From an uncultured beta proteobacterium (lineage in GTDB: Bacteria > Pseudomonadota > Gammaproteobacteria > Burkholderiales > Burkholderiaceae_B), in NCBI GenBank assembly GCA_903894155.1, contig CAITPF010000381.1:1-33841 (forward strand): a DNA stretch of 33,841 nt. The letters are read 5' to 3'. The notes beneath the pieces are model-generated. The model made no database searches and had not been told where the DNA came from. It was given only the letters and a program-made list of their open reading frames with translations. Position 1 is the stretch's first letter. Each line of letters opens with the position of its first letter. Of the stretch, positions 1 through 33,841 are shown one piece after another. Both the position numbers and the translations under genes were made by a program.

Positions 1-29
1 TAAGTTCGGACGCCCGTGGTTCAAAGGCC

Positions 30-61
30 AACGGTCGGGGATTCCCGGCCGTTTGCTTTCA
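30..61 (+). terminator. Rho-independent-like terminator hairpin
   Basis: A 10-bp stem (30-39 with 44-53, including one T-G wobble pair) closes a GATT tetraloop and is followed by the T-rich TTGCTTTC. It fits a terminator for a plus-strand gene ending before the window. It also lies downstream of the minus-strand gene that ends at 142, so it could separate convergent transcripts. The T tract is interrupted, so its strength is uncertain. Nothing else recognisable was seen in 1-141. Confidence 0.5.
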
Positions 62-141
62 GAGTGCCAATCGATATCGCTAGGTTCATCCCTTGAGAAT
101 GGCTCTCACGGGAAAAATCTAATCCGGATATAAAAAATCAC

Positions 142-1641
142 CTAGTCATCCATGTACGACCACTTCGTGTCGGGATCCAGGGGGTAGACCGGCCGGTTGA
201 CCTTGCTGAACGGGAATTTTGAGTAATCGGAGCCCGTGACGCCGCCGCCGTCGCATTCGATCACGGCGCGCGATATTGGCGCGAACACCGGGCGGCAGTA
301 CATGCGTGACTTCAGCACCAGGAACCGGTGCGCGCGCGGGTCGATGCCGATATGCGTAAAAATGCCGAGATCCCAGTGCTCCTGAGGTGTTTCGGTGACG
401 ATGATCTTGGCCTGGGGCATGTCGAGCAGCACCGTGCGGCCCATGCGGACGCGCTGGCCGGTGTAGGTCGGCCCGCTGATGACATACTCGCCGTCGGTGA
501 TCTGGCCGACCTTGCCGGTCAGACTGCGTGGATTCGGGGTGATGCCAAGCTGGATGAGGGGGACTTTGTCGCCAATCGGCAGTGTGACGGTGGCGCCCAC
601 GCCCGCCCTGATCATCAGGTCGACGGCTTCCGGATCGCAGATCGGTCCTACCACCACATCCTGCAAGCCCTGTTTCAAGACTTCATGCACGACGTTCATG
701 TCGTCGCAGGTGCCGCCGGACATGCAGTTGTCGCCGTGATCGAGCAGCAATACCGGGCCGCGGCCGGGCTTTTCGGCCGCCAGTTTGGCTCGGGCGACCG
801 AACGCTCGAGCGGCTCGCTCTGGTACACGAACCCCTCGCGGTTGTCCCAGACGAAGCCGGCGATGAGGTCGGCGAGCTCGCGCGCAGAGACCGGGTCGTC
901 GTTGCTGATGGCAATCACGGTCAGGCAGGGGGCGGGGATATCGGCAAGCGAAAACCCCGACAGCACGGATGCGGCCAATAGCCCCAGATCCTGGGCAGCG
1001 TGGGACATCTCGACAGCATCGTGCATCGGGCCGATATCGGTTCGACTGCACAGCGTGTGCACCATGAGCGGCAATCGACGCCAGGCCATGACAGGCTTGA
1101 TCTTGCCCGCGACTGTGTCGAGCAACAGGCGGCCCGCATGGGCGCCCGTCTCGTACATGTCGACATGGGGGTAGGTCTTGAAGCCGACAACGATGGTGGC
1201 GTTATCCATCAGCTTGCGGGTGACCTTCCCGTGAAGATCCAGGGCGACGGCGATGGGGGCCTCGGGCAGAACTTTGCGTAGCGCCTCGAGCAGATCGCCT
1301 TCGCCGTCATCGGTGTTCTCGGCGACCATTGCACCGTGCAGGTCGAGCATGACGGCATCGCACCCGGGGGCCGCCGCGAGGATCGCGTCGCGCAGGTGGG
1401 TGTAGGCGTGTGCGTCGACTTTGCCGCTCGGGTTTGCGGTTGCGCTGACGGCGACGACGATCTCATGGCCTGCCTTTTCGGCGGCATCGATATAGGCGCC
1501 AAGCGCCGTGCGCGAGCCCTTGGCAGCGCGATAGGCGTCTTCACCATAGAGCGGGCCTTCGTCGCCGAACGACGCAAGCGGGGTCTCAACCGGCGAAAAA
1601 GTGTTGGTTTCGTGATTGAGGCGGGCCATCAGTATTTTCAT
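142..1641 (-). CDS. M81 family metallopeptidase, MlrC (microcystinase C)-like
   Basis: The 499-residue product matches the M81/MlrC family of zinc-dependent amidohydrolases in length and motifs. The N-terminus is KILMARLNHETNTFSP. There are two DLHG motifs (MLDLHGAMVAE and ALDLHGKVT), and FKTYPHVDMYETG follows the second. The Asp and His residues of this segment are the expected metal ligands. The C-terminal MlrC domain carries the DHGDNCMSGG segment. MlrC cleaves a linear peptide during microcystin breakdown, but most family members have unknown substrates and genomic neighbours are the better guide. The ATG at 1641 is preferred over an in-frame TTG at 1653, because the TTG would overlap the upstream HyuC-like gene. 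With the ATG the gap is 5 nt, so the two genes are almost certainly co-transcribed. The pairing suggests hydrolysis of an amide or carbamoylated small molecule. Confidence 0.85.
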   Translation of the reverse strand: MKILMARLNHETNTFSPVETPLASFGDEGPLYGEDAYRAAKGSRTALGAYIDAAEKAGHEIVVAVSATANPSGKVDAHAYTHLRDAILAAAPGCDAVMLDLHGAMVAENTDDGEGDLLEALRKVLPEAPIAVALDLHGKVTRKLMDNATIVVGFKTYPHVDMYETGAHAGRLLLDTVAGKIKPVMAWRRLPLMVHTLCSRTDIGPMHDAVEMSHAAQDLGLLAASVLSGFSLADIPAPCLTVIAISNDDPVSARELADLIAGFVWDNREGFVYQSEPLERSVARAKLAAEKPGRGPVLLLDHGDNCMSGGTCDDMNVVHEVLKQGLQDVVVGPICDPEAVDLMIRAGVGATVTLPIGDKVPLIQLGITPNPRSLTGKVGQITDGEYVISGPTYTGQRVRMGRTVLLDMPQAKIIVTETPQEHWDLGIFTHIGIDPRAHRFLVLKSRMYCRPVFAPISRAVIECDGGGVTGSDYSKFPFSKVNRPVYPLDPDTKWSYMDD

Positions 1642-1646
1642 GCTGG

Positions 1647-2909
1647 TCAGCAACCTGCCTGTTTGAGCATGGCGTGCAGCAGCACATTGCAGCCTGCTTC
1701 CAGGTGATCGGGTCTGGCGTCCTCAATCTCGTTGTGGCTGATGCCATCCTTGCATGGCACGAAAATCATGGCGGTAGGCGCGACGCGGGCCATGTAGACG
1801 GCATCGTGCCCGGCGCCGCTGACGACGTTCATTTCGGTGAGCCCGAGCTCGCGGGCGCTGGCCCGCACGGCCTGGACCAGGGGCTCTGCAAATGCCTGCG
1901 GGGCGAAGTAAACCACCTGGCGGATATCGACCTCGACGCGGTATTTGGCGGCCACGCGGGTGGCAGTGGCACGCAACGCGGCATCCATTGCTGAAAGCGT
2001 AGCGTCGTCGTCCGCCCGGAAATCGACGGACATCTTCACCGTGCCGGGGATGACGTTGCGGGAATTCGGGTAGACGTCGAGCATGCCGACCGTGCCGCGC
2101 GCATTCGGCGCGTGGTCGAGCGCGATCTCATTGACGGCCTGGACAAGTGCGGAAGAAGCCAGGAGCGCGTCTTTGCGCAACTGCATCGGCGTCGGGCCTG
2201 CATGCGCTTCGGCGCCCGTGATGACAACATCGAACCAGCGCTGGCCAAGGGCGCCGGTGACCACGCCAATAGTGGTGTCGTTTGCCTCGAGCACAGGGCC
2301 CTGTTCGATATGGGCCTCAAAATAGGCGCCGAAGGATTTCGGGCTGACGGCGTCCGTGCCGGCGTAGCCGATGCTGCGCAGGGCTTCGCCCACGGTAATC
2401 CCGTCGCGGTCTTGCTGGGCGAGGATGAAATCGGTCGCGAACTCGCCAATGAAGGCGCCTGAACCCATCATGACCGGGACGAAACGCGATCCTTCTTCAT
2501 TTGTCCAGACGGCCACCTCGATCGGCGCCTGCGTGCGGATTTGCGCGTCGTTCAGGGTGCGCACGACTTCGAGGCCCGCGAGCACACCGTAGTTGCCGTC
2601 GAACTTGCCGCCAGTGGGCTGAGTATCAATGTGGCTACCGGTGACGATGGCGGGCAGGGTGTCGTCCAGGCCAGCGCGGCGCGCGAACAGGTTGCCGACG
2701 GCGTCAATGCGGACTGTGCATCCAGCGGCACGCGCCTGGGCAACGAAGAAATCGCGGCCCTGGCGGTCGAGCTCGGTGAGTGCGAGGCGGCAGACGCCGC
2801 CCTTGGGTGTCGCGCCGATCGCGGCCAGACGCATCAGCGAATCCCAGAGGCGCTGCCCGTTGATGCGCAGTGAGTTGACGAGCGGTTCGGCGACGACGGG
2901 CGCGGGCAT
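1647..2909 (-). CDS. Zn-dependent N-carbamoyl-L-amino acid hydrolase / allantoate amidohydrolase (M20, HyuC-like)
   Basis: This 420-residue protein belongs to the M20 hydantoinase/carbamoylase amidase group. It shows the dinuclear metal motifs GSHIDTQPTGGKFDG (His93, Asp104), WTNEEGSRF, FEAHIEQGPVLE and SGAGHDA. The reaction expected of the family is hydrolysis of N-carbamoyl amino acids, ureidopropionate or allantoate, with release of CO2 and ammonia. The start ATG follows a GGAGAA ribosome binding site about 9 nt upstream. It is the first gene of a two-gene minus-strand operon with the MlrC-like gene and diverges from pyruvate kinase. The hydantoinase that would supply its substrate lies on the same strand beyond pyk, at 5703-7121. 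The exact substrate cannot be read from sequence. Confidence 0.9.
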   Translation of the reverse strand: MPAPVVAEPLVNSLRINGQRLWDSLMRLAAIGATPKGGVCRLALTELDRQGRDFFVAQARAAGCTVRIDAVGNLFARRAGLDDTLPAIVTGSHIDTQPTGGKFDGNYGVLAGLEVVRTLNDAQIRTQAPIEVAVWTNEEGSRFVPVMMGSGAFIGEFATDFILAQQDRDGITVGEALRSIGYAGTDAVSPKSFGAYFEAHIEQGPVLEANDTTIGVVTGALGQRWFDVVITGAEAHAGPTPMQLRKDALLASSALVQAVNEIALDHAPNARGTVGMLDVYPNSRNVIPGTVKMSVDFRADDDATLSAMDAALRATATRVAAKYRVEVDIRQVVYFAPQAFAEPLVQAVRASARELGLTEMNVVSGAGHDAVYMARVAPTAMIFVPCKDGISHNEIEDARPDHLEAGCNVLLHAMLKQAGC

Positions 2910-3140
2910 TCAGGTTCTCCATTCAGAATCCCTGCTAGTTTAATCCCTGCAGCGCGCTGGCGGGTAGCAAATGCATCGTCCCGTGTTCTACCGGGCCGCC
3001 GATTCGGGACGCGCCGCTTCGACCGATGATAGACTGCCACGATCTCTGGCTTCGGTCGCGGCACGCAGCCGAACGGAGCTCGGCTCCGCACAGCGCAACG
3101 CCGCGGCGGCGCAACCCGCCATCTCACTGAGAGTCACCCG

Positions 3141-4592
3141 ATGAAGCTCGACGCAATTTCCCACCGTGCCCGCAGTGCCAAGATTGTCGCGACCCTGGGG
3201 CCCGCCAGCAGCGACCCGGCCACGATCCGCAGGCTATTTGAAGCGGGAGTCGACGTTTTTCGGTTGAATTTCAGCCACGGAACCCATGCGGATCACCGGG
3301 CCCGCTACGACGCCATCCGCCAGATCGAGGCCGATGTGGGTCGCCCGATCGGCATCCTGATGGATTTGCAGGGGCCGAAGTTACGCCTGGGCAAGATCGT
3401 CGGGGGGCGGATGGACCTGGCCATCGGGCAGCGCTTGCGGCTTGACCTCAATCCCGCAGCCGGCGAGCACGGCCGCGTGCCGTTGCTGCACCCGGAAATC
3501 TTCGCGGCGATCGAACCCGGTCAGGACCTCCTGATCGACGACGGCAAGGTCCGCCTGCGGGTGCTTTCCTGCGGAAAGGATTTTGCCGAAGTGCAGGCAC
3601 TCAATGCCGGTGCCATCGCCGATCGCAAGGGCGTGAACGTGCCGGGCGCGATCCTGCCACTGTCGCCGCTGACCGAAAAGGATCGCGAAGATCTCGCATT
3701 TGGCTTGTCGATCGGCGTTGACTGGGTCGCGCTCTCGTTCGTTCAGCGCCCGGACGATGTCGCCGAGCTCAAGCAACTGGTGGGCGGACGTGCCTGGGTC
3801 ATGGCCAAGCTCGAAAAGCCCTCCGCAATCGATTCACTCGAGGCGATCATCGCGGCCGCCGACGGCGTCATGGTCGCGCGCGGCGATCTGGGGGTAGAGC
3901 TCCCCCCGGAAGAGGTCCCTGTTCTGCAAAAACGCATCGTGCGCATGAGCCGCGAATCGGGCAAGCCGGTGATCGTCGCCACCCAGATGCTCGAGTCGAT
4001 GATCTCGTCGCCCGTGCCCACGCGCGCCGAGGTGAGCGACGTGGCCACGGCGGTGTACGACGGCGTGGATGCCGTGATGCTGTCGGCGGAATCGGCTTCG
4101 GGTACCTACCCAATTGAGGCCGTGGCGATGATGGATCGCATCCTGCAGGCGACCGAGCGTGATCCGTTGCAGCGCGAAACGATGGATGCGGTGCACTCCC
4201 GGCGCTACAGCGATGCGCGCGATGCCATTTCGGCTGCGATTCGCACGGTAGCCGAGACGCTGCCGGTTGCAGCAACAGTGGCCTATACGTCGTCCGGGGC
4301 AACGACGCTGCGCGTGGCGCACGAGCGGCCGCGCGCACCGATTCTCAGCCTGAGCCCGGTGCTTGCGACGGCGCGTCGCCTGACGCTCGTGTGGGGAGTG
4401 CATTCGACCCAGGCGCCCGATGTCGAGAACACCGAGCAACTGGTGGAAAACTCCACCGCAGCGGCGCGCAAGAACAGCTTTGGCACACCGGGGCAGGCGC
4501 TGCTCATCATTGCCGGCACGCCGTTTGGCGTATCCGGTTCGACGAACCTGCTGCGCATCGCCTGGATTGGCGACGTGCCGGATGTCAGCTGA
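3141..4592 (+). CDS. pyk: Pyruvate kinase
   Basis: The protein catalyses phosphoenolpyruvate plus ADP to pyruvate plus ATP, the last step of glycolysis. Its 483 residues match bacterial pyruvate kinases (about 470-480). Visible motifs are KIVATLGPASS, RLNFSHG and MDLQGPKLRLG. The catalytic Lys223 lies in MAKLEKPSAI. The metal and PEP region is MVARGDLGVELPPEEVP, and PVIVATQMLESM precedes the C-terminal effector domain. The start has a GAGAG-like ribosome site. It is the only plus-strand gene between two minus-strand groups of hydantoin-type catabolic genes, so it is probably transcribed alone. No domain is missing. A 19-bp tandem array begins 20 bp after its stop codon. Confidence 0.97.
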   Translation: MKLDAISHRARSAKIVATLGPASSDPATIRRLFEAGVDVFRLNFSHGTHADHRARYDAIRQIEADVGRPIGILMDLQGPKLRLGKIVGGRMDLAIGQRLRLDLNPAAGEHGRVPLLHPEIFAAIEPGQDLLIDDGKVRLRVLSCGKDFAEVQALNAGAIADRKGVNVPGAILPLSPLTEKDREDLAFGLSIGVDWVALSFVQRPDDVAELKQLVGGRAWVMAKLEKPSAIDSLEAIIAAADGVMVARGDLGVELPPEEVPVLQKRIVRMSRESGKPVIVATQMLESMISSPVPTRAEVSDVATAVYDGVDAVMLSAESASGTYPIEAVAMMDRILQATERDPLQRETMDAVHSRRYSDARDAISAAIRTVAETLPVAATVAYTSSGATTLRVAHERPRAPILSLSPVLATARRLTLVWGVHSTQAPDVENTEQLVENSTAAARKNSFGTPGQALLIIAGTPFGVSGSTNLLRIAWIGDVPDVS

Positions 4593-4612
4593 GCGCCTGC
4601 GACCGGGTGCGC

Positions 4613-4783
4613 GGTAGCAACCGCGATGCGTGGTTAAAACCGATTCGCACGGTGGAAGCCGATTTGCGTGGTTAAGACCGATTTGCCTGGTTAAGACCGA
4701 TTTGCGTGGCTAAAACCGATTCGCACGGTGGAGGCCGATTTGCGTGGTTAAGACCGATTAGCACGATGGAAACCGTCGGCCAC
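4613..4783. repeat. Degenerate 19-bp tandem array, 9 units
   Basis: Nine contiguous 19-bp units fill most of the interval between the convergent pyk (stop 4592) and the racemase-like gene (stop 4797). Typical units are GGTTAAGACCGATTTGCGT and GGTGGAAGCCGATTTGCGT. Units begin at 4613, 4632, 4651, 4670, 4689, 4708, 4727, 4746 and 4765, and the first and last are degraded. The core CCGATT is kept in seven of the nine. There are no unique spacers, so it is not a CRISPR array. No open frame is preserved, since 19 is not a multiple of 3. Confidence 0.9.
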
Positions 4784-4796
4784 GGCAGGGCGTATT

Positions 4797-5537
4797 TCAG
4801 CGCTCCAGCAGCCTGCGCAGCGCTTCGCTTAACCCGTGATTGGGTTTGCGCGGCGGCGGTGCGAGGCTCGATGCCTGCGGTGGCCGGGCGCCCAGTTTGA
4901 CCAATGATTCGGCGTGTCGGATCGCGCACGAGACGCCGTCGATCACGGGCACGGGAATTTCGGATTCGATGGTGCGTGCCAGTCCGGCAAGCGGTGCGCC
5001 GGCGATGATGAGCACATCGGCGCGATCTTGCTCGATAGCCTGCATGCACAGCGCCTTGAGTGCCTGGGCGTGATGCTCCTGCACGGCACCGATATCGCGA
5101 AGGGTTTGGTCCAGCGTCCGGATGCTGGCCAATCTGCTGGCCAGTCCATAGGACGCTACGGTCTCTTCATACCAGGCGGCAATGCGCTTTGAAATCGCGA
5201 TGATCGAGAAGCGCTGCCCCAGCGCGCAGGCGGTGAGCACCGCCGACTCCGTAAGGCCAACCACCGGGATGTCGAGGACTTCACGCATGGCGAGCAGGCC
5301 GGGATCGCCGAACGCTGCAATGACCAGGGCGTCGTGCCCGCCGGCGTGGGCGCCCGCAAGTTCGGCGACCGCCATCGCGCCGATCATGGCCTCAAAGCGT
5401 GTCTCGATATAGGCGACGCCGAACGTTGCGGTTTGCATGGTGATCTGCGTTTCGGCCGAGGCCACGCGCCGCGCTTCGGCAGCGATCAGCGCGCTGACCG
5501 ATTCGGAGATGTTGGGGTTGATGACGAGCAGTTTCAT
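4797..5537 (-). CDS. Asp/Glu/hydantoin racemase family protein lacking both catalytic cysteines
   Basis: The 246-residue length and the N-terminus MKLLVINPNISESV place it in the hydantoin/Asp-Glu racemase superfamily. Classical hydantoin racemases use two cysteines, one in an ACFGDPG-type loop and one in a LGCAG-type loop. Here the first loop reads IAAFGDPGL (Ala75) and the second reads IIAGAPLAGLA (Gly180 in the Cys position), so both nucleophiles are absent. It may be a non-racemase member of the fold or use different chemistry. It lies downstream of the hydantoinase on the same strand, separated only by a 17-bp tandem array that reaches into its start codon. The ATG at 5537 has no classical ribosome site. 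The nearest purine run, GGAT, belongs to the repeat unit itself. Confidence 0.85.
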   Translation of the reverse strand: MKLLVINPNISESVSALIAAEARRVASAETQITMQTATFGVAYIETRFEAMIGAMAVAELAGAHAGGHDALVIAAFGDPGLLAMREVLDIPVVGLTESAVLTACALGQRFSIIAISKRIAAWYEETVASYGLASRLASIRTLDQTLRDIGAVQEHHAQALKALCMQAIEQDRADVLIIAGAPLAGLARTIESEIPVPVIDGVSCAIRHAESLVKLGARPPQASSLAPPPRKPNHGLSEALRRLLER

Positions 5538-5705
5538 TGCGTGATCCGTTAAGTGACGTGATCCGTTAAGTGACGCGATCCGTTAAGTGACGCGATCCGT
5601 TAGGTTGCGCGATCCGTTGAACTGTACGATCCGTTGATCCACACGATCCGTTGAACTGCACGATTCGCTAAGTTACACGATGCGCCACGCTGCACGATCC
5701 AGTTA
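5536..5705. repeat. 17-bp tandem array, 10 units, spanning stop-to-start between two genes
   Basis: Ten contiguous 17-bp units, typically GTGACGCGATCCGTTAA, occupy 5536-5705. The core CGATCCGTT is nearly invariant in units 2-6, and divergence increases toward 5705. The last unit contains the stop codon of the hydantoinase (TTA at 5703-5705, TAA on the minus strand). The first unit overlaps the start codon of the racemase-like gene (5535-5537). The array therefore is the whole intergenic region of this operon junction. Confidence 0.93.
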
Positions 5706-7121
5706 CTTGCTGGGCAGCAGCGTCGGTGCGCCGCATTGCAGGAACCGGCCCCGCCCGGCACGCGGGTGGAACTGCTTGCCATCCCAGACCACTTCGCCGC
5801 CGGCGATCGTCATGCCGGGCCAGGCGCCGAGCGTGATGCCTTCGTAGGGCGTGTAATCGGTATTGTGATGAAGGATCGCGTTGGTGATCTCGACATCGCG
5901 CTCATCCCAGATGACCAGGTCGGCATCGGCGCCAATGGCTACGGTGCCTTTGCGCGGATGCAGGCCGTAGGCGCGCGCGGCGTTGGTGGACGTGAGCTCG
6001 ACGAATTTGTTGACGGTGATGCGGCCCTTGAGCACGCCTTCCGAGTAGAGCAGCGGCATGCGGGTTTCGAGGCCCGGGATGCCGTTGGGAATGTAGGGGA
6101 ACGTGACTTCGTTGCCATCCGGGTGCTTGCCGTCGGTGCCGCCGTAGTTAAACGGCGCGTGGTCCGATGAAAACACCGTGAACAGGCCCTCGGTCAGCGC
6201 GTTCCAGATGACGGCCTGGTTGCCCTTGTCGCGCGGAGGGGGGCTGCAGACGCATTTGGCGCCCAGGTAGGAGTCGCCCGTGCCGAGATTTTCCGCCGAA
6301 AGGAAAAGGTACTGCGGGCAGGTTTCGGCAAAGATGTTCAGGCCGTGCGCGCGCGCCCAGCGGATCTGCTCGACCGCCTCGCGACCCGAAACGTGGACGA
6401 TCAGGATCGGCACGTCGACGAGCTCGGCCAGCGCGATCGCCCGATGCGTGGCTTCGCGCTCGACAAGCATCGGCCGCGCGTGCCCGTGAAAGCGCGGCGC
6501 TGTCTTGCCGGCAGCTTGCAGCCGCTTGGTCAGCCAGTCGATGCAGTCGGCGTTTTCGGCATGCACCATGACCAGCGCGCCATGGCTGCGCGCGACATCC
6601 AGCACATCGAGCACCTCGCCATCGTCGAGCTTGAGGTCGTCGTACGTCATGTAGATCTTGAACGACGTGTGGCCCTTGGCAATCAGTTCGGGAAGTTCAC
6701 GGGCGAGCACGTCGGGCGTGGGGTCGGACACGATCAGGTGGAATGCGTAGTCGACATGCGCGCGCCCATCGGCGCGCCGGTGGTAATCGTCGACAGCCGC
6801 CTGCAGCGACTGGCCCTTGGCCTGCGCGGCAAACGGGATCACAGTGGTGGTGCCGCCGCACGCGGCCGAGCGTGTGCCGGTGTCGAAATTATCTGCCATC
6901 TTCGCGGGAGGCGGCATCGGCTGATCCAGATGGCAATGACCATCGACGCCGCCGGGGGTCACCGTGCGGCCAGCCGCGTCGATCTCCGACTTGCCGGCGG
7001 CGATATCCAGCCCAAGCTGGACGATGATGCCAGCCTTGATGCCGATGTCGGCATGAAACGTATCGGCCGCAGTGGCGACGCGCGCGTTGCGGATCACGAG
7101 GTCGAAAGCGGGTTCTGACAT
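5703..7121 (-). CDS. Dihydropyrimidinase / D-hydantoinase family amidohydrolase
   Basis: The 472-residue product is a cyclic amidohydrolase that opens dihydropyrimidine or 5-substituted hydantoin rings to N-carbamoyl amino acids. Metal ligands are visible in family order: His62 and His64 in VDGHCHLDQ, the carboxylated Lys155 in SFKIYMTYDD, His188 in VHAEN, His243 in LIVHVSG, and Asp in FSSDHAPFN. The ATG at 7121 is chosen because AGGAG precedes it at good spacing and the residue order of homologues begins there. An in-frame upstream start at 7199 would lie inside the neighbour. It starts 2 nt after the stop of the maleate-isomerase-like gene and is followed by the racemase-like gene. Together with the HyuC-like gene at 1647-2909 it supports a hydantoin or reduced pyrimidine pathway. 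Confidence 0.92.
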   Translation of the reverse strand: MSEPAFDLVIRNARVATAADTFHADIGIKAGIIVQLGLDIAAGKSEIDAAGRTVTPGGVDGHCHLDQPMPPPAKMADNFDTGTRSAACGGTTTVIPFAAQAKGQSLQAAVDDYHRRADGRAHVDYAFHLIVSDPTPDVLARELPELIAKGHTSFKIYMTYDDLKLDDGEVLDVLDVARSHGALVMVHAENADCIDWLTKRLQAAGKTAPRFHGHARPMLVEREATHRAIALAELVDVPILIVHVSGREAVEQIRWARAHGLNIFAETCPQYLFLSAENLGTGDSYLGAKCVCSPPPRDKGNQAVIWNALTEGLFTVFSSDHAPFNYGGTDGKHPDGNEVTFPYIPNGIPGLETRMPLLYSEGVLKGRITVNKFVELTSTNAARAYGLHPRKGTVAIGADADLVIWDERDVEITNAILHHNTDYTPYEGITLGAWPGMTIAGGEVVWDGKQFHPRAGRGRFLQCGAPTLLPSK

Positions 7122-7123
7122 CT

Positions 7124-7885
7124 TCAGAGCTCCTGGAATAAGCTGCCCCAGCCGTGGATGCGTCGGGTATCGACGCCGCACTGTCGCAGCGCCTTCCACG
7201 TCACGGTGGCAATGGTGTCGTAAATCGGGATGCCCAGCTCGGCCTCGAGCTCAGCGGCGAGCGGCGCGCCCGCGAGGTTGGTGCAATAGATCGCAATGGC
7301 GTCAGGCTTTTGGCGCGCGACGGCACGGCACATCTCGCGCAACTGGTTCGCGGTGACTTCGGAAAAACTGTAGTTGTCGCGAATCCCCAAGTGCGCTTCG
7401 CCCCCGCTCGCAATGCCGATCGCTTCGTAGTTCGCCACGATGCGCGCCTGCACATCGTCGGTATAGGGCGAGACGATACCCAGACGTCGCACGCCCGTGC
7501 GCTGCAGGATCTCGTTGAGCGCCAGGATCGACGTGCAGGCGGGTACACCCGTGCGCTCGGTGATCAGGCGGCAAAGGAGCTCGTCGGTTTGGAAACCCCG
7601 CCATCCCGCTGAAGTGCCGCTCCAGCCAATGCTCTGGACTTTGGCGTGGGACAGGAGCTCGGCGGCCGCGAGCGGGGCAGAGGCATCGAACTGCGCGAGC
7701 GCCTGATCCGACAGCGCGATCTCGGTCACCTTGAAGCGCCCGAAATGCACGCTGGCCTCGGGGATATCCGCGATGAGCCGCGTGGTGACGGGCTCCAGGA
7801 TCGTATTGGATGAGGGCGTCAGCACGCCGAGAAGGACGCGGCTGGGCGCGCTGCCCGTTGGGGCGTTGCTTGGCGGGGAGTTCAT
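7124..7885 (-). CDS. Maleate isomerase / arylmalonate decarboxylase-like (Asp/Glu racemase superfamily)
   Basis: This 253-residue protein has the superfamily N-terminus GVLTPSSNTILEP and a C-terminal cysteine loop IYCTNLAG (Cys201). The first cysteine of maleate isomerases is replaced by Gly90 in IGWSGTSAGW, a pattern shared by an uncharacterised subgroup, so single-cysteine chemistry is likely. The ATG at 7885 is chosen over a TTG at 7897, although neither has a strong ribosome site. A 14-bp tandem repeat covers the region just upstream of the start. The gene is tightly linked to the hydantoinase downstream (2-nt gap) and follows an ABC importer on the same strand, so a role on the same imported compound is plausible. 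Confidence 0.8.
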   Translation of the reverse strand: MNSPPSNAPTGSAPSRVLLGVLTPSSNTILEPVTTRLIADIPEASVHFGRFKVTEIALSDQALAQFDASAPLAAAELLSHAKVQSIGWSGTSAGWRGFQTDELLCRLITERTGVPACTSILALNEILQRTGVRRLGIVSPYTDDVQARIVANYEAIGIASGGEAHLGIRDNYSFSEVTANQLREMCRAVARQKPDAIAIYCTNLAGAPLAAELEAELGIPIYDTIATVTWKALRQCGVDTRRIHGWGSLFQEL

Positions 7886-7889
7886 CGGG

Positions 7890-7931
7890 GTGTTCAATCG
7901 GGCGTGTTCAATGAGGCTTGTTCAACAGGAC
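7890..7931. repeat. 14-bp tandem repeat, 3 units, at a gene start
   Basis: Three contiguous 14-bp units (GTGTTCAATCGGGC, GTGTTCAATGAGGC, TTGTTCAACAGGAC) lie immediately upstream of the ATG at 7885. A shortened related motif, GAGTTCATCGGGG, continues into the first codons of the maleate-isomerase-like gene. The repeat creates the alternative in-frame TTG start at 7897. Confidence 0.75.
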
Positions 7932-8061
7932 AGTGACGTTCGATTCTGGCGCAGCGTTCGGGGGATTCGGATCGGCCTTCGATTGCGGAGCCAGCCGAGT
8001 GTTCAAACGCGCTTTTAGCTTGCATCACACCCAGGGATCTTAGGACAGCGCGGTCGATTCC

Positions 8062-8113
8062 GCCATCAGGTTCCGCAATCAGATTACGCAATCAGATTAC
8101 GCCATCGGGCCGG
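8062..8113. repeat. 13-bp tandem repeat, 4 units, overlapping a stop codon
   Basis: Four contiguous 13-bp units run from 8062: GCCATCAGGTTCC, GCAATCAGATTAC twice exactly, and GCCATCGGGCCGG. The minus-strand ABC ATPase gene ends inside the third unit (TAA at 8097-8099), and the fourth unit encodes its last residues. It is another case of a short unit amplified across a gene's 3' end. Confidence 0.8.
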
Positions 8114-8885
8114 CCTCCTGGCGCGCCAGTTGCGCCTCCTCACGGATCAGCTCCAGCACATGGCGCTTGATCTCGTTAAAGGCTTGCGTCGTGGTATCGC
8201 GCGGGCGCTCCAGGTGGATATCGATGCTCTCGCGAATGCGCCCCGGGCGGTGCGTCATGACCACCACGCGACTGCCGAGGATGAGCGCCTCGTCGACGCT
8301 GTGCGTGACGAACACGATGGTGCTGCTGTAGCGTTGCCAGATCGAGACAAGCTCTTCCTGCATGTCGAGCTTGGTCTGCGCATCGAGCGCTGCGAAGGGC
8401 TCATCCATCAGGATCACGGCGGGGTTTTGAAGAAGGGCGCGCGCGATGCCCACGCGCTGGGCCATGCCGCCGGACAGCTCACCGGGGAAGTGGTTCTCAA
8501 AGCCAGTGAGCTTGACCGCATCGATGAAGGGCTGCGCAGCCTCGCGGCGGGCGGCCTTGCTGTGGCCGGCGAGTTTCAGGGCAAACGCGACGTTGTCCCA
8601 CACCGGCAGCCATGGCATCAGGTTCGGTTGCTGGAACACCATGCCGCGATCGGCGCCCGGCCCGAGAATCGGTTTGCCGCCCACGCGGACAACGCCGGAG
8701 GTGGGCTTTTCAAAGCCCGCGATCATGTTGAGCAGCGTTGATTTGCCGCAGCCGCTGGGGCCCAGCAGGCAGACAAGTTCCATCTTCGGAACCGCGAGCG
8801 TGATGTCGTCGATCGCCAGCATATCCTGGCCGCGCTGCGGGTCGCGGAAGACCTTGACGATGTCGTTGAGTTCGATGAATGACAT
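8097..8885 (-). CDS. ABC transporter ATP-binding protein (nitrate/sulfonate/taurine type)
   Basis: A complete 262-residue ABC ATPase of the SsuB/TauB group. It has Walker A GPSGCGKST, Q-loop MVFQQPNLMPW, signature LSGGMAQR, Walker B VILMDEPFAALD and switch His in FVTHSVDEA. It energises import through the permease encoded 3 nt upstream. The stop codon lies within a 13-bp tandem repeat, and the last residues GPMA come from a degenerate repeat unit. About 200 bp separate it from the downstream catabolic genes, on the same strand. Confidence 0.95.
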   Translation of the reverse strand: MSFIELNDIVKVFRDPQRGQDMLAIDDITLAVPKMELVCLLGPSGCGKSTLLNMIAGFEKPTSGVVRVGGKPILGPGADRGMVFQQPNLMPWLPVWDNVAFALKLAGHSKAARREAAQPFIDAVKLTGFENHFPGELSGGMAQRVGIARALLQNPAVILMDEPFAALDAQTKLDMQEELVSIWQRYSSTIVFVTHSVDEALILGSRVVVMTHRPGRIRESIDIHLERPRDTTTQAFNEIKRHVLELIREEAQLARQEAGPMA

Positions 8886-8888
8886 GGG

Positions 8889-9707
8889 TTAGGCCCTCGC
8901 GCCCTGGACTGTGCCCGAGTGCTGCCAGCGCAGCAAGCGGTTCATGATGGCCTTGACGATCAAGTCGGTGAGGTAGCCGAGCAGCCCAATGCTGATCATG
9001 CTTGCGATCACCAGGTCGTAGCGCAGGAAATAATAAGAGTCCCACAGCGCGTAGCCCAAGCCGCTCTTGACCGCGACCATTTCGGCGGTCACCGTCAGCA
9101 TCCACGCGCTACCCACGCCGATGCGCAGCCCCGCGAAGATGCTCGGCAGGGCGGCCGGCACGACCACAAAGCGCAGCAACTGGCTTTCGCGCGCGCCGGC
9201 CATGGCGGCGGCACGCAGCAGGTCGCGATTCACGGTTTTGACGCCATGGATCGTGTTCATCAGAATCGGGAAGAACGCGCCCAGAAACACCAGAAATATC
9301 GCAGGCTTGTTGGCAATGCCAAACCAAATGATCGCAAGCGGAATCCACGACACCGGTGGAATCGGGCGCAGCATCTGCAGCGTCGGTTCGATCATCCGCT
9401 CAGCCCAGCGCCACCAGCCGATCGCCACCCCCAGCGTGATGGCAAGCGCTGCTGCGATTACGTAGCCGGTGAACACCCGGGTGCTGCTCGCCAGCGCATC
9501 GCTCAGCCACCGCCCCGAGATATCCTGGGCCGATTCGTCGAACCCGAAGATCCAGTCGCCCCACGTCATGAAGACGCGCGAAGGCGCTGGCAGAAGCGCT
9601 GGCGGCAGGTAGCCGATACGCGCGAGGAACTCCCAGATCAGGAGCAGCAGCACGGGCACGGCGAACCGGCCCCGCTGCGCCCATGCGCGTGCGAGGGGAT
9701 TGGACAT
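8889..9707 (-). CDS. ABC transporter permease (SsuC/TauC-like)
   Basis: The 272-residue inner membrane protein has about six hydrophobic segments and the BPD_transp_1 signature. The EAA-like loop is AAAMAGARESQLLRFVVVPA, where it contacts the ATPase. It lies between its receptor gene (14-nt gap) and its ATPase gene (3-nt gap), the usual order for SsuABC-type importers. The class imports small organic anions such as sulfonates, nitrate, and pyrimidine or hydantoin precursors. The neighbouring hydantoinase genes favour a cyclic ureide or related nitrogen compound here, which is inference. Confidence 0.93.
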   Translation of the reverse strand: MSNPLARAWAQRGRFAVPVLLLLIWEFLARIGYLPPALLPAPSRVFMTWGDWIFGFDESAQDISGRWLSDALASSTRVFTGYVIAAALAITLGVAIGWWRWAERMIEPTLQMLRPIPPVSWIPLAIIWFGIANKPAIFLVFLGAFFPILMNTIHGVKTVNRDLLRAAAMAGARESQLLRFVVVPAALPSIFAGLRIGVGSAWMLTVTAEMVAVKSGLGYALWDSYYFLRYDLVIASMISIGLLGYLTDLIVKAIMNRLLRWQHSGTVQGARA

Positions 9708-9721
9708 TGTCGTCGCCCCGA

Positions 9722-10756
9722 TCAGTAGCCGAGCTCTTGGGGTGTCTTGCCAGTGATCGACACCAGAAAGCTGTAATCCATGTTCTTGGTGATGTCGGCG
9801 CTGACGTCACGCGAGATGTACTTGAGCTCCTTCATCATGTCGGCGATCGCAAGCGTCGCACCGCGGTACATGTTGTAGTCGGGGTAGGCGTTCTTGAGCG
9901 CCTCGGTGGCGACGCCGCGATCCAGGCCCGTGCCCTTGACGATGCTGTCGACCCAGCCGACCTTGTCCTTGTTAAGCATGTCGACGAGCGTCACGACTGC
10001 GGCGACGGTCTGGCGCACGGCCTCGGGCTTTTCCTTGATGATGTCCGAGCGGGTCACGATCAGGTTGGTCAGTTTGCCGGCGGCCTGGTTATACGGGAAG
10101 TTGAAGTGCTTGCCCACGCCGCTCAGGCGGATCTGCGAGGCGAACGGCTCGACCGTGCCGATAAGCTCGACCTCGCCGCGCTGCAGCGCTGCCTGGTGAT
10201 CCGCCGGGTTGGGGATGTTGACGAACTGCACGTCCTTCGTCGGGTTGATGCCGTTCTTGAGCAACTCGCCGCGCATATGCAGATCCTGCGCGTTGCCGCG
10301 CGAGGCGGCGATCCGGAAGGTCTTGCCTTGCGCCTTGAATTCGGCGATCAGTTTCTTCAGGCCATCCCAATCGTTGGCCGAGAGCGGGGTCGCCGCGGCG
10401 ACGAGCAATTCGGATCCGCCGTTGACCTGGCCCGAAATCGCCACCAGATCCATGCCCTTGTCGAGACCCGTGACGAAGTGCAGATAAGTCACCTGGGCAA
10501 TGTCCACGCTCTTGGAGACCAGCGCCGTGAGTGCGTCGTTACCCGAGACGAAGTTGATCGCCTCGATATCGACACCCTTGGCCAGACCCGGCACCAGCGC
10601 CATCGAAAGGCAGTGCGCGCACTTGGCATAGGCCATCTTGATTTTGGGCGCTGCCTGGGCCGAGGCCTGTAGCGGCATCATGAGGGCGAACACGAATGCG
10701 GTCAGGGCCGCAAGGCGGGCCCACAACGGGTGGATGAACGAGGACGAGCGGGCCAT
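9722..10756 (-). CDS. ABC transporter substrate-binding protein (SsuA/NMT1-like)
   Basis: The 344-residue periplasmic receptor has a signal peptide with the core AALTAFVFALMMPLQASAQA and likely cleavage near residue 34. The body is SsuA/NMT1-like, with the segments ALTALVSKSVDIAQV and GEVELIGTVEPFASQIR. An unusual CxxC pair occurs just after the signal peptide in AYAKCAHCLSM, and could form a periplasmic disulfide. The ATG is preceded by GGAG at 8 nt. It is the first gene of the minus-strand importer and probably of the whole downstream catabolic unit. The ligand is not known. The 224 bp upstream (10757-10980) contain no clear gene, and I could not identify a convincing promoter there. Confidence 0.92.
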   Translation of the reverse strand: MARSSSFIHPLWARLAALTAFVFALMMPLQASAQAAPKIKMAYAKCAHCLSMALVPGLAKGVDIEAINFVSGNDALTALVSKSVDIAQVTYLHFVTGLDKGMDLVAISGQVNGGSELLVAAATPLSANDWDGLKKLIAEFKAQGKTFRIAASRGNAQDLHMRGELLKNGINPTKDVQFVNIPNPADHQAALQRGEVELIGTVEPFASQIRLSGVGKHFNFPYNQAAGKLTNLIVTRSDIIKEKPEAVRQTVAAVVTLVDMLNKDKVGWVDSIVKGTGLDRGVATEALKNAYPDYNMYRGATLAIADMMKELKYISRDVSADITKNMDYSFLVSITGKTPQELGY

Positions 10757-10980
10757 TAGTGACTCCAGGGCGAACGGTTGTCGGTGCGAATTCTGGCTGC
10801 CGAAAAGGTGGCAGTCAGTCTTCCAGACGCAAATTCCGTGCCATGAAATACCTGAAGGCGATCATGGTGCGCAGGCGCGGGGTTCGGCGAACCATCCGTG
10901 GGCATGTAGGAGGGGCGGCGCCGGAGTTTTGCCCGATTTTGGTGCGCGCGGCGCGAGGGCGCACCGAACTGGTGCGAAAA

Positions 10981-11292
10981 CTAAGCCGCCATCGGCGCCG
11001 ACTGGACGCACATGGGGTGCAATTTGAATCGCTGCTGTGCCTGCCAGATATCGTAGGCGCTTTGCTGCGCCAGCCAGGCTTGTGCTGAGCCACCCCGCTC
11101 GATGCCAAGCCATGCTTCAAGACGTAGCGACATTTCGGGAGAAATTCCCGCATGGCCGTTGAGCAAACGAGATAGTGCGACACGCGAAACACCGAGTTGC
11201 AGCGCGGCTTGAGTGATGCTGAGCCCAAGGGCAGGCAAGACATCGTCGCGCAGGGTAAGCCCCGCATGCGGCGGATTGTGCATTTTCACCAT
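10981..11292 (-). CDS. higA: HigA family addiction module antitoxin (XRE helix-turn-helix)
   Basis: The 103-residue protein starts MVKMHNPPHAGLTLRDDVL, the typical opening of HigA/VapI antitoxins (HPGxxLRxxxLxPLGLS). A helix-turn-helix follows (SITQAALQLGVSRVALSRLLNG). The start at 11292 has AAGGA 7 nt upstream and lies 13 nt after the toxin stop codon. The antitoxin neutralises the toxin and, by family analogy, represses the shared promoter upstream of the toxin. The order toxin then antitoxin is characteristic of higBA. Confidence 0.9.
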   Translation of the reverse strand: MVKMHNPPHAGLTLRDDVLPALGLSITQAALQLGVSRVALSRLLNGHAGISPEMSLRLEAWLGIERGGSAQAWLAQQSAYDIWQAQQRFKLHPMCVQSAPMAA

Positions 11293-11305
11293 TTTGTTTT
11301 CCTTC

Positions 11306-11584
11306 TTAGTGGTAGTCCTGATAGTCAACCAACACGGCGTCTGTCCCGTCGAATGTGAATGTCATTCGCCAATTTCCGTTCACGGTAACGGAGTAGTGGC
11401 CGATTAAGTCTCCAACAAGCCCATGCATCCCCCAACCGGGGATGTTCATTCCGGACGAGTTCGAGACGACGTCAAGACGAGCCAATTGTCTCGCTAGGCG
11501 AGGCGCGTGCGCCGGATTGATGCCTGCTTTTGAACCGGACTCGAAAAATGATTTCAGCCCTTTATGCCTGAACGATTTGATCAT
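11306..11584 (-). CDS. higB: HigB-type toxin (RelE/ParE superfamily mRNA interferase)
   Basis: The 92-residue protein has the HigB host-inhibition family layout: MIKSFRHKGLKSFFE at the N-terminus, the middle segment RLARQLARLDVV, and NGNWRMTFTFDGTDAVLVDYQDYH at the C-terminus, quoted here in parts (NGNWRMTF, DYQDYH). Such toxins cleave mRNA at the ribosome. Length and motifs are complete, so it looks intact. Immediately upstream are two overlapping inverted repeats that suit autoregulation by the antitoxin. No transposase or integrase neighbours it. Confidence 0.9.
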   Translation of the reverse strand: MIKSFRHKGLKSFFESGSKAGINPAHAPRLARQLARLDVVSNSSGMNIPGWGMHGLVGDLIGHYSVTVNGNWRMTFTFDGTDAVLVDYQDYH

Positions 11585-11591
11585 TCAGCAT

Positions 11592-11617
11592 TGTATCGTG
11601 TAACTATACAGATTACA
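11592..11617 (-). promoter_or_regulatory. Probable autoregulatory operator/promoter of higBA
   Basis: Two overlapping inverted repeats lie 8-33 bp upstream of the toxin start: TGTAT (11592-11596) with ATACA (11606-11610), and TGTAA (11599-11603) with TTACA (11613-11617), each with a 9-bp spacer. On the minus strand a TATAGT hexamer inside this region could be the -10 box, though no good -35 was found. Overlap of an operator with -10 is typical of antitoxin repression. Confidence 0.5.
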
Positions 11618-11667
11618 TCAGATTTGGGTGCGCAGTAACAGCTTTTACAGAAGGCTAAACCTCAGCG

Positions 11668-12102
11668 CTATCGTGCCGCCTGCCCCAGTACCTGCTGAAT
11701 CAGCTCCTCAAGCTGCGCCGCAGGGAGGGCGCCTGAGACCCGCCCGAGTTCCTGCGTGCCGCCGAAGACGGCGAGCGTCGGGATCGAGCGGATATTGAAT
11801 CTGGCACCCAAATCCTGATTGGCCTCGGTATCCACCTTGGCGAAGACGAGTTGCCCGCCGTGCTTTTGCGCTGCGGCGGCGAATGTGGGCGCGAACGACC
11901 GGCAGGGCGCGCACCAGGGCGCCCAGAAGTCGATGATGACCGGGACTTTGGCCTGACCCATCAGCGCGGCGAGGCCCGTGGAATCGACCGCGTGCACGCC
12001 GGTGAAAAGGGGCTGGCCGCAGGCGCCGCAGGTCGGGCCGTCGCCGATGCGCTCATCCGGGAACCGGTTTGCTTTCTGGCAGTGGGGGCAGTTCAATTGC
12101 AT
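11668..12102 (-). CDS. trxC: Thioredoxin TrxC (thioredoxin 2, zinc-ribbon type)
   Basis: The 144-residue cytoplasmic disulfide reductase carries an N-terminal zinc ribbon with two CxxC pairs (Cys5/Cys8 in NCPHC and Cys25/Cys28 in TCGACG). A thioredoxin fold follows, with the active site WAPWCAPCRSF (Cys64, Cys67) and the cis-proline segment SIPTLAVF. The redox motif is WCAPC rather than the commoner WCGPC. The ATG at 12102 has AGGAG at 7-nt spacing, and a longer in-frame start at 12216 lacks support. It is monocistronic and diverges from the D-cysteine desulfhydrase-like gene. A sulfur or redox link between the two is possible but unproven. Confidence 0.93.
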   Translation of the reverse strand: MQLNCPHCQKANRFPDERIGDGPTCGACGQPLFTGVHAVDSTGLAALMGQAKVPVIIDFWAPWCAPCRSFAPTFAAAAQKHGGQLVFAKVDTEANQDLGARFNIRSIPTLAVFGGTQELGRVSGALPAAQLEELIQQVLGQAAR

Positions 12103-12263
12103 GATGGGCTCCTGTCGGGCAAACTGCCGACACGCGACCTGCGCTTGGCAGGACAAAAAAACTTTATTGACGAGACAATCGAAAACCTGTTGGTCATGCA
12201 CTACATGGCTGCGCAATGCCGCTTTTTCAAGTGCATCGGCCGTTTACGCTAAAGGAAGAATCC

Positions 12264-13280
12264 ATGGATCTGAGCCGTTTCCCCCGCCGCCGCTACTCCC
12301 AGGGCCCTTCGCCCCTTGAGTTCCTGCCGAACTTCACGCGAGCGCTCGGCGGGCCGCGAGTCTGGATCAAGCGCGACGATATGCTGGGCCTGGCGCCTGG
12401 CGGAAACAAGACGCGCAAGCTTGAGTTTCTGGTGGGCGATGCGCTCGCCAAGGGCGCGGATACCCTGATTACCTGCGGCGCACCACAATCCAACCACTGC
12501 CGCATCACGCTGTCGGCCGCGGTCAAGGAAGGCCTGAAGTGCCGGTTTGTCATCGAGGAGCGCATACCCGGCAGCTACAAGGTGGACGCCACCGGCAACA
12601 ATTTCATGTTTCGGCTGATGGGCGTGGAGTCGATCACGGTGGTGCCGGCCGGCAGCAACATGGCCGAGGCGATGGAAAAGGCCGCCGACGAAGTCCGCGC
12701 GCTGGGCCGCAAGCCCTATATCGTGCCGGGCGGCGGGTCGAACGCGATCGGCGGGCTGGGCTACGTGGATTGCGCGCAGGAGCTCCAGCAGCAACTGGGC
12801 GAAATGGGTCTGGGAATTGATCACGTGGTGGTCGGTTCGGGCAGCTCGGGTACCCATGGCGGGCTGGTGGCCGGGTTCCTGGGCAACAACATCCGCATTC
12901 CGATCGTTGGCATCGGCGTCAGCCGCGATCCTTCCGATCAGGATCCCCTGGTGCTCAAGGAAGCCCAGGCAACGCTGGATTTGCTGGGCGTCGATCTCAA
13001 GGTGCCCCGCGAAGCCGTCGTCAGCCACGGCGACTGGTGGCGCCCGAAGTATTCGGTGCCCAACCCGGCAATGATCGAGGCGGTGCAGATGCTCGCCCGC
13101 ACCGAGGCGATCCTGCTGGATCCCGTTTACACGGGCAAGATCATGGCGGGGCTGATCGGGCTGTCGCGCAAGGGCTATTTCAAGCCCACGGACAACGTGC
13201 TCTTCCTCCACACGGGCGGCGCGACCGCGCTGCATGCTTACGAATCGGTGTTGCTGGGCGATCCCCAGGCCGCGGCCTGA
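12264..13280 (+). CDS. D-cysteine desulfhydrase / ACC deaminase family PLP enzyme
   Basis: The 338-residue fold-type II PLP enzyme has the family N-terminus FPRRRYSQGPSPLEFLPN. The likely PLP lysine is Lys49 in GGNKTRKLEF. Other motifs are CGAPQSNHCR and the phosphate-binding region GSGSSGTHGGL. The family includes D-cysteine desulfhydrase (to pyruvate, sulfide and ammonia) and ACC deaminase, and other members act on related D-amino or sulfonated substrates, so the precise substrate is uncertain. The ATG at 12264 follows AAGGAAG. It heads a plus-strand group with a Bug receptor and a beta-hydroxyacid dehydrogenase, suggesting a small catabolic unit. The 161-bp gap to trxC should hold two divergent promoters, but no convincing -35/-10 pair was seen. 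Confidence 0.88.
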   Translation: MDLSRFPRRRYSQGPSPLEFLPNFTRALGGPRVWIKRDDMLGLAPGGNKTRKLEFLVGDALAKGADTLITCGAPQSNHCRITLSAAVKEGLKCRFVIEERIPGSYKVDATGNNFMFRLMGVESITVVPAGSNMAEAMEKAADEVRALGRKPYIVPGGGSNAIGGLGYVDCAQELQQQLGEMGLGIDHVVVGSGSSGTHGGLVAGFLGNNIRIPIVGIGVSRDPSDQDPLVLKEAQATLDLLGVDLKVPREAVVSHGDWWRPKYSVPNPAMIEAVQMLARTEAILLDPVYTGKIMAGLIGLSRKGYFKPTDNVLFLHTGGATALHAYESVLLGDPQAAA

Positions 13281-13287
13281 GTCCTGC

Positions 13288-13323
13288 TACAACACATACA
13301 ACATATACAACACATAAAACACA
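13288..13323. repeat. 9-bp tandem repeat, 4 units
   Basis: Four contiguous AT-rich 9-bp units (TACAACACA, TACAACATA, TACAACACA, TAAAACACA) lie in the 60-bp gap between the desulfhydrase-like gene (stop 13280) and the Bug receptor gene (start 13341). They end 17 bp before the start codon. Confidence 0.8.
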
Positions 13324-13340
13324 AGACGAGGGGACACATC

Positions 13341-14399
13341 ATGGGTGAATTCGGTCGTCGCCGGCTGCTGGCAAGCGGCGCCGCAGCGGTGCTTACGCTT
13401 GCGCTGCTTCCGGCATGCGCAACGGCGCAGCAAGCACAGTCGGGCGCCGGTTCGGGAGCCAGTAGCGCTTCGCCATCTGCTGCTGGAGCAGGCGCGGGAG
13501 CCGCGACGTTCCCCACGCGCCCCATCCGCATTCTGGTGCCGTTTACCGCGGGCAGCGGTTCGGATGTCTATGCGCGATTTTTCGGCAAGAAGCTCTCCGA
13601 GATTCTCGGCCAGCCCGTGATCGTTGAAAACAAGCCTGGCGCCGGGGGTGCGCTGTCGGTGCAGGCCATGCTGGCGGATCCGCCGGATGGATACACGATG
13701 ATCCTGGGCAGCAATTCGCCCATGGCGGTCAACGTGGTCACCGAAAGGAAGCTCGCCTATGACCCGGTCAAGGATGTTCGGCCGGTGTCGGGCATGACGC
13801 GGTCGATGGCCGTGATCATGGTGCCGCCGAATTCGCCGATGAAGTCGCTGCCAGATCTCGTGGCGCGCGGCAAGACGCCCCCGCCGTTGAATTCGGGAAC
13901 GTATTCGCCAGGCTACCAGCTGGCGGTCGCGCAGTTCACGGCACCTGCGGGCGTGAAACTGCAGAACGTCATGTACAAGGGGCTCTCGCAGGCCCTGACG
14001 GACGTCATGGGCGGCCAGGTCGACATGGCCGTGGCCGACGGCACCGGATCGACGACGTTGGCAGCCCAGGGCAAGGTGCGGGCGATCGCGGTGACAGGCG
14101 ACAGCCGGCATCCCGAATTGCCCAATGTGCCCACGCTCAAGGAAAGCGGCTATCCGGAAGCCGTGCATTACAGCTGGACGGCGTTCTGGGTTCCGGCCAA
14201 GACGCCGGATGCCGTGGTCAAGGTGCTCGCCGACGCAATGCAGAAGGCGCTTGCCCAGCCTGACGCCAAGGAGTTCGTCGTGAAGACCGGCGCCGAACTG
14301 ATGCCCTTTGGTCCCGAGCAAATGCGCACCTTCCAGCTTGCCGAGATCGAGCGCTTTCGCAAGGCCGCGCAGGCCAGCGACTTCAAGCCCGAAGACTGA
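13341..14399 (+). CDS. Bug family (TctC) tripartite tricarboxylate transporter receptor
   Basis: The 352-residue exported solute-binding protein has the Bug/TctC hallmarks PTRPIRILVPFTAGSGSDVYAR, quoted in part (RPIRILVPFTAGS), and PVIVENKPGAGG. The signal region begins GRRRLLASGAAAV, a twin-arginine-like pattern, and ends near LLPACATA, where the cysteine could be lipidated. A low-complexity Ala/Ser/Gly linker (about residues 31-54) precedes the mature fold. Such receptors bind carboxylates or amino acids, often as orphans without nearby TctAB membrane subunits, as here. It lies between an amino-acid lyase and a hydroxyacid dehydrogenase, with which it is probably co-transcribed. Confidence 0.93.
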   Translation: MGEFGRRRLLASGAAAVLTLALLPACATAQQAQSGAGSGASSASPSAAGAGAGAATFPTRPIRILVPFTAGSGSDVYARFFGKKLSEILGQPVIVENKPGAGGALSVQAMLADPPDGYTMILGSNSPMAVNVVTERKLAYDPVKDVRPVSGMTRSMAVIMVPPNSPMKSLPDLVARGKTPPPLNSGTYSPGYQLAVAQFTAPAGVKLQNVMYKGLSQALTDVMGGQVDMAVADGTGSTTLAAQGKVRAIAVTGDSRHPELPNVPTLKESGYPEAVHYSWTAFWVPAKTPDAVVKVLADAMQKALAQPDAKEFVVKTGAELMPFGPEQMRTFQLAEIERFRKAAQASDFKPED

Positions 14400-14453
14400 G
14401 CCGCAGCAACCGCGCAGGCAAGGGCGCGGCGGCAGCACAGCACAGCGACAGAA

Positions 14454-14597
14454 GGGCATAGCCGCACAACGACATAACCGCATAACGGCAGAACGGCAGA
14501 ACGGCAGAACGGCATAACAGCACGACGGCGTAACCGCACAACGGCGTAACCGCACAACGGCATCACCTCACAATCGCGTGTCCGCACATCGCGAGCA
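14454..14597. repeat. Degenerate 8-bp tandem array, about 18 units
   Basis: About eighteen contiguous 8-bp units fill most of the 217-bp gap between the Bug gene and the dehydrogenase gene. The consensus is CGGCATAA/CCGCACAA. Three adjacent units at 14486-14509 are identical (CGGCAGAA), and divergence increases on both sides. The period of 8 is not a multiple of 3, and the plus strand has stops, so it is not coding. The ribosome site AAGGA of the next gene begins just after the array. Confidence 0.85.
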
Positions 14598-14616
14598 AGC
14601 AAAGGATTCATCAGCA

Positions 14617-15510
14617 ATGAAACTGGGATTGATCGGCCTTGGGAACATGGGCTTTCACTTCGGCACGCGCCTGGCCGCAGCCGGGTTGAATCCGGTAGTC
14701 TTTGACGTCAACCCGCAGGCGCTTGCGCGCGTGGCAGGCAACGGCGCCCGGGCAGCCGCCAGCGCGCGCGCGCTGGCCGACGAGGCGGATACGGTGCTGC
14801 TGTGCCTGCCGATGCCCGCGATCGTGCAGTCGGTAGCGGCCGACATCATCCAGGGCAGCGCCGTGCGCACGATCGTCGATCTGTCGACGACCGGCCCCTC
14901 GGTGACCGAAGAACTTGCCGCGCAGGCGGCAGCGCGCGGCATCCGGTGGGTGACGGGGCCCGTGAGCGGGGGCACGACCGGCGCCGAAAAGGGCACGCTG
15001 ACCATGATGGTCTCGGGCGACGAAGCGGCTTATTTGTCGGCCAAGCCTGCGCTGGACGTGCTCGCGAAGAACATCCATTACCTCGGGGCGGCACCGGGCC
15101 TGGGGCAGACGATGAAGATCGTCAACAACACGTTGTGCGCGGTGTCGATCGTGGCGGCGTGCGAAACGCTGGTCTTCGGCGCCAAGGCCGGACTGGATCC
15201 GAAACAGATGCTGGAGGTCATCAATACCTCGAGCGGCCGATCGTTCGCGACCCAGGAGAAGGTGCCGCAATGCATCCTGAACCGGAGTTTCCCGATGCGC
15301 TTCACGACCGATCTGCTGCACAAGGACATCAAGCTGTGCATGGAGGAAGCCGAGAAGCTCGGCGTGCCAATGACAGTAAGCCCGGCCGCGCGTCAGTTTC
15401 TGGCCTTCGCCATCAGCCAGGGCGACGGGCCCCGAGACTACGCACACATCATTCGTCACATCGAGCAATGGTCAGGCGCCGAGTTCGGGGCTGCGCCGGC
15501 CAAGGAATGA
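14617..15510 (+). CDS. NAD(P)-dependent beta-hydroxyacid dehydrogenase (3-hydroxyisobutyrate dehydrogenase family)
   Basis: The 297-residue enzyme has the N-terminal Rossmann motif GLIGLGNMG. The substrate loop is TGPVSGGTTGAEKGTL (Ser117 region), and the catalytic Lys167 lies in GQTMKIVNN. The family oxidises or reduces 3-hydroxyacids such as 3-hydroxyisobutyrate, tartronate semialdehyde or glyoxylate derivatives. The ATG at 14617 has AAGGA 10 nt upstream. A GTG at 14578 would begin inside the 8-bp array and is rejected. It is probably the last gene of the unit beginning at 12264. Confidence 0.93.
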   Translation: MKLGLIGLGNMGFHFGTRLAAAGLNPVVFDVNPQALARVAGNGARAAASARALADEADTVLLCLPMPAIVQSVAADIIQGSAVRTIVDLSTTGPSVTEELAAQAAARGIRWVTGPVSGGTTGAEKGTLTMMVSGDEAAYLSAKPALDVLAKNIHYLGAAPGLGQTMKIVNNTLCAVSIVAACETLVFGAKAGLDPKQMLEVINTSSGRSFATQEKVPQCILNRSFPMRFTTDLLHKDIKLCMEEAEKLGVPMTVSPAARQFLAFAISQGDGPRDYAHIIRHIEQWSGAEFGAAPAKE

Positions 15511-15543
15511 TACAGTTTGTAACTTAAACGCTTAAGCGCGGTT

Positions 15544-15573
15544 GCAGGCGACGGCAAGCCTGCTGAGGCTTTT
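15544..15573 (+). terminator. Possible terminator hairpin after the dehydrogenase gene
   Basis: GCAGGC (15544-15549) pairs with GCCTGC (15558-15563) across an 8-nt loop. It is followed by TGAGGCTTTT, with only four T residues that are not adjacent to the stem. A perfect palindrome, CGCTTAAGCG, lies just upstream at 15529-15538. Terminator function is plausible but weakly supported. Confidence 0.3.
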
Positions 15574-15606
15574 GCGCGCCATAGCGAGTGCCATGAGGAA
15601 ACTATC

Positions 15607-16536
15607 TTGAAGTTGCACAAAATCTTTGCCCTTGCGGCGCTCGGGTCCCTGCTTTGGGCAGGCCTTGCCAGTGGTCAGGCCACGGCGCCGGATAACAAGC
15701 CTGCGGCCGCGGCCGCCGCGCCTGCTGCTGTGCCGGCCCCATCCACCCGGCAGGTCGAGCGCCCCAAACTTGGCGATGCACTGTTCGAGCCGATGATCGG
15801 CCAGATGGGCAAGGATGTCATCTGGGTGCCGACCGAGGATAGCCTCGCACAGCGTCTGCTTGAGTCAGCGCGGGTCAAGTCGACCGACGTGGTCTACGAC
15901 CTCGGCGCGGGAGACGGCAAGATCGCGATCATGGCGGCCAAAAAGTTCGGCGCCAATGCCGTGGGCATCGAGTACAAGGCCGAGATGGCCGATCTGGCGC
16001 GCCGCAACGTCCAGCGCGCGGGCGTCGAGGACAAAGTCAAGATCATCCGTGGGGATATATTTGTCGAAGATTTTTCCAAAGCGACGGTGGTCACCCTGTA
16101 CCTGCTCCCCGACCTGAACCTGAAGCTGCGCCCGACGCTGTTGAAAATGTTGCCGGGCACGCGCATCGTGTCCAACTCGTTCAACATGGGTGATTGGGAG
16201 CCTGACGAGATCATCATGGCCGGGGGCGAGCACGGGTACCGGTGGGTGGTACCGGCGTGGGTGGCGGGCAGCTGGGATGTCAAGGGCATCGAAGGCGCGA
16301 GGAAATCCGAACTCAGCCTCGCGCAGAGCTATCAGCAGGTCGGCGGCACGCTCACCATCGACGGCAAGTCGCAGCCGATCCTCAGCCCGCGCCTGGACGG
16401 CATCCGCCTGACCTTCCGCTATCTGGATCACGCCAGCGCGCAGCGCGTGTTCGACGTCAATGTGCTTGGCGACAACATGTCGGGCAACGTAATGGAAAAC
16501 GTGCCGATCTTCCCCGTCAGTGCGCGGCGGATGTAA
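15607..16536 (+). CDS. Class I SAM-dependent methyltransferase-fold protein with a signal peptide
   Basis: The 309-residue product begins with a clear Sec signal peptide (KIFALAALGSLLWAGLASGQA) and continues through an Ala/Pro-rich linker to about residue 48. The globular part has methyltransferase motif I VVYDLGAGDGKIAI (about 96-109), the acidic motif GIEYKAEMA (Glu122) and SNSFNMGDWEPDE. These resemble the FAM173/Dot1-like lysine methyltransferase group. A C-terminal extension of about 100 residues is unassigned. Export is puzzling because SAM is cytoplasmic. The TTG start is supported by GAGGAA 7 nt upstream. The upstream ATG at 15593 opens only a five-codon frame whose stop overlaps the TTG. 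It is followed 15 nt later by the APC permease. Confidence 0.8.
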   Translation: MKLHKIFALAALGSLLWAGLASGQATAPDNKPAAAAAAPAAVPAPSTRQVERPKLGDALFEPMIGQMGKDVIWVPTEDSLAQRLLESARVKSTDVVYDLGAGDGKIAIMAAKKFGANAVGIEYKAEMADLARRNVQRAGVEDKVKIIRGDIFVEDFSKATVVTLYLLPDLNLKLRPTLLKMLPGTRIVSNSFNMGDWEPDEIIMAGGEHGYRWVVPAWVAGSWDVKGIEGARKSELSLAQSYQQVGGTLTIDGKSQPILSPRLDGIRLTFRYLDHASAQRVFDVNVLGDNMSGNVMENVPIFPVSARRM

Positions 16537-16551
16537 CGTGGCCACGACACG

Positions 16552-17925
16552 ATGAGCAACCACGCGCCCAATACTGCTCAGACTGCAGCGCACCTTGCCG
16601 AGCCAACCCGCAGCCTGAGCCCGGTCGGTGCGGTCGCGATCATTGTCGGCATCGTGATCGGGGCAGGGATCTTCAAGACGCCGTCACTTGTCGCGGGAGT
16701 CACGGGCGACGCGGGCTGGATGATCGTGGCCTGGGTGCTTGGCGGGGTGATCTCGCTGGCGGGTGCGCTCTGCTATGCGGAACTCGCCACCACCTATCCG
16801 CACGCCGGGGGCGACTATCACTTCCTGGGCCGGGCCTTCGGGCGTCAGGTCGCTTTTCTTTATGCCTGGGCGAAGGCGACCGTGATCAACACGGGTTCGA
16901 TTGCGTTGCTCGCGTTCGTGTTTGGCGATTACCTCTCCAAGGTCATCGACCTGGGGCCGCATTCGAGTGCGATCTGGGCCGTGAGCATCGTCGTGGTGCT
17001 GACTGCGGTCAACATCATCGGGATCAACGCGGCCGCCTGGGTGCAAACCCTGCTGACGATTGTCGAGGTGAGCGGGCTGATCTGCGTGGGCGTGGCGGGG
17101 GTCGTGCTCTCGGGCAGCGCGCCGGTGACGACCACGGCATTCACCTCGACGCCGAGTCTGGGCATGTTCGGCCTTGCCATGGTGTTCGTGTTGCTGACCT
17201 ATGGCGGCTGGAACGAGGCCGCGTTCATCTCAGCCGAAGTGCGTGGCGGCAAGCGCGCGATCGTGCCGGTCATCGTGATCAGCATCCTGACCATCACGGT
17301 CATCTATGTGTTTGTCAACATTGCGATCCTTGCCGGCATGGGGATGCAGGGGCTCACCGACAGCAAGGCCATTGCGGCCGACCTGATGGGCAAGGCGTTC
17401 GGCCCCTGGGGCGAGAAGGCGCTGGGAATCTTCGTCGCGGTCTCGGCGCTCACGAGCATCAATGCCACCATGATCGTCGGGGCGCGCACCAACTTCGCGC
17501 TGGGCCGTGACTGGCCCGCGCTCAGGTTCATGGGCCACTGGCACGCGGGCCGGGGATCGCCGATTCGGGCATACCTGATCCAGTCGGTCTTGAGTCTGGC
17601 GCTGGTGGGCCTTGGGATCTGGCAGACGGATGGCTTTGAGGTGATGGTCGAATTCACTGCGCCCGTGTTCTGGATCTTTTTGTTCCTCGTCGGCATGTCG
17701 CTGTTCGTGATGCGCGTGCGCGACCCGAATGCAGAACGCCCCTTCCGTGTGCCGTTATACCCGTTGACCCCGGCGGTGTTCTGCGTGACCTGCGCCTATC
17801 TGGCGTACTCGAGCATCACCTACGCGGCGAGCAAGAATGCGGTGCATATCTCGCTGCTGGTCATGGCCGTCGGAGTGGTGGCACTATTGCTGACACACCG
17901 GGTTAAGCCTTCGAAGCCCGCCTGA
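16552..17925 (+). CDS. APC superfamily amino acid permease
   Basis: The 457-residue protein has about 12 hydrophobic segments and the APC signature in TM1 (AIIVGIVIGAGIFKTPS), where the GIG-like unwound helix binds the amino-group substrate. A cytoplasmic loop with ELATTYPHAGGDYHFLGRAFG is also typical. It is likely an amino acid antiporter or symporter of the inner membrane. It follows the exported methyltransferase-like gene by 15 nt and precedes the peptide-type receptor by 27 nt, so a single transcript with amino acid and peptide uptake functions is likely. Confidence 0.92.
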   Translation: MSNHAPNTAQTAAHLAEPTRSLSPVGAVAIIVGIVIGAGIFKTPSLVAGVTGDAGWMIVAWVLGGVISLAGALCYAELATTYPHAGGDYHFLGRAFGRQVAFLYAWAKATVINTGSIALLAFVFGDYLSKVIDLGPHSSAIWAVSIVVVLTAVNIIGINAAAWVQTLLTIVEVSGLICVGVAGVVLSGSAPVTTTAFTSTPSLGMFGLAMVFVLLTYGGWNEAAFISAEVRGGKRAIVPVIVISILTITVIYVFVNIAILAGMGMQGLTDSKAIAADLMGKAFGPWGEKALGIFVAVSALTSINATMIVGARTNFALGRDWPALRFMGHWHAGRGSPIRAYLIQSVLSLALVGLGIWQTDGFEVMVEFTAPVFWIFLFLVGMSLFVMRVRDPNAERPFRVPLYPLTPAVFCVTCAYLAYSSITYAASKNAVHISLLVMAVGVVALLLTHRVKPSKPA

Positions 17926-17952
17926 ACACACCTTTCGTTTAAGGAGTCCATC

Positions 17953-19473
17953 ATGTCACGATTCAAAAAAGCGCTGGCCGTATCCTTGCTGGCAATCGGC
18001 GCAATCGCCACGCCCTGCGTGCAGGCAGGCGGCACGCTGTCGATCGCTGCCTCGGCGGGCGACCCGGGAAGCTGGGATCCCATCGACACGTTCCTGGTCA
18101 CCTGGGGCGGCGTGGGCAGCCAGATTTTTGATGGCCTGACGATGCGCACGGCGGATATGAAACTTGTGCCGGGCCTGGCGACCTCCTGGGAAAGCCTCGA
18201 CAAGGACACCCGCATCCGCTTCAAGCTTCGCCAGGGCGTGAAGTTCCACAACGGCGAGCCGTTCGACGCCAACGCGGTGAAGTTCACCTTCGATCGCCTG
18301 CTCGGGCCGGAGGGTGCGAAGGGCCCACAGCAGTCGAACTACAACGCGATCAAGGAAGTCGTTGTCGTCGACCCCAGCACGGTCGATTTCATCATGCAGC
18401 GCCCGGATCCAGTGCTGTTGACCAAGCTCGCGGGCTACGGCGCAATGATCGTGCCGCCGAAGTACATCGCGGAGAAGGGCGACGACTTCTTCAACGCGAA
18501 CCCGGTGGGCACGGGTCCCTTCAAACTTGCTGAGTACAAGCCCAAGGTCAGTCTGACGCTTGCGCGCAACGCCGATTACTGGGATGGCGCACCCAAGCTC
18601 GACGGCGTCGTCTACCGCTTCATCGCAGAGCCCGCCACGCAGGTTGCCGAACTGCAGGCCGGGCGGCTGGATATCGCCACGACGATTCCGCTCTCGATGC
18701 TGCCGGTGGTGGCCAACGACCCCAAGCTGCGCACGGCCAGCATCAATGGGCCGACCACGCTGGCGCTGCGCTTTAACACGCGCGACGGTATCACCAAGGA
18801 TGCCAACGTGCGCCGTGCGCTGGTGATGGCGGTCGATCGCGACGCGATCGTCAAGCAGATTCTCGGCGGCAACGCCGAGCCCGTGGCAAGCTTTCAGGGA
18901 AAACTGTCCTTTGGCTTCGATCCGGATCTCAAACCGCGGCCGTTTGACGTCGCACAGGCCAAGACGCTCTTGCAGCAGGCAGGCGTGAAGCCGGGCACTG
19001 CAGTCCAGATCGACTTCCGTGGCCCGGATTCGAACTTCCGCGAAGTGGTGCAGGCGGTGGCCGGCTACTTCCAGGCCGTTGGCCTCAAGCCCAACCTCAA
19101 GGGCTACGAGACGAGCGTGCTGCTTAACGACATCATCCCCAGCGGCAAGACAGGCGAGATGTGGCAGAACCAGTGGGGCGGGTGGACGTTTGACTACGAC
19201 AACACGGCCTACGCCATGTACCACAGCGGACAGCGCTGGAACCCGTACGACAGCGATCCGAATCTGGATAAGTTGCTCGACGCGCAGCGCAACACCTACG
19301 ACCAGGCCGAGCGCCAGCGCTTGCTGCGCGAGGCCGCGCGGTACGTGGCCGACCAGGCGCTCGAAATCCCGCTCTACAGCCTGAATACGATTTATGGGAT
19401 CAACAAGCGGGTCAAGAACCTGACCTTGCCGGCCGACGGCAGGTTCCGCTTCGTCAACGAGACGATCGAATGA
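17953..19473 (+). CDS. ABC transporter substrate-binding protein, family 5 (peptide/nickel/opine type)
   Basis: The 506-residue periplasmic receptor has a signal peptide (LAVSLLAIGAIATPCVQAGG). The family-5 SBP sequence includes GSQIFDGLTMRTADMKLVPG, the conserved KLRQGVKFHNGEPFDANAVK region and NPVGTGPFKLAEY. The ATG is preceded by a strong TAAGGAG (17940-17946) at 6-nt spacing, suggesting high expression. The family binds oligopeptides, opines, glutathione or nickel, and the downstream M14 peptidase-like gene favours a peptide-like ligand. Two permease genes follow, but the pair of ATPases that normally complete the operon is absent. Confidence 0.95.
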   Translation: MSRFKKALAVSLLAIGAIATPCVQAGGTLSIAASAGDPGSWDPIDTFLVTWGGVGSQIFDGLTMRTADMKLVPGLATSWESLDKDTRIRFKLRQGVKFHNGEPFDANAVKFTFDRLLGPEGAKGPQQSNYNAIKEVVVVDPSTVDFIMQRPDPVLLTKLAGYGAMIVPPKYIAEKGDDFFNANPVGTGPFKLAEYKPKVSLTLARNADYWDGAPKLDGVVYRFIAEPATQVAELQAGRLDIATTIPLSMLPVVANDPKLRTASINGPTTLALRFNTRDGITKDANVRRALVMAVDRDAIVKQILGGNAEPVASFQGKLSFGFDPDLKPRPFDVAQAKTLLQQAGVKPGTAVQIDFRGPDSNFREVVQAVAGYFQAVGLKPNLKGYETSVLLNDIIPSGKTGEMWQNQWGGWTFDYDNTAYAMYHSGQRWNPYDSDPNLDKLLDAQRNTYDQAERQRLLREAARYVADQALEIPLYSLNTIYGINKRVKNLTLPADGRFRFVNETIE

Positions 19474-19510
19474 CGCGGGCTGGGTCGACTGATTCTGCGG
19501 GGATCTAAGC

Positions 19511-20437
19511 GTGGCCGGATTCCTGCTGCGGCGCATTGCGCAGTCGGTGTTCGTGGTGCTGGTGGTGACGCTGCTCGTGTCCTGGGCGGTGCGACTCACC
19601 GGCGACCCGACCCTGATGCTCGTGCAGGGGGCCGGCAGCGTCACCGAGCAGGATCTGGAGAACATTCGCAAGGCGCTCGGGCTTAACCAGCCCTTCGCCA
19701 TGCAGTACCTGGATTTCATGCGGGGGATGGTGTCGGGCAACTTCGGGCGAAGTTTCCTGGGCGGCACACCCGTGTCGCGTCTGGTGGCCGATGCGTTGCC
19801 CGCAACCCTCGCCCTGACGTTTGCCTCGCTTGCCATCTCGCTCGCGGTCTCGATCCCGCTGGGCATCCATGCGGCGGTGCATCGCGGGGGATGGTCGGAT
19901 CAGCTGATCCGTGTGGTGTCCCTGGTGGGCCTTTCCTTCCCGAATTTCTGGCTGGCGATCATGCTGGTCTTGCTGTTCTCGATCATGATTCCGGTGTTTC
20001 CGCCTTCGGGCATGGATGGCCCCGCGAGTCTGGTGCTGCCCGCGGTCACGATGGGCGTGATTTTGTCGGCGGCCAACGTTCGCCTGGTGCGCACGGCGAT
20101 GCTCGAGACGCTCTCGGCCCAGTACATCATGGTGGCGCGCAGCAAGGGTCTGGCCGAGCGCGTCGTGCTGTACAAGCACGCCCTGCGCAATTGCGCGATC
20201 CCGCTGATCACCTACGTTGGCCTGCAGTTCGGCGGGCTGATCGGTGGCATTGTCGTGGTCGAGAAAGTTTTTAACTGGCCGGGCCTGGGCACGCTGGCCT
20301 TCGACGCGATCTCGGGCCGCGACTACCCGGTATTGCAGGCGGCCGTCACGGTGCTGGCGCTGCTGATCGTCACGGTGAATCTGGTGATCGACATTGCCTA
20401 CGGTGTGGTCGATCCGCGGGTGAGGGCGGGATCGTGA
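19511..20437 (+). CDS. ABC transporter permease, DppB/OppB-like
   Basis: The 308-residue inner membrane permease begins MAGFLLRRIAQSVFVVLVVTL, quoted in part (GFLLRRIAQSVFVVLVV), as in DppB-type proteins. It has the N-terminal segment DPTLMLVQGAGSVTEQDLE and the EAA loop VARSKGLAERVVLYKHALRN. It starts with GTG 37 nt after the receptor stop and overlaps the next permease by 4 nt (GTGA). It should form the membrane channel together with the DppC-like partner. Confidence 0.94.
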   Translation: MAGFLLRRIAQSVFVVLVVTLLVSWAVRLTGDPTLMLVQGAGSVTEQDLENIRKALGLNQPFAMQYLDFMRGMVSGNFGRSFLGGTPVSRLVADALPATLALTFASLAISLAVSIPLGIHAAVHRGGWSDQLIRVVSLVGLSFPNFWLAIMLVLLFSIMIPVFPPSGMDGPASLVLPAVTMGVILSAANVRLVRTAMLETLSAQYIMVARSKGLAERVVLYKHALRNCAIPLITYVGLQFGGLIGGIVVVEKVFNWPGLGTLAFDAISGRDYPVLQAAVTVLALLIVTVNLVIDIAYGVVDPRVRAGS

Positions 20438-21585
20438 GCGCGCATTCCGGATCGGGTGGCCAACCCGCCAGCCCGGCTTTCGGCGCAGCACCCGCGATGC
20501 AATCTGCGCAAGCGGCGCAAACTACACAAACGGCACAAACGGCACAAGCGGCACAAGCGGCACAAGCGGCACAAGCGGCACAAGCGGCACAAGCGGCACA
20601 AGCGGCACAAACGGCACAAACGGCACAAACGACACAAACGGCACAAACGACACAAACGACACAAACGACACAAACGACACAAACGACACAAACGACACGC
20701 GGCATCGCGCAGCCGCAGCACCCACCGCCGCAGCCGCCGCAGCCGTCGCCGTCGCCGTCGCGTCGGCGTATTCCGTTTGAGCTGTGGCTGGGCACCTTGT
20801 TGTTCGGCGTACTCGCGCTGGCGGTGGCTTGCTCCGGGTGGCTGTTCCCGGATGGCGGCGAGGCCATGGATCTTGGCGCACGGCTATTGCCGCCGTTTCG
20901 CAGTTGGGCCCATCCGCTGGGCACCGATCCGCTTGGCCGCGACGTGCTGGCGCGCATCGTCGTCGGTGGCAGGATTTCGCTTGCAATCGGCATCTTGTCG
21001 GTGCTGGGCGCTGTGGTGCTGGGCACGCTGATCGGGCTGGTTGCAGGCTACTACCGCGGTTTTGCCGAAATGTTCCTGATGCGCTGCGCGGATGTGCAAC
21101 TCGCGCTGCCGTTTATCCTCATCGCCATTACCTTTATATCGATTCTGGGCGGGGGCCTCGCCAACATCATTTTCTTCATGGTGATTTCGCAATGGGTGCA
21201 GTACGCACGCCTGGTGCGCGGGCAGGTGATGGCGCTGCGCGATCGCGAATTCGTCCAGGCCGCCCATGCGATCGGGGTGAGCGACACGGCGATCATCATG
21301 CGCCATATGTTGCCGCACCTGAGCGGCCCGGTCGTCGTGCTGATGACGCTGAATGTCGCGAACAATATCCTGCTCGAAAGCAGCCTCACTTTTCTCGGGC
21401 TTGGCGTCAATCCGCTTACGCCTAGCTGGGGCGGCATGCTGGCCGACGGGCGTAATTATCTGCAGACGGCGTGGTGGGTCAGCGTGTTTCCAGGCCTGGC
21501 GATCATGTGCTGCGTGCTGGGTCTGAACCTGCTCGGGGACTGGCTGCGCGATCGGCTCGATCCCACTTTTTCCGGAGGGCACTGA
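20434..21585 (+). CDS. ABC transporter permease, DppC/OppC-like, with a Gln-Ala/Thr repeat N-terminal extension
   Basis: The 383-residue protein has a standard DppC-type core from about residue 110: first membrane segment LWLGTLLFGVLALAVACSG, then GTDPLGRDVLARIVVGGRIS, and EAA loop QAAHAIGVSDTAIIMRHMLP. The first 110 residues are unusual. Residues 25-88 are 21 repeats of the tripeptides QAA, QTA and QTT, encoded by a 9-bp tandem array, and a Pro/Gln-rich stretch follows. DppC homologues are about 280-310 residues, so this is an added cytoplasmic tail. The GTG start overlaps the previous stop. A start within the repeats is not possible, because no ATG or GTG follows in frame until the core, so the tail is probably translated. 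Confidence 0.92.
   Translation: MSAHSGSGGQPASPAFGAAPAMQSAQAAQTTQTAQTAQAAQAAQAAQAAQAAQAAQAAQTAQTAQTTQTAQTTQTTQTTQTTQTTQTTRGIAQPQHPPPQPPQPSPSPSRRRIPFELWLGTLLFGVLALAVACSGWLFPDGGEAMDLGARLLPPFRSWAHPLGTDPLGRDVLARIVVGGRISLAIGILSVLGAVVLGTLIGLVAGYYRGFAEMFLMRCADVQLALPFILIAITFISILGGGLANIIFFMVISQWVQYARLVRGQVMALRDREFVQAAHAIGVSDTAIIMRHMLPHLSGPVVVLMTLNVANNILLESSLTFLGLGVNPLTPSWGGMLADGRNYLQTAWWVSVFPGLAIMCCVLGLNLLGDWLRDRLDPTFSGGH
20506..20697 (+). repeat. In-frame 9-bp tandem array encoding a Q(A/T)(A/T) repeat
   Basis: About 21 contiguous 9-bp units lie inside the DppC-like gene. The unit changes gradually along the array from GCACAAGCG to GCACAAACG and then ACACAAACG, giving AQA, AQT and TQT. Neighbouring units are identical in runs, which indicates recent slippage or unequal exchange. 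Because the unit is three codons long, copy-number change keeps the reading frame. Confidence 0.95.
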
Positions 21586-21657
21586 TGCGAATGTTTAGGT
21601 GGTGTCCATGCGGCCGGCCCACTGCCGGTTTGGCGATGCTTGCGCAAATTCACTGAC

Positions 21658-23745
21658 ATGGCAGAGACAATATTCAGCGCGCAGTTCGAGCCCGCGTCGC
21701 TCAGGATCCTGAAGGATCCGCGCATAGCGCTTTGGGCCGGCCTTTCGGTCGAGGTGTGGCTATTCGAAGACCGCGCGGCGCGCGGCCTGCTGGCGTCGCG
21801 CCTTGCAAAAGTGGGTGCGCGTGCGCGCGTATGCAGCGCCTACAAGCCGTTGTTGCACTATTTCCTTGAGCGCGCGGCGTTGTCCGGGATGCGGGACGTG
21901 ATCGTCGAGTACCCGTGCCATCCGCAGGCGGTCGCAACCCGATTCCTGTCGGAAGCCTATCCGCTGGCCGAGCTCGCGGCGCAGGGTACGCCCTGGCGCT
22001 GGGCGGCGTTGGAGGCGAGCACCGAATTGCCTTGTTATCGCGTCACCTGGGTCGATGACCGTGGCGAGCTGCATTTCGATGAGGTGCTTGCCCCGAATGC
22101 CCTGCGTGCCGACCACCTTGGCCGCACATGCCTTGTGCCCAGCGGCTACCTGCGGGTGACCGATCCGCGTTCAGACCGCATTCTTGTCGATGAAATCATC
22201 GAGACCGAGGTCGAGGCGCTTTTCCGGGCGACGATGGTCGCGATCGGCGAGCAAACCTGGGGCAGGCAAGAGCCCTATTTCGAGCGACTCGAGATCAGGG
22301 CCGACGTTCCGGGCACCGAACTTTATCGCGACGACGGGCAACTGATCTCCAGCACGCTTGAAGCCCTTCATGAGGATCTGTATTTTTCGGCGCTTGAGTT
22401 CTTCCAGCACCACAGCGGTCGCCCGCCAGGCGATCGCGGCTTGCAGCCCGGTCAGATCGTGCCCGACGTGCGCCAGGCCAGCCCGGGCAACCCGGCTTCG
22501 GTGTGCGTGGTGCTCCATGCGGCCGGAACGCTTCTGCCTACGCTCGCCACGCTTGCGGAGGCGGACGCGGCAAGCTTGCTTGCGGACGACCTGCTGGTGA
22601 ATGCGAGGACGGCAAGCATGCTTGCGGACGACCTGCTGGTGAATGCGAGGACGGCAAGCATGCCTGCGGATGACCTGCTGGTGAATGCGAAGACGGCAAG
22701 CATGCCTGCGGATGATCTGCTGGTGAATGCGAAGACGGCAAGCATGCCCCTGGATGACCTGCTGGTGAACGCGCGGCTGGCCAGCGCGCTATCCAGCACC
22801 CCGGGAGCGAACACGATGCAAGCGTCGGGCGCGTCGGGCGCGCCGATCGCCCTGGCCGATGTCACGCAGCCTGTTGCCGCATCCCGGGTACGCGAGGAGA
22901 TTCGGGCGATTGCCGGCGACCCTTTCGCGTTTGAGTCGCGGCAGGGACGGATGCTGGCGGGTCTTGTGCGCTCGGGCACGTTACCCCCTGTTGTGGTGAC
23001 GGGCGGTCAGCATGCCAACGAGGCATCGGGTGTCGTGGGCGCGCTGCGCGGCGCGGCGTGGCTGGCAATGCAGCCGGGCGCGCATTTTGCGTGTGTCCCG
23101 CTCGAGAACCCCGATGGCTATGCGCTCTTTGCCGAATACCGGGCGATCCACCCGCAACACATGCACCATGCGGCGCGCTACACGGGCCTGGGCGACGATC
23201 TCGAATATCGCGAACACGAGCCCTGGTACGAGCGGGCAGGGCGCATGCACGCGCTGGCCGTCACCGGGGCGCAACTGCACTTGAGCCTGCACGGTTATCC
23301 GGCGCACGAATGGACGCGACCGTTCACGGGCTACCTGCCGCGCGGGTTCGAACTGTGGAGCGTGCCAAAAGGCTACTTCCTGATCCTGCGCTACAAGCCG
23401 GGCTGGAAGGACATCGCCGAGCAGTTTCTGGGCGAATTAACGGCGGGGCTGTCGACGATGCCAGGGCTAGTCGATTTCAACGCACGGCAGTTGCGCAGTT
23501 ATGAAGCGCACGCGGGCGAGCTTCCCTTTGAGGTGCGGCACGGGATCGCGTGCATGGTGTCGCAGAACGATCGCCAGACGCCGGGCGTGGTGCTGGTGAC
23601 GGAGTTTCCGGACGAAACCATCGCGGGCGAAGCGTTTGTGTTTGCACATGAGGTGCAGACGCACACGGTGCGTACGGCGGCGACCATCTGGTGGGACCTG
23701 ATGCGCCGCGAGCGTGCGGCCCCGCCCCAGCCGCAGACGATCTAG
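21658..23745 (+). CDS. M14 (zinc carboxypeptidase) family protein with an internal 14-residue repeat
   Basis: The 695-residue product has an uncharacterised N-terminal part (about 1-300), a repeat linker and a C-terminal M14 domain. Zinc ligands are His452 and Glu455 in GGQHANEASG and His545 in LHLSLHGYP. The catalytic Glu649 lies in LVTEFPDE. The linker, residues 305-374, is five copies of a 14-residue unit like ASMPADDLLVNAKT. No signal peptide is visible, so a cytoplasmic peptide, amide or glutamyl hydrolase fits best. The ATG at 21658 is preferred to a TTG at 21640, but neither has a good ribosome site, so the start is uncertain. It follows the DppC-like gene by 72 nt, in the place where the importer ATPases would be expected. 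The stop codon is the first unit of a 9-bp array. Confidence 0.87.
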   Translation: MAETIFSAQFEPASLRILKDPRIALWAGLSVEVWLFEDRAARGLLASRLAKVGARARVCSAYKPLLHYFLERAALSGMRDVIVEYPCHPQAVATRFLSEAYPLAELAAQGTPWRWAALEASTELPCYRVTWVDDRGELHFDEVLAPNALRADHLGRTCLVPSGYLRVTDPRSDRILVDEIIETEVEALFRATMVAIGEQTWGRQEPYFERLEIRADVPGTELYRDDGQLISSTLEALHEDLYFSALEFFQHHSGRPPGDRGLQPGQIVPDVRQASPGNPASVCVVLHAAGTLLPTLATLAEADAASLLADDLLVNARTASMLADDLLVNARTASMPADDLLVNAKTASMPADDLLVNAKTASMPLDDLLVNARLASALSSTPGANTMQASGASGAPIALADVTQPVAASRVREEIRAIAGDPFAFESRQGRMLAGLVRSGTLPPVVVTGGQHANEASGVVGALRGAAWLAMQPGAHFACVPLENPDGYALFAEYRAIHPQHMHHAARYTGLGDDLEYREHEPWYERAGRMHALAVTGAQLHLSLHGYPAHEWTRPFTGYLPRGFELWSVPKGYFLILRYKPGWKDIAEQFLGELTAGLSTMPGLVDFNARQLRSYEAHAGELPFEVRHGIACMVSQNDRQTPGVVLVTEFPDETIAGEAFVFAHEVQTHTVRTAATIWWDLMRRERAAPPQPQTI
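22570..22779 (+). repeat. In-frame 42-bp tandem repeat, 5 units
   Basis: Five contiguous 42-bp units start at 22570, 22612, 22654, 22696 and 22738. They encode ASLLADDLLVNART, ASMLADDLLVNART, ASMPADDLLVNAKT twice, and ASMPLDDLLVNARL. The DNA is more than 90 percent identical between central copies, so the expansion is recent. The period is 14 codons and frame-neutral. It lies between the N-terminal and M14 domains. Confidence 0.95.
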
Positions 23746-23934
23746 GCGATCCGGGCGATCCGGGCGATCCAGATGATCCAGGTGATCCAGATGATCCAGA
23801 TGATCCAGATGATCCAGGTGATCCAGATGATCCAGATGATCCAGATGATCCAGATGATCCAGATGATCCAGATGATCCAGATGATCCAGATGATCCAGAC
23901 GATCCAGACGATCCAGACGATCCAGACGATCTAG
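23737..23934. repeat. 9-bp tandem array, 22 units, beginning at a stop codon
   Basis: Exactly 22 contiguous 9-bp units span 23737-23934. The dominant unit is ATGATCCAG, with variants GCGATCCGG at the left and ACGATCCAG at the right. The first unit, ACGATCTAG, carries the TAG stop of the M14-like gene, and the last unit is again ACGATCTAG. The array is not coding for that gene because it follows the stop. Open frames through it are artefacts of the repeat. Confidence 0.95.
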
Positions 23935-23955
23935 TCGAGCACGCAGCAGGACGCG

Positions 23956-24276
23956 CTAGACGACGGCGCCAAGAACCGCGAGCGCTGCTGCGTAGCTGGG
24001 GGCGCCATCGCACAGGTAAACGACGACGTCGTCGGGATCCATGTTTTCCAGGACCCGGACGACCTGATCCTCGATGTCCTCATCGGCGCCGACGCCGCCC
24101 ACGTGAACCTGCGCGCCGCTCTCGAACGCGCTGGGGGGGACGAGATCCTCGACGACGTGAAGATCCTGCGGTTCGATCACGACGTAAGCCTGCACCGACA
24201 GATCGCCCGCCACAACGGCGAGCAGCACGCCGCTCTTGACTGTCTGGATCACCTGGCTACTGATCATCAGATCCAT
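23956..24276 (-). CDS. Small acidic hypothetical protein
   Basis: The 106-residue frame begins MDLMISSQVIQTVKSG and is rich in Val, Asp and Glu (GADEDIEDQVVRVLENMDPDD). I do not recognise a family. A CGAGG ribosome-like sequence precedes the ATG at 24276, while the longer frame up to 24429 would overlap rdgC and reads like non-coding sequence. It lies downstream of rdgC on the same strand (82-nt gap) and ends 21 bp from the 9-bp array. A C-terminal DGAPSYAAALAVLGAVV segment is hydrophobic but short for a membrane helix. It could be a real small cytoplasmic protein, and overall support is composition and start context only. Confidence 0.55.
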   Translation of the reverse strand: MDLMISSQVIQTVKSGVLLAVVAGDLSVQAYVVIEPQDLHVVEDLVPPSAFESGAQVHVGGVGADEDIEDQVVRVLENMDPDDVVVYLCDGAPSYAAALAVLGAVV

Positions 24277-24358
24277 GGATGGCCTCGTGGTGGTTTGCGA
24301 GAGCCGGCGAGTCTGGTCGCAGAACGCCTGCCTGCCCCCGGGTGGTTTGCGGGTCGTA

Positions 24359-25291
24359 TTATTTTCGGGGCTGCGCTGCTGGCCTGGCCGCATCGGCACG
24401 GATTTCCTCAAGCGCGGGCATGAGCGCATCGAGCAACTGGCTGATCTCGGCGCACATCAGGGTGATGTCCCCGTCGAATTTTTCGGCGGCATCGGCCGCA
24501 CCCTGCGATTCTGGAGAATCAAGGATATCAAGGGCGGCGACGCGTTTGATGTCGAGGTTTTCAGTCAGCACGAACGACACGCGGTTGTTGAAGGTGAGCG
24601 CAAGGCGCGTGCACTGCTTGCCGCCCTGAACGTGCTTCTTGATGTCGTCGATATCGAGCGTGTGCTTCACATACCGGACCACGGCCGCCTTGTCGCCGCC
24701 GGCGCGCAATTCGGCATCCTGGTCGACGGTGAAGTTGGCAGGAGGCTCGGCGCTGAGGATCCATTCGGTCATGGCCGTGGCCGGGCTGACGTTGACCTGA
24801 ACCGGGAGCATGGGGAAGGGATGGAGCACGCGCCCCAGGGCGGAGATGACCTCTTCGACCTTGGATGCGGACGCGGTATCGACGATGACCCAATGGTTGA
24901 CCGGATCGATCCACAGGCGGGTATCGCGCTGCAGGCTGAACGCACGCGGCAGGAGGGATTCGGTGACCTCTTCCTTGAGATCACGCATTTGCTTGCGACC
25001 GGGCTTGAAACCCTGCTGATCTTCGAGCTCCACCGCGCGGACCTTGACGAACTGGTTGATGACGGAGGCGGGCAGGAGCTTCTTTTCAGTACGAAAGGCG
25101 CACAGGATCTGGCGGCCGACGGCATAGGCGAGGCGCAGGTCGCCCTCGCGCGGCGGGACCCAGCCCGACGACATGGGCGCTGCGGCACCAGCAGAAACAA
25201 AGGCTTCTTTAGCTAGTAGTGCGTCGAGCTGATCGGCGGAGGTCTTCCAGTCACCGGAAAGACGGAATAGTTTGAGATTCTTGAACCACAT
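24359..25291 (-). CDS. rdgC: Recombination-associated protein RdgC
   Basis: The 310-residue protein starts MWFKNLKLFRLSGDW, the characteristic RdgC N-terminus. It also carries the conserved LRLAYAVGRQILCAFRTEKK, quoted in part (GRQILCAFRTEKKLLPASV), and RLALTFNNRVSFVLTENLDIKR, quoted in part (TFNNRVSFVLTENL). Its length is close to E. coli RdgC (303). RdgC forms a ring-shaped dimer that binds double-stranded DNA and limits RecA action. The gene appears complete, on its own or with the small downstream frame. Its presence near several tandem arrays is noted but no link is shown. Confidence 0.95.
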   Translation of the reverse strand: MWFKNLKLFRLSGDWKTSADQLDALLAKEAFVSAGAAAPMSSGWVPPREGDLRLAYAVGRQILCAFRTEKKLLPASVINQFVKVRAVELEDQQGFKPGRKQMRDLKEEVTESLLPRAFSLQRDTRLWIDPVNHWVIVDTASASKVEEVISALGRVLHPFPMLPVQVNVSPATAMTEWILSAEPPANFTVDQDAELRAGGDKAAVVRYVKHTLDIDDIKKHVQGGKQCTRLALTFNNRVSFVLTENLDIKRVAALDILDSPESQGAADAAEKFDGDITLMCAEISQLLDALMPALEEIRADAARPAAQPRK

Positions 25292-25355
25292 GGGATGCCC
25301 GCGACAAAGAGATCGATTCTAGCCCACTGCGGTGGGGCGGCGACCACCCCGGTGG

Positions 25356-25976
25356 CTAATGCGATCCTGTCATGCCGTCAAAGCAGGTGCGCTCGACGTA
25401 TCCGACGATTTCGTCGTCGGTAAAGGCCCCGCCGTTCTTGAGAAAGTCGGAAACCGGATCGCAGGAGCGGGCATAAATGGTGTAGAGGATGACTTCCCCG
25501 GGCAGATCCGGGGATAAGTCGCGGGTTTCCTGCGCGAGCAGGATCCATCCACCAAGCAGCTCCGTGAGTTCTGAAACGCGCTCGGCATAGGGGGCGTAGC
25601 CGATCAGCGCGTGCTGGATGGTCGATCGCGTCGAGGGCAACGAGGGCATGGACCCCGCCAGGTGCGTCGTGACCGCCCAGCGCATGACCGCCTTGAGCCG
25701 CTGGATCGGAGATAGGCCTTTGTCCAGGTCATGGGCAACGGCAAGCGTGTCGTCGATCAGGCGGGTCATGGATGCCGCCGCGAGTTCTTCCTTGGACTCG
25801 AAGTGCTTGTAAAGACTTGCTTTCGAGATGCCGACCTCGGACGCGACCTCGTCCATCGTCATGAGATCAAATCCCTTGAGCGATAGCAGCCGGTTGACGG
25901 CATCGAGGATCGCGTCCTCACGAAACCTGAGCTGTTGTTGTTTGAATGACAGCTTTCTTTGTACGGCTGAAGGCAT
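25356..25976 (-). CDS. TetR/AcrR family transcriptional regulator
   Basis: The 206-residue regulator has the N-terminal TetR helix-turn-helix (MDEVASEVGISKASLYKHFESKEEL, quoted in part: EVGISKASLYKHFESKEEL) at about residues 40-62. A ligand-binding C-terminal domain of normal length follows. It is transcribed divergently from the nine-gene operon starting at 26084, with 107 bp between the start codons. That interval holds an inverted repeat overlapping a good -10 box, so it most likely controls this operon and itself. In related operons of other proteobacteria as I recall them, control is by a sigma-E/ChrR pair, so a TetR here would be a different input. The effector is unknown, a fatty-acyl ligand being a reasonable guess. 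Confidence 0.9.
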   Translation of the reverse strand: MPSAVQRKLSFKQQQLRFREDAILDAVNRLLSLKGFDLMTMDEVASEVGISKASLYKHFESKEELAAASMTRLIDDTLAVAHDLDKGLSPIQRLKAVMRWAVTTHLAGSMPSLPSTRSTIQHALIGYAPYAERVSELTELLGGWILLAQETRDLSPDLPGEVILYTIYARSCDPVSDFLKNGGAFTDDEIVGYVERTCFDGMTGSH

Positions 25977-26003
25977 GAAGATTGACCTTGCAGGATTGAT
26001 TTC

Positions 26004-26032
26004 TTGACCTTGTCGGCTGATTAATGTCTAAT
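26004..26032 (+). promoter_or_regulatory. Predicted sigma-70 promoter of the lipid-modification operon
   Basis: TTGACC (26004-26009) and TCTAAT (26027-26032) are separated by exactly 17 bp, each differing from consensus by one base. The transcript would start near 26039, leaving a leader of about 45 nt before the ATG at 26084. No rival pair of similar quality was found on the plus strand in the interval. Confidence 0.65.
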
Positions 26033-26035
26033 CAG
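26017..26035. promoter_or_regulatory. Probable TetR operator (inverted repeat)
   Basis: CTGATTA (26017-26023) and TAATCAG (26029-26035) form a perfect 7-bp inverted repeat with a 5-bp spacer that covers the predicted -10 box. An imperfect direct repeat starting TATACC at 26045 and again at 26065 lies between it and the operon start, and may be a second site or overlap the divergent TetR promoter (minus-strand TATACT at 26043-26048). Confidence 0.55.
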
Positions 26036-26083
26036 TGCAGAAAGTATACCGTTTAGTTACTTTTTATACCACTAGGTTAAAAA

Positions 26084-26650
26084 ATGCAGCTTCGAGGTCA
26101 TGTTGAGCAGGTTCCCGGGCCCACCGGCGCGACTGCCATCGGGGTTGGCGCCGGGGAGTTTCGCCGGAATCTGTCCGGGCCGCTGCCCGCTGTCCTGATG
26201 GCCGATTTCGCCCTGGACTGGAAGGTCTGCGGCTCAGGCGTGCTGACCTGGAGCGTGTTTCGCCTTTATCGCGCCACGCTTCATGCGCCCGGTGTTTTTG
26301 ATGCGGATCGCCCCTTTGCGATTGACCTGAGCTACTTGCGGCGCATCCCGGCCGATCAGATTGTTGAGCGAACGATCGACGAAATCAGGCGCCTGCGCAC
26401 GCCGGATCACGAAGCGCTCACGCGCTGGCAGGGCGCTCTCTCTGCGTTGATTCCCGATGTGTCGCTCGGCAGTCGGCTCATCGGGGTGTTCGAGCCTGGC
26501 CGAGGCGTGTCGTTTTACTCCGATGCGCAGCGGCTGGGCGAAGTCTGCGACCCGAAGTTTGCCGAAGCGTTCGCCGCGATCTGGCTTGATCCCCAAGCGC
26601 GCAGCCCGGCGTTGCGCGCGGCGCTTCTCGGCGAGGCACACGCCCAATGA
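26084..26650 (+). CDS. Chalcone isomerase-like protein, first copy, no signal peptide
   Basis: The 188-residue protein belongs to the bacterial chalcone-isomerase-like fold group. Recognisable segments are VFRLYRATLHAPG, RTIDEIRRL, GVFEPGRGVSFY and FAAIWLDPQARSPALRAALLG. Bacterial members rarely have chalcone isomerase activity, and fatty acid binding is known for the fold in plants. The ATG at 26084 follows AGG at 7 nt. A later in-frame ATG at 26198 is possible but has no ribosome site. No signal peptide is visible, unlike the second copy at 29964-30479. It is the first gene of the operon and overlaps the next by 4 nt (ATGA). Confidence 0.82.
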   Translation: MQLRGHVEQVPGPTGATAIGVGAGEFRRNLSGPLPAVLMADFALDWKVCGSGVLTWSVFRLYRATLHAPGVFDADRPFAIDLSYLRRIPADQIVERTIDEIRRLRTPDHEALTRWQGALSALIPDVSLGSRLIGVFEPGRGVSFYSDAQRLGEVCDPKFAEAFAAIWLDPQARSPALRAALLGEAHAQ

Positions 26651-27969
26651 TGCGCGCTTCGCATCCCGCAGCAGCCGCCCCTGCGACGCCCGTACGACCG
26701 GGCGATCGCATCGCCGTCATCGGTGCGGGCATCGCAGGCCTTTCCGCGGCCTGGCTGTTGTCGCCGAACCATCGCGTCACGTTGTTCGAATCGGCAGCCT
26801 ACTTCGGTGGGCATGCCAACACGGTCGATGTCACGATTGGTAGCGTCACGCACCCGGTCGATACAGGATTCCTCGTCTTCAACGAAATCACCTATCCCAA
26901 TCTGGTCCGGCTTTTTGCCACGCTGCAGGTCGAGGTCTACGCAAGCGACATGTCGTTTTCCGTTTCGATCGAACGCCCCGATATCGAGTGGTCCGGAACC
27001 AGCCTTTCCACGGTGTTCGCGCAGACGCGCAATCTCGCGCGCCCTGCGTTCTGGCGCATGATCATCGACATCGTGCGCTTTAACCGCAATGCGCCGCGCT
27101 ACCTCGAAGAGGCACGTGCCAAACCCTGCACGCTTGGTGAATTGCTCGATGCCGAGCGTTATGGCGTTGCGGTGCGTGACTGGTATTTGCTGCCGATGGC
27201 CGCGGCAATCTGGTCTTCCTCGGTTGAAAGCATTCTCGACTTCCCGGCCGAAACCTTCCTGGCGTTCTGCATCAACCATCGCCTGCTGCAGATCGAAAAC
27301 CGGCCGCAGTGGAAGACGGTGCACGGCGGCAGCCGATCCTATGTGGAAGCGATGGTTGCGTCGATCGGTGATGCCCGCAGGTCGTGTCCGGTATTCCAGG
27401 TTCGCCGTACGCAGGATGGTGTGCAGATCACGTCGCGCAGTGGTATCGAGACGTTCGACCACGTGGTGATGGCATGCCATCCGCCGACGACATTACGGAT
27501 TCTGGATGCAACCGCAGCCGAGACCGATGTCTTGCGCCGCTTCAAGTACCAGGCCAATCTGGCGGTCCTGCATGCCGACGCGGCCTTGCTGCCGCGGCGC
27601 GAAAGCGTCTGGGCCGCCTGGAACTACATGTCCGCGACGACCACGGGTCGGCATCGGCCGGTGTCGGTCAGCTATCTGCTCAATGAATTGCAGGCGTTAC
27701 CGTTTCGTACGCCGCTTGTGCTGACGCTCAACCCGCATCGCGCGCCGCATCGCTCGAGCGTGATCGGGCGGTTCAATTACGAACACCCCGTGCTTGATTC
27801 AGAAGCGACGGCCGCCCAGCCGTTGATCCCCACGATCCAGGGGGGCGATCGGGCCTGGTTCTGTGGCGCCTGGGGCGGCTATGGTTTCCATGAAGATGGC
27901 CTGAAATCCTCTCTGCGCATGGCACGTGCCATGGGTGTCACCCCACCGTGGAAAGCGGTCTATGACTGA
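26647..27969 (+). CDS. FAD/NAD(P)-dependent oxidoreductase (amine oxidase / desaturase-like)
   Basis: The 440-residue flavoprotein has an N-terminal dinucleotide motif RIAVIGAGIAGLSAAWLLS and GGHANTVDV, as in amine oxidase and phytoene-desaturase-like enzymes. The C-terminal FAD segment is WFCGAWGGYGFHEDGLKSS. This protein type is regularly found next to DUF1365 and a CFA-synthase-like gene. A role in oxidising or desaturating membrane fatty acyl chains is a reasonable inference rather than a demonstrated activity. It overlaps the preceding gene by 4 nt and the following by 8 nt. Confidence 0.88.
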   Translation: MMRASHPAAAAPATPVRPGDRIAVIGAGIAGLSAAWLLSPNHRVTLFESAAYFGGHANTVDVTIGSVTHPVDTGFLVFNEITYPNLVRLFATLQVEVYASDMSFSVSIERPDIEWSGTSLSTVFAQTRNLARPAFWRMIIDIVRFNRNAPRYLEEARAKPCTLGELLDAERYGVAVRDWYLLPMAAAIWSSSVESILDFPAETFLAFCINHRLLQIENRPQWKTVHGGSRSYVEAMVASIGDARRSCPVFQVRRTQDGVQITSRSGIETFDHVVMACHPPTTLRILDATAAETDVLRRFKYQANLAVLHADAALLPRRESVWAAWNYMSATTTGRHRPVSVSYLLNELQALPFRTPLVLTLNPHRAPHRSSVIGRFNYEHPVLDSEATAAQPLIPTIQGGDRAWFCGAWGGYGFHEDGLKSSLRMARAMGVTPPWKAVYD

Positions 27970-28765
27970 AGCCGCGATCCAGTTGTGCGCCGGTCGCGTC
28001 GCGCACGCGCGTATGCGCCCGTTCGTTCACCGGTTCGTCTATCGGGTGTTCTGCCTGCGGTTGCGCGTGGATCAGCCCAGCGCGCTGATCGCGTTCAATA
28101 GCTGGCTGTTCGGCGTGGATCGCGCGCGCCCTGTCAGCTTCATGTCGAGCGACCATGGCGCACGCGACGGCGGTGACCTGATCGCATGGCTGCGCGGCAC
28201 GGTGCAATCCGCCGGCCTCGGGATGCCGGACGGCGCGGTCTGGCTCCAGTGCTTTCCCCGGCTCTTTGGCTATGTATTCAATCCCGTGAGCTTCTGGTAT
28301 TTGCACGACGCGCAGGGCGCTGTGCGGATACTGGTCGCTGAAGTGAATAATACGTTTGGTCAGCGGCATCAGTATGTGCTGTGCTCGCCCGACGGGGGGC
28401 CGATTCGCGAGGGCGCTGCTCTCGCATGCGCAAAGGCATTCCACGTTTCACCGTTCTGCGCGGTGAGCGGTCAGTATGTGTTTCAGGTTGATGCCCGCGT
28501 GCAGTCGCACCGCGTTTCGCTCGACTATTTCGATCCCGCGGAGGATCCCGAGCCGCTACTGCGCACGGCGATCATCGTGCACCCCGTCACATTGACCACG
28601 CGAGGCCTGCTGCGCGAGCTCGCGCGCGCGCCGCTCATGACGCTGGGTGTGATTGCGCGCATCCACTGGCAGGCGTTGCGACTCTGGCGCAAGGGCGCCA
28701 CTTATCATCCGATTCCCCCGCTGTCCAAGGACGAAGTGTCTTCTAACGCGAAGGTCAACCCATGA
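27962..28765 (+). CDS. DUF1365 family protein
   Basis: The 267-residue protein shows the DUF1365 hallmarks HRFVYRVFCLRLRVD, GYVFNPVSFWYLHD, EVNNTFGQRHQYVL and KAFHVSPF. The biochemical role of the family is not established. It is nearly always encoded between an FAD oxidoreductase and a CFA-synthase-like methylase, as here. The ATG at 27962 overlaps the upstream stop by 8 nt (ATGACTGA), and a longer frame from 27926 is rejected. It ends with an ATGA overlap into the methylase. Confidence 0.9.
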   Translation: MTEAAIQLCAGRVAHARMRPFVHRFVYRVFCLRLRVDQPSALIAFNSWLFGVDRARPVSFMSSDHGARDGGDLIAWLRGTVQSAGLGMPDGAVWLQCFPRLFGYVFNPVSFWYLHDAQGAVRILVAEVNNTFGQRHQYVLCSPDGGPIREGAALACAKAFHVSPFCAVSGQYVFQVDARVQSHRVSLDYFDPAEDPEPLLRTAIIVHPVTLTTRGLLRELARAPLMTLGVIARIHWQALRLWRKGATYHPIPPLSKDEVSSNAKVNP

Positions 28766-29979
28766 GTTTGAACGAGTATCGCCTGTTTGCCTGGTCCAAT
28801 GGCTTGCCCTGGGTCGCGCGAATGTTTCTGACCGCGCTTGATCACATCTCGCATGGGTCGCTCAAGCTGATTGATCCTGCCGGCGTCGCGTTGCACCTCG
28901 GTCGCCGTGCAGAGCAGCCCCATGCGACGCTCACGATCCACGACTGGCGCGCCGCCGGGGTCATCCTGCGACGCGGTGATATCGGGTTCGCCGAATGCCT
29001 GGAGCGCGGCTGGGTGGATACGCCCGACATGCTGGCGCTCTTTACGCTGGCGCTGCGCAACGAGGGCGTGACACGCGTGGTCGACGGGCGCTGGTGGGCG
29101 CTGCTGGCGCGCCGCTTTTCGCATTGGGTGCTGCGCGACAACAGCCGCCGTGGAAGCCGTCGCAACATTCTCAGCCACTACGATCTGGGTAATGCGTTCT
29201 ACAGCCTCTGGCTCGATCCAACGATGTCGTATTCCGCCGCGTTGTTCGAGGGGGATCAGGCCCGCGATCTCGAGGCCGCGCAGCAGGCAAAGTACGACCG
29301 GATCCTGGACGAACTTGGCGCGAGGCCTGGGCAGACCATCCTTGAGGTGGGGTGCGGCTGGGGTGGCTTCGCCGAGCGCGCGGCGCGACGCGGCTTGTCG
29401 GTCGTGGGGATCACGCTGTCGGATGCGCAACTTGCCTGGAGCAAGCGCCGTATCGACGACGCGGGGCTTTCCGACCGGGTCGAGCTGCGTTTGCAGGATT
29501 ACCGCGATGTCACCGGGCAGTTCGATCATATCGTTTCAATCGAAATGTTCGAAGCCGTGGGCTTGCTGCACTGGACCGGATACTTCCGCATGCTCGCTCG
29601 CTGCCTGCGACCCGGCGGGCGGATTGTCGTGCAGTCGATCGATATCCCGGATGCGCACTTCGAGGCGTATCGCAACGGCACGGACTTCATCCAGCAGTAC
29701 ATCTTTCCGGGCGGAATGCTGCCGAGCCCGACGCGGTTCCAGGCCGAATGCCACATGGCGGGATTGCGCTGCGTGACGACAAAATCGATGGGCATCGACT
29801 ACGCGGAAACGATGCAGCGCTGGTCGCAGGCGTTCGAGCGCAATTTGGCCGCGGTTCGCGCGCAGGGGTTTGACGAACGGTTTATCCGCATCTGGCGCAT
29901 GTACCTCGCCTATTGCGAGGCAGGGTTCCGCGAGAGCCGCACGGATGTCAAACAGTGGACGATATGCGCGCGATCATAG
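28762..29979 (+). CDS. Cyclopropane-fatty-acyl-phospholipid synthase family methylase with altered bicarbonate site
   Basis: The 405-residue enzyme has the SAM motif ILEVGCGWGGFAE (about 193-205) and the CFA-synthase landmarks HYDLGNAFYSLWLDPTMSYS, EAAQQAKYDRI, SIEMFEAVG, QYIFPGGMLPS and MYLAYCEAGF. Relative to E. coli Cfa, whose bicarbonate ligands are Cys139, Glu239, His266, Ile268 and Tyr317, my alignment by spacing gives Ala159, Glu264, Gln291, Ile293 and Tyr347. Two ligands are replaced. This points to transfer of a plain methyl group, as in the UfaM or tuberculostearic-acid type methylases, rather than ring formation. The likely substrate is an unsaturated acyl chain in phospholipid. 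It overlaps both neighbours (ATGA upstream, 16 nt downstream). Confidence 0.9.
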   Translation: MSLNEYRLFAWSNGLPWVARMFLTALDHISHGSLKLIDPAGVALHLGRRAEQPHATLTIHDWRAAGVILRRGDIGFAECLERGWVDTPDMLALFTLALRNEGVTRVVDGRWWALLARRFSHWVLRDNSRRGSRRNILSHYDLGNAFYSLWLDPTMSYSAALFEGDQARDLEAAQQAKYDRILDELGARPGQTILEVGCGWGGFAERAARRGLSVVGITLSDAQLAWSKRRIDDAGLSDRVELRLQDYRDVTGQFDHIVSIEMFEAVGLLHWTGYFRMLARCLRPGGRIVVQSIDIPDAHFEAYRNGTDFIQQYIFPGGMLPSPTRFQAECHMAGLRCVTTKSMGIDYAETMQRWSQAFERNLAAVRAQGFDERFIRIWRMYLAYCEAGFRESRTDVKQWTICARS

Positions 29980-30479
29980 CGTCGGCGCTTCTCGCGCTCT
30001 GCGTTTATGCGTCCGCCGGGGCCGCGACGCAGCCCTGGCTTGGGCAGATCCCGCAGGCGCAGCAGGTCGGGGAGGGCGTATTCAAGCGACTGGGCTGGTC
30101 CATCTACACGGCACGGCTGTGGGCGCCTGACGGCGTTTATTCGCCCGGCAAGCCTTTTGCCCTTTCGCTCACATACGAGTTTGACATCGCGCAGTCGCGC
30201 ATCGTGCAGGCATCGATCGACGAAATGGAGCGCCTTGGGGCGCCGGTGGCTGATCGCCCGCATTGGCGCGACGCGCTTCTTGCGGTGATCCGCGATGTCG
30301 GCAAAAGCCAAAGTCTCGCTGGCGTCTACATGCCGGGGCAAGGCGCGCTTTTCTACTACAACGATGTCCAGACTGGCCGCCTGGATGAGGAGCTCGCCCA
30401 GCACTTTTTTGGTATTTGGCTTGATCCGCGCACCAGCGATCCGGCGCTGCGCACCGCACTCCTCGGGGCGCCGCCGTGA
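29964..30479 (+). CDS. Chalcone isomerase-like protein, second copy, exported
   Basis: The 171-residue protein begins with a signal peptide (IIASALLALCVYASAGAATQ), so the mature form should be periplasmic. It shares with the product of 26084-26650 the segments SIDEMERLG, AGVYMPGQGALFYYND, FFGIWLDPRTSDPALRTALLG and the spacing between them, so the two are paralogues. The ATG at 29964 is inside the end of the methylase gene, and the longer frame from 29913 has no signal peptide at its end. A fatty acid or acyl-lipid binding role is inferred from the fold. It overlaps the MFS gene by GTGA. Confidence 0.87.
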   Translation: MRAIIASALLALCVYASAGAATQPWLGQIPQAQQVGEGVFKRLGWSIYTARLWAPDGVYSPGKPFALSLTYEFDIAQSRIVQASIDEMERLGAPVADRPHWRDALLAVIRDVGKSQSLAGVYMPGQGALFYYNDVQTGRLDEELAQHFFGIWLDPRTSDPALRTALLGAPP

Positions 30480-31753
30480 CACGGGGCGGGCTTGCTGCCT
30501 ACGCGGCGCTGGGGTTGCCGCTGGCGATGGCGATGCTGCCGATCTACATGCTCTCGCCGAAGTTTTACGGCGACGCGCTGGGCGTTGATCTGGCAGCGCT
30601 TGGGGCCGTGCTGTTTCTCGTGCGCCTGATGGATACGGCACAGGATCCGCTGATCGGGCGACTCGTGGATTTCCTGCATCGCCGCAAGTCGGGCTGGACG
30701 GCGCTGATCCTGGCGGCTGCGGTCGGGTTGGCGGGCGGATTCCTGATGCTCTTTAACCCTCCTGCCTGGGGCGCGCAGGGGCTGCTTGCGTGGCTCGCCT
30801 TGTCGCTCGTGATCGTCTATACGGCGCACAGCCTGGCGAATGTCTGCTACCTGACCTGGGGAGCTCGCCTGACCGACGACCCGGTCGGCCGGACCCGCGT
30901 AACGGCCTGGCGAGAGGCGTTTGGCTTGGGCGGCGTTGTATTTGCGTCGGTGCTGCCCGCTGCATGGGCGTCGGCGGATGGGGCGCGCGCGGGCTATGCG
31001 CAGTTCGCCTGGGTATTCGTCGGCGTGCTTGCGGTGGGGCTCCTGGTTACGCTGTGGGGCGCTCCGCGGCCCGCGCCCGAAAAGGCCGATGCTCTGGAGC
31101 ACTGGCGCGAGGCGCTGGCACCGGCAGCGATCCGGCGCCTGCTGTGGTTTTACCTGTTCAATGCGACGTCGGTTGCCGTGCCCGCGACGCTGGTGCTCTT
31201 CGTCATGGATGACGCGCTTGGCCTTCAGGCCAGCGCCGGGCTTTTCCTGGGGCTGTATTTTTTCGCGGGATTGGCGGCCTTGCCCGGATGGGTCGCACTA
31301 TCGGACCGGATCGGCAAGGAACGCGCGTGGCTTGTGGGCGCCTTGCTCGCCTCGGGCGCGCTGCTCATGACGGCATCGGTGGGGCAGGGGGACGAGATGC
31401 GCTGGGCGATCGTATGCCTGCTTTCAGGCACGGCGCTTGGCGCTGATCTGGCGCTGCCGCCCGCGATGCTTGCCGATGCCATCGGGCCCGCGCACCGCAG
31501 GAGCACCGGATTGTATTTCGGCTTTTGGGCGCTGGTTGGCAAGCTTTCGCTCGCTCTGGCGGCCGGGCTCGCGCTACCTCTGGTGCGCCTGCTGGGCTAT
31601 CAGCCCGGGGATGCATCGTCGGCTCACGCGCTGACCGAGGTCTATATTCTTTTGCCTGTCGCGCTCAAGGTTGCGGCGGGCGTCGCGTTGTGGCTGCATC
31701 AAGGGCCGCTCAAATTTACGCGCGCCGTGGCGCGCACCAAGGGGTTGTCATGA
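30476..31753 (+). CDS. MFS transporter (GPH/MelB-like)
   Basis: The 425-residue protein has about 12 hydrophobic segments and the GPH-type motif RLMDTAQDPLIGRLVDFLHRR in the first cytoplasmic loop, followed by WREAFGLGGVVFASVLPA. It starts with GTG overlapping the previous stop and ends with an ATGA overlap. MFS members of this sort recur in operons with DUF1365 and DUF3833. The cargo is unknown, and movement of a lipid or lipid precursor is a guess based on context. Confidence 0.88.
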   Translation: MTRGGLAAYAALGLPLAMAMLPIYMLSPKFYGDALGVDLAALGAVLFLVRLMDTAQDPLIGRLVDFLHRRKSGWTALILAAAVGLAGGFLMLFNPPAWGAQGLLAWLALSLVIVYTAHSLANVCYLTWGARLTDDPVGRTRVTAWREAFGLGGVVFASVLPAAWASADGARAGYAQFAWVFVGVLAVGLLVTLWGAPRPAPEKADALEHWREALAPAAIRRLLWFYLFNATSVAVPATLVLFVMDDALGLQASAGLFLGLYFFAGLAALPGWVALSDRIGKERAWLVGALLASGALLMTASVGQGDEMRWAIVCLLSGTALGADLALPPAMLADAIGPAHRRSTGLYFGFWALVGKLSLALAAGLALPLVRLLGYQPGDASSAHALTEVYILLPVALKVAAGVALWLHQGPLKFTRAVARTKGLS

Positions 31754-32298
31754 CGATCAGAACCTGGTTCGCCGCTACGATGGCAGCGCTGCTGACCTCC
31801 TGCGGCAACGTCGATGTCGCGCGTTATGCCGACGAAAAGCCAGCGCTGGATCTTCCAGCGTTCTTCAACGGAACGATCGACGCCTGGGGCCTGTTCCAGA
31901 AGCGCAGCGGCGAAGTGGCGCGACGTTTTCACGTCGTGATCGAGGCCAGCTGGACTGACCCGGATACGGGCACGCTCGACGAGCGGTTCACCTACTCGGA
32001 TGGCGAGCTGCAGCGTCGCGTCTGGACGCTGCGAAGGCAGGCCGACGGCACATGGCTGGGCACGGCTGACGACGTCGTGGGCGTAGCAACAGGAAAGGTT
32101 TCCGGCAACGCGTTGCACTGGACTTACGTGCTCCGACTGCCGGTTGACGGCAAGGAGTACGAGATGGCCTTCGATGACTGGATGTGGCAGTTGGACGATC
32201 GCTCGATGATGAACCGGTCCACGATGTCGAAGTTCGGGATCGAGTTTGGCGAGGTAACGCTATTTTTCCGCAAACGCGTTGCGGGTGAACCGCAATGA
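31750..32298 (+). CDS. DUF3833 family lipoprotein
   Basis: The 182-residue protein has a lipoprotein signal ending MAALLTSCGN, with the lipobox LTSC and Cys18 as the acylated residue. The body has DUF3833 features (FFNGTIDAWGLFQKRSGEV, FTYSDGELQRRVW, YEMAFDDWMWQLDD). The residue after Cys18 is Gly, not Asp, so sorting to the outer membrane is expected. It overlaps its neighbours by ATGA at both ends. A lipid-binding or transfer role is inferred from its fixed company with CFA-synthase-like genes. Confidence 0.9.
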   Translation: MTIRTWFAATMAALLTSCGNVDVARYADEKPALDLPAFFNGTIDAWGLFQKRSGEVARRFHVVIEASWTDPDTGTLDERFTYSDGELQRRVWTLRRQADGTWLGTADDVVGVATGKVSGNALHWTYVLRLPVDGKEYEMAFDDWMWQLDDRSMMNRSTMSKFGIEFGEVTLFFRKRVAGEPQ

Positions 32299-33074
32299 TC
32301 TGTCGGCTCAACCCCCCGATTGCCGATTGGTCAGGGCGCCGCGTCTGGATCGTCGGCGCGTCGAGCGGGATCGGCGCGGCGCTCGCCGATGCGCTGCTCA
32401 ATGCTGGTGCACGGGTTGCGATTTCCGCCCGCCGGCTCGATGCGCTTGAACAGGTCGCAGCCGGCCGTGCGACAGCGTGCGCCGTCGATTTCGACGCGAC
32501 CGATCCAACGGCCTGGCCCCAGGCGTTCGCGCGTGTGCTGGAGGGCCTCGGAGGGCTTGATCTTGTCGTGCTGGGCGCCGCCCGCTACGAGCCGGCACAC
32601 CCCTGGGATTTCGACATGGAAAAAGTCCAGGCGAGCTTTGAGCTGAACGTTGTCAGTGTCTACCGGGCGCTCACGGTCGTGGTGCCGCATCTGCTTGCGC
32701 AGGGAAGCGGCGGGATTGCGCTGGTGGGCAGCATCGCAGCCTATACCGGCCTGCCGCGCTCCATGATCTACGGCGCCACCAAGGCAGCGTTGCGCAATTT
32801 GGCCGAGTCGCTGTATTTCGAGCTGGCGCCCAAAGGCCTGAGCGTCTATCTGATGAGCCCCGGCTTTGTGGCCACGCCGATGACCTCCGTCAACGAGTTT
32901 CCGATGCCGGGGTTGTTAACGCCGTCGCAGGCGGCCGAACGAATGATGCGGGGGCTTGAGCGAGGCCGCTTCGAAATCCGGTTCCCGCGTGGCTTTGCGG
33001 GTGCCGTGCGGTGGGTGAGCCGCCTGCCCGACCGACTGCGCTTCTGGTTGCTGCACAAAGCCACGGGGATGTAA
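32295..33074 (+). CDS. Short-chain dehydrogenase/reductase (SDR)
   Basis: The 259-residue enzyme has the classical cofactor motif IVGASSGIGAAL (Gly21, Gly25, Gly27), NVVSVYRA (the Asn position of the tetrad), and the catalytic Ser146, Tyr159 and Lys163 in GSIAAYTGLPRSMIYGATK. It would reduce a carbonyl or oxidise an alcohol with NAD(P). The operon context suggests a modified fatty acyl intermediate. It overlaps the previous gene by ATGA and the next by one base (TAATG). Confidence 0.93.
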   Translation: MICRLNPPIADWSGRRVWIVGASSGIGAALADALLNAGARVAISARRLDALEQVAAGRATACAVDFDATDPTAWPQAFARVLEGLGGLDLVVLGAARYEPAHPWDFDMEKVQASFELNVVSVYRALTVVVPHLLAQGSGGIALVGSIAAYTGLPRSMIYGATKAALRNLAESLYFELAPKGLSVYLMSPGFVATPMTSVNEFPMPGLLTPSQAAERMMRGLERGRFEIRFPRGFAGAVRWVSRLPDRLRFWLLHKATGM

Positions 33075-33505
33075 TGGATCGCATGAGGCAACGCTACGCA
33101 GAAATTGCAAACTGGTTCGAGCGCCTGCAACCGGCGATGCTCGATTCAATCGGTGATATCTACGCACCGGACGCAGCCTTCACCGATCCCTTCAACGATG
33201 TGCGCGGCGTTGAATCAGTGCGCCTGGTCTACGAGCACATGTTTGCGTCGCTGGTGGCACCCAGGTTCAAGGTGAGCACCATGGTGGTCGAGTCCGATCA
33301 GGCGTTCATGACCTGGTCGTTTGACTTCCGGCTTGGCGCAAAACCCTACAGCATCGTGGGTTGCACCCACTTCCGCCTCGACGCTGCGGGGCGCATTATC
33401 CTGCACCGCGATTACTGGGATGCGGCGCGCGAAGTCTACGAGCACGTTCCCTTGCTGGGAGCCGTCCTGCGCACACTGCGACGCCGCTTGAAGGCATCGG
33501 TCTAG
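33074..33505 (+). CDS. NTF2-like (SnoaL) small protein
   Basis: The 143-residue protein has the NTF2-like pattern: a helical N-terminus (RMRQRYAEIANWFERL), DAAFTDPFNDVRGVESV, and FRLDAAGRIILHRDYWD near the C-terminus. Such cone-shaped folds bind small hydrophobic ligands or act as isomerases or hydratases. The ATG overlaps the SDR stop codon by one base, so an upstream in-frame start at 33011 is unnecessary. It is the last gene of the operon, and the hairpin-forming repeat region begins 34 bp later. Confidence 0.88.
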   Translation: MDRMRQRYAEIANWFERLQPAMLDSIGDIYAPDAAFTDPFNDVRGVESVRLVYEHMFASLVAPRFKVSTMVVESDQAFMTWSFDFRLGAKPYSIVGCTHFRLDAAGRIILHRDYWDAAREVYEHVPLLGAVLRTLRRRLKASV

Positions 33506-33539
33506 ACCACCCGTTTTAACCTGCGCCATCGGTCCGTCC

Positions 33540-33742
33540 TTTTGTACTTTGCGGGCCGGGCGCTGCGTGCCCCTGCCGGGCGAATTGCGCCGCCGAGGAT
33601 TGCGCCAGGACCGCCGGGAAACAAGGCGACAGCAGGCTGTCGCCGCCCGGCGGGACCAGCAACCGCAGGGGAGTCCGCGAAGCGGACCGGCGCAGCCTGA
33701 GCCTGGCGGGGGCACGCGGCGCCCGGCCCGCAAAGTACAAAA
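33540..33742. repeat. 42-bp imperfect inverted repeat pair (REP-like) downstream of the operon
   Basis: Arms 33540-33581 and 33701-33742 are inverted copies with 3 mismatches in 42 bp, beginning TTTTGTACTTTGCGGGCC and ending with its complement. The 119 bp between them contain a perfect small hairpin, GTCCGCGAAGCGGAC (33673-33687). The structure is non-coding and could stop transcription leaving the operon at 33505, or be a member of a dispersed intergenic repeat family. No gene is visible in 33506-33841. Confidence 0.85.
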
Positions 33743-33841
33743 CCAACGAGCGTCACCAGCGCGCTGTCGCCGCCCGGCGGGACCAGCAACCGCAGGGGAG
33801 TCCGCGAAGCGGACCGGCGCAGCCTGAGCCTGGCGGGGGCA
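33636..33841. repeat. 127-bp period direct repeat, cut by the window end
   Basis: The 79 bp at 33636-33714 recur without a mismatch at 33763-33841, where the window ends, so the second copy may continue. Each copy contains the GTCCGCGAAGCGGAC hairpin (33673-33687 and 33800-33814). The 48 bp between copies include the right arm of the 42-bp inverted repeat. Confidence 0.9.

Follow-up and report, generated by a model that had tools for sequence, protein, structure and literature searches.

Organization of the locus

The window, by which we mean the whole 33,841-nucleotide stretch of DNA that was analysed, carries between positions 25356 and 33505 a TetR-family gene on the minus strand followed by nine genes on the plus strand. 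All ten genes lie where the first-pass annotation had placed them, and all ten products match the expected Pfam families above the cut-off:

25356..25976, minus strand: divergent TetR-family regulator, 206 aa (TetR_N, 56 bits)
26084..26650, plus strand: CHI1, chalcone-isomerase-fold protein without a signal peptide, the absence judged by eye (Chalcone_3, 35.1 bits; cut-off 27)
26647..27969, plus strand: UfaD-like FAD-dependent acyl desaturase (Amino_oxidase/NAD_binding_8)
27962..28765, plus strand: UfaO-like DUF1365 oxygenase, the proposed furan-ring former (DUF1365, 239 bits)
28762..29979, plus strand: UfaM-like SAM-dependent methylase of the CMAS family (CMAS, 290 bits)
29964..30479, plus strand: CHI2, chalcone-isomerase-like protein, predicted periplasmic from a signal-peptide-like N-terminus judged by eye (Chalcone_3, 27.3 bits, barely above the cut-off of 27)
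30476..31753, plus strand: MFS_2 (MelB/GPH-type) transporter with a GTG start (MFS_2, 209 bits)
31750..32298, plus strand: DUF3833 protein, predicted lipoprotein with the lipobox LLTSC found by eye (DUF3833, 228 bits)
32295..33074, plus strand: short-chain dehydrogenase/reductase, SDR (adh_short)
33074..33505, plus strand: SnoaL/NTF2-like protein (SnoaL_2)

The eight operon junctions overlap by 4, 8, 4, 16, 4, 4, 4 and 1 base in this order, and the initial description of nine overlapping genes next to a divergent TetR gene is therefore borne out. The ATG at 33074 starts the last gene and creates a TAATG junction, as position 33071 has GTA, which is no start codon. A neighbourhood comparison of TetR with CHI-like, DUF1365 and DUF3833 genes had been suggested as a check, and the order TetR, CHI1, UfaD, UfaO, UfaM, CHI2, MFS, DUF3833, SDR, NTF2 is indeed found again within the genus at 41–88% protein identity, although one locus (L013) is without CHI2 and some loci are cut by contig ends. 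Given this recurrence, the layout exceeds chance.

Core enzymes and the predicted product

Homologues of UfaD, UfaO and UfaM are encoded together at the locus, which agrees with the original reading of a Ufa-type acyl-modification operon. Because all three are encoded and adjoin one another as in RPA2571-2569 of Rhodopseudomonas palustris, we predict a methylated furan fatty acid (FuFA) as the product, and the first-pass statement that the exact product is unknown appears too vague. In a comparison with 106 relatives, the window UfaD agrees in all 55 columns with at least 97% conservation, and UfaO in all 19. In a quick tree of UfaD and UfaO, the 31-row branch of the window joins the group with the RSP1091-1087 gene order of Rhodobacter sphaeroides at a 38-row fork with an SH-aLRT value of 95. 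In all 87 other-genus loci UfaD and UfaO are no more than 9.5 kb apart, and in 82 of them UfaD directly precedes UfaO.

The AlphaFold model of UfaO has a pLDDT of 89. Sequence comparison found no relative in the PDB, and Foldseek returned nothing below an E-value of 0.012. A haem barrel was considered with VIA-align, in which the top rows were OlmO (Z 7.7) and 2a13 (AT1G79260, nitrobindin; Z 7.5). We make no such claim, since these Z values fall within the typical no-clear-match range of the tool.

The bicarbonate-site residues of cyclopropane fatty acid (CFA) synthase are C139, E239, H266, I268 and Y317 in E. coli numbering (PMC3132707). At these positions the window UfaM has A, E, Q, I and Y, whereas a second full CMAS protein of the same genome has all five residues (C, E, H, I, Y). 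Glutamine at the H266 position is found in 103 of 103 other UfaM proteins following UfaO. The window UfaM also scores below every NCBIfam CFA cut-off of the equivalog or exception type (255 vs 600, 240 vs 650 and 239 vs 400 bits), and by these sequence features it is no canonical CFA synthase. We had entertained the idea that the loss of bicarbonate residues by itself leads to a methyl-alkene instead of a ring. This idea was dropped, since Q (and S) have been reported at these positions in the cyclopropane synthases of plants (PMC3132707), and for the same reason the Q signature alone is compatible with cyclopropane formation.

The pathway might stop short of the furan or lead elsewhere, to methyl-branched, methylated-diene or cyclopropane chains, because the DUF1365 or FAD protein acts on another substrate. 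The plant enzymes with Q/S are in favour of such a product, as are the demonstration of UfaD and UfaO activity for two alpha-proteobacteria only in the literature consulted and the distance to the six R. sphaeroides-like rows (33–37% identity for UfaO and 39–43% for UfaD). The Rhodobacterales-like rows compared were identified from their gene order, apart from one named plasmid, that of Qingshengfaniella (UfaD 42%, UfaO 36%). We consider such a product unlikely in view of the complete retention of the conserved columns, the tight UfaD-UfaO adjacency and the report that E. coli with a Halomonas ufaM, a gene neighbouring ufaD and ufaO, formed an intermediate of furan fatty acid synthesis (PMC12089945).

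Accessory genes

The CHI1 model (pLDDT 89) has the CHI fold: Foldseek matched 53 PDB chains at E-values of 0.001 or below (E 1.7e-6), and all 50 of the listed entries belong to CHI, CHI-like, FAP or yeast Aim18 proteins, AtFAP1 and AtFAP3 among them. From this modelled fold we propose that CHI1 may be a cytoplasmic acyl-chain-binding protein. Of the two CHI genes only the signal-less CHI1 is unusual: it was seen in those loci of the genus that have TetR and in a small number of relatives with a linked TetR.

The CHI-like and NTF2-like genes had been thought to stand at the locus instead of a sigma factor, which proved wrong. In other genera, UfaO has a CHI-like gene nearby in 10 of 14 loci from the same order, 13 of 36 from the same class and none of the 37 that are more distant, and an NTF2-like gene in 7 of 14, 29 of 36 and 5 of 37, respectively. 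Both are also annotated in Azoarcus pAZKH and Cupriavidus p2. They are common members in the order and class of the window and represent no departure. In R. sphaeroides, single deletions of RSP1087, RSP1088 and RSP1089 left the fatty acid profile unchanged (PMC7380195); by place and size, in the layout of L102, L114 and L118, we infer these genes to encode the SDR, DUF3833 and MFS proteins. The recurring accessory genes point to the handling of modified lipids as a side of the pathway yet to be explored.

The divergent TetR and its predicted operator

The gap of 107 bp between the TetR gene and CHI1 holds two conserved sites and a weaker match:

26027..26036, no strand: TCTAATCAGT, possible third site, 21 bp before site 1 and outside the ACY-N4-RGT consensus
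26048..26057, no strand: predicted TetR operator site 1, ACCGTTTAGT (ACY-N4-RGT), conserved dyad
26068..26077, no strand: predicted TetR operator site 2, ACCACTAGGT, exactly 20 bp from site 1, conserved dyad

A protein with a TetR_N domain is thus encoded beside a divergent gap with a conserved dyad, to which it is predicted to bind. Sites 1 and 2 are the only ACY-N4-RGT pair with 19–22 bp spacing in the window. An alternative operator seen in the window, TGATTA-N5-TAATCA, was not conserved in the genus and was replaced by ACY-N4-RGT. A sigma-70-like promoter was searched for and not found.

With the consensus fixed after inspecting TetR-linked loci, at least one site was present in 22 of 22 non-redundant genus loci (pairs 18–22 bp apart in 12) and in 9 of 9 other TetR-linked loci (such pairs in 7); these 31 loci leave out L157, which is TetR-linked with no usable gap. 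Loci without TetR had a site in 6 of 85 cases, which is the chance level, as in shuffles. Among these controls, L050 and L052 have site pairs, and both genomes carry an unlinked TetR homologue. In a held-out test, the consensus was found in 4 of 4 loci with TetR, all of them from Cupriavidus and three with one site in common, versus 0 of 6 without TetR. Unlinked tetR genes are preceded by a site in 30 of 51 cases (shuffles at most 11) and by a pair in 12 (shuffles at most 1). The ACY-N4-RGT sites track TetR, not the operon.

The sites could belong to another factor or to a promoter with TATACT-like repeats, with TetR controlling something else. Many of them do carry TATACT or TATACC, possible promoter -10 elements, and TetR homologues occur away from FuFA genes too. 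Such an assignment would hardly account for sites at 31 of 31 TetR-linked loci, for the held-out result or for the sites and pairs in front of unlinked tetR genes, and we regard it as very improbable. Control by TetR through the paired sites is the reading we prefer.

The TetR family is broader than FuFA control, since a scan of genome contigs found FuFA genes absent from the available adjoining DNA for 50 of the 80 best TetR relatives. TetR genes away from FuFA genes have no single shared neighbour, the commonest occurring in 24 of 51. UspA-like, phosphoesterase-like and fasciclin-like proteins, named by eye, recur near the unlinked TetR genes; we propose no second regulon. Cys172 is the sole cysteine invariant across 14 aligned TetR homologues.

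Distribution of the gene set and its regulators

The Ufa gene set is widespread; DUF1365 is present in 187 of 397 sampled Pseudomonadota genomes. A divergent TetR gene occurs in 23 of 24 informative same-genus loci, and one same-genus genome (L006) has MerR at the locus and no TetR there. In the comparison between genera, the most frequent neighbour is ECF/ChrR or MerR (61 of 87 other-genus loci), and genes for photolyase, glutathione peroxidase and fatty acid desaturase are also among the neighbours. These counts use clean clusters only (ChrR, ECF, MerR, photolyase) with one member each checked by Pfam; single-linkage clustering of neighbours also gave mixed sense/antisense clusters, which were left out.

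In the window, as far as the contig reaches, neither ECF sigma and ChrR genes nor a MerR/LitR-type (B12) gene lies within 9 kb, in agreement with the first-pass observation of no sigma factor. A second regulator further downstream would not be visible, because the contig stops 336 bp past the operon. The 22 same-genus TetR loci of other genomes have no second downstream regulator within their flanks and no ECF sigma/ChrR.

The juxtaposition of TetR with MFS and SDR genes is a common efflux layout. The TetR protein might thus be a xenobiotic sensor and the operon, with its Pfam-confirmed MFS, SDR and NTF2 genes, an efflux or detoxification unit. The transporter belongs to MFS_2 of the MelB/GPH type, however, ECF/ChrR or MerR accompanies the same genes in those 61 loci, and the other-genus neighbours include the photolyase, peroxidase and desaturase genes, all of which makes an efflux unit highly implausible compared with a FuFA operon.

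TetR control of a FuFA operon was not found among the literature matches listed, mostly without subscription papers, and the excerpted text on rpoE operons of Neisseria and Vibrio has no bearing on TetR. The novelty lies in the control: a TetR with DNA sites of its own occupies the position in which relatives often carry a MerR-type regulator or a sigma factor for stress responses, whereas the enzymes are of a known kind.

Proposed mechanism and implications

Taken together, the nine genes probably constitute a methylated FuFA operon, with the divergent TetR predicted to repress it via two ACY-N4-RGT sites, a reading to which we assign a probability of roughly 0.7. The substrate would be acyl chains already within membrane phospholipid. 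UfaM would transfer the methyl group of SAM to cis-vaccenoyl chains, UfaD would desaturate the methylated product with FAD and O2, and UfaO would insert O2-derived oxygen and close the furan ring, by analogy with the chemistry demonstrated for homologues in other organisms. The FuFAs would then scavenge reactive oxygen. CHI1 in the cytoplasm, CHI2 in the periplasm, the DUF3833 lipoprotein and the MFS_2 carrier may bind or move the modified lipids, and the SDR and NTF2-like proteins are presumed to be accessory. From two sites 20 bp, or two helical turns, apart, TetR would repress its own gene and the operon until released by a signal that is probably oxidative or lipid-derived. The binding of TetR to the operator, its signal and the furan product in this organism are all presumptive.

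A more speculative extension, which we find rather doubtful as a whole, is that TetR with its invariant Cys172 might be dedicated to sensing membrane lipid that is oxidised or electrophilic, or FuFA itself. In several lineages of the Burkholderiales it might have gained control of the FuFA operon, adjoining it or in trans via the same paired ACY-N4-RGT operator. One lipid-protection module would then have been placed on three unrelated sensors, with ECF/ChrR responding to singlet oxygen, B12-MerR probably to light and TetR to lipid damage. The pair of CHI-fold proteins would carry the acyl chains of the pathway, one on each side of the membrane, as bacterial equivalents of the CHI proteins that bind fatty acids in plants.

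In R. sphaeroides, sigmaE/ChrR links the synthesis of FuFA to singlet oxygen. The clade of the window has the same operon under a TetR with a readable predicted operator. The regulator and operator would form a clonable switch for ligand screening, which could reveal the signal that triggers furan lipids in a freshwater bacterium. Q at H266 (103/103 methylases after UfaO) could serve as a simple annotation mark to separate UfaM-type proteins from bacterial CFA synthases with C/E/H/I/Y.

Comparison with known systems

R. sphaeroides has ufaM plus RSP1091-1087, comprising ufaD, ufaO and three more genes, under sigmaE/ChrR control (PMC7380195). As in the window, ufaD and ufaO adjoin and ufaM is present, and the three further genes would be MFS, DUF3833 and SDR by place and size. 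The R. sphaeroides ufaM (RSP2144) is located elsewhere, whereas in the window ufaM is part of a single operon of nine genes, CHI and NTF2 genes included, under a TetR. R. palustris RPA2571-2569 shares the enzyme-gene order ufaD-ufaO-ufaM with the window, but the excerpted account describes no CHI genes or TetR (PMC7380195).

Two plasmids come close to the window. On pAZKH of Azoarcus sp. KH32C, eight genes from FAD to NTF2 (AZKH_RS26020-RS25985) have the identical order, with MerR in place of TetR and without CHI1. On p2 of Cupriavidus pinatubonensis HN-2 (K2O51_RS32515-RS32475), the same eight genes follow a divergent TetR homologue (45% identical) with the site ACTATGCAGT upstream, which is single rather than paired, and CHI1 is again missing.

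The nine-gene smlt2375-2367 operon of Stenotrophomonas maltophilia is likewise a regulated lipid operon with consecutive genes for an FAD oxidoreductase, a cytosolic hypothetical protein and a CFA-like synthase. It differs from the window in belonging to the RpoEc/ChrR sigma-factor regulon and in having an acyl-CoA desaturase, a lipocalin and a second CFA-like gene (PMC11832516). In Arabidopsis, AtUFAMD1 (AT3G23510), a single protein resembling both UfaD and UfaM, and the DUF1365 protein AtUFAO1 (AT1G30130) are proposed FuFA enzymes; unlike the window proteins, both are plant lipid-droplet proteins (PMC10940516).

Gene set and setting of the operon

The operon following the divergent tetR gene, which the first-pass annotation had taken for a putative acyl-chain modification operon, is probably a conserved furan fatty acid (FuFA) operon of a kind already known. 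All nine genes and the TetR gene were named by Pfam above cut-off, the second chalcone-isomerase-like gene (CHI2) barely so.

24359-25291, same strand as tetR: rdgC, downstream of tetR
25356-25976, minus strand: TetR gene
26084-33505, plus strand: nine-gene operon (CHI1, UfaD, UfaO, UfaM, CHI2, MFS, DUF3833, SDR, NTF2)

In the window, tetR and the operon are separated by 107 bp, and the eight gene junctions overlap by 4, 8, 4, 16, 4, 4, 4, and 1 base. Contig C381, which makes up the whole window, belongs to an assembly of 502 contigs and 5.15 Mb and ends 336 bp beyond the operon. An 85-bp direct repeat (33630-33841; 98% identical, copies 127 bp apart) reaches the contig end and is perhaps the cause of the stop at this point. 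Upstream of the operon (1-24300), translations inspected by eye resemble hydantoin/pyrimidine-type catabolism and ABC transport genes. Minisatellites with units of ~8-51 bp occur at 4627-4775, 5543-5705, 14440-14588, 20509-20698 (in the AQ/TQ-rich N-terminus of the long ORF 20434-21585), 22568-22773 (a repeat block within the long ORF 21640-23745), and 23734-23931.

Chemistry of the core enzymes

According to Lemke et al. (PMC7380195), R. sphaeroides UfaM converts cis-vaccenoyl phospholipid into 11Me-12t-18:1, the product of UfaD is 11Me-10t,12t-18:2, and the DUF1365 protein UfaO yields 9M5-FuFA, which contains an oxygen taken from O2; in R. palustris, RPA2569-2571 perform the same reactions. 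The window retains all 55 UfaD and all 19 UfaO columns that are conserved at ≥97% in 106 other rows. In a quick UfaD+UfaO tree (107 rows, 691 columns, LG+G4, support by SH-aLRT only), the window groups with its genus (8 rows, SH-aLRT 100), which joins three loci with TetR (L008, L019, L046) and two in which no TetR was found (L047, L048) in a branch of 13 rows (98). A 31-row branch surrounds the window (94), and together with the R. sphaeroides-like group it comprises 38 rows (95).

The window methylase is a CMAS that fails the curated CFA synthase cut-offs. At the positions of the CFA bicarbonate site, given for E. coli as C139, E239, H266, I268, and Y317 in PMC3132707, it carries A, E, Q, I, and Y, and the second full CMAS of the genome (contig C378) carries C, E, H, I, and Y. 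Among methylases ≤600 bp after UfaO in other loci, Q occupies the H266 position in 103/103 and C139 is replaced in 101/103, and at that position 27 further CMAS genes from these loci vary (H in 17, Q in 10). Because cotton cyclopropane synthases are reported to carry Q and S at bicarbonate-site positions (PMC3132707), the signature marks lineage, not reaction.

Distribution and conservation

DUF1365 was found in 187 of 397 evenly drawn Pseudomonadota genomes. We examined 87 loci of other genera (L039-L125), one per genus, from the 115 genera with a match, using profiles built from the window proteins; since they were taken among the matches listed, weak and divergent members are under-represented. 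UfaD lies ≤9.5 kb from UfaO in all 87 and immediately precedes it in 82. The other members near UfaO were UfaM (79), SDR (63), NTF2 (41), DUF3833 (36), MFS (31), and CHI-like (23). CHI-like genes occur in 10/14 same-order, 13/36 same-class, and 0/37 more distant loci, and NTF2-like genes in 7/14, 29/36, and 5/37, respectively; together with annotated records, these counts make both ordinary operon parts in the order and class of the window. One locus (L048) has the arrangement UfaM-UfaD-UfaO-UfaM-CHI, and its neighbourhood also contains two ECF-like genes together with a MerR homologue.

Within the genus, 28 of 32 genomes, including the window's own, have DUF1365, and 27 loci were examined (the window and 26 fetched), G028, split over two contigs, being left out. 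Excluding three loci cut before tetR (L011, L031, L038), a divergent TetR gene adjoins CHI1 in 23/24 informative loci, window included. The remaining one, L006, of the genus by label, has a MerR-type regulator, no CHI1, and a UfaD only 49% identical, and the tree places it with further MerR loci; its operon has perhaps been exchanged. L013 lacks CHI2. L026, the nearest relative, shares 67-88% identity across the individual genes; in its tetR-CHI1 gap, a tandem repeat array seen by eye lies between tetR and the retained operator pair. Two metagenome bins titled Bordetella parapertussis (L135, L145) have the same locus as this freshwater genus, and their titles are probably misassigned.

Regulators beside the operon

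Within 9 kb of UfaO in the 87 loci, ECF and/or ChrR was found in 45, MerR in 17 (one also with ECF), and a TetR homologue in two, one of which also has a weak 46-bit ECF match included in the 45; none of these four regulators was found in 25. One member per neighbour class was checked by Pfam (Sigma70_r2, ChrR Cupin_7, MerR_1 with B12-binding, photolyase). A search for a promoter consensus gave none. The gene immediately preceding UfaD in L040 and L043 encodes a glutathione peroxidase (PF00255), which fits a lipid-peroxide theme and is no proof of the signal.

Predicted operator sites

An unbiased dyad count over the genus's tetR-CHI1 gaps (22 non-redundant) identified AGT-N10-ACT in 17 (shuffles ≤4 for that dyad) and ACT-N4-AGT in 14 (≤5); in shuffles, no 3-base dyad of any kind exceeded 12. 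The two form a single array with a 20-bp period. The consensus was relaxed to ACY-N4-RGT only after inspection of TetR-linked loci.

Occurrence of ACY-N4-RGT (TetR-linked L157, without a usable gap, excluded)
Genus gaps: 22/22; shuffles mean 3.0, ≤9; 20-bp-spaced pair in 12
Other TetR-linked gaps: 9/9; shuffles ≤5; pairs 18-22 bp apart in 7
Non-TetR loci, upstream: 6/85; shuffles mean 6.4
Unlinked tetR homologues, upstream: 30/51; shuffles mean 5.3, ≤11; pairs in 12 (shuffles ≤1)

The window sites at 26048 and 26068 are spaced exactly 20 bp, with a weaker third at 26027, and no second pair of this spacing occurs elsewhere in the window. A held-out check used ten plasmid loci, taken later from among 91 matching records. 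The site was present in 4/4 with TetR (Cupriavidus throughout, TetR identity 42-47%, one site common to three) and in 0/6 without TetR, two of which (L230, L234) are unannotated and their regulators not readable. The sites upstream of the 51 tetR homologues not beside FuFA genes, a set including L152 with a lone CHI-like gene, favour TetR as the predicted binder and autoregulation.

TetR homologues occur elsewhere in 13/21 genomes searched, including those of L050, L052, L039, L043, L044, and L049 (49-53% identical). Among these control loci, L050 and L052 have site pairs directly before UfaD, L039 and L044 have pairs further upstream, as are the two sites of L043, spaced 41 bp, and no site was found in L049; TetR may therefore also act in trans on the FuFA operon. 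Of the best 80 TetR relatives, 29 have FuFA genes, many on the same contigs as loci of the genome sets, and one is accompanied by a lone CHI-like gene; for the other 50, the flanking DNA at hand, short in some cases, contains no FuFA genes. Cys172 is the only cysteine invariant among 14 TetR homologues with identity down to 44%; a redox role for it would be a guess.

Accessory proteins

By eye, CHI1 lacks a signal peptide and CHI2 begins with a signal-peptide-like stretch. In Foldseek, the predicted CHI1 model (pLDDT 89) matched chalcone isomerases and CHI-like proteins (best E-value 1.7e-6) as well as two fatty-acid-binding plant proteins, AtFAP1 (5.9e-6) and AtFAP3 (4.2e-5). The bacterial CHI-like proteins of the operon are putative acyl-chain binders. 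MFS_2 is a MelB-type family that includes the lipid carrier MFSD2A, and the DUF3833 protein has a lipobox. Deletion of RSP1087, 1088, or 1089 left the fatty acid profile of R. sphaeroides unchanged (PMC7380195), so those parts are dispensable for synthesis there.

Comparison with known systems

What is new here is the regulation, namely a lineage-specific putative TetR switch; no paper on TetR control of a FuFA operon was found among the literature matches listed. L102, L114, L118, and similar loci have UfaD-UfaO-MFS-DUF3833-SDR with ECF/ChrR upstream, a layout fitting R. sphaeroides RSP1091-1087 as described by Lemke et al. (PMC7380195), and the annotated record of Qingshengfaniella has the order sigma-ChrR-FAD-DUF1365-MFS. 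The annotated pAZKH of Azoarcus KH32C has an eight-gene order identical to that of the window, with MerR as the regulator, and the annotated p2 of Cupriavidus pinatubonensis HN-2 carries the same eight genes together with a divergent TetR homologue.
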